From the NCBI GenBank assembly GCA_030280995.1, contig JASXTE010000016.1:26807501-26871500 (forward strand): a stretch of 64,000 nucleotides of DNA, given 5' to 3'. A program made the translations under genes and the position numbers. The notes below the pieces were generated by a model. That model was not told the DNA's origin and ran no database searches. It saw only the letters and a list, made by a program, of their open reading frames with translations. This document shows, piece after piece, positions 1-64,000 of this stretch (within the stretch, counting starts at the first letter, position 1; every line of letters begins with the position of its first letter). This DNA comes from Hemileia vastatrix (Eukaryota > Basidiomycota > Pucciniomycetes > Pucciniales > Zaghouaniaceae).

Positions 1-19
1 CCCTCTGCCAGAATCACAC

Positions 20-190
20 CAACTCCCATTATCAGTTTATAATCCTGAAGGACTCAATCATTAAACCTTCCTCAATTTATAGTCTTGGGGGACTGTACCA
101 TTTCTCAGTTTAAATTCTTGATGGACTGACCAGTGTTTAGTTTATAGTCTTTACAGAATTTTTTCAATTTTCTGTTTAAATTCTTAATGG
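20..190. repeat. AGTC-box array of element A
   Basis: About five degenerate copies of a box of the form GTTTA-AAGTC-N6-GACT, near 28, 69, 105, 136 and 168, spaced about 30-40 bp. The same box forms arrays in elements B (54623-55200) and D (51385-51890). Here and in B it lies just upstream of the antisense gene start, so it could be promoter or leader sequence of that gene, or structured RNA of the retrotransposon. Confidence 0.6.
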
Positions 191-338
191 ACTGTTGCAT
201 AGCAAAGGTAGCGCCCCCTCCATGCACAATGCTTTGCAGCCAACCTGTTGAACTTCCACTCTTTCTTCACCATATACACATCATTGATAAATTTTTTTAT
301 TCATCTCTTTTCTCTCTACTATCGCTCCTTCACAGGTT

Positions 339-1879
339 ATGGCTGGATCACCAAATTTTGACCCATTGGACCTTCCCTACTTCACTTCTCCTAAGGACCA
401 TGCTTTCAAACAGTGCATACACATCTGCAGACCTTGCACATTCACTCTTCCTACTTCCCAGGCCAAATTCTATAACAGGGACTGTGATTCATGCAATTCC
501 AAAAAGAAAAGGTGTGACAGAGATCCCAACTACCAAATACCTCCGTCTTCACCTTCACACAAATATATATCCAGATAGCCTACCAGGTCACCAGAGCTTG
601 GACCTGCTTCTTCTTCTTTGTCTTCTGCTCCTTCTAGAAGATCACACAGTTCTATTCCCAAGACTTTGCCTAAAAGACCAGCTTTATCTTCCCAAGAATC
701 TGTTTTCCTCTCAGTAACTTCAGCAAAAAATGGTGCCAAATCAGCTCCTGGGCTGCTGGAATGCGTCCATGCAGCTCTCCCATTTTGGGGCGGCCCGCCC
801 GCCTTGTCAGAAAACAAAAATCAGGCTCAGAACATCACCATTCAGCCAGAAAACAACCAAAATCTTCCATCCAACACCAATATCTCAACACCAAAACCTC
901 CTAATGCTGAAAGAGCAATGCGTACCACCACAATTTCTTCTTCTGTCAACACCAGAAACTCCAACATCTCTATAAAGCATCCTAAAGGACCCACTACAAA
1001 AACCAGAGCAGCCAACACTGTTTCTAGATGCAAAACTCCTGTTAGTTCAGGAGAAAAAAACTTCACCTCTCCTCTGGCTGCCAATTATTCCTCTGAATCT
1101 TTATCCAGAAGATCACAATCAGCCACCAGACCACCATCTCCTGGTTCTTCCCTCAATCAACCTGGCACTCCTCCGCCAGCATCTACCAAACATGCACCAA
1201 GCAATAATATTAACAATAACAACAACAACAGCCCTGCTGCTGAAACCAGGCTACAGGAACCTCCTTCTTCTTCTTCATCTTCTCAAGACTATTTAGAGGA
1301 TGACCACAAAACTGCATACATCCATCTGGTGGAAACTCCTACAACACCTATTCAACACTCTTCAGCCGTCCAGATTCCGGCTGCATACAAATTTGAGGAT
1401 CTCCCAATCTGTAAGTACCAAAACAAAATAAAAAAATTCAATTTCTTTGACAGAGAATAATTATTGAACCACTTCTTCTGTTTTTAGTTGGAACCCCACC
1501 TCCTGCAACTGCATTTGGAACTGGCCAACCCCTAGAAACTACTTTGATGCTGTATTACACTGATATGAAACAACACCTTAGCGTGATGTGTTCCAACATG
1601 CATAAAGCCTTTGATCTCCATGGTCCGTTAAATTATTTTGAGAAGAATCTGAGAAAAAAACTCCTTGATGACCACTGGAAGATGTCTCAAATTATCAAGA
1701 ACACTTTCCAGCACTCCATTCCTGCTTCTTCTTCTTCTTCCCACAGTTTACCTTCTGACCCAGCTCCAGACCACTATAATTTGTATACTTTCTCCAGCCA
1801 CCTGCACTACAAAGAACACAGTTCTTCCTCTAATCCAAACAAGAAAAAAAACACCAACACCATCCAGACCCACCGCTAG
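339..1879 (+). pseudogene. antisense Zn2Cys6-like gene 1 of element A (broken)
   Basis: Opposite in direction to gag-pol. Exon 1 runs from the ATG at 339 to 1410, the intron is 1411-1487 (GTAAGT...TTTTTAG, 77 bp), and exon 2 is 1488-1879. The reading phase joins correctly across the intron. The N-terminus holds a cysteine cluster with the basic half CDSCNSKKKRCDRD. The first cysteine of the cluster is Phe here (HAFKQC against YACKQC in copy B). The middle is Ser/Pro/Asn-rich and probably disordered. The C-terminal part (exon 2) is a conserved alpha-helical-looking domain with LHGPLNYFEKNLRKKLLDDH. An in-frame TAG at 576-578 replaces a CCC or similar codon of copy B, so this copy is a pseudogene. 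The function is not known; a DNA- or RNA-binding role is an inference from the cysteine spacing. Confidence 0.7.
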
Positions 1880-2737
1880 AGGCTTCTTCTTTCCGTCATT
1901 AAATAGAAGAATTTAAAAAAAAAATTACCAAATAGAAAAAAAATAATAACAGCTAACAGATATATATATATAAATTTGTTTTGTTTTATTTTTATTTTTA
2001 TTTTTATTTTTTTAGTATTATTATTTTTTTTTATTTTTTTTTATTCCTACTAAACTACTAACATAAACAAATTTGAAAATGAAATTTAAAATGAAATAAA
2101 TAAAATAATATGTACTAAATAATTTTTACAAATGGTATCCCACAGCCAATGGATGAGCTGATCCCCTGATACCTTACCCACATCCAAGTGCACCTTGATG
2201 TGGATACACAATTAAATATTTTAAATGATTTAAGATAAAAAATTAGAAATTAAAGAAAAATGATAAAAAGTGAAGCACAGAAATAAATGGAAAAATAAAA
2301 AAGAAGAAAAGAAAACAGCATTGCCTGGCCAATTGATGAGCCTTTCCCCACCAATGCTTGCCCACATCCAGGTGATGCTGATGTGGTAACACCATAATTT
2401 TGTGATTTTTACCTCTTTACATCCTAATAAACCCCATAAAAAAAAGAAAAAAAGAGAAAAAAGAAAATAATCTAAAACTACTATCCAACACAAGCATAGA
2501 CACAAAAATCAGAAGAAAAAAAAAAGAAAAAGTCAATTCCAAAGAAATGATCACTGGGTGGGCTCCCTCCAATAAGTAAAAATTATTGGAGACCACCAGT
2601 GATCCGCCACCACTCCAAGGAAACAAAGAAGCCAGTCCAAAGCCAGTTTAAACTACTAGTGGACTAAAACATGAATAACAAAAACAAGAACTAGGATTCA
2701 ACTATAACAACCAAAATACTTGAAACAGACATTATAA

Positions 2738-2775
2738 GGTAACTGTTATACAGAGCAGCCAGCTCATCAGTTACC
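2738..2775 (-). other. conserved GGTAACTG hairpin, copy A1
   Basis: GGTAACTG pairs with CAGTTACC across a loop of about 22 nt containing GAGCAGCCAGCTCATC. In the minus (retrotransposon RNA) sense an inner stem GAGC/GCTC can also form. It is repeated as A2, B1-B3 and D1-D3 with pairing maintained. Confidence 0.6.
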
Positions 2776-2993
2776 CCCACACTTGCTGAAATATAATCTA
2801 TAAGCCCCCCCTAAGTACCTTCTAACAAAACACAACATCCAACACAAAATCAAAACCAATAATCATGAAGAGTCCAGCACTTGAAGACCAAAAGAAATTT
2901 CCAGTTTAAAGTCATAGAGGACTACAGCCTGTGAAGAAAAACCAATACTAGGGTTCAACCAAACTAAAAGAAAGGGTTGGAAACAGACAATCT

Positions 2994-3034
2994 GGGGTAA
3001 CTGTTGATAGAGCAGCCAGCCCATCAGTCACCCC
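2994..3034 (-). other. conserved GGGGTAACTG hairpin, copy A2
   Basis: GGGGTAACTG pairs with CAGTCACCCC. In the retrotransposon RNA sense the single difference is a G-U wobble, so the 10-bp stem is retained. The loop holds GAGCAGCCAGCCCATC. Confidence 0.6.
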
Positions 3035-3213
3035 CACACTTTCCAAGGCAAAATCTATAAGCCCCACCCATGGGTACCTTCTAAAAAAAGTTTCCAACAA
3101 AACAGATGAACAGCATCACCACAAAAAAACCCAAAACTAAAGAATGGTCTATAGTTTTTCCACATTGCGGAGTCAATCTTCTTCACTTCTTGTGTCTCTA
3201 GGGTAAAACCTCT

Positions 3214-6200
3214 TCAACTGATACACAGCCACCCTCTTCTTAAGGACTTCACCTTAAAACTCTTCCAAAAAATTAGAGCCTCCAGCATCTGAGATCTGAC
3301 TATGTAAGGTCCATTCCATCTGTCAGAAAACATTTTTCCCCACTGACTCTCCAAACTTCTATTATACACCAAAAACAAACAACCAGGTTTCAACGGATTC
3401 CTGAGTCTATGAGCCAACTTCTTGTCCCAGTATCTGACTGATTGAATTCTTATCTTCATCATTCTAGAGTATGCCTTCTCCTGACATTCCTCTTTACATT
3501 CTAACTGTTGCATCCTGGCACAGAGCAAACCTTCTTTTGAGCACACATCATCCCAATCAATTCCAAGATAAGAGACGGCTTCCAAATACACTTCTAGGAC
3601 AGCTTTCTGACCAAAAATCAATTCATAAGGAGAATATCTGGTTTCCCTTTTCATGGTGACTCTATCAGAAAATAACACCAAGGGTAAATAATGCCTCCAT
3701 TTTTCAGCACTATCTCCGCACATCTTGACCAAAGCATTATTGATAACTTGATGGCCTCTTTTAACCATTCCCTCAGCTTTAGGATAATAAGATGTAGCCA
3801 CTCTAACTTTAGAACCAATACTTGCCACAACTTTTTTGAATTCAGCTCCAAAATTTGGCCCTCCGTCAACAGTCACCAACTTCATCAACCCATATCTTAA
3901 TACCCATTCTTTCTTCAAAAACTACGCCACATTCTTGGCAGTCAAATCAACCAGAGGCTATGCCTCCACCCAGCCAGACAAATCATCCCTGGCAACAATC
4001 AAGTATTTATACCTGCCCTCTTTAATATTGACAGCATCCAAACTGACTCTTCCAAAAACAGTTGATTCGCCAGTAGCACGGCCAACCTCTTTAAGTTTCA
4101 AGTGACTTCTTCTTTGACATTCTTCACAAGATTGAACCCAACCCTGCACAGCCAACTTCATAACTGGCCACCAAAATCTGTCTGCTACTCTTCTATAAGT
4201 CTCCCCAAAGCCTCTATAACCAAGTTCTTCATGCAAAGACTTTAACACCAACTCTTGACCATTTTTCTGAGTCACCACCACTTGAGGATTTGGATGTATC
4301 CTCCTCATCAACCTTCTTCCTGACACATATAATCCAGGACTTTTCTTCTTGATTGTCAGCCAAGTATCATCATCACAAATATCTGGCCTCTCCAAGGTCA
4401 ACAGATATTCAACTAAAATAAAATAAAACCCAGTCTGACCCCAGGTCTCATCTTCAAAATTAAACAAAACAACATCCAAGGGTACAACCCAATCATCAAA
4501 ATCACCAGGGTACACATGAGCAACACAACTGGCCCATCCAGGACACAAATCCCTAAACTTTGTTTAATCCCTTCCCTTCCACTGAATCTTAGGAGAATCC
4601 TGTTCACTCACAGAAACACCATTTTCCAGATTTGAGCCATCCCAAAGAACAGCCCTATCTTCATCAAAAAAAACATCCTGATTACCAGAGACAAGATCAG
4701 AACCATCCAGTTTATCCTCTTGGAAGAGGAGAGAACAATCATCCAGTTTAGCCTCATGGGGGAGGTTAAGACAATCTTCCAGTTTAGCCTCATAGGGGAG
4801 GAGAGAAAATTCTTTAGCACTCTTTGTGCTGGCTCTAACAACAGGGACATCTTTGTCAAACTCTTCAGGATCAGAATCTTCATCTGTGGGTAGTCTTCTT
4901 GACAATCCATCTGGAATTGTAAATGTTTTACCGGGCTTGTGCACCAGGTCAAAAGAAAAATGCTGAATAAATGCCACCCACCTAGTCATTGGAGCATTTG
5001 GAAGACTAGGTGTGTTGATCATTTGAACCAGAGATTTAGCATCCACCTGAAGCTCAAAATGCTGCCCCCACAAAACAGTTTGTAGCTTCTTCAATATTTT
5101 GCTACACCACACAATTCCAACTTTGGCTGAGAGTATCTAGATTCCACCTCCTTAAAAACCACTGACTCATACCTTACTGGCCTGACCTTCCCAGATTTAT
5201 CTTCCTGAGACAAAACAGCACCAGCAGTAATATAACTTGAGTCTGCGGCCAGATAAATTTTTCCAGCCTCTGTACCATAATCCAACTTTTGAAGAATAAT
5301 ATCTTCACCCACCACATTTTTCAACTTCTGAAAAACCCATTCACACTCTTCAGTCCATTCCCACTCTGCATCTTTCCTGGTCAACCTCCTTATAGGTGAA
5401 GCCAACAAAGAAAAATCTTTAATGAAGATCCTGACATACACACAAACTCCCAAAAATCCTTAGACTTCTGTAGTATTTTTAGGCCTTGGCCATGACTGAA
5501 TTTTAATAACCTTCTTCTTTGCAGTAATCCTACCTTCTTTACATAGCACATGCCCAATAATTTCTAGAGCCGGAACACAACAACCAAACTTTGACCCAGA
5601 AATGGTTGAGCCAGCCTCTTTAATTCTAAACAATACTCTCTCTAGAGTAATTGCATATTCCCAAACAAACCACCTTATACCTAGGTTTTCTTTAAAGCAC
5701 TTCATTTCCATAATCAGTTGAGGGTCCTTTAATTCCACCGTAATCAATAAAGATACCAGCATGAGTAGACACCTCATCCTGTAAAATCCAAGCCATTTGT
5801 GCTTGATAAACTGCTACTGAATTAGTTGCTCCTTGAGGCAATCTAGTGAGCTTAAATCTCCCCAGAGGATTCTCAAATGTTGTGAGTGGCCATGAATCAG
5901 TGTGAAGTACCCTTTCATCATAACCACCCATAATATCACCCAAACCATAACACACCCTTCCAGCAAAGGCTTCCACAAAGTCTTTTGCACTTGGTGGCAT
6001 CCTCACATCCTGGATAGTAACTCTACTCAGGGCTCTAAGATCATGTACCACCCTGATATTTTCATTCTTCTTTTTGACACAGAACACTGGACTTGAGTAA
6101 CTAGAAGTTGATTGTTCATACAATACAGTCCTAACTCTTTCCCCAAAAATCTCCACAAAATCATCCTGGATAGCAACAGGAATTGGAATAGGTTTGATTT

Positions 6201-7429
6201 TCCAAGGTTCATGACAAACCACAGGAATCAAGTAAGGTTCCCCATAAGAGTGTTTCAACACACCCCTTTCCTCTTAAACAAATCCCACTGCCTTCTCCCT
6301 TAGCACAAAAATGTGCAACAACAACTTCTTTTCCTCATCAGAAAACCAACCATCAGGACCAAAATTAACAACCTGTAACCTTTCCATTGTCACTCTAGCA
6401 GTTTCCTCAAAATCAGGAGGATTATTCACCAGAGGAGTACAGTACGGATCTCTTTACAATGGAGGTCTATTTAACAGAGGATTCAAACCTACAGGCATAG
6501 GCTCATTGACAGGCCTAATTTTCTGTGCCACCCTCTTGTACTTTGCAGCTCTACTGTCAACTCGAGGGATCTTAAGGACATCTTCACCACCAGAACTGGA
6601 ACAAAAACCAAGCGTTTCACAATTGCTCACATGTGTGTCTAAGGTAATGTTTTTAAAAGGTGTAGAAGAAACCCTAGTGGTGCACAATTGAAAGGACTTA
6701 CTTTTACTCCCCAATCTCACCACTCCAAAGCTTTTCCGCAATCCCGCATTTTCATCTACACTTCCATCTTCCAAATCATCAAATCTTGATTCATCTTCTG
6801 AATCATATCTTCTAAAACTCTGCAGTTCATCCTTATGCAGAAGGCCCAAAAATAGATCTTGCTGATCTTCATTCTTCAAAAATTTGTGCAGTTTAATCTC
6901 TTTCTGGAGGCCCAAAACTAGATCTTGCTGATCTTCACAAAAATATTTTGAATCTTCTTTCCTCATTATCTTCAGATTTTTTTCTTGACTTTCTTGAATT
7001 ATCTTGAAATGTTTATTTTCTTTTCTTGGGTTTTCTTCATGCCTACAAAAATAACCAGGGGTTTCCCCAATGCTCACAGACGAGGCCAAGGTAATGTTTT
7101 TGGAAGGTGTAGAAGAAACCCTAGCAGTGCACAATTGGGAGGACTTAATTTTAGACCCCAATCTCACCACTCCAAAGCTTTTCCTCATATCTTTCAATAA
7201 AGATATATAACCCATCTTCCTTTTTGAACTTGAATTTAAATTAATTGAAAATCTTGAAAAAGAACAGAGATTTGATAAAAAACTTGACAAATACTTTCAG
7301 AGAAGAGAAACATTAAAAAAGAGAAAGTTTAAAATCCACTTGGTATATCTCCAAGGGAGCTGACCTACAACAACCTGGGATTTCCTCATCTTGGGGAGAG
7401 GTTGTAGCACTTGGGTGATCAGCCCTCAT
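3214..7429 (-). pseudogene. pol of element A: RT, RNase H, integrase (degenerate)
   Basis: Read from the ATG at 7429 in pieces. The N-terminal linker contains a duplicated motif SFGVVRLGSK (near 7180 and 6740). The RT includes RVVHDLRALSRVT, LPQGATNSVAVYQ and FIDYGGIK, so the usual second Asp of the FIDD motif is Tyr here. RNase H follows (YLAADSS, ELCGVAK, QVDAKS). A linker with three acidic repeats of the type EAKLDDC comes next, then integrase: zinc-binding LHEELGYRGFGETYRR with CEECQRR, the core LDAVNIKE, VTVDGGPNFGAEF and YYPKAEGM, and a GPY/F module ending WNGPYIV. Frames change and stops occur near 6260, 5770, 5450, 5110, 4560 and 3930, so it is not functional. Confidence 0.88.
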
Positions 7430-9938
7430 CATTCTAAAAAAGACAGACTCTCACTAAGGGCCTGAGCCACACTCCAAAAATTAAGAGGCGGCACCCACTT
7501 CTTTTCTCCTCCTGCAACAATCCATGCATTGACACATGGATGAAAAACCAGGCCTGGTTTCCCAACCATCATCTCCAGGAGATGACAACCTCATGTGAAG
7601 CCTCCTCTTGTCTTCACCAGTCAACTCCAAACTAATCCCCATTTAAAATTGGTAACCAATTCTTGCTTGAAAATCCATCAAGAATGGCCCACCCAAAACA
7701 GCTTTAACATTGCCTTTAGCAATGTAAAAATGAGCCTCTCTGTAGGCTCCACCAACTTCCAACTTCACAAATTTGGAGGTTCCCATCAACTCCATAACAT
7801 GACCACCTATACCTCTCAAATTTCCACCAATACCAGTTTTGATGGGGAGGCCCAAATGAGTAGCCTCAAACAAAGAAATTAGGTTAATCTAAGAACCTGA
7901 ATCCACCAATGCCCTAGCCTCCCTGCCATTCATGGTGACGTTGACATATCCCAGAGGTACCAGTTTTGATGAGGAGGCCCAAATGAGTAGCCTCAAAAAA
8001 GGAAATCAGGTTAATATGAGAACCTGAATCCACCAATGCACTAGACTCCCTGCCATTCAGGGTGACATTGAAATATCCCAGAGGAGCAGATAAATGAGTT
8101 TCCAACCCCTCTCCAAACTTCTCAGAAGAATCACATATGTATTCTACTTCCCCAGAAGACACTCTTCTTCTGGTCAACAACTTCTTTTGTCTATCAGCCA
8201 ATCCAGGACTGATAGCATATAACTCCCCATAAGTAAGGGAAACCTGACCCTGGCTCATCCTCTCCAGAACAGAGTCCATAACATTAGATTGGCCAGAAAC
8301 TACTTGCCTCTCAAAGTGAGCCCTTGGCTTCACTACCTTGGTCCTAGAATTTTCCTGAGGACCAGAACCACCAACAGGTTTTCCATCTACAGGAATCAAA
8401 CCAGATTCCTCACCAGAGCCTCTAACGCCGGAGGGACTTGGAAATGAAGCCAAAGAAACCTCCTCTTCAGAGTCAGAATCCACATCCATGGGCATTGGCT
8501 CACCATTCATGTCCAATGCTCCAAAGCTAGGGGGGGCCATATTAGTAATACCCTTCTGCATCTTGTAAAGCTCTTCCTTGCTGTACTTCCTCCTAGCTGC
8601 ACCCAGCTTAGGATTCACCTTAGAAGCCTTAGGCTTTGGTTGGGCCTGAGAGCTTCTCTTTGGCCTTCTCACCCTACCTGCCTCTACATGATAGACACCA
8701 GCCAAGCATTCACCACTTGACTGTCCACCGCAAAAATATAGTTCTAACCCACCAAAGGAAGTAGAAAAAGAGACTTTATTCAACTCCTTTCCTTTTCATT
8801 TGATCTCATCATCTTTCTTAATAGAAGACTTCCCCTGATCAGAAATCTCCTCAAACCTTGGTCTCCTCTGATTGAGACCAGCCTTACTCCTGACCATATC
8901 AACAGGAGCCTTCCCCTCACTGGGCTTTACAAATTGACCATCAGGGAACTTAAACACCCTGCCGTCAAACTCCACCTTGCCCTCTGACACATCTCTGTTC
9001 AGAGCCCAACAATCATTGGACTTATGTCCTCTTCTACCGCAATAAGAGCAAACCCAAGGATCACTGCTACCAGCCCGCCTGTCAAATTCTCTGGGCTGCG
9101 GAGGTGCCTTATTGGCCTTCATTGCCCCCTGCACAAAAATATGAAGCTGTTTTGTCAGGTCAGCTAGCTGCTCCACCATTGGATCCCTCTCCTTTTTTGG
9201 AACCTTCACCAAGTTCTTTTCCTCCTTCTATATCCTGCTCTCCTCTTCAGACAAAGCCTCACTGACTTTGCTGACATACTTGGCACACCCCTCTTGGTAG
9301 GTGTCCACCACCAATAACTTCAAATGGGCCTCAACAGCCTCCTTCACTTTATCCAAGGCAGGCAACTTCTGGTCTCCATTAGAAAGAGTCTTCATTGAGT
9401 CTTTTCTAAATAACTCCTTCAACACATCCATCCTGACATCTCTAGCCAGGGCGGACCAAAAAACATCTTCGGCAGCATTTTCATGCGCCAGCTCCTCCAC
9501 TTCTATCAAGTATTACACCACAGGATCAAACTGTAGTAGAAACTTTCTGTAACTATGTAAGTTACCAACACCACCATAAGACTGCCATTCACTGACAACC
9601 TTATTCAGATCCACTATAGTGAACCTGACACCTCATCTATCTACCATTCCCCTACACAGTAGCTTCCAATCCCTCTTCTTGTAGCAAGACATGGCCACAG
9701 CCTCCTTCTCCACCGCTCTATCTCCAATAAAGAAGATAATTTGCTTCACCATGTCTAGGTAGGAAGCACCGTCTACACCAGCAGCATTTTCATACTTCTC
9801 CAGAAACCACTTTACATCTTCACCATTAAACTTGGCACCATCCCAAGTTTTAACCCCCACACATTTCCTAACCATCACAGCAGGCAGACCTTTCCCCCCA
9901 CTGAAAGTCACCACAGGAATAAAAGAACCAGAAGCCAT
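7429..9938 (-). pseudogene. gag-protease of element A (degenerate)
   Basis: The gag starts MASGSFIPVVTF at 9938. Its capsid-like part contains WDGAKFNGEDVKWFLEKYE. A single zinc knuckle CSYCGRRGHKSNDC (CX2CX4HX4C) lies near 9040. A proline/acid-rich region then leads into an aspartic protease with ALVDSGSHINLI. Breaks occur near 9630, 9510-9500, 9220, 8790 and 7915. The protease active-site segment is duplicated (127 bp, 7831-8084), which shifts the frame. It ends at a TGA that overlaps the ATG of pol. Confidence 0.85.
7831..8084. repeat. 127-bp tandem duplication in the protease gene of A
   Basis: Two adjacent copies, 7831-7957 and 7958-8084, each begin TACCAGTTTTGATG and contain the protease active-site codons. 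Copy B has only one. 127 is not a multiple of three, so the duplication breaks the frame. Confidence 0.85.
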
Positions 9939-10008
9939 TTTTTCCAGTCTAAATCACAGAAAGGCCAATCAAAGGCAACAGAGATTCTAAAGAGCTAGCA
10001 GATCCGTA

Positions 10009-10024
10009 CCCCACGTTGGGAGCC
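10009..10024 (-). promoter_or_regulatory. primer-binding-like site of element A
   Basis: On the minus strand GGCTCCCAACGTGGGG lies a few bases after the 5' LTR end CTACA. Related sequences follow the LTRs at 32081 and 47227. The matching tRNA cannot be named from sequence alone. Confidence 0.5.
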
Positions 10025-10029
10025 AGAAA

Positions 10030-11123
10030 TGTAGACAATCCTATAGTACTAGCTATTAGCCTTGACCAAGGGAGTTGGAGAAAAACCAGAAAGAATAACC
10101 CCTGTCCCTTTAGAAAAACAAGTGAGATTTACCTTCTACAGTAAATTGGTTCCTGTTTACCAAAAGCTCCTTTTCAAAATGCACTTGACTGCTTGATTAG
10201 TCAAGAAAGTAGTCTCCAGACAGATTACCAAACCAAATAACTGAAATGTAGACCATTGTTCACACCAGAGAAAGCAATGATACTTGATGTAGGTTGCGAA
10301 TCCACACCAGAGACAGCAATAATACTTTTTATAGCTTGCAAGACTATAACAGAGAAAACAGTTGCCAAAGTTAAGTTAAATGATGAACTCACTTGAAACA
10401 AACACAGCCAAATTGTGGCCAAAAAAACTGTGAAAACTGAGTGAGGAACAAGGATATCACCTCTGGATGGTTGTATAATAATTAGAGTTGCCCCAAACTG
10501 TCTTATTCACTATATACACACAGACTACTAATAAAGAGCCCATGAAAACCTGCAAATCTGGCGTTCCTGATCACCAAATTGCAGAAAACCTCCCTAGAAG
10601 CGCTTCCCAGCCCTTTAGCACTGAGGCGGGCAGTCCGCCAAACACCAGGAAGCCAGCCTGAAGCGGCCTGACCACCCTGAAGCCAGAAAACCACCAAAAA
10701 CACCCAAACTACTTGGAAAATTCACCTACAACTACTAATACCCTTAAAACACATAATTACGCTATAACAACATTGTGACATGAAATGTAGAGAGAATTCC
10801 CCTCTTTCCAATGGTTCTAAGCACTTAAACCTAAGACTTAAGGTTAGCCCATAAAAAATGGAAAACAAAATTCAACAGCAATCTTTTAAAATGAAAAGTG
10901 AGAAATTATCCCCCAAATAATTAAGCTATGAAAAATGTCCTTGAGACATAAAATATAGAGAAAAATCAGGGCTATCTAATAGTAGTATTCAGATCCCTAT
11001 AGTCCCAATATTTGCTGCGTAATTCAGGATAAATACCTAATTATTTAAACAATGCCATTTAAGACATACCAAAACAACACCAAATAAACCAACAAAGGGC
11101 TCCGCCAATGTTGGAAGACCACA
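10030..11123 (-). repeat. 5' LTR of element A
   Basis: In the plus direction it begins TGTAGACAATCC and ends AAGACCACA, giving TG...CA ends. It is collinear with the LTR at 52782-53874. The outer flank begins ACATT (11124-11128), which would be one half of the target-site duplication; the other half is off the window. Confidence 0.9.
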
Positions 11124-12300
11124 ACATTTCTTCAAATCACTTCCTTAAAATAATATTCTGTACTTTGAATTAGTCCTCAATTAATATTACCATTCTCACT
11201 TACTCAGTATTACCCTCAACCTTGTGTGTAGGCCCTACAGTGACACTCAGCACTACAAAAAGTCCTTTACACATATGTGGTTTTCCTCTAATGATCTGGA
11301 GTAAATCAAGATGTTATCTAGATACACTGCCACATCTATTCCAATCCTATCTCTGAATATACTATTGGTGAAGTGTTGGAAGGTGGCAGGTATGTTAAAT
11401 GGACCAAATGGAATTATCAACTATTCAAAATGACAAAATTTTTAGCAAAAGGCTAGTTTGTGTTTTTCACCTTCTTTCACACAAGTTTCATGGTAACCTT
11501 CCCTAGCATCTAAAGATGTGAAAACTTCTGCATCCTGGAGACTATCAATAAGCTCACTAGTTAGTAGAAGGGGGTATCTGTTTTTAAATTTCAGTGCATT
11601 TAAACTTCTGAAATCCATGCAAGGTCTCAATGAATTTTCCTTTTTTTACCTGCCCAAATCACAGGGGGCACCCAGGTAGATTTTGATTCTCTGAGGAAAC
11701 TATTCTTCAAATTTTCATTAATCATCTCTTTTAGCACTATTAACTCCAAGATTGACAATGGGATGGTGCAGCTGAATTGAGGAGTTGCACCTGGTGTCAG
11801 ATCAATGGCAAAGTCATATGGTCAATGAGGTAGCAGGGTTTTGACTCCTTCATCTTCAAACAGTGGTAAGAGCTCCCAATTGGCTTAAGTGATCATTTCA
11901 TAGAGAATTTTTTCTGGCTTTGAGGACTGGACCTTAGCTGAAATCTTGGGAGATATCTTCCATGCTGTTGCATCTTATTCCTGTTCTTCCTCTTCCTCCA
12001 GTACTCCCTCCAAGTCTTGAAACTTAGTATCAATAGAAAGGGTCAGTTATTACAGAAAGTCTAATGATGATTATAAAACACCAGGAAACTCTCCAGGAGG
12101 TGCCAGGGGGAAAATACTTTCTTTACTCCTCACCCCTTCTCTGTTAGGCCTTTTTCCTCCTCTTGGAGTGCTTCATCCCCTCTCTGGTTTTCTCATGTGC
12201 TCTCTGTTGGTCACCTAGTCCCAGCCTACTGCTTAAAATCAAGAGGAAGCATCAGTTCTGGAGTCAAGTCAACTGATGATAAAAAAAACATCAGAAGACT
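11124..12300 (-). pseudogene. reverse transcriptase fragment of element E
   Basis: Translated fragments include MRPCMDFRSLNALKFKNRYP, LIDSLQDAEVFTSLDAREGY, then in another frame [12 protein letters not shown] and [12 protein letters not shown]. The last is the RT active site with Asp changed to Asn (YLDN for YLDD). Frameshifts and stops separate the pieces, and the gene is cut off at 11124 by the LTR of element A. Confidence 0.75.
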
Positions 12301-12609
12301 TGCCAGAGTGGGCCCTTGACCCCTGAAGGGGACAGGTGGCCTATACTTCAGTACCTTCATCCTCTTTCCTTTCCATCTGAACCTTCTTTTCCTTCCAATA
12401 AATATGCAGATTATATCAGTCCAGCCATGCGATCCCCAGTACCATGTTGTACTGGTATTTTAGGTTTGTCACATATTCCTTGCACTGAGACTCCCCTCCT
12501 TCACACCAGAACCTGTGAAAAACCTTCTCTCTTACTTCTCCTCCCTTACCTGGGGATCTGTCAAACATAATTAGATGCCTAGGGTGGTCCAATTTTTTCT
12601 TTTTTCTTT

Positions 12610-13831
12610 TTATTTCTCTGTAAAAAAAATCTTAGAAATAAAACAGTCTGTGGCCCCACAGTCTAGTAGGGCTTGTACATTTGTTGTGGGATCAAGAGTC
12701 CTTAAAGGCAAGTTCAGTATAACACCATTATCATTCACTTTCACTGGCTTACATGTTGATAATTTATCTACTAAATATCCCTTATCCTTTCCCCCTAAAC
12801 CACTCAAGGAGGGCACAACCATCACTCCCAAGAACTTTCTTTTATTTGCGCCTTTTTTGAGCTATCCTCTATTTTTATAACCCTGATTTTCTCCCTACAC
12901 TCCCTTTCCAAGTGACCACTTCTTCCACACCTTAGACACAAGCCTTTGCTCATCTGTCTTTGGTATTCTTCACCTGAAAGCCTTTTCCTCCCACTAGTGC
13001 CTTGTACATCTACTGCATTGATATCTATGGCATTTGGGTCCCTGGCACTTGCCACACTCAATGAGGCATAGGTGCACCACTGAGGAGTGCCACTCCATCC
13101 ATCCATTTGTTGATGTGTAAGCTTGTTATCAATTTGGATAGCCATTTTCATGAGTGCTTGGAGAGAGGTTGGGAAAGGGTGACTGATTAGAGTGTTTCTT
13201 ATTTTTTGTGAGAGCCCATTCCTGAAGTGGTACATGAGTGCCCCTTCCCCCCATGTTGTGACATACCTGGCATAGCCCCAGAATTCCCACATATACTCAG
13301 CCACTAAATCTGTTTGGTGCAATTAGTTTTATGCATGTTCTGAGGTTGTGGCCACATCAGGATTACCAAAAGCTAGCTCAAATGCTGCCATGAATTGGAA
13401 AAAGGTTTTCAAAGCATTGGCACCATCAAGGAGTTCTTTTGTATATTGCCTTTCCCAATGTGCCACCTCATTTGTGAGGTAATATATTGCAAAAATCCAA
13501 TTTTCATTGCTTGTCTGGGAACTGATGGCCATTGAGCAGGACATAGAGGTTTACCTGTGATGCATATTTATCTGCCTGTGGGGACTTACTTTCCATTAAT
13601 GATTTCTGGCACTGAAATCTTTGGGCCTTTGATAGGTGGTGCTAGCATGGTGGGAGGCAGCTGTGCTTTGGCTTCATCAGAGTCCAACTCTGCCTCTGTG
13701 AGGCTTCAATAAGAGTGTTTTTCTTCAGCTAGATGTTTCATGAGTCTAGCATTCTGTTCTTACAAGCATGTCATCTGCTCTTGCATTGCAGCAAGGAGAA
13801 ATGCATTGGATTGATTTGGGGGGGGGTTCAT
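12610..13831 (-). pseudogene. gag and protease of element E
   Basis: A likely start ATG at 13831 is followed by a proline-rich N-terminus. The capsid part carries in-frame stops (13560-13740 region). Next come a matrix/capsid-like segment (13329-13544), a segment ending in the zinc knuckle CLRCGRSGHLEREC (near 12930), and a protease piece with QALLDCGATDCFIS (near 12650). Single frameshifts separate the parts. The gag resembles the Sushi/MAGGY-type gag-RT elements common in fungi, by general appearance only. Confidence 0.75.
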
Positions 13832-13869
13832 GATTCTTTGGTAGTGTGCCAGTTATAGATCAGACAAAA

Positions 13870-14175
13870 TGTTAAGACCTAAGAAGGTAGACTACTACTA
13901 GCACTGATGCTAACCTAAGATGGGACTGACTATGCTACTAAGCAGTGAGACTAAAAAGTAACTGGATTACTATATAAGTTGTCTGATGAGGAGCACCCCA
14001 CAGCACTTGCCCCATAAAACCCCCTTATGCAATATCCCTTGCCTCTGAATATTACAATGCACAGTGCCTAAAGTGCTCCTCCTCCTCACCTCTTAACCCA
14101 AAGCCTGACAGAACTTGAGTGAATTTCACAGAAGTGGAGTCACTTCTTGATTGTTGTCACCTGCTCTCCATCACA
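13870..14175 (-). repeat. LTR of element E
   Basis: A 306-bp block with TG...CA ends (plus direction TGTTAAGACC ... CCATCACA). It sits directly upstream, on the minus strand, of the gag ATG at 13831. No second copy is in the window, so the boundaries rest on ends and position only. Confidence 0.5.
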
Positions 14176-14553
14176 TTACTTTTTTTTTTGGTACAAAAAA
14201 AAAAAAAAAAAAAAACTTGATAAAGATGACAATAGATTCGATATTCATGTCACTATTCCCTGATGAATCATCAGAATCAGCATTTGATCCATGTTCATAT
14301 TCATTATCTTCAGGTTTGGATAACAAGTGAGTTTGAACATCACTTGACATCTGCATATAAAAAAAAAATAAAAAAAAAAAAGTAAAAGTAAAATTAAAAG
14401 TAAAATTAAAAAAAAAAAAAATAATCAAAGAGAAACAAAAAAAACCTAACAATGATCCTACACTAAACCTAAGATAACAGAAAAGACTAGACGCAAGATT
14501 TCCTCAGACAATAGAAAGAGCAGCATATCAAAAGTCTTGATTAAAAAAATGCA

Positions 14554-14584
<31 letters not shown>

Positions 14585-14910
14585 AAAAAAAGGACAAAAA
14601 ATTTAAATGAAAAAGAAGAAAGACACAAAAAGAAAAACTGACTTCATGATCAGGGAGGATCTTTGTGCAAAGAAACCTGGAGGCAAATTCATAAGGGAGG
14701 GAGTGGTGGGTGGTAAAATTTTAATCAATCACATCTGGTTGGGGTTGAGGCACATGACAGTGAGAAAGAAAAAAAAAAACCCCCAAAAAAAAACTAGTTC
14801 AAATTATGTCAGTTATGTATCAGACAGGCGACACCCGAGGCAGGCTGCTGGAAGCCCAACTTTGTAGTTCAAAAAAAGTAGTAAATTTTTGTGCAAACTC
14901 ACCAAGCTTT
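14176..14910. other. A/T-rich filler with long A runs
   Basis: Several A or T runs of 15 or more bases. Minus strand 14225-14356 could encode an acidic peptide (DNEYEHGSNADSDDSSGN) that looks like an exon remnant, but no gene model can be supported around it. Nothing else is recognisable. Confidence 0.4.
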
Positions 14911-15095
14911 CACTACAAAATTTTATTTGTTATGCCACATGGTGTAACAGTTGTGTAACGGTTGTTTAACAAATACATAACAATTATTATTGATTGCTAG
15001 GGGACATAAAGATTGTTATGTATTTATTATTCAACAGTTACACAACTGTTACGCATTTGTTACATCTTGTGGCGTAACAAATGGTGTTGGTAGTG
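14911..15095. mobile_element. foldback MITE with CACTA-type ends
   Basis: 185 bp, almost wholly palindromic. The ends are CACTAC and GTAGTG, and the arms (ATTTGTTATGCCACA against TGTGGCGTAACAAAT) extend about 60-70 bp each around a loop near 15000. TTT precedes (14908-14910) and follows (15096-15098), a 3-bp duplication as expected for CACTA-type elements. It has no coding capacity. Confidence 0.7.
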
Positions 15096-15135
15096 TTTAC
15101 TGTCTTGGCTGTACATAATGTACACACACACACAC

Positions 15136-15149
15136 ATACGCACATACAC
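15136..15149 (+). repeat. 5' target-site duplication of the LINE
   Basis: ATACGCACATACAC, repeated exactly at 20818-20831 after the A-tail. It lies in a CA-rich stretch. Confidence 0.85.
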
Positions 15150-16841
15150 ATGGATTCCGCCCAGAACGACGATCTTATGCTTGTTGACGCGACTAACGCG
15201 CCTCCTCCTTTACCGCCTTCTCCCGTCCCTCCTGACCTCCCTCTGGCCCCGGAATCCCCACCCCTTCAAAGCTCTACTCTGCCTCCTTGCCCTAGAGCAA
15301 GTAGCCCTGATCTGCCTGCCGCCTCTCTGTCCCCCAAACAGGCCCGTCTTCAGAAAAGACGCAGATTTTCTTCTCCCCCAGCCCCCTATAGACCCCCATG
15401 CATTGACCCTCCCAGCACCTTGGAGGAAGCTAGAGCTGCTCACCCTGAGCTCTTCTACGATCCCTCTGCCTCTCCCCCTGGTCACCCTCCTGCCCCTCAG
15501 TCACAAACCCTTAACGACTCATGCCATAATCCTGATAACCCGTTTGTGGATTTTGGCCTTACCTCTGCTCCCCGTGCCCCACTTCCTTCATCAGTCAATC
15601 ATGATGCCCCAGCAGCACGAGTCGTCCGTCTTGTGGGTTTGTCACGTGCCACAAATGCTGTAGCACTGTCATCCTGCCTAACCAATCTCCTTGATACCAT
15701 CAAAGAACCTACCCGCAATGGAACCAAGGTTACAGTTCATAAAGCCGTTCTATCAGACATCAAGGCTTTAGCAGCTGCAATCTCCCACCAAGCAAATCAG
15801 TCAGATTTTCACCAGGTACCTCCCAATGCCCCTCCTCAATACGTCTCCACTCTTACCAACAAAATCGACGAGCTCCTTACCCGCTTCCCTCCTCTTCCTT
15901 CTCCCACTACATCATCCCCCTCCCCTCCCAAAAATATCCCCTCTTCTCGCCCTTCATTTGCTCAAGCAGCTTCCACTACTCCCCCACCCTCTGTTCAACG
16001 CTCCCATCCTCCATCAGGCCTCCCTCATTTCACTATAAAGCAATCTAACCCTTCCTCCCCTGTCCTCACCGATCTTACCAACTCTCAACTTCTCAACATG
16101 CTCAATAATAAAATTAAAGCAAAAAATATACTCAACCCCTCTTCTTCCTCAGTTATACGGGTCCGAGGAGTTATCAGACACAAATCTAATGATTTCAAAG
16201 TTATTGTAGCTACCCCTCTTGACCTCAACACCCTCACCAGCGCATGGCAATCTTGGATCCCTCAAGGTTTGATTTACAAAGCTCCTACATTTTCAGTAGT
16301 TGTCCATGGGGTGCCAACATATTACAACTTTGATAACCAATCTGACATTAACACTTTGATTGAAGACAACCCTGAAACCCTCAAGTCCTTATACCGTGTC
16401 ACTTGGTTGAGAAGGCCTGAAGCTAGAGCGGGAAAAAACCATTCCTCTGCTGTCCTTCACCTTCTAGACAAAAACATTGCTGACTCCTTATCCTCTCCTT
16501 CTCCTCCTTTTCCTTTATATATTGAAGGACAGGTTCGTCGTAAAGAGGCTGTTAACCACGAGCGAAGTACCTGCTTCAAATGCTGGGGTAAGGGCCATTT
16601 ATCAATTCATTGTGCCCTTCCTCCCAGATGTTCCAATTGTGCCGGCCACCACAGCACTAAATCCTGCAAAGCGCAACAACTATCCTCACCAGTGTGTTTT
16701 AGATGTATTGATTCCCTTCCCCATGATCACCCAATCAAAACAGCTCAAGCATCACTTCATTCGCTCCTCAATGACGCTTCCCCCCCTCCCCTCTTTCACC
16801 TTCCTCACTTACCCGCTTGCCCTCTCAATAAGTCTATATGA
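15150..16841 (+). CDS. LINE ORF1 (gag-like nucleic-acid-binding protein)
   Basis: 563 codons starting MDSAQNDDLMLVD. An in-frame upstream ATG at 15081 lies outside the element, in the target and MITE, so the start at 15150 is preferred. The first 300 residues are Pro/Ser-rich and probably disordered. A central folded region precedes zinc knuckles near the C-terminus: CFKCWGKGHLSIHC (CX2CX4HX4C), CSNCAGHHSTKSC, and a partial CFRC. This layout is normal for ORF1 of I/Tad-group LINEs, where ORF1p coats the element RNA. The stop TGA is inside the ORF2 start (ATGA at 16838), which suggests termination-reinitiation. Confidence 0.9.
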   Translation: MDSAQNDDLMLVDATNAPPPLPPSPVPPDLPLAPESPPLQSSTLPPCPRASSPDLPAASLSPKQARLQKRRRFSSPPAPYRPPCIDPPSTLEEARAAHPELFYDPSASPPGHPPAPQSQTLNDSCHNPDNPFVDFGLTSAPRAPLPSSVNHDAPAARVVRLVGLSRATNAVALSSCLTNLLDTIKEPTRNGTKVTVHKAVLSDIKALAAAISHQANQSDFHQVPPNAPPQYVSTLTNKIDELLTRFPPLPSPTTSSPSPPKNIPSSRPSFAQAASTTPPPSVQRSHPPSGLPHFTIKQSNPSSPVLTDLTNSQLLNMLNNKIKAKNILNPSSSSVIRVRGVIRHKSNDFKVIVATPLDLNTLTSAWQSWIPQGLIYKAPTFSVVVHGVPTYYNFDNQSDINTLIEDNPETLKSLYRVTWLRRPEARAGKNHSSAVLHLLDKNIADSLSSPSPPFPLYIEGQVRRKEAVNHERSTCFKCWGKGHLSIHCALPPRCSNCAGHHSTKSCKAQQLSSPVCFRCIDSLPHDHPIKTAQASLHSLLNDASPPPLFHLPHLPACPLNKSI

Positions 16842-19800
16842 TAGGACAAACTAATATTTTGCCAAAGTTTCCTTTCACAGTCTTTCAGCTGAACTGTCAC
16901 CGTTCTTTCTATGTTTTTCACTCACTCTTTAATGACCCCGCAGCTCCAACTTATGATGTCCTGGCTGTTCAAGAGCCTTTCCTTTCTCCCGATCATTTTT
17001 CTCCAGCCCCTGCTCAAGGATGGCACCTCATTGTACAGCCCAGCCTTTCCCCCCCACCTCACTCAACTCCCATCCGAAGCTGTTTTTATATTAACAAAAA
17101 TCTTCCTCTTCATCTCTTCACTTCTCTTCCTTCCCCTTCCACCGACCTCACCCTCCTCCTCTTGAATCTCAACCCCCTCCCTCTTCTTCTTGTTAACATT
17201 TACAACCCACCTCAAACTTTTTCATCCACTCAACATATTTTTTCTTCCCTCTCCCCTTTCATTAATACCCCTACTTTTCTGTTCACTGACTCAAATCTTC
17301 ATCATGATCTATGGGCTAGTGCAAATAATCACTCCTACAATCACCCTGCCGCTACCCCATTCCTAGATTCCATTACTGATCTGAACATGACACTAATTTC
17401 CCAACCTGGTATTCCGACTTTCTGCAACACCAGAAATTTCACGTCTGTGATTGATCTAGTGTTTGCAAATCGCTCTGCCTTGAATTTGGTGATTAGTTGT
17501 GTCACGGACAGTGATGGATCCCTTTCACATCTCTCTGATCATAGATCTATCATCACTCGTTTCCTCCTCTCCCCTCTTCCAAAGACACACAAACCCTTTC
17601 GCAACTGGAAGAAGTTTGATGAGTCTTCTCTTTCTATTTTTCTTTCCTCCATCACCCCTCCTTCTCCCTCCCCCCTCCCCTCTGACATAGACCAGGCTGC
17701 CGAATATGTCACTTCCCTGTTTATCGAACTAATGGAGCGTTTTGTCCCGCAGCAGCAGCCCGGCTCGTCGTGTCGTGTATGGTGGAACAGAGATATCTTG
17801 GATCCCCTCAAGAAATCCTGTTACAGTGCTCAGAGAAGAATGCGTGCCTCCCCTACCCCTCACAATACGGCCGAGTTTCTGGCAGCGCGCAAAACGTTCC
17901 GGTCCAAAATTAAATATCTACGAAAATCTCATTGGCAAAACTTCTTATCCTCTCTCACTCCTCTTACCCTTCACAAACCTGCTAAGTACCTTTCTCTACC
18001 TTCTGACCCTCGCTCTAACCCACCTCTAACAGATGAGTCAGGTGCCTTAATCACTGACAATCTCTTAAAAGCCTCCATGCTTTTTGAAGGCACCTCAGTT
18101 GCCTCAATTCCATGCGATTTGTCTTCAATTCCCCCTCCCTTCCCTACTTCTCCCCTCAAGTCTTCGCCTTTCACCAAACAAGAGCTGATATCTACCTTGC
18201 TTAAGACCAAAAGAGGCAGAGCACCTGGCCCTGATGGGATTCCCAACGCGTTTCTACACTGTAATCCTAATGCTATTGCTGACATTCTATTACCTCTGTT
18301 TCAACAGTGCTTGAATACTGGTCATTATCCAACCACTTGGAAACAAGCTAGATCAGTAATAATCCCCAAGCCTGGCCGCCCAAATTACTCAGTCCCCAGT
18401 GCTTACCGCCCTATTGCACTCCTCAACACCATGGGCAAGCTGTTGGATTCAATGCTAACAAACCGTTTGTCCTTTTTCATGGAATCAGGCCATTTACTCC
18501 CCGAAAACCATTATGGTGGGCGTCCTCTGAGAAGTACGTCAGACGCTTTACTGCACCTCACTGTCTGGACCAAGGATCAGTGGAGGCTAGGTAAGGTTGT
18601 TGGCGCCCTTTCTCTTGATGTCAAAGGTGCTTTCCCATCTGTAGACATTCGAAGACTCCAACACACTCTCTTCTCACTCCCACTTCCTCATGACCTCATA
18701 TCCCTCATCACAAACTCTTTAGAAGGCCGCAACACCAATATATCATTCTCCACATATGAATCTCCCTACGCCTTTTTTCCTAAGGGCCTTCCTCAAGGCT
18801 CTCCTTTATCTCCTCTCCTATACATCATTTACAATTCGTCTTTGCTCATGCTTCCCTCTCTTTCCAGATCCTGTTTAGCTATTGGATATATTGACGATGT
18901 CATTTTCCTATCAGCTGACAAGAACCCTTCCAAAGTTACTACAACATTGTCTCAATTGGGTGCAGAGGCTCTTGAATGGGGTCGATCTCATGCAGCAGTC
19001 TTTGATGTTCCCAAAACCAAATGGCTATTGCTGACCAAACGTCTCCCCCTTCTAAAGTCACCCCCCACTCTTCTTTTCAACGATCAATCTCTGGTGCCGG
19101 TCTCTTCGTTCAAATGGCTGGGCATGGAACTGGACTCTACACTCTCTTTCAAACCCAATGGCACAAAAGTCGTTGCCAAGGGATTTCAAGCTGCCAATAC
19201 AATTCACCGTCTTGCTTCGTCTGGCTGGGGCATCCCACTCCGTCAGTATAAGCTTCTAATTAACTCTCTCATTCACTCAAGAACAGACTATGCTGCCATT
19301 GTCTGGCACAACCCAAGAATTTCCTCTCAAACAACAAGAATGTTGCAAGTGGTCGACAACAGGGCCATGCGAAGAGCACTTGGTTGCTTCCGTTCTACCC
19401 CTGTGTGCTTTCTTCTTCATGATTCGGCTTCTCTCCCAAGCAAACAGCGCTTAGATCTTGTCGTGCGTAAAGCATGGGTGAGACTTCTCTCCATTCCCCC
19501 CTCTAATCCGATGGCTCGTCTAGCTAGATCAATAATCTCTTCTCCTCTGCCCAAACTGCATCTCCACCCCCTACACCTCCTATCTTCCCCCTGCTTTTTC
19601 CCTCCTCACTTCCCTCTTAGTAATTTGGACTCCCGTTCCCTTGCAAGTTTCCCTCCCTGGGCTCCCCCTCTTTTTGAGGTGGTCATTGATATGCCAAAAG
19701 AAAAAGCCCTTGACAACGTTTTGAACTCCTTGTCATCTCGCCCTCTACCCTCGCACTTCATTTACACAGATGGGTCAAGATCCGAGAAGGGCGTTTTCGC

Positions 19801-20665
19801 TGCCGCTTTTGATCCAAGCCTCCCTCTCCCTCTGGTAGCCCGACTTGGTGATGCTTCTCTATATTCAGTTTTTGAAGCTGAGTTGGTGGGCATTCTCTTA
19901 GGGCTCAGGCTCTTCTTGACCAACCCCTTCCATAGCATCCTTCCTTCCCTCACGATCCTCTCAGATAATCAAGCAGTAATTAAGAAATTATCTTCCCCAT
20001 CTTCACCTTCCCCTAATGCTGCGTTGCTCAGTGCCATTGTGCACACGGTTAATCAACTTTTTGAACTCAATCCCACTCTTAAACTTAAACTGCAATGGTG
20101 CCCAGGCCACTCTGGCGTCCAGGGTAATGAATTGGTTGACTCCCTGGCAAATGGCACTCATCCATTGGCCCCTCGTGCTGAGTCTTATTTTTCATTTGCC
20201 CCCCCTCCTCCGTCTGTTTCTGCTTTAAAATCTTTCTTAAAATCGCATCACTCTTCCCTCCTCTTTTTAGCCCCACCTCCAGATGTCCTCAAAAAACTCA
20301 GAGGAAAATTTGATCCCTCTCAAACTTTCAAAACCCTCTCGTCTCTTTCGCGGCCGCGGGCTACTGTCTTTTCACAGTGCCGCTCTGGTCACTCCCCCCT
20401 GAAAAATTACTTGTTTCGCTTCAAGGCAGTCGACTCACCTATCTGTGTCCACTGCGCGATGGGGGCGAAAGACACACCAGAACATGTTTTACTTTTTTGC
20501 CCTGCTCACTCCACTATTCGTAGCTCTCTTATCAAAGAAGTTGCTAAACACAAGTTATCCTTTACTACTTCTTCTCTTTTGTCTAATTCGCCTGTCATGG
20601 ACGCTGTGGCAAAATTTTTAGTTGATACTCATAGATTTCCCAACAATTTGCCGTTATCCCAATAG
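16838..20665 (+). CDS. LINE ORF2: endonuclease, reverse transcriptase, RNase H
   Basis: 1275 residues. An APE-type endonuclease comes first (AVQEPF near residue 45; LFTDSNLHHDLW near 150; LSHLSDHRS near 230). The reverse transcriptase follows at about 440-720, with RGRAPGPDGIPNAFL, ALSLDVKGAFPSVD, GLPQGSPLSPLLY and the active site YIDDVIFL. Then comes RNase H at about 970-1110, with FIYTDGSRSEKG, FEAELVGI, ILSDNQAVI and CPGHSGVQGNELVD, all acidic positions and the His present. A C-terminal zinc motif CVHCAMGAKDTPEHVLLFC ends the protein. All catalytic motifs look intact, so the copy may be active. It carries out target-primed reverse transcription in the nucleus. Confidence 0.95.
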   Translation: MIGQTNILPKFPFTVFQLNCHRSFYVFHSLFNDPAAPTYDVLAVQEPFLSPDHFSPAPAQGWHLIVQPSLSPPPHSTPIRSCFYINKNLPLHLFTSLPSPSTDLTLLLLNLNPLPLLLVNIYNPPQTFSSTQHIFSSLSPFINTPTFLFTDSNLHHDLWASANNHSYNHPAATPFLDSITDLNMTLISQPGIPTFCNTRNFTSVIDLVFANRSALNLVISCVTDSDGSLSHLSDHRSIITRFLLSPLPKTHKPFRNWKKFDESSLSIFLSSITPPSPSPLPSDIDQAAEYVTSLFIELMERFVPQQQPGSSCRVWWNRDILDPLKKSCYSAQRRMRASPTPHNTAEFLAARKTFRSKIKYLRKSHWQNFLSSLTPLTLHKPAKYLSLPSDPRSNPPLTDESGALITDNLLKASMLFEGTSVASIPCDLSSIPPPFPTSPLKSSPFTKQELISTLLKTKRGRAPGPDGIPNAFLHCNPNAIADILLPLFQQCLNTGHYPTTWKQARSVIIPKPGRPNYSVPSAYRPIALLNTMGKLLDSMLTNRLSFFMESGHLLPENHYGGRPLRSTSDALLHLTVWTKDQWRLGKVVGALSLDVKGAFPSVDIRRLQHTLFSLPLPHDLISLITNSLEGRNTNISFSTYESPYAFFPKGLPQGSPLSPLLYIIYNSSLLMLPSLSRSCLAIGYIDDVIFLSADKNPSKVTTTLSQLGAEALEWGRSHAAVFDVPKTKWLLLTKRLPLLKSPPTLLFNDQSLVPVSSFKWLGMELDSTLSFKPNGTKVVAKGFQAANTIHRLASSGWGIPLRQYKLLINSLIHSRTDYAAIVWHNPRISSQTTRMLQVVDNRAMRRALGCFRSTPVCFLLHDSASLPSKQRLDLVVRKAWVRLLSIPPSNPMARLARSIISSPLPKLHLHPLHLLSSPCFFPPHFPLSNLDSRSLASFPPWAPPLFEVVIDMPKEKALDNVLNSLSSRPLPSHFIYTDGSRSEKGVFAAAFDPSLPLPLVARLGDASLYSVFEAELVGILLGLRLFLTNPFHSILPSLTILSDNQAVIKKLSSPSSPSPNAALLSAIVHTVNQLFELNPTLKLKLQWCPGHSGVQGNELVDSLANGTHPLAPRAESYFSFAPPPPSVSALKSFLKSHHSSLLFLAPPPDVLKKLRGKFDPSQTFKTLSSLSRPRATVFSQCRSGHSPLKNYLFRFKAVDSPICVHCAMGAKDTPEHVLLFCPAHSTIRSSLIKEVAKHKLSFTTSSLLSNSPVMDAVAKFLVDTHRFPNNLPLSQ

Positions 20666-20818
20666 CTTTCTTCAAAGAGTTACATTTTAATTGCCATTAG
20701 TTTCTGCTCATTAGGTTTTATCTCCCCTCAGTTTGTAAATACTTGCTTATTTAGTTTACGTTTCCTTCATGCCCCTTGTTGGGTGAGATTGTATGAAATG
20801 AAAAAAAAAAAAAAAAAA

Positions 20819-20831
20819 TACGCACATACAC
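20819..20831 (+). repeat. 3' target-site duplication of the LINE
   Basis: TACGCACATACAC directly after the A18 tail, matching 15137-15149. Confidence 0.85.
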
Positions 20832-21755
20832 CACACAACTCATTTATACCCCCTTACAAGCAACATGTATGACATGATGCATGGCTTGTGCATGACATGT
20901 GCAAGATCTGATATCCTGTTTTATTACGAGACATCATGTCTCATTTTGCATGCTGACATGCCCCCCAAAACACAAACATGAGACAGTTTTGCTCACAGAG
21001 ATAGTTATTGAATCAAAGTTACTTAGTTAGTTAGTTAGTTAGCTAATTAGGCAGGGAGGGAGGAAAGTTGCGTAGTTAGTTATTGAATCAAAGCTTCAAG
21101 ATGAGGGAATGCTGAGAGAAACCGAACAAGTCTTGAAAAACAACCTCCTTCATTATCATACAGACAACACTAATAGGATACCCACCTGCAATCTAAGTAG
21201 CGTGAATTTATGCAATTACTAAAAAGAAATCTATCAAAAATATGAAACAAAGTACTGCAAGTAAATGATATGAAAAAAAAATAAAAATAAAAATAAAAAA
21301 TGAATCCAATAAACAAAACAGCAAAAATAAACACGTGCAAAAAATGTATGTAACCTTGTGGTAGAAGAAAGTAAAATTTATCGAAAATTCACACTTTGGA
21401 ACGAATCATCCAATGATATGAAATAGATCAACCCCATTCAAGCTACTAATATCATCCATCATAATAGGGACCAAATCATACCAAATGCATCAAGCTAAGA
21501 AAGTTGGTCGCACTTTTTTATGCCTTATAAAATAGCATCAAATGTTTTGTATATCTGCAATTAATTTAAAAACGTGAATGAGAACACAAGAAATGGCAAA
21601 AGATGAGAAGTTGCTTTGATACTTACTTGAGGAACAATGGCCACGATCCAAAAACCTTGTGAGTCAATCGGTGAGGCACTCATCCAACCCAACTTGAATA
21701 TAAATTTTAATGTGTGTATACAATCAAACCATACAATTTCAAAAGCAAATAAACT
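20832..21755. other. intergenic stretch downstream of the LINE
   Basis: No gene is supported. It contains CATG-rich sequence near 20865-20960, a TTAG microsatellite near 21022-21045, a direct repeat AGTTATTGAATCAAAG (21003 and 21078), and A-rich runs near 21275. Confidence 0.5.
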
Positions 21756-23000
21756 CTACTCCTCATCACTGCCTTCCAAAAATGGTTGCATGACTTGCTG
21801 GCGATCGGTATTTCTTGCCGACTGTTTATTTGTGGGACGCCGAGCAGACGTGATATTGGGCCGAGAATCTTCGTGGTTTAGAATTTCATCATCGTCCATG
21901 TCTAAATCAAACAAAAACGAATCTTGAAGTGCGGCAGCTTCCAGGTCTATTGGAGGAATTGATGAAAAGATGTTTTTGCCACTTCTACGAAGCCAAACCA
22001 AAATGATTTGAAAATAGATTTACAAGGGCAATGTACAAGATAACAAGTAGTCAATTTGCTAGCAGTGTATGATTGTATGAAAGAACAGAGGATGTGAGAA
22101 TAAAAGACTAGATCACTGACCTACGAAGCATGAGGGCGAGACGGATGAACTGAATCACATTACGAATGACGAGCAGGATGGTGTCAAAGACTTCTTCACC
22201 TTTAGCTTTGCAACCTTGAAAGAAGATGATGAGCACGGTGACGAGACAAAAGATGGTGATAGCGAGATCGATCCAATTAAAAGGGGATTTCCAAAATTGC
22301 TGTTAAGAAGAGTAGGGAAGGATGAGCAAAGCCAATAAGGATGGAGGGATGAGAAGAGAAGAGAAGACACCTTTCCAAAAGCGGTCAGACGGATAGAGAC
22401 TTCGAGGATCATGGTCGAATTGACGATGAGTTCGAGGATATAAAAAGGAAGGGAAGGACAATCGGAGAGAAGGGAAAGGATGACGGTCGTGAGCTGTTGT
22501 TGGGGGAGGGATGGGAAGGGTGAGGACAGAAAGCAAGGAAGGAAAGAGTTAGAGATACTTGCAGATAAGATGGCCATGGACAGATAAAGATAGATATAGG
22601 CCTGACTGAAGACAAAGCGATTAGCGATTCCTCTGACGATTTCATGTTTTGAGAGAGAGTAATGGGAGCGAGGAGGCCTTTTTGGGGGAGAGAGAGGAAA
22701 GGGAAAGTGAGCTGGATGGAGGAGAATAAAAAAAATAAAAGATCAAGAGACCGACAAATTGTGGATTGGAGTCGACGACATGGACGAAGAAAAGCGGTAA
22801 AGAGAGCGAGCTTGGCGCCAGCGCAGCGCAGAACTCAGTCGATCGTCTGCCGGCCACGCAACCGATTCTTTTCCTTCGGCCAGCTCGGCGAGTCGATTTC
22901 TGGCTGGGGAGCTCCACAGGCCACTATGCAATCTCCGGTTTCCCTTGGTTGTGCTGCAGCAGAGAGTAATGCAGCCCCCAGCAACCCACCAGTACTTCAT
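21756..23000 (-). CDS. voltage-sensor-like membrane protein (host gene, multi-exon)
   Basis: Reconstructed on the minus strand: 5' exon ending 22756, then exons 22632-22563, 22493-22371, 22299-22122 and 21984-21756. All introns are short (69-137 bp), and phases agree. One intron (22562-22494) needs a GC-AG boundary (GCAAGT...CAACAACAG). The protein has a hydrophilic start (RWRQARSLYRFSSS), a helix around RFVFSQAYIYLYLSMA, a second helix (FYILELIVNSTMILEVSIRL), a third (FNWIDLAITIFCLVTVLIIF), and an Arg-bearing fourth (VIRNVIQFIRLALMLRRSG), then an acidic tail. This is the S1-S4 pattern of the ion-transport superfamily, with no pore visible, so it is voltage-sensor-like rather than a proven channel. 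The start is uncertain: the ATG at 23000 is open, but an acceptor at 22954 would imply an upstream exon. Transposon E1 begins 124 bp upstream. Confidence 0.72.
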
Positions 23001-23123
23001 CTCCCAACAGTCCACCTTCCAGACACTTCTTGTTTGACTCAGCTATTCTGATGATTTCATCGAATCTGTACAAAACATGAATGGTAATATATCATAAATT
23101 TCTTTCAGCCACTCATTAATAGG

Positions 23124-23280
23124 GGGTGTCAGTTCTGGCAAATCCGCACTTAAATTAAGTGCGGATTTCAAACCAAATCAGCACTTACAAATCAGCACTT
23201 AAATTTTGCAAAAAAGTCACTTATTTCAAAAAAGGGTGTCAGTTATGACCTCAAATCAGCACTTTTTTCCCGTTTTTTTT
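23124..23280. repeat. E1 left terminal and subterminal repeats
   Basis: The terminal sequence is followed by several copies of AATCCGCACTT or AATCAGCACTT in both orientations and a second internal GGGTGTCAGTTATGACC at about 23226. Such clusters are typical transposase-binding sites. Confidence 0.7.
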
Positions 23281-23397
23281 CACAACCACATTTTGGCCAC
23301 AAAACATCCCTTCCTTTCTTACCCCATCCCTGTCACATGTGACACACTGACCTTCCTCGCTACCTACCCATCAATCCTCAGCACACACCCCTTCCTG

Positions 23398-24194
23398 ACA
23401 TTTTCAATATTTTGACCAGGCATGTTTACATTCTTTTTTAACACCTTTACTTGAAGAAGATCAATCCCCTCCACCTTCTAACCATAGTTCAGCTGAAGAT
23501 GATCCCAACTATCAAGCAGAACAATTATATCACAGAAGATCTGAATCCTCAGAGGCCCAAAATTTAAATGTATGTTTACTTTTTGTTTTTTCTTCAATTC
23601 TTCTCTGAATTTCTCTTTCTTTCTAGTCTCCTCCTACTCAAACTCAATCTCCATTAAATAATCTCAATTCTGGAAATGTGAATACCTCTTTAGAAGCTGC
23701 TTTAGAAGAACTTCCTGAAGCCTCTTGTTCAAACTCCAAACTAAAGCGTCGAGCCTCAACTTCAATGAACTTGAACCATCTATTAAAACGTGGTAATACT
23801 TCAACAAGCTCATTTGGCTCTCTTGAGGATTATTTTGAAAAAAAAGATATAAGTAAGTTTTGTTTACTATATATCTTAATCATTAACTCATTTATTTATT
23901 TATTTCAATTTAATTTTCTCAGCGAAATCAACTATTGCAAATAATGCCCTTGACTTTGAGAAGATGAAGTTTGATCATATGCTAAGGAAAGATCAGCAAG
24001 CCTTAGATTTGGAAGAAAAAATATTTGAGGTAGAGCAGATGGAAAGAGTAAATGACCATCAATTTCAAAGAGAAATGGCTACTTGTGAATTGGAAAAACA
24101 AGAGAGTTTTAAAAAAAAAGATTTCATTATGGAATGTGTTAAAAATGGCCAATCTTATGAGGACATTAAAAAATTACTTGACCTTTTCAATTGA
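23398..24194 (+). pseudogene. accessory (Myb/SANT-type?) gene of E1, 5' truncated
   Basis: Three exon pieces: up to about 23569, about 23627-23851, and about 23923-24194, separated by GT...AG introns (GTATGT...TTTCTAG and GTAAGT...TTCTCAG) with compatible phases. The product is Ser/Pro-rich, then highly charged and helical at the C-terminus (EEKIFEVEQMERVNDHQF; YEDIKKLL). No start codon or DNA-binding domain is present, so the 5' part is deleted. Harbinger elements normally carry a second Myb-like protein; placing this one in that role is an inference from context and the charged helical C-terminus. Confidence 0.55.
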
Positions 24195-24349
24195 TAAATT
24201 GTTTTTCTAGTTAATTTAATTTTGGTAATATTTTCTTATATGCTGACTTATAAAAGGAAAAGAATATAGTACGTTATTTTTGACAAAAATTTGAATGTAT
24301 AATAAAAATTTTCTATCTTTACTTTCTAGTCAATAAGTTTGCTTATCTA

Positions 24350-24540
24350 AATTTTTCTAAGTCATCAATTTCACATGTCAGATTTAAAAAATTGGCAATG
24401 CCCTCCCCTGCATTTTATTGAAACAAGGGGTGGGTACCACCAAATTTTTCTAAGTCATCAATTTCACATGTCAGATTTAAAAAATTGGCAATACCCTCCC
24501 CTGCATTTTATTGAAGTAAAGGGTGAAAGTCATCAAAATA
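24350..24540. repeat. 94-bp tandem duplication in E1
   Basis: The block from TAAGTCATCAATTTCACATG through CCCTCCCCTGCATTTTATTG is present twice (period about 94 bp). E2 has related duplicated sequence at 37915-38070. Confidence 0.75.
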
Positions 24541-24863
24541 CAATATAATTACATAAATTAATTAATATATAAATAAGATATGTCAAGTATACTACTTTTA
24601 AAGTAATGACAATTCCTTAAGCCAAAATGCAGATCAAGTCTAGAAACTAGGTTCAATGCAAAGTATTTTTTGAAGCAACTTATTTAAATAATACTTTATT
24701 AAATTAAGTTGATCAATAAAGATTGATTGACAATATTGCAATTCTTAAATACAATAATTTTATTAAAAAATTTCAGATTACATATAAAAAAAATCAGTGA
24801 CTTTTTCTATTACTTACAACTGTTTTTACAGAATTGAAAACTATGTTTCAGCTAATATTTTAT

Positions 24864-25267
24864 GGAAGTGAACTCTGTTCTTCGCCCGAAGAACAGAGTT
24901 CATCCTCCTATTTTCACACTCTGTTTAAAAAGAATAAAATGACTTACCTGGAGAGATGAGTTTAGAAAAAAGAAATATAAGTGAATGGAAGTGAACTCTG
25001 TTCTTCGCCCGAAGAACAGAGTTCATCCTCCTATTTTCACACTCTGTTTAAAAAGAATAAAATGACTTACCTGGAGAGATGAGTTGAGAAAAAAGAAATA
25101 TAAGTGAATGGAAGTGAACTCTGTTCTTCGCCCAAAGAACAGAGTTCATCCTCCTATTTTCACACTCTGTTTAAAAAGAATAAAATGACTTACCTGGAGA
25201 GATGAGTTGAGAAAAAAGAAATATAAGTGAATGGAAGTGAACTCTGTTCTTTGCCCGAAGAACAGAG
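24864..25267. repeat. 123-bp tandem repeat array with perfect hairpins
   Basis: Copies begin at 24864, 24987, 25110 and 25233 (three full units and the start of a fourth). Each unit starts with a 32-nt perfect hairpin: GAACTCTGTTCTTCG, loop CC, and its reverse complement. One copy has CCC AAAG instead of CCC GAAG and another TTTG for TTCG. The array replaces the catalytic part of the transposase gene. Confidence 0.9.
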
Positions 25268-25470
25268 GGGGTTAGAGGCGGGTTTGGTGGGGATTTGGAG
25301 GGAGGATTTGGGGGATTTGGTGGGGGGTGGAGTGGAATGAGGGGAAGATATGAGGAGACCAAGAAGGGGGAGAAAGGGAGAGATGAGACCAAAGAGGGAG
25401 AAAAGGGAGGTTAGAGTGAGCCAAGGAGGGGTGAATGAGGCAGCCAAAGGGGGGAAAAGGGGGATGATTC
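25268..25470. other. G/purine-rich stretch in E1
   Basis: Almost pure A/G on the plus strand with many GGGG runs. It links the repeat array to the transposase remnant, and no coding sequence is supported. It could form G-quadruplexes. Confidence 0.5.
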
Positions 25471-25941
25471 CAAGGAGTTGATGGCAGTGATACATCGTTT
25501 GGTATAAGTGTTAACTGAACCATACCCTAAATCAAAGACATTTTCTAAACGTTTCAAAGCGGCTCCATTACCATTTGAACCCAAACGGCATAGTGTGATG
25601 GCCAATTGAATTGAAGGATGTCGTTGTTCTTTTTGAGAATTATTGTGAAATATGGGATGATCCTGAATAAGCTCAAGCAATTTAAGGAAAAATTCCTGAG
25701 AAGTCCTGAACAGCTGTCTAAAACTGGGTGTAGATAGGTTAAGAAGTGTTTGGATGGTGTACTTGGGGGTATGAAGTACTTGAGGCTTTCTGGGAAGAAG
25801 GTAACGTTTCCTGGCCATTTTTGATAAAACGACAAAATCTTCTTCTAGATCAGAATCGGAATCAGAGTCCAAGAGCAGTTCAAGCGCCATGAAAGTCATT
25901 GCTTTATGTAATTTATCACGATTTGAAAGTGAGGAAGGCAT
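25471..25941 (-). pseudogene. HARBI1-like transposase of E1, N-terminal part only
   Basis: Starts MPSSLSNRDKLHKAM at 25941 and is open for about 157 residues (through SVNTYTKRCITAINSL), then loses homology to E2. It includes the helical segment preceding the DDE domain (GSNGNGAALKRLENVFDLGY), typical of HARBI1/DDE_Tnp_4 proteins. The DDE catalytic domain is deleted. Compared with E2, codon Lys stands where E2 has a TAA. Confidence 0.75.
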
Positions 25942-26029
25942 GACTCTTATATGATATGATATGAAGATGTAAGTGATGTACGATGTTTTGAGTTATGAAG
26001 TGTTATTCTGCGGAGTGCTGCGTATGAAT

Positions 26030-26248
26030 GGGATGATGCTGACAAATCAGTGAAATGGGACTTGATGGTGAAATCAGCACTTTTGGTTGAGAAAGTGCGG
26101 ATTTGAGTGAAATAAGTGACTTATTTCATTTTGAAATCCACCAGTATTGGGGCTAGTGTGTTTTGGAAATCCGCACTTATTTAAGTGCGGATTTGGTCAA
26201 ATTTAAGTGCGGATTTGTAAGTGCGGATTTGCCAGAACTGACACCCCC
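26030..26248. repeat. E1 right terminal and subterminal repeats
   Basis: At least six AAGTGCGGATTT or reverse-complement units precede the terminal CCAGAACTGACACCCCC. They match the left end of E2. Confidence 0.75.
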
Positions 26249-26253
26249 TAATA

Positions 26254-26504
26254 TATACATATACTGTACCACTTTAAAGCTCTCATCATCAGGAAGGGAC
26301 TGGGTTTTCTTCTGTTTATCCAACTCCCTTGGATTCTGCTTACAGCAAGGCAACTGTAGGAGTCTTTCTACAGAAACAAATGACACTTGAGGCTAAAGTC
26401 AATCTTTTAATCCATAGATCAGTACATAATTTCTTACTTGAAATGCAGAAAGAAATACCTACATACCAACTGCTTTTTCCCTTTGTGTGTCTCTTAATTA
26501 CTCA
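26254..26504. other. unassigned segment between E1 and C1
   Basis: It matches neither E1/E2 nor C2. On the minus strand there is a short open frame with LPDDESFKVVQ that might be an upstream exon of the host gene separated by E1, but no join can be shown. Confidence 0.3.
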
Positions 26505-27887
26505 AAATAGGCAGGAAGTTGGATCTGATAACTCAGATGATGATGGTGATTCAGAATGTAGTAAAGAAAGTGATACATCAACCAAAGGGGAAAGTATTGG
26601 CAAAGAAATATTAGATAATAAGGAGTCAGAATGGTTAAAGTTATATTTGAAAGGAAGTAACCAACCTAGTGATTGTGCAGAAATAGAATGACACAGGATA
26701 GAAAAGAGTGCTAAGAAATATGTTATCAAAGATAATAAAATATGGAAGAAACTGGCTTCAACACCACAGTTGGTTGTAGAAAACAGGTGCAGAAAAGAGA
26801 AGATTCTCAAAGAGTTGCATGAAAATCTAGGACATAGAGGACAACATGAAACCTATCAAAGAGTTAAAGAAAGGTTTTGGTGGCCTAATATGAAAAGTGA
26901 AGTTAGAGATTGGGTTAAATCATGTCCAGAATGTCAGCGCAGGAGTTACAGAAAGCCTAAGGAGAAAGGTAAGGCAACTGGTGAAGACACTGTTTTTGGA
27001 AGGATCAGTCTGGATGCAGTCTAGATTAAAGAAGGACAGTTTAAATACTTGGTAGTAGCCAGGGATGATTTATCAGGATGAGTGGAAGCAGTGCCTCTAG
27101 TTAATCTTAAGGCAAGTAATGTAGCAGAATTTTTAAAAAGGGAATGGATTTATTGTTATGGGGTGATGAAAATGGTAACAGTGGATGGTGGTACTGAGTT
27201 CACAGGAGAATTTCAAGATGTAATCAAGGGTATTGGTGCTAAAATTTGAGTTGTGACCCCATACTATCCTGAAGCTGAAGGAATGATTGAATGAGGGCAT
27301 CAAGTAATTAAAGATGCGCTTGTTAAGCTATGTGGAACTAATAAAGCAAAGTGGAAAAACTATTTGCCATTGGTGTTGTTTGCCGACAGGATTTCAGTCA
27401 AAAGAACTACAGGATTCTTGTCATATGAGCTTATGTTTGGTCAAAGGGCAGTTTTACCTATAGATCTGGAGGCTGGATCTATTCTAGGGTGTGACTGGGA
27501 TCAGGTATGTTCAACTGAAAATTTAATTTTGGCTAAAGTAGCACAGCTAGAAAGAAAGGGCAAATTTGTGAAAAAAGAATATCAAAGAATGATGAAAATT
27601 TGAGATAGATCAGTTAAGTATTGGGATGAGCGTTTTGTGCATAGGTTAAGAGAACCATTAAAACCAGGTGACCTAGTTCTGGTCTATAATAGAAACTTAG
27701 AAAATCAAATGGGCAGGATGTTTGCGGATAGGTGGAATGGTCCTTATAGGATAAGAAAGCAGATAACAGGGGGTTCATATTTACTGGAGGAACTAGATGG
27801 TACTGAATGGAAGCGTTGAGTTGCAGCTGATCAGATCAAAAGGTTCAACCCACAAGGAATACCAGTAGAAACAGAATCTCCAGAATG
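26505..27887 (+). pseudogene. integrase of C1 (in-frame stops)
   Basis: The zinc-binding region LHENLGHRGQHETYQR with CPECQRR is followed by the core (LDAV; VTVDGGTEFTGEF; YYPEAEGM) and the GPY/F-type end WNGPYRIRKQ. The frame is continuous but interrupted by stops at conserved positions, for example SG-TGA-VEA (expected Trp), KI-TGA-VVT, IE-TGA-GH, KI-TGA-DRS and KR-TGA-VAA (expected Arg). The same stops occur in C2. The catalytic D, D, E residues remain visible. Confidence 0.85.
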
Positions 27888-28449
27888 AGAGTAAACTATC
27901 ATGAAAATTTAAACTCCGGAAGTGAGTATAAACTAACATTGATTAAGAAGACAAAAGGTGTTATTTTAAAAAGAGGTCTCAATAAGAGAATTTTTGGCTC
28001 AGTTGTGACAGATGGGAGATGTTAACAAGGGGTTTAGCAAACCATGGCTGAATCAGCAATTGGCAAAAGCACTCAATTGGGAATAGTAAAAAAAGGGGGG
28101 TCTCAATCTCCTAACATCATTTGAGGGGACATGATAAGGTAAGAAATTAGACTAGAGGAAAGGCTGTCTGGGCAAATCAAGAAAGCTGCTGGGCATTTAG
28201 CAAAGGCAACACAACTATGGCTGAAGCATGATTGGCAGATGGAGCGCCCAAGTCAAATTTATTACATGTTTGTGTGATATTATAAGGCGGTGAGTATGCC
28301 CTTTAAAATACTAGGTTTAAAGGCTTTTAAAGAAAGCAGAGGGAGAATAGCTCTCTAACTTTTTAGCGCAAGAAAAAGCACTAGTGCTAAGAGTGGGAAA
28401 GATCCATATTTATTAATATTTATTTAGAAAATAAGAAGTTTAAAATAGG

Positions 28450-29251
28450 TTATGAATGATCGCTATCAAAGCTAGCAGGATAACCCTTCCATTCCTCAGG
28501 CATGACAAAACTGTTGGGATTGGCGGGATAACCAGAGATAGACGACGAGCTTATTTTGTTCATGAGTTGACCAATTAACTCAATATTCTCATAGTGGGAG
28601 TCAAGCTCATGCTCAGAAAAATCAGGGGCGGGTTTATAGGAAGATGACATGGTGTTGTAGATTAGCCAAAGATGGGAGAAGATGCGCATGGAATGTACAA
28701 AAGGTAGCAGGGTTGGAACCCATCCTAAATAAATGGATTGGGTGAAACCTAAGAAAAATCAGGTCTTCTTTAGTACTAGATAGGCAAGTCAGTATATAGA
28801 GCTTACTAGCTAGCAGGTACACGGGCTGTGCGGAAGGAGAAGAAATTTGAGGCACAGTGTTGATGGCTGTGGCAGATGTTTGCATAGGAACGTCAATACC
28901 ATCAGGAGGAGGAGATTCTATTTTGGGATGAATAGAAATTTCTCTTTGAGAAAAGTTAGGAAGAGATGTGGTTTCAGCAGGAAGAGTTGTACTATAATTT
29001 TGAGAAGTATTACTGGAGCTAGCAATAACTGTAGGAGCACTAGAAGTATTACTAGGGGGGAATTGTACAAATGCATTAATAGAGGGTGGAAGGTTATGAG
29101 AAAATGTGCAAGTTTTATGGTATCTAAAGCAGTTATCACAGGCTTGTCTGAAATTGGTGTAACCTCTGGGTCTAGAAAATGTGAAATTGAAATTACAGCG
29201 CTGACAGAAGGCGCACAATTGATCTCTAGGTACAATACGGTATTGGGTCAT
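28450..29251 (-). CDS. antisense Zn2Cys6-like gene 1 of C1 (open)
   Basis: Opposite to gag-pol. Exon 1 is 29251-28807, the intron 28806-28749 (GTAAGC...TTTCTTAG, 58 bp) and exon 2 28748-28450. The phases join to give 247 residues without a stop. The N-terminal cluster is CAFCQRCNFNF...ACDNCFRYHKTC; the third cysteine position is Phe here but Cys in copy C2, where the full spacing is Cx2Cx6Cx14Cx2Cx6C. The middle is Ser/Thr/Pro-rich and the C-terminus acidic (FSEHELDSHYENIELIGQL). The gene is open although the neighbouring integrase is full of stops. The function is unknown; a DNA-binding regulator is one possibility. Confidence 0.7.
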
Positions 29252-29624
29252 GATTAAACTAGGTGTGATAATTGAAAGATAATAACGAGACTATAGAGCG
29301 CTATATATATATAGGTTAGATGGTAGTAATGAAGATATAATCATGAGACATCACAGGAAGAAGCTGTTGGTTGTAGCCATGAAGGAAGCACAAGTTTAGG
29401 GAATAGGTCCCACTAGTATTGGTGCCAGATTTTGGGAAGATCTGACAATTGGTTGGAAACAATAAATAAGGAGAAGGATTGTCTTACAGTCAATGCCTTC
29501 AATTTTTTTCTTTTGACGCAAGCATCTAAGGGAGATGTGAGAAACTTGTAGAAGGAGTGGGATTTTCTTTATTTATCTCTCAAGGTTATAACTCAAAATG
29601 TTGTCATCTCATCTCTCACAAGTT

Positions 29625-29652
29625 TAAGTTTTTTTTTTTTTTTTTTTTTTTG
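29625..29652 (-). repeat. long A tract (minus strand) between the antisense genes
   Basis: About 25 consecutive A on the minus strand preceded by AATAAATAAATAAAA. C2 has the same at about 43679-43699. It could be a polyadenylation region of antisense gene 2 or an old poly(A) insertion. Confidence 0.5.
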
Positions 29653-29821
29653 GAATAAGTTTTTATTTATTTATTAATTTCTAACAACTATTTACAATGT
29701 GCGTATAAGTTAAATACAAATAAGGAAAAAAATATAAGAAGGGCTGAAGAAATAAGGAAAATTATGTTAGCATTGAAAAAGATTAAAGGATTTTTTTTAG
29801 AAAAGGAAAAAGAAATAAGAC

Positions 29822-30828
29822 TTACAGGTAAGGACAATCTAGGAAGGTATAATCCCAATCATCAAGGACTTCCTCGTAGATGACTTGTAGCTGATAAACT
29901 AGAGCTACACAATTATGGAATTCTTTGTTTCCCAATGCCAAAGTATCTTCTAGATATTCAAATACTGCGTTGAAGGCAGTATTGAAACGGTTGATTGTGC
30001 AGTAGTAGGGAGCGGCTACCACATGATTCAAGAACTCACCACATTTCAGGACGAGGGGTGCAGATTGGAGTATCAACAGTGTCTTCATTGTACACTGTTG
30101 CATCATTCTTTTTCAGAATCCTGTTGACGATGGGAGCAAACCAGTTGAAGAGTTTGCAAGGAGGTACCGGCGCAGGGAAGGCAGGCCATTGGGGCTCTGG
30201 CTCTTCTACTGGTGGGGATGCTTCAGGAGTCGGAAAGCCATCCCAATATGTTATTATGTCCAGACACAACTGAGGGTCTGGAGGTGGATCAGCATAAGGT
30301 GTTGCTGGCACATCCTGTAAAGAGAGGAAAGAAAAAGTTAAAGTCAGCAATTGGAAATTAAGAGAAAAAAAAGTTGCTTACAGTATTCCCAGTCTCTTCT
30401 GAGAAAAGAGAGTGAAACGGCAAACTTTATTCATCAGGCATGGGAACCCGATGAAAGACTTGTTGGCGTTTTGGTGTAGCCAATGCTTCAGGAGCAGGGC
30501 AGTGTCATTTGATGGTCAATTGACGCATCAAGTTTGAGGTGGAAGTGTTGGGGTCAACCGCGGTAGCAATGGGCATACTGTTGTAGCTTCATTTCTTTTT
30601 GAGTTGTTTGCAAAAGTTACACGACTAATATAAAAAAAAAAAAAAAAGAGAAGAAGAGAAAATTTTTATAGTATTGAAGAGTAAAAGGGAGAAGGGACTT
30701 ACATTGTAGTACCCACCACCACATAGGGCTTTGGCGAATTCACATGTATGAATTCCATTTTCTCTACATCTATCACATTGATGAATGCCAGTGAGCATGG
30801 TATCTACGTGGGTACAAGGTGTGGTCAT
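29822..30828 (-). pseudogene. antisense Zn2Cys6-like gene 2 of C1 (stops)
   Basis: Exon 1 is 30828-30703 (MTTPCTHVDTMLTG; CDRCRENGIHTC), the intron 30702-30625, exon 2 30624-30382 (SCNFCKQLKKK then TGA), the intron 30381-30315 (67 bp) and exon 3 from 30314. Phases agree. The cysteine spacing is Cx2Cx6Cx14Cx2C, and the TGA at 30591-30589 stands exactly where the sixth cysteine is expected. Exon 2 has two further stops in C1 (one is Arg in C2). Exon 3 reads DVPATPYADPPPDP to PRPEMW, then a stop; an overlapping frame continues to 29822 (EYLEDTLALGNKEFHNC) in both copies. The gene starts 190 bp inside the LTR. Confidence 0.6.
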
Positions 30829-31004
30829 ATCTAAAAAGAAAGAAAGAGAATAAGTAAGAAGAAAAATAAGAGATAATAGAAGAAAAGAAAAGATGAAGAG
30901 AAACTTACTAATTTTTTTTTTTGAGAATGGTGGAAGAGAGGAGAGTTTTGAGGAAGATAAGTGAGAAGCACACTATGGTTTTATAGCACCTGGGGACAGT
31001 CTTG

Positions 31005-31017
31005 AGTAGAGGGAGGC
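31005..31017 (+). promoter_or_regulatory. polypurine tract before the C LTR
   Basis: GTAGAGGGAGGC lies immediately before the LTR start TGTGGTACG, the expected plus-strand primer position. The same occurs at 45051-45062. Confidence 0.65.
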
Positions 31018-32080
31018 TGTGGTACGTGTCTCGCATAAGCACATGAATAACCTGTGAAGCGTAGTTACTGTTACAAAGGGGATAATAGGAAAAAAGGGTT
31101 TTTCATGTCATTAAGAGAAGCGCAGAGAAATATGGGTGTTGCACTTGCAGTATGGCTTTACATGTAAAAAAACAGCATAGCATGGACATAGAGCTCATTG
31201 TATAACTATGTGTTTAGCAAAAGACATGCAGCCGGTTATAACATGGGGCTAGTAGCACGGTATCAAGATAAGGAACTATGTGTTTTTTAGGGAGAGCTAA
31301 CAAAGCAGCAGCGCCAGCGCTAGTTACGAAAGTCAACTAAAGAAAGTGCAACAAGTCAGGGTGAAAGGAATGCACATACGCATGAAGCAAATATTGGAGG
31401 GTAGCCCAAGGATAATACTTACATGTAATACATGAGTAAGTGAGCTCTTTTACTACTAGTGCATCATTAAGTGGGGGCGGTACAGGATATAGTATACATA
31501 GTCTTCCTTAGAAAGCGTAGGGTAGGTATAGCTAGAGCATGGTAGTAGCTACCAGTTGCTAAAGGGCAATAAAGTTGTACATACATGCTACTAAAGAGAG
31601 GGGACTAGAACCTGAGCACTGAAACCTGTAGGAGAAAGCTGATAAGGCAAAAAAACCTATGGATAATATATAAAGGAAAGGATCTCTATGAAAAAAAGGG
31701 AAATAGAGGAAGCTAGAAATACAAAAATATAAAAAAAAAGTAATAATAATTATATATAGTAATTAAGTAACAATACTTAGGATTTTTTTAGGATTGTAGA
31801 GTAAGCTGAGCACTGAAAGGTTATTTTATTTCTGCAGTAAGAATAGTATTTGTGCATAGTGCTTCAAGAAGGAGTAGCTGAGAATATTAAGCGCCTGCCT
31901 GAGAATAGATAGTAACTGGGCTGTAGCGCCACTCTTATCTCTACGTTTCTAATTTCTTCTATATCATCACCTTACAGTTATCACTTTTTCTTTTCTTAGA
32001 GTGACAGGCACTTCTTTTAATTAAGAAGAACCAACCCATCTTTGCTGTGTCTATAGCTTAGTATTATAGAACTGTCTACA
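31018..32080 (+). repeat. LTR shared by C1 (3') and C2 (5')
   Basis: 1063 bp from TGTGGTACGTG to ACTGTCTACA. It is preceded by the C1 purine tract and followed by the C2 primer-binding-like site (TTGGTGTCCCAACAGTGGCG, 32082-32101). One LTR serving two internal regions indicates a tandem array formed by LTR recombination. Confidence 0.88.
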
Positions 32081-32318
32081 ATTGGTGTCCCAACAGTGGC
32101 GTAATTGTAAGTGATAATAGTATTGTTATTTTCTTGATTATTTTTTTTTTCAGGATTTTTTCAACAGACGTGATCAAGCCGGCGCTTCAGAGGAAGAGTC
32201 GTAGAGTCTACAACAAGTGGATCAAGAGCCGTTATTAAAGGATAGCGTAGGATTGTATCAAGGGGTACAGTCATCTTTTATTAATTACTTATAATTTTAT
32301 CTTTAAACAAGGGAAGAG

Positions 32319-34439
32319 ATGGAGCCAACTGCGACTTCATCAAGGCTTCCTCAAGAAGGAGTGAAGTCACCAAATTCAACTGCTTTGATACCCCAAAGGG
32401 TATAAACTATCATAAGATGCAACAATGATAGTTTACGATTTACTGGTAGTAATACCAAAAAGGTTTTACACAGGTTTGAACAAGTTGCAGAAGTTCATGG
32501 GGCCACTGATTATGATATGGTGTGCCAGGTGTTGTTTTTTGCTTCAAACAATTGTAATGACAACTTAGAGGACCTCAAAGGGCATGAGTCTTGAGATTGG
32601 ACAGCACTAAAGGCTCAGATGCTGAGGAGGTGGCCAAAAATTATGGAGGAAACTAAGTACACGATGTGTGACTTGGACACTCTAGTAAATAAGGCTAAGG
32701 CAAAAGGAGGAATCAGGGATCCTAGAGAATTTAAAGACTTAAGGGAAGAATTTGATCAAATGGTCAAATATTTAGTCAATAACAAGGATTTTAGCAATGT
32801 TAATGGGTCGCTACCTTGGTTTTGTGAGGCTTTAGCACCTGAGGTTGAAGATTGGGCGAAGAGGCGCCTAGATAGTGAGGGAAGGCTTATCAAGAAGAGG
32901 GATCGAAATTACTAATACCCTGGATTGGAGGCAGTTGAACTTGCTGTTGAAGCAGAAATGAAGCTGCGACTAGTATAACAAAGTGCTGCTAGGGTAGCAT
33001 TGGATGATTTGGAGGTAATTGAAGTTACATCTGCTGGGGGGCCTTTGACTCCAATAACTTGTCCTCGGGGAAAACCCATCAGGAAGGATCCAGACTCAGT
33101 AATGTCCAGAATCGATGAGCTGGAAAAGAAGTTAGCTGAGGCAGCTAAAACTAAAGATATTTATAAGCCAAGAGCCAGTCCTCAAGTTTCTCGTTTTGCT
33201 AGCATGGTGTGCTACTACTGTAATAAAGAAGGGCATTCTAGAATGAGATGTAATACACTTCAAAAGGACAAAGAAGATAAGGTTGTCTATGAGGATGGGA
33301 CAGCACTGATGTTGGAAGATGGTACTAGACTTAACTTAGATAGAGAACGGGGTATGTGAGCTAAAGTTATTGATTACATCAATAAAAAAACTATGGAGGT
33401 TAAGGTTAGTAAAGGAAAGGAGCCAGAGCAGGTAGATAAAGGAAAGGGGTCAAGGGTGGTCAACTTTGCTGTAACTTGTGCAGTTCTGGACTTTAAAGCT
33501 AAAGAAGGGGCAGTTCCAATGTTACTTACTGATGCACGTCTGGAAATATTCATGGCAAAGAAAAAGAAGATGGTGCCTCCAACCGTTTCTAGGCCAAGAA
33601 GAGCAGGCACTAGATATGCTAATGCTGAAGATATGGAGGAAGTAGGACATACTACTAGGGAAAATGCACCTATTTTTCAGGATGATGTTGGGATGGCAGA
33701 AGGGTCAAGCAGACAGCAGAAAACTGAGGAACAGCACTTTGAGGAGGAAGTTGTTTTTGAAGAACAGGAGACAGAAAAGGTTTGTCAGAGTGCGACACCT
33801 GCAGAAGGAATGCCAGGGGCTAGGCATGCGACACCCAAGAATCCTCCTGGTAAGGCCAAGGCTGGCACTAAAGCTGCACAACCAAAGTGGAAGATGCAGC
33901 GTCTATTTCATTCAGAGTTTCCTAGGGCTGCTGAAGAATTAGTTACTCATTGTTTGAATTCAACAATTACAGCTCCATTAGGGATAATTATGGCTGTGGC
34001 ACCCAATGTGGCTAATGGGTTAGTAGATAAATGTAGGAAGCAGAGGGTAGCTAACTTTTTGCAGTACAAAATTTCTCAACAGTTTTATCAACTGACTTTT
34101 GGGTTATCAAAGGATCCTCATTATGCAGGACCTTTAGGGTATTTATCTTTGTCAATAAATGTCAAGCAAATTATACCACTAGTTGATACAGGCTCTCAGA
34201 TTAATGTAATATCAGCGGATAATGCGATAGCGCTAGGACTACCAGTAAAAGATGGTGAGGGTACTGTCTCAGGTATTGGCGGGGGAAGACTACCTGTTAT
34301 AGGGGTAGCAGAGTTTGTGAAAACTCGAGTTGCAGGGGCAGAGAGGGACCTGCACTTTTATGTCCCTATAGGAATGGTAAAACCAGTTTTAGGTACACCA
34401 TTTCCAATGGATTATTCAGCTACTGTAGATTATGGTTAA
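32319..34439 (+). pseudogene. gag-protease of C2
   Basis: Starts MEPTATSSRLPQEG at 32319. One frame with four or five in-frame stops (after IPQRV, before DWTALKAQM, after KKRDRNY, after KLRLV, after DRERGM). The capsid-like part (MLRRWPKIMEETKYTMCDL) is followed by the zinc knuckle CYYCNKEGHSRMRC (near 33215), a Lys/Glu-rich region, then aspartic protease IPLVDTGSQINVIS (near 34180) and the flap-like region GEGTVSGIGGGR. This gives the usual gag-protease order. Several stops replace likely CGA or TGG codons. Confidence 0.85.
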
Positions 34440-34838
34440 AATAAAACAATTGGAATAAGGATTATGGGAAATGATGGAGTCCCAGTAACAGCTGTGCTAG
34501 TAGCACCTAGAAATAATGGATGGGAAACTAGATATACTGGTGCTACAGTTTTAGAGAAGGAAAAGAAGTTTTATGAGGAAGGATTTGAGAAGGAGAATGA
34601 ATGCCTTCCAGGGGTGCATCCTTCTTTTCATTAGGGGCTGGTATTTTAGGTGTTACTATCTCACCAGAAGAGAAGAACCTGGATAGTAACAGGCCAGTCC
34701 ATAATGGGATACGCAAAGGGGAACTTCATAGGTGTTTAGGTAATACTACTATAGAATGTATTATACCTAGGTTATTTGATTTCTATGAAGTAGTTTTTAG
34801 TTATTTTTTTTGTTAAAAAGGAAAGACAAAAGCAAGAT

Positions 34839-36740
34839 GTGAGTGTTACTCGTACTTACATTAGGAAGACTATGATTTTAAGTAATGAAGGAAGTGATTG
34901 GCAAAGTTTAGAGTCAAAGTATAAAACAGTTAATGCTCCAATTCCAGATTTAAATCCTCCTTTACTGAGGCCGGCGTTGTCAAGAAAACCTTATGATACA
35001 CCTTTAACAAAGTTTCTGCCAGAATTTGTACCCACAGAAAGGATTACGTGGGAGTGCTTGCAAACGGTTAATTTTGGACCAGATGATTGGCTGTCTAAGG
35101 AAGAAAAGGACTTACTGTTGAATGTCATGGTTTTAAGAGAGAAAGCAATTGCATTTTCAGAAGAGGAAAGAGGGTTGTTAAAACATACCTATGGTAAACC
35201 TTATATTGTTCCAGTTATACCTCATTTGCTATGGCAGAAGAAGACATTTACTATACCAGCGGCGATTGGAGAGGAGTATACTGAACTTATTAGGGAAAGG
35301 TTACAGACGGGATTGCATGAAAAATCTATGTCGAGTTATTCAAGTCCAGTTTTTTGTGTGGTAAAACACAATGGGAAATTAAGGGTAGTTCATTATTTAA
35401 GAGAAATGAACAAGGTTACAGTGAAGAACGCAGGAATTCCACCTTTGCCAGAAGAACTTGTGGAATCTTTTTCAGGGCGCACTTTTTATGGATTAGGAGA
35501 CATTATGGGCAGATACAATGAGCACGAGCTAGACTTGTCATCAAGACCTATGACAACGTTTTAAACGCCACTAGGACGCTTTAGGTTGACAAGGTTACCA
35601 CAGGGTGCTACAAACTCTGTTGCAGTGTATCAGGCACAGATGATGTGGATACTACAGGATGAGATCCCAGAACATGTGGGAATCTTTATTGATGATGGTG
35701 GTATAAAAGTTCCAGTTAGCGATTATGATGGGGAGGTTCTAGAGGAGAAACCGTCTATTAGAAGGTTTATTTGGGAATATGCAATTACCTTAGAAAGGGT
35801 ACTCTTTAGAATAGAGGAAGCAGGTTTGACTGTCTCAGGGTCTATATTTGCTTGTTGTGTCCCAGCTCTAGATATCATTGGACATTTTGTATGTAGGAAA
35901 GGAAGAATTATTGCAGAAAAACAAAAAAACAAGATCCTTACTTGGCCTAGACCTAGAAGTACTACGGAAGTGCGTGGATTTTAAGGAATTCTTACTAACA
36001 TAAGGATGTTCATCCACGATTTTACTTTATTATCCTCTCCCTAGAGGCGCTTGACAAGGAAGGATGCTGTATGGGATTGGACAGAGGAATTCAAGGATCA
36101 TTCGAATTAATGAAAAGGATTGTAGGAAAAGATATTCTTTTGAAAAAGTTGGAGTAAGGGCCAGGCACTGGTAAGATTACTCTAGCAATTTATTCTAGTG
36201 TGTCTGCAGCCAGCCCAGTATTGATGCAAGAGGATGAGGAAGGGAATGATAGACCAGTATTTTATGAGTCTAAATCATTCAAAAAGGTGGAGTCTAGGTA
36301 TTCTCAGTCAAAGTTGGAGCTTTGTGGAGTTGCAAAAATTCTTAAGAAATTGCAATGGATGCTTTGGGGGCAGCACTTCAAATTTCAGGTTGATGCGCTG
36401 TCATTAGTACAAATTATTAGCAGTCCTAGTTTACCAGATGCTCCTATGACCAGGTGGGTAGCGCAAATCGATTTGTTTCCTTTTGATTCATTCCATAAGC
36501 CTGGAAAAACTTTTACTATGCCTTATTCTTTGTCAAGAAGGCCAGTATGTGAAGAGGATTCCAAAGCAGAAGAGTTTGAAGAAGATAAAATGTGGGTAAA
36601 TGGGATTGATTATAGTTATCAGAGGTTTAAGGATGAAGTCCGCAATAACTCTAAACTACTAAAGGTGCAAGTTGGTGATGACTTTAAACTAGCTGAAAAA
36701 CAAGTTCAGGATAACCTAGGAAATAAGAAAGCCTTTTAAA
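34839..36740 (+). pseudogene. pol of C2: RT and RNase H part
   Basis: RT motifs: SSPVFCVVKHNGKLRVVHY (the usual Asp of VVHD is Tyr), FYGLGDIMGRYNE, LPQGATNSVAVYQAQM and active site FIDDGGIK. The RNase H region has ITLAIYSSVSA, ELCGVAKIL and QVDALSLV. Stops follow MTTF (35562), VRGF (35982), and further on; there are small frame changes near 36050-36150. The segment ends in an acidic linker that is cut by E2. Confidence 0.85.
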
Positions 36741-36916
36741 AGAATTTTAACCTGATTTTCAGGGAGAAAGATAAGGCTCTAGATGCTGAAGCTAGTGTAA
36801 TAACTCAAAATAGGCAGGAAGTTGGATCTGATAACTCAGATGATGATGGTGATTCAGAATGTAGTAAAGAAAGTGATACATCAACCAAAGGGGAAATTAT
36901 TGACAAAGAAATATTA

Positions 36917-37060
36917 GGGGGTGTCAGTTCTGGCAAATCAGCACTTACAAATCCGCACTTAAATTTGACCAAATCCGCACTTAAATAAGTGCGGATTTCC
37001 AAAACACACTAGCCCCAATACTGGTGGATTTCAAAATGAAATAAGTCACTTATTTCACTC
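36917..37060. repeat. E2 left terminal and subterminal repeats
   Basis: The terminal repeat is followed by AATCAGCACTT, AATCCGCACTT and AAGTGCGGATTT units. The corresponding right end is 40500-40677. Confidence 0.75.
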
Positions 37061-37223
37061 AAATCCGCACTTTCTCAACCAAAAGTGCTGATTTCACCAT
37101 CAAGTCCCATTTCACTGATTTGTCAGCATCATCCCATTCATACGCAGCACTCTGCAGCATAACAATTCATAACTCAAAACATTGTACATCATTTACATCT
37201 TCATATCATACCATATAAGAGTT

Positions 37224-37918
37224 ATGCCTTCCTCACTTTCAAATCGTGATAAATTACATAAAGCAATGACTTTCATGGCTCTTGAACTGCTCTTGGACTC
37301 TTATTCTGATTCTGATTCTGATCTAGAAGAAGATTTTGTCTTTTTATCAAAAATGGCCACAAAATGTTACCTTCTTCCCAGAAAGCCTCAAGTACTTCAT
37401 ACCCCCAAGTACACCATCCAAACACTTCTTAACCTATCTACACCCAGTTTTAGACAGCTGTTCAGGACTTCTCAGGATTGTTTCCTTTAATTGCTTGAGC
37501 TTATTCAGGATCATCCCATATTTCACAATAATTCTCAAAAAGAACAACAACATCCTTCAATTCAATTGGCCATCACACTATGTCATTTGGGTTCAAATGG
37601 TAATGGAGCCGCTTTGAAACGTTTAGAAAATGTCTTTGATTTAGGGTATGGTTCAGTTAACACTTATACCAAACAATGTATCACTGCCATCAACTCCTTG
37701 TAATCTCAACTTCTCACCTGGCCAACAAAAGAAGAGCGACTTGAATCATTTCAGGTTATGCAAGCAGAAGGCTTCCCAGGATTTATTGGTTTTGTTGATG
37801 GTACTGCTATTCCTTTGAGCCAGAAACCTGCTCAAGGTGGAAACAATTACTTTCACATTCTCGTCAAAAATTTTCACCAAAATATTTATAAGTCAAAAAA
37901 AATTCTATATCTGTTTTA
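37224..37918 (+). pseudogene. HARBI1-like transposase of E2
   Basis: Starts MPSSLSNRDKLHKAM. It has an in-frame TAA at 37488 (Lys in E1) and another after CITAINSL (37701). Past that the frame continues through WPTKEERLESF and GFPGFIGFVDGTAIPL, where the Asp of DGT is the first catalytic residue of DDE_Tnp_4 (HARBI1) transposases. Homology ends near 37900, before the second and third catalytic acids. It is therefore broken and truncated. Confidence 0.8.
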
Positions 37919-38070
37919 AAAAATTGGCAATACTCTCCCCTGCATTTTATTGAAGCAAGGGGTGGATATCACCAAAATTTTTCTAAGTCATCAATTTCAC
38001 ATGTCAGATTTGAAAATTTGGCAATACCCCCCCCTGCATTTTATTGAAGTAAGTGGTGGAAGTCATCTAA
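37915..38070. repeat. duplicated GGCAATAC...CCCTGCATTTTATTG block of E2
   Basis: Two copies, about 94 bp apart, matching the 94-bp duplication of E1 (24350-24540). Confidence 0.65.
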
Positions 38071-38401
38071 ATTTAATATAATTACATAAATTATTAAATA
38101 AATATCTAATATATATCAATTTCCCTAGTTTAAAGTAATGACAATCCCTTAAGCCAAAATGCAGATCAAATCTAGAAACAAAAGTTTGGGACTTTCCACA
38201 GGTATAGGCTAGAGGAACCCCATGAAACAAATAAATGTTATCATGATTACCATTTATACAACACAAGGTCGTGGGCCCATTACTTTAGTTGAGGAAATTG
38301 ATACATAAAAAATATTTATTAAAAATTTACGAAAAAATATAAAATTTTCGATGACAACTCTAATCCCCATACTTTTTGGATCTAAATAAAGTTTTTTTAA
38401 A

Positions 38402-38977
38402 TCAATTAACTTTACCTTCTTTCATTACCTTATTGATTCTTTGAATCAACTTATGACTGATTTGAAATGAGCAACCAAAATGTGTTTAATCTTGACAGGA
38501 TTCCAAACCAGGAGGAGCCTTGGTTGTTTGATGATTATCCTTAGAAGAATTCCAAATAGTTTCGATGATACCATTTCCCAAACCAAAATCAATGATGCAC
38601 CGGTGGTCTGGAAAATATAAACCATGTCATTTGATTTTATCTGGAGATTGTATTGGTTGGCCAGTAATCGGTTTGATATATGAGAATATACCAAAACTAA
38701 GAAAATTGGTGTCCTTGGTATCGGTGTGAATTTTATTGTGAAATCCAGAATGAGTGATAATAACATTAGAAAATAAAAGATATTCGTGGCTGATATCTTC
38801 CCATTCGGAGTCACACCAATTCGGTATTCCAAATTTGGTTGCAAGTTCATGATTTTTTTCAAATGCTTTATTACAGTGCTTTTTGAGTCGAAGAGCAAGA
38901 AAAGAGTTAAAGGAAGGTAGAGTGTCCCATAAGCGAAAATCTTCATCTTTTTGAGCTTTAGTGATATTCTTGAGCAA
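38402..38977 (-). pseudogene. Tet-like 2OG-Fe(II) oxygenase relic inside E2
   Basis: One minus-strand frame of about 190 codons with in-frame TGA (38624-38626) and TAA (38491 region). The N-terminal part reads SFNSFLALRLKKH, followed by GIPNWCDSEWEDISHEY. An iron-binding HxD follows in FHNKIHTDTKD, then LSFGIFSYIKPITGQP. After the TGA come HGLYFPDHRCIIDFGLGNG and IWNSSKDNHQTT, the second His position, and THFGCSFQIS. The order matches the Tet-like 2OG-Fe(II) oxygenases that are numerous in rust fungi, from memory of that family. No start codon context or promoter was resolved. Presence between transposon ends may be capture by the transposon or a later insertion. Confidence 0.7.
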
Positions 38978-38999
38978 CGAATATATTCCTATATAATTG

Positions 39000-40500
39000 A
39001 AATTCCTAGATAATAATCATATAAGAGTTTCAGAATCCTTATCCTCTAAATATGCAATATAAAAATGTGAAATAAGACAAGTGAAATTCGGAAAAAAGGC
39101 TCAACTTCAAAGGTCAAAATCTCAGCAACCACTGAACCTAATTCAAACCTGTTTGTGGGAAATGAAAGATATTCTTTAGTAGAATCTTCAGTTAAAGGAC
39201 ATGTGATTTAAATAAACCTAACCCTAATTTGTTACATAAAAAAATGAAATAAAAATTTAAATTGGGAAAAAAAAGGCTCAACTTTAACGGTCAATATCTC
39301 AGCAACCACTGAATCAAATTCAAATCTGTTTGTGGGAAATGAAAGGTAGCCTTCAGGAGAATCTTCAGTAAAAGAAAATTAGATTTGAATAAACCTAACC
39401 CTAATTCCGAGTCTGATTTTCAAAATTTTACAAAAACTTGAAAAGTGGTAATGAAGATGAGATCAAAAGGAGTTTTATAAGTTCACTGTTATCCAGATAA
39501 GAGTCATAAATATATTTAAGTATGAACTTTTCATAAAAGGAATGAGATATCATATAGGCATGAAAAAAAGGAGATGAAACTTACCTTGATTGAAAAGTAG
39601 GAAAAATAGAGTGAGAAAGATTGATGTTGGAATTGTGGGGAAATTGAATATGGAGTAAGTGAAATGCATAAAGAATGTGCAATGTATGTGTTTCAATGAA
39701 ATGGAGCCAAAAAAAAGTGAAATAAGGGAAAGGGGGGATAATGACCATGCCAAGGAGGGATGAAGAGTAGGGTGATGGAGCTAAAAAAGAAAGTAAAGAG
39801 GGAGAGAAAAAAAGGTTAATTATACCATTGAAATCCAAAATAACCACTTACAAAAAAAATTTAGATAAAAAAAATAAAATAAACAGAAAAAAACAAAAAA
39901 AATTATAATTAGTAATCAAAAAATCAAAAAAAAAGAATAAAGTGACTTACCTGGAGAGATGAGATGACAAAATGAATGAAACCAAATTGTTTGAGGGATG
40001 TTGAAGAAGAATAGGAAAAGGATATGAGGGATGAATGAAAAAAAAAATCACTGACAAAATATGCGATTTCAGAAAATATGCGATTTCATGTTGAGCTGGT
40101 GAAAGAAAACCAATGAGCCATCCAAAAAAAAAATTTTCACCGTAAATTCCAAAAAAAATGAATATGCAACAAACCAAAATACCAACCCAAGTGAATGAAG
40201 TACACAAAGAGGACATTTGGAGAGTACAAAATGGTATGGGAAAGAAAGGGATGATGTGGCCAACATGTGGTTTTGAAAAAAAAAATCATGAAAAAAGTGC
40301 TGATTTGAGGTCAGAACTGACACCCATAGAAAAAAGATTAAGAAGTAGAAGAAATAAGTAAAAAAGAATGTAAACATGTCTGGTCAAAATATTGAAAATG
40401 TCAGGAAGGGGTGTGTGCCGAGGATTGATGGGTAGGTAGCGAGGAAGGTCAGTGTGTCACATGTTACAGGGATGGGGTAAGAAAGGAAGGGATGTTTTGT
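39000..40500. other. non-coding interior of E2
   Basis: A/T-rich, with a direct repeat of GGCTCAACTT...AATCTCAGCAACCACTGAA (near 39098 and 39280). At 39950 there is the AGTGACTTACCTGGAGAGAT block that is also part of the 123-bp unit of E1. A short remnant matching the 5' side of the E1 accessory gene lies near 40340-40390. No gene is supported. Confidence 0.5.
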
Positions 40501-40682
40501 GGCCAAAATGTGGTTGTGAAAAAAAACAGGAAAAAAGTGCTGATTTGAGGTCATAACTGACACCCTTTTTTGAAATAAGTGACTTTTTTGCAAAATTTAA
40601 GTGCTGATTTGTAAGTGCTGATTTGGTTTGAAATCCGCACTTAATTTAAGTGCGGATTTGCCAGAACTGACACCCCCTATTA

Positions 40683-41957
40683 GAGAATAAGGAGTCAGAA
40701 TGGTTAAAGTTATATTTGAAAGGAAGTAACAAACCTAGCGATTGTGCAGAAATAGAATGGCGCATGATAGAAAAGAGTGCTAAGAAATATGTTATCAAAG
40801 ATAATAAAATATGGAAGAAACAGGCTTCAACACCACAGTTGTTTGTAGAAGACAGGTGCAGAAAAGAGAAGATTCTCAAAGATTTGCATGAGAATCTAGG
40901 ACATAGAGGACAAGATGAAACCTACCAAAGAGTTAAAGAAAGGTTTTGGTGGCCTAATATGAAAAGTGAAGTTAGAGATTGGGTTAAATCATGTCCAGAA
41001 TGCCAGAGCAGGAGTTACGGAAAGCCTAAGGAGAAAGGTAAGGCAACTGGTGAAGACACTTTTTTTGGAAGGATCAGTCTGGATGCGGTCTAGATTAAAG
41101 AAGGACAGTTTAAATACTTGGTAGTAGCCAGGGATGATTTATCAGGATGAGTGGAAGCAGCGCCTCTAGTTAATCTTAAGGCAAGTAATGTAGCAGAATT
41201 TTTAAAAAGGGAATGGATTTATTGTTATGGGGTGATGAAAATGGTAACAGTGGATGGTGGTACTGAGTTCACAGGAGAATTTCAAGATGCAATCAAGAGT
41301 ATTGGTGCTAAAATTTGAGTTGTGACTCCATACTATCCTGAAGCTGAAGGAATGATTGAATGAGGGCATCAAGTCATTAAAGATGCGCTTGTTAAGCTAT
41401 GTGGAACTAATGGAGCAAAGTGGAAAAACTATTTGCCATTGGTGTTGTTTGCCGACAGGATTTCAGTTAAAATAACTACAGGATTCTTGTCATATGAGCT
41501 TATGTTTTCTCAAAGGGCAGTTTTACCTATAGATCTGGAGGCTGAATCTATTCTAGGGTGTGACTGGGATCAGGTATGCTCTACTTAAAATTTAATTTTG
41601 GCTAAAGTAGCACAGCTAGAAAGAAAGGACAAATTTGTGAAGAAAGAATATGAAAGAATGATGAAAATTTGAGATAGATCAGTTAAGTATTGGGATGAGC
41701 ATTTTGTGCATAGGTTAAGAGAACCATTAAAACCAGGTGACCTAGTTCTGGTCTATAATAGAAACTTAGAAAATCAATGGGGCAAGATGTTTGCGGATAG
41801 GTGGAATGGTCCTTATAGGATAAGAAAGCAGATAACAGGGGGTTCATATTTACTGGAGGAACTAGATGGTACTGAATGGAAGCGTTGAGTTGCAGCTGAT
41901 CAGATCCAAAGGTTCAACCCACAAGGAATACCAGTAGAAACAGAATCTCCGGAATGA
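40683..41957 (+). pseudogene. integrase of C2 (in-frame stops)
   Basis: It continues the pol frame after E2. LHENLGHRGQDETYQR and CPECQSR form the zinc region; LDAV, VTVDGGTEFTGEF and YYPEAEGM form the core; WNGPYRIRKQ is the end module. Stops are in the same codons as in C1, plus CST-TAA-NLI specific to this copy (41585 region). The shared stops mean the two copies descend from an already broken ancestor. Confidence 0.85.
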
Positions 41958-42199
41958 GAGTAAACTATCATGAAAATTTAAACTCCGGAAGTGAGTATAA
42001 ATTAACATTGATTAAGAAGACAAAAGGTGTTATTTTAAAAAGAGGTCTCAATAAGAGAATTTTTGGCTCAGTTGTGACAGATGAGAGATGTTAACAAGGG
42101 GATTAGCAAACCATGGCTGAATCAGCAATTGGCAAAAGCACTCAATTTGGAATAGTAAGAAAAGGGGGGTCTCAATCTTCTAACGTCATTTGAGGGGAC

Positions 42200-42391
42200 A
42201 TGATAAGGCAAGAAATCAGACTAAAGGAAAGGCTGTCTGGGAAAATCAAGAAAGCTGCTGGGCATTTAGAAAAGGTGACACAACTATGGCTGAAGTATGA
42301 TTGGCAGATGGAGCGCCTGAGTCAAATTTATTACATGTTTGTGAGATATTATAAGGCGGTGAGTATGCCCTTTAAAATACTAGGTGTATAG
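42200..42391 (+). CDS. small sense ORF downstream of integrase, C2
   Basis: 63 residues, basic and amphipathic (RLSGKIKKAAGHLEKVTQLW). Open in C2. In C1 (28133-28320) the same frame has two stops. No family is recognised, and it may be chance. Confidence 0.25.
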   Translation: MIRQEIRLKERLSGKIKKAAGHLEKVTQLWLKYDWQMERLSQIYYMFVRYYKAVSMPFKILGV

Positions 42392-42616
42392 GCTTTTAAA
42401 GAAAGTAGAGGGAGATTAGCTCTCTAACTTTTTAGCGCAAGCAAAAGCACTAGTTCTAAGAGTGGAAAAGATCCATATTTATTGATATTTATTTAGAAAA
42501 TAAGAAGTTTAAAATAGGTTGTGAATGATCACTATCAAAGCTAGCAGGATAACCATTCCATTCCTTAGGCATGACAAAACTGTAGGAATTGGTGGGATAA
42601 AGAAAGGGAGAGTCAA

Positions 42617-43301
42617 TCAGCTGATTTTGTTCATGAGTTGACCAATTAACTCAATATTCTCATAGCAGGAGTCAAGCTCATGCTCAGAAAAAGCAGGGGC
42701 CAGTTTATAGGAATATGAGATGGTGTCATAGATTAGCCAAAGATGGGAGAAGATGCGCATGGAATGTACAAAAGGTAGCGGGGTTGGAACACATCCTAAA
42801 TAAATGGATTGGGTGAAACCTAAGAAAATTCAGGTCTTCTTTAGTACTAGATAGGCAAGTCAGTATATAGAACTTACTAGCTAGCAGGTACACGGGCTGT
42901 GCGGAAGGAGAAGAAATTTGAGGCGCAGTGTTGATGGCTGTGGCGGATGTTTGCATAGGAACGTCAATACCATCAGGAGGAGGAGATTCTATTTTGTGAT
43001 GAATAAAAATTTCTCTTTGAGAAAAGGTAGGAAGAGTTGTACTAGAATTTTGAGAAGTATTACTGGAGCTAGCAATAACTGTAGGAGCGCTAGAAGTATT
43101 ACTAGGGGGGAATTGTACAAATGCATTAATAGAGGGTGGGAGGTTATGAGAAAAAGTGCAAGTTTTATGGTATCTAAAGCAGTTATCACAGGCTGGTCTG
43201 AAGTTGGAGTAAACTCTGGGTCTAGAAAATGTGCAATTGAAATTACAGCCTTGACAGAAGGCGCACAATTGATCTCTAGGTAAAATACGGTATTGGGTCA
43301 T
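42617..43301 (-). pseudogene. antisense Zn2Cys6-like gene 1 of C2
   Basis: Starts MTQYRILPRDQLCAF. The complete six-cysteine cluster has spacing Cx2Cx6Cx14Cx2Cx6C (CAFCQGCNFNC ... ACDNCFRYHKTC). A GTAAGT...TTTCTTAG intron lies at the same place as in C1 (near 42876-42818). The C-terminal exon meets a TGA at 42617-42619 (after MNKIS) that is absent from C1, so this copy loses about 30 residues. It could still encode a shorter protein. Confidence 0.65.
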
Positions 43302-43869
43302 GATTAAACTAGGCATGATAATTGAAAGATAATAAAGAGACTATAGAGAGCTATATATATATAGGTTAGATGGTAGTAATGAAGATATAATCATGAGACA
43401 TCACAGGAAGAAGCTGTTGGTTGTAGCCATGAAGGAAGCACAAGTTTAGGGAATAGGTCCCCTAGTATTGGCGCCAGATTTTGGGAAGATCTGACAATTG
43501 GTTGGAAACAATAAATAAGGAGAAGGATTGTCTTACAGTCAATGCCTTCAATTTTTTTCTTTTGAAGCAGGCATCTAAGGGAGATGTGAGAAACTTGTAG
43601 AAGGAGTGGGATTTTCTTTATTTATCTCTCAAGGTTATAACTCAAAATGTTGTCATCTCATCTCTCACAAGTTTAAGTTTTTTTTTTTTTTTTTTTTTTG
43701 GAATAAGTTTTTATTTATTTATTAATTTCTAACAACTATTTACAATGTGCGTATAAGATAAATACAAATAAGGAAAAAAATATAAGAAGGACTGAAGAAA
43801 GAAGGAAAATAATGTCAGCATTGAAAAAGATTAAAGGATTTTTTTTTGAAAAGGAAAAAGAAATAAGAC

Positions 43870-44874
43870 TTGCAGGTAAGGACAATCTAGGAAGGTATAA
43901 TCCCAATTGTCAAGGACTTCCTTGTAGATGACTTGTAGCTGATTAACTTGAGCTATACAATTATGGAATTCTTTGTTTCCCAACGCCAAAGTATCTACTA
44001 GATATTCAAATACTGCGTTGAAGGTAGTATTGAAATGGTTGATTGTGTGGTAGTAGGGAGTGGCTACCACATGATTCAAGAGCTCACCACATTTCAGGAC
44101 GAGGGGTGCAGATTGGAGTATCAATAGTGTCTTCATTGTACACTGTTGTATCATTGTTTTTTAGAAGCCTGTTGACAGTGGGAGCGAACCAGTTGAAGAG
44201 TTTGAAAGGAGGTACTGGCGCAGGGAAGGCAGGCCATTGGGGCTCTGGCTCTTCTACTGGCGGGGATGCTTCAGGAGTCGGAAAGCCATCCCAATATGTT
44301 ATTATGTCCAGACACAACCGAGGGTCTGGAGGTGGATCAGCATAAGGTGTTACTGGCACGTCCTGTAAAGAGAGGAAAGAAAAAGTTAAAGTCAGCAATT
44401 AGAAATGAAGAGAAAGAAAGTTACTTACAGTATTCCTGGTCTCCTCTGAGAAAAGAGAGTGAAATGGAAAACTAGATTCATCAGGAATGGGAGCCTGATG
44501 AAAGACTCATTGGAGTTTTGGTGTAGCCAATTCTTCAGGAGCAGGGCAGGGTCTTTTGATGGTAAATTGATGCATCAAGTGTGAGGTGGAAGTGTAGGGG
44601 TCAACCGCGGTAGCAATGGGCATAGTGTTGTAGCTTCATTTCTTTTTGAGTTGTTTGCAAAAGTTACACAACTAATATATAAAAAAAAAAAGAGAAGAAG
44701 AGAAAATTTTTACAGTATTGAAGAGTAATAAGGAGAGAAGGGACTTACGTTGTAGTACCCACCACCACAGAGGGCTTTGGCAAATTCACATGTAGGAATT
44801 CCATTTTCTCTACATCTATCACATTGATGAATGCCAGTGAGCATGGTATCTACGTGGGTACAAGGTGTGGTCAT
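43870..44874 (-). pseudogene. antisense Zn2Cys6-like gene 2 of C2
   Basis: Same exon layout as C1 (start 44874). The cluster has CDRCRENGIPTC and SCNFCKQLKKK followed by TGA (44638-44636) at the sixth-cysteine position, as in C1. After that exon 2 is more open than in C1 (Arg instead of TGA at IKRPCPAPEE; one TGA after PKLQ). The proline-rich third exon ends PRPEMW, and the overlapping frame to 43870 (EYLVDTLALGNKEFHNC) is kept. Confidence 0.55.
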
Positions 44875-45062
44875 ATCTAAAAAGAAATAAAGAGAATAAG
44901 TAAGAAGAAAAATAAGAGATAATAGAAGAAAAGAAAAGATGAAGAGAAACTTACTAATTTTTTTTTTGAGAATGGTGGAAGAGAGGAGAGTTGTGAGGAA
45001 GATAAGTGAGAAGCACACTATGGTTTTATAGCACCTGGGGACAGTCCCGAGTAGAGGGAGGC

Positions 45063-47226
45063 TGTGGTACGTGTCTCGCATAAGCACATGAATAACCTGT
45101 GAAGCGTAGTTACTGTTACAAAGGGGATAATAGGAAAAAAGGGGTTGTCATGTCATTAAGAGAAGCGCAGAGAAATTTGGGTTTACATGTCAAAAAACAG
45201 CATAGAATAGACATAGAGTTCATTGTATAACTATGTGTTTAGCAAAAGACATGCAGCCAGTTATCACATGGGGCTAGTAGCACAGTATCAAGATTAGGAA
45301 GTACGTGTTTTTTAGGGAGAGCTAAAAAAGCAGCAGAGCTAGCGCTAGTTAAGAAACTCAACTAAAGAAAGTGAAACAAGTCAGGGTGATAGGAATGCAC
45401 ACACGCATGAAGCAAATATTGGAGGGTAGCCCAAGGATAATACTAACAAGTAATACATGAGTAAGTGAGCTCTTTTACTATTAGCGCATCATTAAGTGGG
45501 GGAGGTGTAGAGAGTTCTAAAGTACTAAGCAGTAGACACAATGTGAGATGGGTTGGTTCTTCTTTTTGATTTCTAAAAAGAAGCGCCTGCCACTCTTATT
45601 TTTAAAGACAGCGCAATAATGTGTAACACTAATTTGTGATTAGAAAGTTTATAAGTTGAGAACTGAGTTTTTAAAAGATTGGAAAAACACATATTACTAT
45701 CTGGATATTTCTATTCTTAACAAGCACTAATATCCACAGCTACTCCCTCTTGAAGCGCTCTCTTCGAATATGCCTTATTATAGCAATAAAATAACTCTAA
45801 TAATAGTTAATCCTTTGAATCTATATACTCTCAAATAATTGATTGCAAAAAAATTCTAATATCTTTGACTTCACAATTATTAACTACTTTTTTGTTTACT
45901 AACTATTTGTCAATTCTTTCTCCCTTTATTACTAGATGCGATACCCTCTTTATATTTTTCCAGCGCTCTAAACACAGTTCCCTAGTGGATCTCCAGCACT
46001 GACTCTAGCGCTACATTAGTAAAACAGTAACTAATCTAATAGGAGACAACCTACACCGCTTGTAACAACTACAGCCACTAAATAATGCCCTATCCTTACT
46101 AACACTAGTATTAACTTGTCTTACTCATGCTTGACACCTTGAAATGTGCGCCCCTGAATTTACCTTTGTTTGTTTCAGCGCTACTTCCAAGTTTGACTCC
46201 TTCTAACTCTGATCCTAGTTGCTTTGATTTTCAACTAGTTAATCTCCTTTATCACCTGTTATGGTAAGTTACCACACTAGCAGCGGTGCAGTATACTTCG
46301 CACTTGAGCCTTTCCTTAAGCCATAATGCCTTCCTTAGTGCGTAATGGACTTGTATTTATTGGAAAATACAAGTCCATATTGTTCAGTGCTTTCATTCCT
46401 AAATCAATAACACCCAATTCCCCATTATGCAGTGCATCATTCTGCAAAATCTGAGTGCACAGACCCTGAATCCTCATCCGCACTTCTATTTCCCTTTGTC
46501 CTTGAAACACAAAAACACACATTATAGTTTAGCACTTCCTACTGCGCTATGAATCCCCTTTGTTCTTCCTGGACTATGCAAGCTGATTGATCCAAAATCA
46601 AACTACCTGCAAGGCGCATACCACAGCAGTACAGGCTATAGTATAAAAATTCTTCCTTAGAAAGTGTAGGGTAGGTATAGCTAGAGAATGGTAGTAGCTA
46701 CCAGTTGCTAAAGGGCAATAAAGTTGTACATACAGGCTACTAAAAAGAGGGGAAAAGAACTTGAGCTCTGAAACCTGTAGGAGAAAGCTGATAAGGCAAA
46801 AAATCTAGGGATAATATATAAAGGAAAGGATCTCTATGAAAAAAAGGGAGATAGAGGAAGCTAGAAATACAAAAATAAAAAAAAGTAATAATAATTATAT
46901 ATAGTTATCAAGTAACAATAATTAGGATTTTTTTAGGATTGTAGAGTAAGCTGAGAGTTGAAAGGTTATTTTATTTCTGCAGTAAGGATAGTATTTGTGT
47001 ATAGCGCTTCAAGAGGGAGTAGCTGAGAAGATTAAGCACTTGACTTAGAATAGATAGTAACTGGGCTGTAGCGCCACTCTTATCTCTACGTTTCTAATTT
47101 TTTCTATATCATCACCTTACAGTTATCACTGGTTCTTTTATTAGAGTGGCAGGCACTTCTTTTAATTAAGAAGAACCAACCCATCTTGCGCTGTGTCTAT
47201 AGCTTAGTATTATAGAACCGTCTACA
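45063..47226 (+). repeat. 3' LTR of C2, interrupted
   Basis: Starts TGTGGTACGTGTC after a purine tract and ends ACCGTCTACA. Without the insertion at 45506-46625 it is about 1044 bp and collinear with 31018-32080. The sequence that follows (GCGCCCAACATGGGG) is not flanking DNA but the primer-binding region of element D. Confidence 0.85.
45506..46625 (-). mobile_element. inverted solo LTR inside the C2 3' LTR
   Basis: 1120 bp with TG...CA ends. Its first ~100 bp (TGTAGAGAGTTCTAAAG...) is the diverged reverse complement of the C LTR end, so it is a related LTR in opposite orientation. The flanks GAGG and GCAG are each one change from GCGG in the uninterrupted LTR (31476 region), consistent with a 4-bp duplication. 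Confidence 0.72.
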
Positions 47227-47456
47227 GCGCCCAACATGGGGTGGAATATTATGGCTTTTTTGAATCTCTGTTGATCTAGGCTTCTCTCTTTGGTGGATCT
47301 CCTTTGGTGGATTTTGAATTTGGTGCTATATCTCTTTGTGGTTGGTCTAGGGGTCTTCTTTTCTGTTGGATTTGGTCCCTACTAGATCTTTAAGGCTACT
47401 GGGGGACTATGGCTATCTTGGGTGGATATTGGAGGGTGTAACTTGGATTTGCTAGG

Positions 47457-48842
47457 ATGGTTAGGATTCAGTCTTGGGATGGTTCAAGGTTTTTGGGGGA
47501 GGATGCAAAGGGGTTTTTAGCTAGGTTTGAGGTTGCTTCTGAGATTGATAGGGCCTCACTGTTGGAAATGGTTGGGCAAGTAATCTTTTTCATTGGTAAT
47601 AGGGAGGTGGAGAAGGAAGTTTATGGTATGGCAGGATATAAGAGTCAGGACTGGGGGAAGTTGAAGATTGAAATGGTTAAAAGGTGGCCTACTACTTTCG
47701 CAATGGTGGATCTTCATGGGATTTCTAGGAGATGGGAATTGGAAGATGGTGTAACTTCTCTTTCTCAGTATGTGGAATTTATGGAGGAATTTGGGGAGGC
47801 ATTGAATTATCTGGTATATAATGATATATTACCACATGATGAAAGGGCCAAGTATGTATTTTGGAGTGTCATGGGTAGGAATGTTAAGTTGGATGTTCTG
47901 GAGATTCTTTTCAAGTCTGAATTGATGAAAAATCTTCTAAATGGTGAAAATAGGATTCCTGGTATGGCTATTCTGAAGGAGGTTATATTGGGATATTTGG
48001 ATGGTATGAAGGATAGGGATGTGGAAGATTCTGGAAAGGAAATTTTGTTGGATGGAGAGGTGTAGAGGACTAAGGTGGAAAATTCAGTTTCTGGGGAGGT
48101 GTTGGAGCCATCAATTTTGGAAGATGGGGACTCTGATGATGTTTGTGAAACTGATTTTTCTTCTCCAAAGGATGAAATGGGATCTCAGGAATTTTCTTCA
48201 CTGGATGTTTTGGAAATGTCCACACTGGAGGATAAGTGTATTTTCTTAAGGTTGGATGAATTATGTGGGAAGGAGGATTTGTCTGGTCATGATGAAGGAT
48301 TTTGGGATATTGAGAGGGAATCTGTGGTGGATGAATGGTTGTTGAAGGATGATTATTTTTCTTTCTCAAATTCAGATAATGGCTTATTGGAGGAGGATGT
48401 ATCAGTTGAATTTTTGGATGGACAGTTGGATTCTGTCTTGGATCTTTTTCTCATAGAAGAAGATTATTTTCAGGTAGTTTCCACAAGATCAGAAGTTCTC
48501 TGCTTGGTGGAGGATTCTTATTTTGATGTTATGGATGTTATTCTGGAGGATTTTGCAGATTATAAGCAAGATTCCTGTAGGGAAAAGGAAAATTGTGATG
48601 TTTTGGATTTCACTGGTATGGGGGTTGATTTTAAAGATGTGGTGGAGGTTCCAGATGTTTCACAGGATGGAGAATTTATTGATTCTGGTGATGTGAACTA
48701 TGGTAGACTCTGTGTATGGAGGAGGATGAAAGATTTGTTTAGTCGTCTGATGTTGGGATATCAGAATTGGAAGAGGGGCTTAGGGGGTTCAGGCCCTAGG
48801 GGAAAAATAATTGGTTTCAACCTGGGTATTTCAAGAATCTGA
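47457..48842 (+). pseudogene. gag of element D with acidic C-terminal extension
   Basis: One frame of about 461 codons with a single TAG at 48063-48065. The N-terminal 200 residues match the A/B gag (WDGSRFLGEDAKGFLARFE; VIFFIGNREVEKE). The rest is strongly acidic (SYFDVMDVILEDFADY) with no zinc knuckle, protease or RT. The end at 48842 corresponds to the region just before the end of pol in B. It could serve as a capsid protein or be a passive remnant. Confidence 0.7.
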
Positions 48843-49241
48843 TTCCTCCGAAATGAGGATAAACTACTTAATTTGTCTTGGTTTTGTTTAATTTGGTCTC
48901 TATTTTTGGTCAGGATTTATTTTGTTTTGTAAAATTATTATCAGTCTCTCTGGTTTAAATTCAAGAAAAATGAAAAAAAAATCTTGGTATAATGAAGTTG
49001 GAAGAAAAAGAAAAATTCAAGCAAAGATGGATATTTTATAAAGAAGAAAATGAAGAATATTAGTTTTATTGTGCCTCCAGCATGAGGTTAAACTGCAAAA
49101 TTTTATTTCTGAAGGTGGATTTTTGGCTTTCAAGAACTTTAATGGTTTTGGCCGTTTTTATTATGGGTTGAAGATTTGAGATGGAATTTATTTGTTGGAT
49201 GGTACCCAGGGGGGCATCTAGAATTGATCTTGGAAAGTGTG

Positions 49242-50578
49242 GGGGTAATTGATGAGCTGGCTGCTCTGTATAACTGTTGACTGGTCATGAAGAAGAAGGA
49301 GAGGAAGGAGAAGAATATAGAGAGGGGTAGTAGGAAATAGGATGAAAGAATTATAATGGAAATAATAATAAATAATATTTATAAGTTTAAGAAAATAGTA
49401 AAAAAGAAGAGTGAAATTCAACAACACTTTATGAGGAGAGACACAACAAAGAGGTTCAATTTATATATAATATATTTATTTTAAGTAAGTCAAATTTTCT
49501 GCACAGCTAGAAATTATTATTTCTAATAGACTTAAGGCAACCTTTATTTAATTATTTAATATTTAAATTAGAATTATTATACTAATAAAATTACAATTAA
49601 CGTCTTTGTATTTATTTTTAAAATATGTTAAAGTGGGAGTAAATAGGTGATGAGGCTACAGGGGGTTACCCAAGGCCCTTATATAGGCAAAGGGCCCTCT
49701 GAAGCGCCAAAGTAGTGTATATACAATAAAAAATAAAATAAAATATTCATGTATCAAAATATGAGTAAGTGCAAGGGAACTCGTGAAACAATTAACTAAC
49801 ACAAATGAGTAAGAGCCTAAAATTCCCCAAATTAATCCCAAACATTCACAATAAAATTAGGAGGTAATTAAATAAGTTTGAGGCGCAATAAAACAATTAT
49901 TTTAATTTAAAACATGTCTGATAACTCTTTTAAAGAAACCAATTTTAAGTGAAAAATAAAAAGGAACTTATATTAACAGATAAAAATAGTGTAATTATTT
50001 AATTTAGTATAAAGCATGAATAATTAATTATTTTAATTACTTTTATTAGTGTAAAAATTATTTTAAGTTAAAACAAATACTTATTATAACAAAATTAATA
50101 ATTTTTAGAGTAAAACATTAATAATTTATTTAATTAAGTGTTTTAACTTGTTTAATACTTTGATGACACAATTATGAATCAAAAAAGCGCCCAATATTAA
50201 TGTTTAATAAGGTATGTAAGGCATTATTTAATATATAAATTTAATTAATTAATTTAATTACATTATAATTATAATATATGTTTATAATTAATTAATTATT
50301 AATTTATATTTATTAAATAAATAAAAATGCACCATAATTTATAGAATAAAAAATATATCATGCTTAATTTAAATGTATAAATAAATTAAATAACAATAAA
50401 ATTAATATAATACTTATTTTACTTATATTTAGTAAGATAATTATATAATTTATTATACAATAAAATATTAATTTTTATACATAAAATGCATATTTTTAGA
50501 CCCTCTTTTGCTTCCAGTAAATTAACATAAAATTTACTGGGCTCCTGGTATAGCCTGGCTGACAATAACAGTTACCCC
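49242..50578 (+). other. conserved hairpin D1, split by a solo LTR
   Basis: GGGGTAATTG (49242-49251) and CAGTTACCCC (50569-50578) are the two arms. They are separated by the insertion at 49275-50564. Removing it restores the usual loop. One pair is a G-U wobble. Confidence 0.55.
49275..50564 (-). mobile_element. solo LTR of an unrelated retroelement
   Basis: 1290 bp, starts TGTTGACTGG and ends GGCTGACA; duplicated ATAAC flanks it (49270-49274, 50565-50569). Very A/T-rich. A TATA-like CCTATATAAGGG on the minus strand near 49676 suggests minus-strand orientation. No internal coding region and no second copy in the window. Confidence 0.82.
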
Positions 50579-50797
50579 AGATTGTCTGTTTCCAACTCCT
50601 TCTCTTAATTTGGTTGAACCTTATTATTGGTCTTTCTTTTCACAGGTTTTTAGTCCTCTATGACTTTAAACTGGATTTATTTGGCCTTCAAGTGCTGGAC
50701 CCCTCATGCTTATTGGGTTTGTTTAATTTTGTTGGATGTTGTGTTTTTTTTAGAAGACACTCAAAGGGGGCTTCTAGATTTTAATTTGGAAAGTGTG

Positions 50798-50839
50798 GGG
50801 GTAACTGATGAGCTGGCTGCTCTGTAGAACAGTTACCCC
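50798..50839 (+). other. conserved hairpin D2
   Basis: GGGGTAACTG pairs perfectly with CAGTTACCCC; the inner GAGC/GCTC stem is present. Confidence 0.6.
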
Positions 50840-51384
50840 AGAATGTCTGTTTCAAGCCTTTGGATTTTTCTAGTTGAATTCTAGTGTTGTTTTTTTGTGA
50901 TTCAGGTTTTTAGTCCTCTATGACATTAAACTGGAATGACTTGGCTGTTGTTTGGTGTTTTGGATTGGCAGTGGATCACTGGTGTTCTCTCATCATTTTT
51001 ACTTATTGGAGGGAGCCCACCCAGTGATCTTTTCTGTAGATCTGGAGCTGGATTGCTATGTGGTTTTAGGGTGTTGGCTGTGAAAGTGGTGGATTCAAGA
51101 TTATTTTCTTTATTATTTTTTTTTTTTAATTTTTTTATGGAGGCTATGATTGTTCAAAGGCTCAATATAGGTCTCTGAAAATTTTTTTGGTAGAAGAGGA
51201 GGAGTCAAAATAAAAAAAAAAAAATTTCTAGGTGTGACCACATCAAGGTGCACTTGGATGTGGGTAAGGTATCAGGGGATCAGCTTATAAGTTGGCTGGG
51301 GGATACCATTTTATTTAGTTTTATTTGTTAAAGGAGGTTAAATATTTTGGTTTGGGGATTTATGGGATATATCTTCAAGATTTT

Positions 51385-51890
51385 TATTCTGGAATGTCCT
51401 TCAAGACTTTAAACTGATATTTTGATTATGGGATATATCTTCAAGATTTTTTTTCTGGAAATTCCTTCAAGACTTTAAACTGTTCTTTTAATTATGGGCT
51501 CAAGATTTTTTGATGGAAAGTCCCCCAAAACTATGAACTAAGGAATGGGAGGCAGTGGGAGATGGAAGTTTAAAGGCAGAAGGATCCAAGGGGGAACTTC
51601 TGAATTTTGTAATGGCAAGTTTGGGGGTGAGTGATGGGCTGGAAGCTCTATATACAGTTACCCCAGAAAACTAGTTACTTCTCTAAATCTTTTTCTGGTT
51701 GATCTCTGGTTCTGGGTTCTGTGATTCATGTTTTTGCAGTCCCCCAAGACTATGAACTGAGGATTTTTGGAGTCCCCAGAGACTATAAACTGAGGGCTTT
51801 TAGTCCTCCAAGAATTTAAACTGAGGGCTGTTTGTCCCCCAAAACTTTAAACTGAGGGTTTTGAGTCCCCCAAGACTACAAAATGAGGAA
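51385..51890. repeat. AGTC-box array of element D
   Basis: At least eight boxes of the form AGTCCCCCAAGACT-TTAAACTG (and variants), with about 32-bp spacing in the last five. A third hairpin (GGGGTGAGTG, 51624-51633, with CAGTTACCCC, 51655-51664) lies between two groups of boxes; its stem has one mismatch. Confidence 0.65.
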
Positions 51891-52208
51891 ATATTTATGC
51901 TGGTAGAAGGTTATAGTCAGGAAGACTGGTCCACTGGATATCACTTTTCATTGTTGGAGGCTGATACAGCCAGAGTTGGAATTCAGGAACAGAAGGAAGA
52001 GATATTTAACAGGGATAGATTTAATTTAAACGCATGGTGAAAGAGAAGTTTTAAAGAAGAAACTTGGATTGCTGGTTCAGCAGTTCACTTAGGATGGAAT
52101 AGGATCTGGTGGAAGAGAGAAATGGGCTGTTTGTAAAGATTCTGGAGAGGTGTTTGAACATGGTTGTTGGTAAAGGAAGAATGGGGAAGCTCTTGATTGG
52201 AAGGAGGA

Positions 52209-52781
52209 TCTGGTGATCCAAACCTGGGTAGGCCTTTGGAGTGCATATTTGGGGGTATTTGGTATGTAGGGTGTTATTGGGGTTATGGTGTTATTAGTGG
52301 TATTTTTTATTGTTAGTTGATAGTTAGTAGTGTTTATGGAGGCTTAATCTAGGTTCACTTATTATGTCTCAGCTTAATGTCCTTTCTTTTCTCTTCATTT
52401 TGGTATCCCTTATTGGTGGTTACCTTGTTTTATAGGGTAGCTATGGTGTTGTTATTGGTATGTATCAGAAGTTTATTGCTTAGTAGTGCTTTTTTAGGCT
52501 TAAGATAGGGTCACTTATTATGTATCAGCTTATTTTCCTTTATTTTCTCTACATTTTGGTATGTCTTATGTGTGTTTATCTTGTTTATAAGTGAAGTTAT
52601 GGGTTTTTAGGGTTTTTATGGGTTGTATGAGTGTTTTAGGGCCTAGAAGCAGACACCTGCCTTGAAGAAGGGGGCCCTCCTGGGCACTGGGGAAGTGCTT
52701 AAATGCACTTTTATTCATGAAAAAAGCCAGGAAAGCTGGATGTGGGCTGGGAATTGGTCAGGGTGGTGTGTGCACTGGTGG
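52209..52781 (+). repeat. diverged 3' LTR start of D, cut by B
   Basis: It follows the purine tract TTGGAAGGAGGA. It begins TCTGGTGATCCAAACC, aligning with TGTGGTCTTCCAACA of the B LTR. Element B is inserted at 52781/52782. Confidence 0.55.
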
Positions 52782-53874
52782 TGTAGACAATCCTATAGTA
52801 CTAGCTATAGGCCTTGACCAAGGGAGTTGGAGAAAAACCAGAGAGAAAATCCCCTGTCCCTTTATAAAAATAGAGTGAGATTTACTTGCTAAAGTAAGTT
52901 GGTTCCTGTTTTGCTAAAGCTCCTTTTAAACACACTTGACATCTTGATGAGCCAAGAAAGTAGTCCCCAGATAGCTTACCAGACCAAAGAACTGAAATGT
53001 AGAACAAAGTCCACACCAGAGACAGCAAAGATACTTGATGTAGGCTGCAAATCCACACCAGAGACAGCAATAATACTTGCTATAGCTTGCAAGACTATAA
53101 CAGAGAAAACAGTTGCCAAAGTTAAGTTAAATGAAGAACTTACTTGCAACAAACACAGCCAATTGTGGCCAGAAAACAGTGAAAACTGAGTGAGGAACAA
53201 TGATATCACCACTGGATGGTTGAATGATGATTAAGGTTGCCCCAAACTGTCTTATTCACTATGTACACACAGACCACTAACTAAGAGCCCATGCGCACCC
53301 ACCAATCTGGCCCCTGTACCCGCCAAATTGCATAAAAAATCCTCCTGGAGCACTCCCCAACCTCCTAAAACAGAGGCGGGCGGGCCGCCCAACGTCGGAG
53401 ATACTGCCTGAAGCGGCCCGGCCTCCCCAAAGCCAGAAAAACAATAAAAACCACTAATCTACTTAGAAAAATTAGCTACAACTACTAAAACCTTTAAAAC
53501 ACAGAATTTCACTATAACAACATTGAGACATGAAATATAGAGAAAAATTAGCTCTATCAAATGGTACTAAGCACTTAACCCTAAAACTTAAGGTTAGCCC
53601 CTAAAACACGAAAAACAAAATTAAACAGCAATCTTTTATAAACAAAAAATGAGGAAATGACCCCTTAAAACTCAGAATATGAAAAATGTCTTCAAAACAT
53701 AAAATATAGAGAAAAACCAGGGCTATCCAACGATAGCACCCACATACATGCAGAACCAATATCCACGGAATAAAACCAGAAAAATACCCAATTCTTTAAC
53801 AAATGTCAATTAAGACATGCACAAACCGCACCAAATCACACAACAGAGGCCCCTGCCAATGTTGGAAGACCACA
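52782..53874 (-). repeat. 3' LTR of element B
   Basis: 1093 bp, collinear with 10030-11123. On the minus strand it starts TGTGGTCTTCC right after the purine tract. If it promotes antisense transcription it would be the promoter of antisense gene 2. Confidence 0.9.
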
Positions 53875-53887
53875 TCCTCCCTCCAAT
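53875..53887 (-). promoter_or_regulatory. polypurine tract of element B
   Basis: On the minus strand AATTGGAGGGAGGA abuts the LTR start TGTGG. Confidence 0.75.
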
Positions 53888-53892
53888 TGAGA

Positions 53893-54563
53893 ATGTCAGC
53901 ATTCTTTCTTCATCCAACCACCATGTTTAACCTTCTTCCCAAATCTGCCTCTGAAATAGGCCCCTGCCAATACTGTATCGACAATAATTTAATCTGCACC
54001 ATGACACCACCTGTTCATCCATACAGAACGTCCTGCAATGTCTGCCAATCCAGAAAGAAGACCTGCCACAGACCTGGTCCACTTTCTTCCACAACAGATT
54101 CACCTCCACCTCAACCTGGTCCTTCTTCTGCCAGCACCAAAAGATCTAGGCCATCCATCCTGATACCCAGATTAATCAAAAAGCTCCACCCTTCCCAGAA
54201 GGGTGCCACAACCCATAAAACATCTAGTTCTTCCATCTCTGGTCCATCTGATGGTAAAGAACATTCATTTCTTCCTTCAACTTTAAAACTGATAACTTCT
54301 CAGTTCCTCCATCTTCTGATAGTGATGATAAAAATGTAGGATCCATTGCACCACCAACACCAACGCACTTGCCCACTATAAAGGCCAAGTTCCAACAACA
54401 CACATCTCAACAGAAACAACTTCTGCTTCACTACTTCCAATCCACTCTTGCTAGAGATCCACAGGACATTGAGAACAGAAGACACCTCATTCACCAGTTC
54501 AAGGCTAATTCTGAACACTTCATTTCATCTGTTGATTCCCTCTGTAATTCCACTATTACTTGA
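53893..54563 (+). pseudogene. antisense Zn2Cys6-like gene 2 of element B (one frameshift)
   Basis: Start at 53893 or 53923. The cluster CQYCIDNNLIC ... CNVCQSRKKTC has exact Cx2Cx6Cx12Cx2Cx6C spacing, that of Zn(II)2Cys6 clusters, with the basic residues in the second half. A Ser/Pro-rich middle follows. One frame shift near 54265 separates it from the C-terminal part (SSDSDDKNVGSIAPPTPTHL then a helical LLLHYFQSTLARDPQDIENR), which ends at 54563. It starts only about 20 bp inside the 3' LTR, so the LTR is the likely promoter. No family name is known to me. Confidence 0.65.
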
Positions 54564-54622
54564 GTTTGATTCAGAAAAGAAAAATTGACCACACCCTCTA
54601 TAGGATGTAACCACAAACAACC

Positions 54623-55200
54623 CTCAGTTTTAAGTCTTGGGGGACCATCCTCATTTTATAGTCTTGGGGGACTCAAAAACCCTCAGTTTAAAGTCTTGGG
54701 GGACTCAAAAACCTAAATCATAAACCCAGAGCCAGAGATCAACCACATTTAGACACAGAGAAAAAAATAACATTCTGGGGTAATTTTGAATAGAGCTGCC
54801 AGCCCATCAATTACCCCCAAACTTGCCTTTGCTAAATTCGGAGGCTCCCCCTGTGGATACCCTCCACCAATATTTCAAAACCAACTCCACAACAAAAACT
54901 TTTTTCTCAGTTTATAGTCTTGTGGGACTTACAACCCTCAGTTTAAAGTCTTGGGGGACTAACACAGTGTTCAGTTTAAAGTCTTGGGGGACTAACACAG
55001 TGTTCAGTTTAAAGTCTAGACAGACTATTCTTGATAAAATCTTGAAACCAGCCAGTTTAAAGTCTTGGAGGACTAACAGAAACCAGATTTCAGTTTAAAG
55101 TCTTGATGGACTGATCTTGATACCATAGCTCTTTCAGTTTAGAGTCTTGATGGACTGCCTTGATAATATAGCTTTTTCAGTTTAGAGTCTTGATGGACTG
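54623..55200. repeat. AGTC-box array of element B
   Basis: About eleven boxes GTTTAAAGTCTTGGGGGACT (variants) near 54625, 54650, 54682, 54906, 54936, 54969, 55002, 55050, 55088, 55134 and 55176, spaced about 25-48 bp within groups. They end about 150 bp before the ATG of antisense gene 1. Hairpin B3 (54777-54817) sits inside. Confidence 0.75.
54777..54817 (-). other. conserved hairpin B3 (compensatory change)
   Basis: GGGGTAATT (54777-54785) pairs with AATTACCCC (54809-54817). Relative to other copies both sides changed (C-G pair to T-A), so the stem is kept. Confidence 0.6.
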
Positions 55201-55351
55201 ACAGAATTTTGCATAAAAATGGACACAGCCAATTTCATGCAGCACACCTCTACAGCCAACCTGCTGAACTTCCACCTTCACTTCATCATCTACCCATCAC
55301 TGACAAAAATCTCCTCATATCCCTATTCATCATCTTTTCTCACCACAGATC

Positions 55352-56921
55352 ATGGCTGGATCTCCTGATGTTAACGCTTCTACTCTCCCTTGCTTCACTG
55401 CTCCCAAGGACTATGCCTGCAAACAGTGCATCCACATGTGCAGACCTTGCACATTCACTCTTCCAAATACTGAATCCAAATTCTACAACAGGGCTTGTGA
55501 CTCTTGCTATTCCAAAAAGAAAAGATGTGACAGAGATGCAAACTACCCTATTCCTCCGCCTTCTCCTTCTCACAAATACATCTCCAGATCCCCTACCAGA
55601 TCCCCAGAGCTTGGTCCTTCCTCTTCCTCTCTATCTTCTGCTCCTTCCAGAAGATCCAGAAGCTCAGCTTCCCGCACTCTTCCCAAAAGACCAGCCTTAG
55701 CCTCACAAGAAACTTCTTTTATCTCCGCCAAATTAGCTCCAAAAGCTTCAAAATAAACTCCCAGGCTTCTAGACCGCGTCCAGGCGGCCCGCCCGCCTCA
55801 CCAAACAGTGAAAATCAGGGCCAAAACCTCCAAAAATGGCCAGAAAACAGCCATATTCATCCAGACAACAACAAAAACTCAACCCAACTACCTCCTACTG
55901 CTCCCAGAGCAATGCAATCCACCCTTCCAAAGTCCAAAAGGACCAAAATTTACCAGATTTCTAAGAGAACTGCCAGAGAACCCCAATAAGAAACCAGAAC
56001 ACCACACACTGCTCCACAACAACAACTTCGTCCCCAACTAAGACAAAGAAACTACACCTCTCCTCTGTCAGCCAGCTACTCTTCTTACAGTTCCATCTTT
56101 TCAAATTCTCCATCCAGAAGAGAGCAGTCTGCTTCCAAATCCCCCTCTCCTTCTCCATCCTTTAACAACCCTGGTACTCCATCACCAGCACCTCCTCCAG
56201 CTGAATCCAACAGAAATAACAACCACAACAACAAAAATCTCACTGCTCCAACTAGGCCCCAGGAACATCAGCATCCCAGTTCACCTTCTCAGGATCCTTC
56301 AGAGGAAGACCATGAGAATCCATATCTTTCCCTATTTGATCAACCCACTATGACCATTACAAAATCATCAGAGATCCAAATCCCAGCTGCTTACAGATTT
56401 GATGAGCTTCCAATCTGTAAGTACCAAATTAATTATTCCATTTCTTCAACAAAAATAATTACTGATCCAATTCTTCTTGTCTAGTTGGCACCCCTCCTCC
56501 TGAATCTATTATTGCAGTTTGCCAAACTCTTGAAACTTCTTTGACCCTGGATTATGGAGACATGAAGAAACACCTAAGCACCATGTGTTCCAATATGCTA
56601 AAAGCCTTTGCCCTCCATGGACCTTTCAATGACTTTGAAAAATCCCTGAGAAAGCGCCTACTGGACGACCACTGGAAAATGTCTAGGATCATTAAAAACA
56701 CCTTCCAGCACTCCATTCCTGCCTCTTCTTCTTCCTCCTCTGAACTTCCCTCTAATCCCATTCCTATAATCTCTCCAGCAGGATGCACTTCAAAGAACAC
56801 AGTGCTTCCCACAATCCCAACAAAAAACAAAAAGGTCACCACAATCCAGACCAGCCTCCAGAAGCTTCATCATCCAGACAATGAGCTCCTGCAAACGATT
56901 AGAAACATAAAAACAATATAA
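55352..56921 (+). pseudogene. antisense Zn2Cys6-like gene 1 of element B
   Basis: Start MAGSPDVNASTLPCF. The cluster CKQCIHMCRPC ... ACDSCYSKKKRC has spacing Cx2Cx6Cx15Cx2Cx6C (with one extra Cys). Exon 1 ends at 56416, the intron is 56417-56484 (GTAAGT...GTCTAG, 68 bp), and exon 2 reaches 56921. Exon 2 carries the conserved helical domain (ALHGPFNDFEKSLRKRLLDD; HWKMSRIIKNTFQHSIP). Exon 1 has a stop at 55754-55756 and a frame change before 56300, so it is broken as it stands, though A and B keep the same exon layout and ends. Confidence 0.7.
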
Positions 56922-57696
56922 AAAAAATAATAAAAAATAATTTCAGAATTTTTTTTTTTTTTTACGGTCTACTGATATACTAAAATAAAAAATTAATAAT
57001 TAAAATGAAATGAAATAACATAAATGAAATAAAATAAAATATAAAAAATAATACAAATGGTATCCCCCAGCCAATTGATGAGCTGATCCCCTGATACCTT
57101 ACCCACATCCAAGTGCACCTTGATGTGGATACACAATTCATTCTTTTAAATGGTTAACAGAAAACAAAATTCAAAAATTTTAGAAATTCAGTAAATAATA
57201 AAAAATAATGAAACACAGAAACACATGAAATAAATAATAAATAAAAATAAGAAAATAGCATTGCCTGTCAATTGATGAGCCTTTCCCCACCAATGCTTGC
57301 CCACATCCAGGTGACTCTGATGTGGTAACACCCTATATTTTTGATTTTATAATTTTAAACAACCCCCATAAAAAATTAAAAGAAAAAAAGAGAAAAAAGA
57401 AAATAATCTAAAACTGCTATCTAGCAAAAACATAACTGCAAAATCAAAGAAAGTCCAGCTCCATAGATGGTCCAATAAGGGAAAGTCCGGTCCATAGAAA
57501 TGATCACTGGGTGGGCTCCCTCCAATAAGTAAAAATGATGGGAGACCACCAGTGATCCACCACCAATCTGAAAGAACTAAAGATAAAGAAGCCAGTCCCA
57601 AACCAGTTTAAAGTCATAGCAGACTTGAAACCTGAATAATAAACAACAGAACTAGAATTCAACTAGGAAAAACAAAAGACTTGAGACAGACATTCT

Positions 57697-57738
57697 GGGG
57701 TAACTGTTTTACAGAGCAGCCAGCTCATCAGTTACCCC
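57697..57738 (-). other. conserved hairpin B1
   Basis: GGGGTAACTG and CAGTTACCCC pair perfectly; loop with GAGCAGCCAGCTCAT. Confidence 0.65.
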
Positions 57739-57959
57739 CAGACTTGCCAAAATAAAATATAGAAGCCCCCCCTGGGTACCTTCTAACAAAAACACAACAT
57801 CCAACACAAAAAAAAACCAAAACCAATAAAAGTGAATAGTCCGGCACTTGAAAACCAAAGGAATTACCAGTTTAAAGTCATAGAGGACTAAAACCTGTGA
57901 AAAGAAACCAATACTAGGGCTCAACCAAATTAAGAAAAAGGGTTGGAAACAGACAATCT

Positions 57960-58000
57960 GGGGTAACTGTTGATAGAGAAGCCAGCCCATCAGTCACCCC
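57960..58000 (-). other. conserved hairpin B2
   Basis: GGGGTAACTG with CAGTCACCCC; in the retrotransposon RNA sense the difference is a G-U wobble. Confidence 0.6.
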
Positions 58001-58136
58001 TACACTTGCCAAGATCAAATCCAGAAGCCCCACCCATGGGTACCCTCTAACAAAAGTTTCCAACAAACAGATGCATAGCATCACCACAAAAAAACCAAAA
58101 TTAAAGAATGGTCCCTAGTTTATCCTCATTGCGGAG

Positions 58137-61100
58137 TCAATCTTCTTTATGCATAGTGCCTCTGGGATAAAACCTCTTCACTTGGTCTGCAGCCACCCTC
58201 TTTTTCAAGCCTGCACCATCCAACTCTTCCAAAACATAAGAACCTCCAGACGCCTGAGATCTGACTCTGTAAGGTCCATTCCATCTGTCAGCAAACATTT
58301 TCCCCCACTGACTCTCCAAACTTCTATTATACAACAAAACCAAACAACCAGGTTTCAAGAGATTCCTAAGTCTATGAGCCAACTTCTTGTCCCAGTACCT
58401 GACTGATTGATTCCTAATCTTCATCATTCTAGAGTATGCCTTCTCTTGACACTCCTCTCTACATTCCAACTGTTGCATCCTGGCACAGAGCAAATCTTCT
58501 GTTGAGTGCACGTTGTCCCAATCAATTCCAAGATAAGAGACAGCTTCCAAGTCCACTGGTAGAACGGCTTTCTGACCAAACATTAACTCATAAGGAGAAT
58601 AGCCAGTTGTCCTCTTCACAGTGACCCTATCAGCAAATAAAACCAAGGGTAAATAATGCCTCCACTTTTCGGCACTATCTCCGCACATCTTCACCAAAGC
58701 ATTCTTGATAACTTAATGGCCTCTTTCAACCATGCCTTCAGCTTCAGGATAATACGGTGTAGTCACTCTAACCCTAAAACCAACACTAGCCACAGCTTCA
58801 TTAAATTCAGCACCAAACTCTGGCCCACCAACAACAGTCACCAACTTCATCAACTCATACCTATAAGTCCACTCCTTCAAAAACTCTGCCACATTCTTGG
58901 CAGTCAAATTAACCAGAGGCACTGCCTCAACCCAACCAGAAAAATCATCCCTAGCAACAATCAAGTATTTATACCTTCCCTCTTTAATATGGACAGCATC
59001 CAGACTGACTCTTTCAAAGACAGTTGATTCACCAGTGGCAGGGCCCACCTCTTTAGGTTTCAAGTGACTTCTTCTTTGACATTCTTCACAAGATTGAACC
59101 CAACCATGCACAGCCAACTTCATACCCGGCCACCAAAATCTGTCTTCTACTCTTCTATAAGTCTCCCCAAAGCCTCTATGACCAAGGTCTTCATGCAAAG
59201 ACTTCAAAACCAATTCTTGACCCTTCTTCTGAGTCACCACCACTTGAGGATTAGGATGTCTCCTTCTCATCAACCGCCTTCCTGACACATAAAATCCAGG
59301 ACTCTTCTTCTTGATTGCCAACCAAGTATCATCATCACAACTATCTGGCCTCTCCAAGGTCAACAGATATTCCACCAAAATAAAATAAAACCCAGACTGA
59401 CCCCAGGTCTCATCTTCAAAATCCAACAAAACAACATCCAAGGGTACAACTCTGTCATCAAAATCACCAGTGTGAACATGAGCCAATTGAGCAGCCCAAC
59501 CAGGACACCAATCCTTAAATTTTGGCACGTCCTTCTCTTTCCATTGAACCTTGTGAGAATCCAGTTTACTAAAAAAAACACCCTTTTCCAATTTTGAGCT
59601 GTCCCAAACAACAACACGATCTTCATCAACAAAAACATCCTGATCACCAAAATCAAGATCAGATCCAGCCAGTTTAGCCTCTTGGGGGAGGTCAGAACAA
59701 TCATCCAGTTTAGCCTCATGGGGGAGGAGAGAAAAATCCTCAGAACCCTTTGTGCTGGCCTTAACCACTGGAACATCTTTGTCAAACTCTTCAGAATCAG
59801 AATTCTCATCTTTAGGTGGCCTCCTTGATAATCCATCAGGCATAGTAAAAGTTTTACCTGGTTTGTGTACCAGGTCAAAAGAAAAATGTTGAATAAATGC
59901 CACCCACCTAGTCATTGGAGCATTTGGAAGACTAGGTGTATTGATCATCTGAACCAAAGATTTTGCATCCACCTGCAGCTCAAAATGCTGCCCCCACAAA
60001 ACCGTCTGTAGCTTATTTAAAATTTTAGCTACGCCACACAATTCCAACTTAGGTTGAGAATACCTAGATTCCACCTCATTAAACACCACAGACTCATACC
60101 TTACTGGCCTGACCCTCCCAGTCTTATCCTCCTAAGACAAAACAGCACCAGCAGCAATATAACTTGAGTCCATTGCCAGATAAATTTTTCCAGCACCAAC
60201 CCCATAATCCAACTTATGAAGAACAATATCTTCACCAACAACCTTTTTCAACTTCTGAAAAGCCTCTTCACACTCTTCAGTCCATTCCAAATCTGCATCT
60301 TTTCTGGTCAACTTCCTTAAAGGTGAAGCCAACAAAGAAAAATCCTTAATAAAAATCCTGACACATACACATACACCCAAAAATCCCCTGACTTCAGTAG
60401 TATTTTTAGGCCTAGGCCATGACTGAATTGTATTAATCTTCTTCTTCGCCATAATCCTTCCCTCTTTACATACCACATGACCCAGAATTTCCAAAGCAGG
60501 AACACAACAACAGAATTTTGACCCTGAAATGGTCAAACCAGCCTCTTCAATCCTGAAAAACACTCTCTCTAGAGTTATTGCATATTCCCACACAAACCTC
60601 CTTTTGCCAGGGTTCTCCGCTAACACCTCATTACCATAATCAGTGGATGGTCCTTTAATTCCACCATCATCAATAAAAATAACAGCATGAGTAGGAACCT
60701 CATCCTTCAAAATTCAAGCCATCTGTGCTTGATAAACTTCCACAGAATTTGTTGCTCCTTGAGGCAACCTAGTGAGCTGAAATCTTCCCAAAGGAGTCTC
60801 AAAAGTTGTGAGAGGCCTTGAATCCGTATGTAGTTCCCTCTCATCATAACCACCCATAATATCACCCAAACCATAACACATCCTTCCAGCAAAAGCTTCA
60901 ACAAAATCCTCTGCACTTGGCCGCATACCAGTGTCCTTGATAGTGACTCTATTCAAGGCTCTAAGATCATGAATCACCCTCAACTTTCCATTCTGCTTCT
61001 TTACACAGAGCACCGGACTTGAGTAACTGGATGTTGATTGTTCATATAACCCAGTCCTGAATCTTTCCCTAACAATCTCCACAAAATCCTCTCTAATAGC

Positions 61101-62354
61101 GGCTGGAATCGGAATAGGTTTGATTTGCCAAGGTTCATGACAAACAACAGGAATCAAGTAAGGTTCCCCATAAGAGTGCTTCAATACACCCCTTTCCTCC
61201 TCAACAAATGCCACCACTTTTTCCCTTAGCACAATAACATGCAACAACAACTTCTTTTCTTCCTCAGAAAACCACCCATCAGGACCAAAATTAACAACTT
61301 TCAATCTTTCCACGGTCACCCTAGCCGTCTCTACAAATTCTGGAGGATTCTTTACCAAAGGAGTAAAGTACAGATCTCTTGACAAAGGAGGTCTCTTCAA
61401 AGGCCAATTCAAACCCACAGGCATAGGCTCATTGACAGGCCTAATCTTCTGCGCTACCTTCTTATACTTTGCCGCTCCACCTTCAACTTGAGGGATCTTC
61501 AGGAATTCTTCACCACCAGACCTGGAACAAAAACCAAGGGTTTCCCCATTGCTCACATGTGTGGCCAAGGTAATGTTTTTGAAAGGTGTAGAAGAAACCC
61601 TAGCGGTGCACAATTGGGAGGACTTACTTTTACACCCCAATCTCACCACTCCAAAAATTTTACGCAATTCCACATCTTTATCCTCACTTCCAACTTCCAA
61701 ATCTTCAAATATTGATTCATCTTCTGAATCACATCTTCTAAAATTGTGCAGTTTATCCTCATGCTGGAGGTCCAAAAATTGATCCTGATGATCTTCTCTC
61801 TTCAAAATTTTCTGCAGTTTGACCTCATGCTGGAGGCCCAAAAATAGATCTTGACGATATTCAAAAAAATATTTTGCATCTTCTTTATTCATTATCTTCA
61901 GATTTTTTTCTTGATTTTCATGAATTATCTTGAAATTTTTATCTTCTTTTCTTGAGTTTTCTTCTGACCTACAAAAATAACCAGGGGTTTCCCCAATGCT
62001 CACAGGTGTGGCCCAGGTAATGTTTTTGAAAGGTGTAGAAGAAACCCTAGCGGTGCACGATTGGGAGGACTTACTTTTAGACCCCAATCTCACTTCCCCA
62101 AAACTTTTCCGCATATCATTCTATAAAGATATATAACCAATCTTCTTCTTTAAACTTGAATTAAAAATAATTAAAAATCTTGAGAGAGAACAGAGACTTG
62201 ATAAAAAACTTGATGAATACTTGCAGAGAAGAGAAACATTAAAAAGAGAAAGTTGAAAATCCACTTGGTATATCTCCAAGGGAGCTGACCTACTACAACC
62301 TGGGATTTCCTCATCTCGGGGAGAGGTTGTAGCACTAGGGTGATCAGCCCTCAT
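58137..62354 (-). pseudogene. pol of element B, nearly intact (four stops)
   Basis: One continuous frame of about 1400 codons from the ATG at 62354, which overlaps the gag stop (TAATG). Stops: TAG after YISL (62118 region; Leu in A), TGA after YQAQMA (60711; Trp), TAG after AVLS (60129; Gln) and TAA after ERGH (58710; Gln). An N-terminal linker has a duplicated ~50-residue motif (61514-61667, 61958-62114). RT has LRVIHDLRALNRVT, LPQGATNS and FIDDGGIK. RNase H has YLAMDSSYIAAG, ELCGVAK and QVDAKS. Integrase has LHEDLGHRGFGETYRR, CEECQRR, LDAVHIKE and YYPEAEGM. The second catalytic Asp (VTVDGG in A and C) is Val here. It ends with WNGPYRVRSQ. Confidence 0.9.
61514..62114 (-). repeat. duplicated motif in the pol linker of B
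   Basis: Residues starting RKSFGEVRLGSKSKSSQ (62114-61958) recur as RKIFGVVRLGCKSKSSQ (61667-61514), each ending in a GETxGxFC motif. A has the same pair. Between them lie further Leu/Glu repeats (DLFLGLQHEVKLQ, DQFLDLQHEDKLH). Confidence 0.75.
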
Positions 62355-64000
62355 TACTCTAAAAAAGACAGACTCTCAATAGAGACTGAGCCGCACTCCA
62401 AAAAACCAGAGGCAGCACCCACTTCCTTCCTTCTCCTGCAGCAGTCCATGTACTGGCACATTGAAGATAAACCAGGCCTAGTCTCCCAACCATCCTCCCC
62501 AGGGGATGATAACCTCATGTGAAGCCTCCTTTCGTCTTCACCAGTCAACTCCAAACTGATTCCCAAATCAAATTGATAACCAATTCTTGCCTGAAAATCC
62601 ATCAAGAATGGCCCACCCAAAACTGCCTTTACATTACCTTTAGCGATGTAAAAATGAACCTTCCCTGAGGCTCCTCCAACAACTAACTTCACAAACTCTG
62701 AAGTTCCAACCAATTCAGTGACATGGCCACCAATCCCTCTCAAATTCCCACCAATACCAGTTTTGATGGGAAGGCCCATATGAGTTGCCTCAAACGAAGA
62801 AATCATGTTTATCTGAGAACCTGAATCCAACAATGCCCTTGCCTCCCTGCAATTCAGAGTGACATTGACATATCCCAGAGGAGCAGAAAAATGAGTTTCC
62901 AACCCCTCACCAAACTTTTCAGCAGAATCACAAATGTATTCTACCTCACCAGAAGAAACCCTTCTCCTGGTCAACAACTTTTTCTGCCTATCAGCCAACC
63001 CTGGACTGATAGCATACAATTCCCCATAAGATAGAAAAACCTGACCCTGATTCATCCTTTCCAGGACAGAGTCCATAACATTAACTTGACCAGACACTAC
63101 TGGACTCTCAAAGTGAGCCCTTTGCTTCATCACCTTGGTCCTAGAAGCTTCTTGAGGACCAGCACCGCCAACAGATTTACCATTGACAGGAACCAAACCA
63201 GATCCCTCACCAGAACCTCTGACTCCAACAGGCTTTGGAAATGAAGCCAAAGGGATATCCTCCTCAGAGTCAGAATCCACCTCCATTGGCATTGGCTCAC
63301 CATTCAGGTCCAATGCGCCAAAACTAGGGGGGCCCATATCAGCCATACCCTTCTGCATCTTGTACAGCTCCTCTTTGCTGTACCTCTTCCTAGCTGCACT
63401 CAGCTTAGGATCACCCTTTGAAGAATCTGGCTTTGGTTGGGCCTGAGAACTGCTCTTAGGCCTACCCACCTTTCCTGCTTCCACATCATAAGCTCCAGCC
63501 AAGCATTCACCACTTGACTTTCCACCACAAGAATACAACTCCAAACCACCAAAGGAAGTAGAAAAAGAGACTTTATTGACCTCCTCATCTACCTTAACAG
63601 AAGACTTCCCCTGATAAGGAATCTCCTCAAACCTTGGCCTCCTTTGATTGAGACCACCCCTTCTCCTGACCAAATCCACAGGAACCTGCCCCTCACTTGG
63701 CTTCACAAAAGAACCGTCAGGGAACTTAAAAACCCTGCCATCAAACTCCACTTTTCCTTTGGACACATCTCTGTTCAGTGCCCAACAATCATTGGACCTG
63801 TGCCCCCTCCTACTGCAATAAGAGCAAACCCAAGGATCACTCCTACCAGCCCTCCTTTCAAAATCTCTAGGCTGAGAAGGTGCCTTATTAACCTTCTTGG
63901 CCTCCTGGAAAAAAATGTGCAGCTGCTTTGTAAGATCAGCCAACTGCTCCACCATTGGGTCCCTCTCCTGTTTGGGAACCTGCACCAAATTCTTCTCCTC
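62354..64000 (-). CDS. gag-protease of element B (N-terminus off window)
   Basis: Open from the window edge to the TAA at 62354-62356; the frame is open upstream of the Met at 63988, so the true start is beyond 64000. The zinc knuckle CSYCSRRGHRSNDC is near 63820. Basic and acidic low-complexity regions precede the motif MDSVLERMNQGQVFLSYGE. The aspartic protease has ALLDSGSQINMI near 62835, and a flap-like GIGGNLRGIGGH. This gives the RNA-packaging protein and its protease. No stop occurs in the visible part. Confidence 0.88.
   Translation of the reverse strand, partial: EEKNLVQVPKQERDPMVEQLADLTKQLHIFFQEAKKVNKAPSQPRDFERRAGRSDPWVCSYCSRRGHRSNDCWALNRDVSKGKVEFDGRVFKFPDGSFVKPSEGQVPVDLVRRRGGLNQRRPRFEEIPYQGKSSVKVDEEVNKVSFSTSFGGLELYSCGGKSSGECLAGAYDVEAGKVGRPKSSSQAQPKPDSSKGDPKLSAARKRYSKEELYKMQKGMADMGPPSFGALDLNGEPMPMEVDSDSEEDIPLASFPKPVGVRGSGEGSGLVPVNGKSVGGAGPQEASRTKVMKQRAHFESPVVSGQVNVMDSVLERMNQGQVFLSYGELYAISPGLADRQKKLLTRRRVSSGEVEYICDSAEKFGEGLETHFSAPLGYVNVTLNCREARALLDSGSQINMISSFEATHMGLPIKTGIGGNLRGIGGHVTELVGTSEFVKLVVGGASGKVHFYIAKGNVKAVLGGPFLMDFQARIGYQFDLGISLELTGEDERRLHMRLSSPGEDGWETRPGLSSMCQYMDCCRRRKEVGAASGFLECGSVSIESLSFLE

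What the first reader, a model, noticed from the sequence alone, without database searches (positions are those of the whole stretch)
53893..56921. Gypsy elements carry paired antisense genes with Zn2Cys6-like clusters
Seen: in B (53893-54563, 55352-56921) and in C1/C2 (28450-29251 and 29822-30828; 42617-43301 and 43870-44874) two intron-containing genes lie between pol and the 3' LTR, opposite to gag-pol. A shows the inner one (339-1879). Each has a cysteine cluster with spacing Cx2Cx6Cx(12-15)Cx2Cx6C, the basic residues being in the second half. Known: Zn(II)2Cys6 clusters are fungal DNA-binding domains. Inference: the elements encode their own regulator or a host-directed factor driven by antisense LTR transcription. 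I know of no described family with this arrangement.
Basis: partly seen in the sequence, partly recalled or inferred. Interest (0 to 1): 0.9.

Follow-up and report, generated by a model that had tools for sequence, protein, structure and literature searches.

The report
Retrotransposons carrying paired antisense zinc-cluster genes
Abundant jumping elements in a very large fungal genome carry, on the strand opposite to their own replication genes, two real intron-containing genes for zinc-cluster proteins that look like gene regulators, apparently a built-in control or self-protection system.

Summary
[quoted passage not shown] In 20 hand-picked B-type copies and 7 C-type or divergent loci of the same 748-Mb genome the order recurs. 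L is open through its spliced intron in 14 of 21 B-type rows, P in 4 of 21. Divergent pairs show purifying selection, lowest in the predicted frame (w 0.14-0.50). The six-Cys cluster is Zn2Cys6-like: one of eight proteins passes Pfam's cut-off; 6 of 7 best stretches fit swapped halves. C-type L genes have their own conserved promoter block inside the element, so LTR-driven transcription is not general. Between L and P, A/B carry 8-11 copies of a 22-nt unit, less diverse than the sequence between units. Most likely: element-encoded DNA-binding regulators of their own element; binding and outcome are inferred, no expression data exist here. Antisense genes at this position are known (Grande, Retand, Boty; HTLV HBZ); a spliced zinc-cluster pair did not turn up in seven searches.

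The parts
52782..53874 (-). 3' LTR of element B (TGTGG...TCTACA in element sense); its partner lies at window-equivalent 64806-65896 in L059
   Evidence: BLAST and LTR ends, 5.5% divergence between the two LTRs, GTGG on both flanks
53875..53886 (-). purine-rich stretch next to the 3' LTR (polypurine tract of the sense RNA), just before the L gene's first ATG
   Evidence: read from sequence
53893..54253 (+). B L gene (LTR-proximal antisense gene), exon 1 with cluster CxxCx6Cx12CxxCx6C; a better conserved ATG lies at 53926
   Evidence: translation; w=0.38 against A; the first ATG is missing in A and in 5 of 21 rows, the second in 1 of 21
54254..54303 (+). B L gene intron (GTAAAG...CTCAG)
   Evidence: GT in 20 of 21 rows, AG in 21 of 21
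54304..54563 (+). B L gene exon 2
   Evidence: spliced frame open to the same stop in 14 of 21 rows
54625..55199 (+). array of 11 units of CAGTTTAAAGTCTTGGGGGACT between the L and P genes (single units also at 57604, 57868 and 59670)
   Evidence: 8-11 units in B, the 20 other copies and A; lower diversity in units than between them
55339..55348 (+). splice-acceptor-like CTCACCACAG three nt before the P gene ATG (predicted 5'-UTR intron end)
   Evidence: AG in 21 of 21 rows; CTTCACAG at the same place in A. Donor-like sites in the LTR at 52894 (GT in 18 of 21) and 53190 (19 of 21, also in A) are untested
55352..56416 (+). B P gene (pol-proximal antisense gene), exon 1, cluster CxxCx6Cx15CxxCx6C; this copy is interrupted
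   Evidence: w=0.44 against A over 347 codons, 0.164 over the first 80
56417..56484 (+). B P gene intron
   Evidence: GT and AG each in 20 of 21 rows; the other row is truncated here
56485..56921 (+). B P gene exon 2; its end differs between copies
   Evidence: w=0.24 against A in the frame that follows splicing
58137..64000 (-). pol and gag region of element B (runs past the window)
   Evidence: Pfam protease, RT, RNase H, integrase H2C2 and (below its cut-off) rve in separate ORFs
339..1410 (+). A P gene exon 1 (intron 1411-1487, exon 2 from 1488)
33..193 (+). part of A's array of the same 22-nt unit
28450..29251 (-). C1 P gene (two exons)
29822..30828 (-). C1 L gene; first intron separates the two halves of the cluster (GTAAG donors at 30702 and 30381)
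30980..31029 (-). conserved L-gene promoter block with TATA box of C1
   Evidence: aligned in C1, C2, L051-L057; pattern 599 times in the genome, control 0
42617..43301 (-). C2 P gene (ends early)
43870..44874 (-). C2 L gene (no stop at its low end)
31477..32080 (+). C-type LTR between C1 and C2 (partner 46626-47226)

Best explanation
These gypsy elements carry two old accessory genes (P and L), reversed between pol and the 3' LTR and expressed as their own spliced mRNAs. SHOWN by sequence: gene structure, splice sites, protein-level selection, P and L present in the A/B and in the C-type families, a conserved promoter block for L in the C-type families, and a constrained repeat array beside the genes in A/B. 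INFERRED: transcription itself; that the proteins fold into Zn2Cys6-like clusters, with the two halves probably in swapped order; that they enter the nucleus and bind noncoding DNA of their own element (the 22-nt array in A/B, the promoter block in C-type). There they set the balance of transcription: either limiting sense transcription and favouring antisense, as HBZ does, or keeping the element from being silenced, as VANC does. My confidence is about 0.97 that these are real antisense coding genes, about 0.75 that the cluster is Zn2Cys6-like, and about 0.55 that they are regulators of their own element.
For: Coding: A vs B, P exon 1 w=0.44 (0.32-0.57), its first 80 codons 0.164, P exon 2 0.24, L exon 1 0.38. 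C' copies L051 vs L053: P exon 1 0.27, L exons 0.27, 0.14, 0.22; C' vs C2: P exon 1 0.19 in both pairs; L057 vs C2 0.16, dS near 2 in these three; L exon 3 of L054 vs L051 0.50 (0.20-0.86). Other forward frames 0.67-3.9. Splice sites kept. Same-position genes match best between families: P(B)-P(C') E=4e-6, L(B)-L(C') 1e-5, against 2e-4 to 3e-3 for the four P-L pairings. Zn_clus 26.8 bits (cut-off 21) for a C'-type L gene, 20.5 for A-L. L upstream of P on the same strand in 7 of 7 C-type or divergent loci fetched. Promoter block: 599 genome matches, 0 control; 8 of 27 comparable P matches have it 1.56-2.0 kb upstream on the same strand, 0 flipped, 0 in 20 shifts. Array: units pi 0.022 vs 0.059 between, 2 of 585 shifts reach it; element D keeps 10 units though self-BLAST finds no L or P gene in it.
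Against: No transcript, zinc, DNA-binding or localisation data. Seven of eight proteins are below Pfam's cut-off (one without any match); in C2-P the C-terminal half matches the profile's second half, against the swap; the first half of the C'-type L cluster alone, and a second half from L053, matched nothing. The AlphaFold model is poor (pLDDT 50), and the best PDB profile hit, the zinc-cluster factor AlcR, is not significant (E=0.17). P is broken in 17 of 21 B-type rows. Within the B family own-frame w is 0.72 and 0.75 (L exon 1), 0.52 and 1.64 (L exon 2), 0.91 and 1.07 (late P exon 1), 0.45 and 0.65 (P exon 2) in two groups of rows. Close C-type pairs cannot tell (C1-C2 P 0.53, 0.23-1.8; L054-C2 P 0.63, 0.31-1.5). 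The reverse frame sharing third positions is also low, though it has stops. Nothing links either protein to the array or the promoter block; C1 and C2 have no such array.
Confidence: 0.55

Rival explanations
1. Anti-silencing system: one or both proteins bind the element's own repeats and keep it free of host silencing, as VANC does in Arabidopsis VANDAL elements. This is a sub-case of the best explanation with a specific outcome.
For: Element-encoded putative DNA-binding proteins plus family-specific tandem units in noncoding DNA; units constrained. VANC targets often form tandem repeats that vary between related TEs (PMC5735166, abstract and section list). The family is very abundant: 11,977 first-look candidates, 150 scored.
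Against: Host silencing pathway not known here; no methylation or small-RNA data; resemblance of the proteins to VANC was not tested.
Confidence: 0.25
2. The genes act in the host: regulators of host transcription that favour element activity or spread, with no role at the element itself.
For: Zinc clusters are a common fungal transcription-factor domain; one canonical host example was read in this genome (L060).
Against: Array units are constrained inside the element. P and L have stayed in the elements across families. Whether host-located relatives exist was not tested: per search only about 150 candidates were scored and few were read in context.
Confidence: 0.12
3. The clusters serve RNA or protein binding (for example nuclear import of the integration complex or RNA packaging), not DNA binding.
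For: Most clusters score below the Zn_clus cut-off; the stretch between the halves (12-15) is long; plant antisense accessory proteins have been suggested to act in retrotransposition (PMC7264820).
Against: C'-type L gene passes Zn_clus, with a basic half CxxCKKRKKKC; separate genes with their own promoter (C-type) would suit a regulator better than a structural protein (inference).
Confidence: 0.15
4. Antisense noncoding RNA or chance ORFs: the frames mean nothing.
For: Some antisense transcripts of retroelements have no protein-coding capacity (PMC7264820).
Against: w lowest in the predicted frame and well below 1 in independent divergent pairs; frames open only after splicing; six-Cys pattern 3 vs 0 in 30 simulations.
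Confidence: 0.02

Closest known systems
[quoted passage not shown]
   Same: Position and orientation; own promoter upstream of gene23 in Grande; predicted DNA binding and, in about half, tandem arrays in Retand (PMC7264820 parts 1-2 of 3, PMC11963269 passages)
   Different: Here a zinc-cluster type, as two related genes, with introns in the coding part; Pfam gave no TRP28 or SMC domain. Boty's antisense ORF was not compared and its paper not read.
HBZ / APH of HTLVs
   Same: Spliced antisense gene encoding a nuclear regulator that represses sense transcription (PMC3185765 passages)
   Different: bZIP or other proteins, transcription starts in the 3' LTR; host and virus unrelated. An analogy of working, not kinship.
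VANC / VANDAL21 anti-silencing (Arabidopsis)
   Same: TE-encoded protein acting on motifs that often form tandem repeats in TE DNA (PMC5735166 abstract and section list)
   Different: Not an LTR element (recalled: a DNA transposon); the proteins were not compared; binding not shown here.
Fungal Zn2Cys6 (Zn_clus, PF00172) transcription factors
   Same: Two CxxCx6C halves, one basic; one C'-type L gene passes the Pfam cut-off
   Different: Order of halves reversed in 6 of 7 stretches and linker longer; seven of eight below cut-off; the host factor read here has the canonical order (L060).
Bdelloid rotifer LTR elements with captured ORF3
   Same: Accessory ORFs of identifiable origin in LTR elements (PMC5408684 passages)
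   Different: Enzyme-type ORFs (GDSL, DEDDy); the passages I saw do not describe antisense spliced regulators.

Membership tests
Ty3/gypsy LTR retrotransposon | PR-RT-RH-INT order in pol between LTRs | tested here: met
   For B: ORFs in order Asp protease, RVT_1, RNase H, integrase H2C2 (rve below its cut-off), and an LTR pair. A aligns with B over 8 kb and has an LTR pair. For C only protease and RNase H were hit in the three ORFs scanned; C matches B's pol at 66-67% in DNA.
Zn2Cys6 (PF00172) | score above Pfam's curated cut-off of 21 bits | tested here: inconclusive
   1 of 8 proteins over the cut-off: 26.8 bits (C'-type L, exons joined); the others: A-L 20.5, B-L 15.6, L053-P 14.8, B-P 13.8, C2-P 13.3, L051-P 12.4, A-P no match
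Zn2Cys6 (PF00172) | basic half first, then second half (canonical order) | tested here: not met
   6 of 7 best stretches fit swapped halves, 1 (C2-P) does not; most are weak
Zn2Cys6 (PF00172) | two zinc ions held by six cysteines; DNA binding | not testable with these tools
   AlphaFold2 without zinc gave pLDDT 50, a short helix at each CxxC
[quoted passage not shown]
   present in all 21 B-type rows and 7 C-type or divergent loci examined, hand-picked from 150 and 151 matches to the P protein; frames often broken, P more than L
Retand lineage | TRP28 domain in the antisense ORF | tested here: not met
   no PF04195 among the matches in the Pfam scans
HBZ-like antisense gene | transcription starts in the 3' LTR | tested here: inconclusive
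   A/B: L gene begins within about 50 nt of the LTR; C-type: own internal promoter block; no transcripts seen
HBZ-like antisense gene | represses sense transcription | not testable with these tools
   no expression data
VANC-like anti-silencing | element-encoded protein binds tandem motifs in the element | not testable with these tools
   motifs present and constrained; binding unknown

The most novel reading that the evidence does not exclude
A self-contained control module in fungal gypsy elements: two antisense, spliced genes for half-swapped Zn2Cys6 proteins that recognise the element's own constrained repeat array or promoter block and thereby switch between sense and antisense expression or shield the element from silencing. 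It would be a fungal counterpart, evolved independently, of HBZ and VANC, and could help explain how these families spread through a 748-Mb genome.
Probability: 0.35. Interest if true: 0.85.

Novelty: new variant of a known kind. Interest (0 to 1): 0.72.

Why it matters
Antisense accessory genes of LTR elements have resisted explanation; [quoted passage not shown] Here they carry a recognisable regulator-like domain, are under measurable selection, and sit beside constrained candidate binding sites, so their role becomes testable. If they control or protect the element, they bear on how some fungal genomes swelled to hundreds of megabases. Gene annotation may also mistake such genes for host transcription factors.

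Tried and rejected
Chance ORFs and noncoding antisense RNA: rejected by selection and splicing. Sense-strand gene in the same place: rejected; the reverse frame with low w shares third positions and carries stops (11 and 14 in P exon 1). LTR-driven transcription for all families: rejected for C-type. Seven-cysteine cluster: a seventh Cys is present in several copies but its place is not conserved. Relatives outside this genome: none in the protein collection (46 and 98 candidates, none at E<=1), none in viral contigs (37 pattern matches, none confirmed). Fungal collections are not on hand, so absence elsewhere is not shown. Host identity: a 5.8S pattern gave no match; an Rfam 5.8S search did not complete. 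Structure: model too poor for a fold search, so none was run. Splice donor for the predicted P-gene 5'-UTR intron in A/B: only untested donor-like sites in the LTR. L promoter in the A/B LTR: no TATA shared by A and B. Target-site duplication: 4 bp for B, none for A.

Limits: the 20 B-type copies were picked by hand from 150 listed matches, plus-strand only, with an eye to open frames; the 7 C-type or divergent loci likewise from 151; so intact fractions are not genome estimates. Retrieval by P similarity biases P and, for C-type, P exon 1; A-B and the L-gene comparisons are free of it. Rows dropped: L035, L048, also L039 (diversity, 111, 113). Array units were defined by likeness to B; B itself was left out only. 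One search's alignment was wrong (minus-strand loci not turned) and replaced. In some searches the L-gene exon junction was set one base late on both sides: same frame, one residue differs. In one search A's P exon 1 was taken two bases too long. One search used 27 of the 151 P matches, those on contigs C2, C19 and C26 (to 64.25 Mb) for which promoter places were printed.
Full report
WHAT IS THERE. The window (64 kb of a 748-Mb genome in 791 contigs) is a nest of LTR elements. Self-comparison places A and B (80% alike over 8 kb) and C1 and C2 (94% alike over 4.9 kb). B's separate ORFs read protease, RT, RNase H and integrase. B lies between LTRs at 52782-53874 and 64806-65896 (5.5% apart), A between L058:2380-3469 and 10030-11123 (11.7% apart, no target-site duplication seen). 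Between pol and the 3' LTR, on the opposite strand, are two genes. I call the one next to pol P and the one next to the LTR L.

ARE THEY GENES. I compared 21 rows: B and 20 copies picked by hand from the 150 listed matches to the first part of P. The L intron keeps GT in 20 and AG in 21; the P intron keeps both in 20, the remaining row being truncated there. The spliced L frame reaches the same stop in 14 of 21; P is open through both exons in 4 of 21 and broken in 17, about half of the rows sharing one frameshift. Over 18 of these rows nucleotide diversity is 0.03-0.04 in the exons of both genes, 0.04 between them, 0.10 in the LTR and 0.10 behind the P gene. Codon comparison of A with B gives w 0.44 for P exon 1, 0.164 for its first 80 codons, 0.24 for P exon 2 and 0.38 for L exon 1, while the other forward frames lie between 0.67 and 3.9. 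In the C-type families two C' copies give 0.27 (P exon 1) and 0.27, 0.14, 0.22 (three L exons); C' against C2 gives 0.19 for P in both pairs and L057 against C2 0.16, with synonymous sites near saturation; L exon 3 of L054 against L051 gives 0.50. In each of the divergent pairs for which I ran all six frames the predicted frame is the lowest, but the reverse frame that shares its third positions is also low (0.22-0.58); it carries stops. Against this, C1-C2 and L054-C2 are too close to tell (P: 0.53, interval 0.23-1.8; 0.63, 0.31-1.5), and within the B family own-frame w is 0.72 and 0.75 for L exon 1, 0.52 and 1.64 for L exon 2, 0.91 and 1.07 for late P exon 1, 0.45 and 0.65 for P exon 2 in two groups of 9 and 10 rows, as expected if many copies decay after insertion.

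ARE THE PAIRS RELATED. With exact letters, P of B matches P of C' at E=4e-6 and L of B matches L of C' at E=1e-5 (over 20 residues only), while the four P-L pairings give 2e-4, 5e-4, 8e-4 and 3e-3. Same-position genes are thus closest, which suggests, but does not prove, that a duplicated pair predates the split of these families. In 7 of 7 C-type or divergent loci fetched L lies upstream of P on the same strand; ATG-to-ATG distances are 1516-1556 nt in five, 1907 in L056 and 2661 in L057; B 1459, C1 1577, C2 1573 from their ATGs. The first L intron has the donor GTAAGT in 7 of 7; an acceptor AG is visible in 6 of 7, not in L056. Genome searches gave 150 scored of 11,977 candidates for B's P, listed at 93-100% identity, and 151 matches from 4,041 candidates for C2's P, listed down to 41%.

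THE CLUSTER. Conserved cysteines follow CxxCx6-7Cx12-15CxxCx6C. The strict form occurs 3 times in the window and in none of 30 simulated windows. Against Pfam, one of eight proteins passes the Zn_clus cut-off (26.8 bits, cut-off 21); A's L gene just misses (20.5); five score 12.4-15.6 and A's P gives nothing. Six of seven best stretches place the first half on the profile's second half or the second half on its first; C2-P does the opposite. Tested alone, the second half of the C'-type L cluster scores 21.0 bits on profile 1-18, its first half nothing. A host factor in the same genome has the canonical order (L060). So the cluster is Zn2Cys6-like, probably with halves swapped, but formal membership is open. 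A profile of the P clusters finds AlcR, a zinc-cluster factor, as its best PDB hit, not significantly (E=0.17). AlphaFold2 gives pLDDT 50 with a short helix at each CxxC, too poor to lean on.

HOW THEY MAY BE TRANSCRIBED. In C-type families the region before the L gene has a block, TCCCTCTACT....ACTGTCCCCAGG.GC, alike in nine sequences (C1, C2, L051-L057), followed by a TATA box in six of them (regular expression plus L057 read; L051 and L052 read CATAAAT, L056 none). The pattern, written from these nine, occurs 599 times in the genome against 0 for the reversed control. Of 27 P matches that could be compared, 8 have it 1.56-2.0 kb upstream on the same strand, 0 when flipped, 0 in 20 random shifts; one of the 8 (L056) had been used to write the pattern. 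C-type P genes have TATA-like boxes at -46 or about -60 in the 7 looked at. In A/B the L gene starts within about 50 nt of the LTR, so its start must lie in or beyond the LTR; P has a splice-acceptor-like site 3 nt before its ATG in 21 of 21 rows, with only untested donor-like sites upstream.

A CONSTRAINED ARRAY. Between L and P each of the 21 rows, and A, has 8-11 copies of a 22-nt unit, CAGTTTAAAGTCTTGGGGGACT; the stretch 11200-46500, which holds C1 and C2, has none on either strand. Single units also lie behind the P gene of B and A and one in B's pol. Leaving out B, units have diversity 0.022 and the sequence between them 0.059; of 585 circular shifts of the mask only 2, both within 3 nt, do as well. 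Element D (about 47.2-52.8 kb), which shares pieces with A/B in self-BLAST but none of L or P, keeps 10 units, two of them in the part that matches the stretch behind P.

MOST LIKELY MECHANISM. Element-encoded DNA-binding proteins act on noncoding DNA of their own element. Gene structure, selection, promoter block and array are shown by sequence; transcription, zinc, DNA binding, target and outcome are inferred. HBZ (antisense, spliced, represses sense transcription; PMC3185765, passages) and VANC (a TE protein bound to motifs, often tandem, that undoes methylation; PMC5735166, abstract and section list) show that such steps exist elsewhere; neither is claimed as a relative.

NOVELTY. Antisense genes at this place are known in plants and in fungal Boty (PMC7264820, parts 1 and 2 of 3; Boty's paper not read), and Retand even combines antisense putative DNA-binding proteins with tandem arrays (PMC11963269, passages). 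A spliced pair of zinc-cluster genes did not turn up in seven answered searches (listings and abstract starts seen), which covered open-licence papers only. A survey of TEs in rust fungi has no hit for 'zinc' or 'antisense' in its main text (PMC12210899, word search only). I file it as a new variant of a known kind.

HOST. Eighteen contigs with a known length of 25-71 Mb appear among the loci (C19 and C95 were also hit but their lengths not seen), which recalls the 18 chromosomes of rust fungi; this is an inference from recall and was not confirmed. For that reason bench tests are referred.

Noticed in passing
window 47.2-52.8 kb: Element D: two ORFs (47457-48065 and 48075-48842; the first gave no Pfam match) after a PBS-like sequence; shares noncoding pieces with A/B but no pol, L or P by self-BLAST; keeps 10 array units in the same sense relative to its ORFs.
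   Followed up: partly
window 15081-20665: A LINE-type element with two long open frames (586 and 1275 aa; endonuclease, RT, RNase H in the second).
   Followed up: no
B-family copies, late exon 1 of the P gene: About half of 21 copies share one frameshift, so that a shortened P protein may be spreading within the family.
   Followed up: partly
window 24862-25267: Three overlapping-register copies of a tandem repeat of 123-nt period, 98-99% alike.
   Followed up: no
L058 1-1506: A further B-type element end, in the opposite orientation, directly left of element A.
   Followed up: no
window 31477-32080 and 46626-47226: C1 and C2 share one LTR, and the LTR at 46626-47226 runs straight into a PBS-like sequence of element D, as if LTRs had recombined.
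   Followed up: no
other contigs of the assembly: 12 of 13 canonical Zn_clus matches lie at coordinates below 111 kb on contigs other than the chromosome-sized ones; they may be contaminants (contig lengths not seen).
   Followed up: no
window 54625-55199 and 30980-31029: The array unit (TTGGGGGAC) and the C-type promoter block (CTGGGGACAG on the other strand) share a G-rich core, possibly one binding site.
   Followed up: no
window 29822-29830 and 43870-43880: The end of the C-type L gene is unclear: GTAAGT with an in-frame TAA in C1, GCAAGT without a stop in C2; it could be a further splice donor.
   Followed up: no
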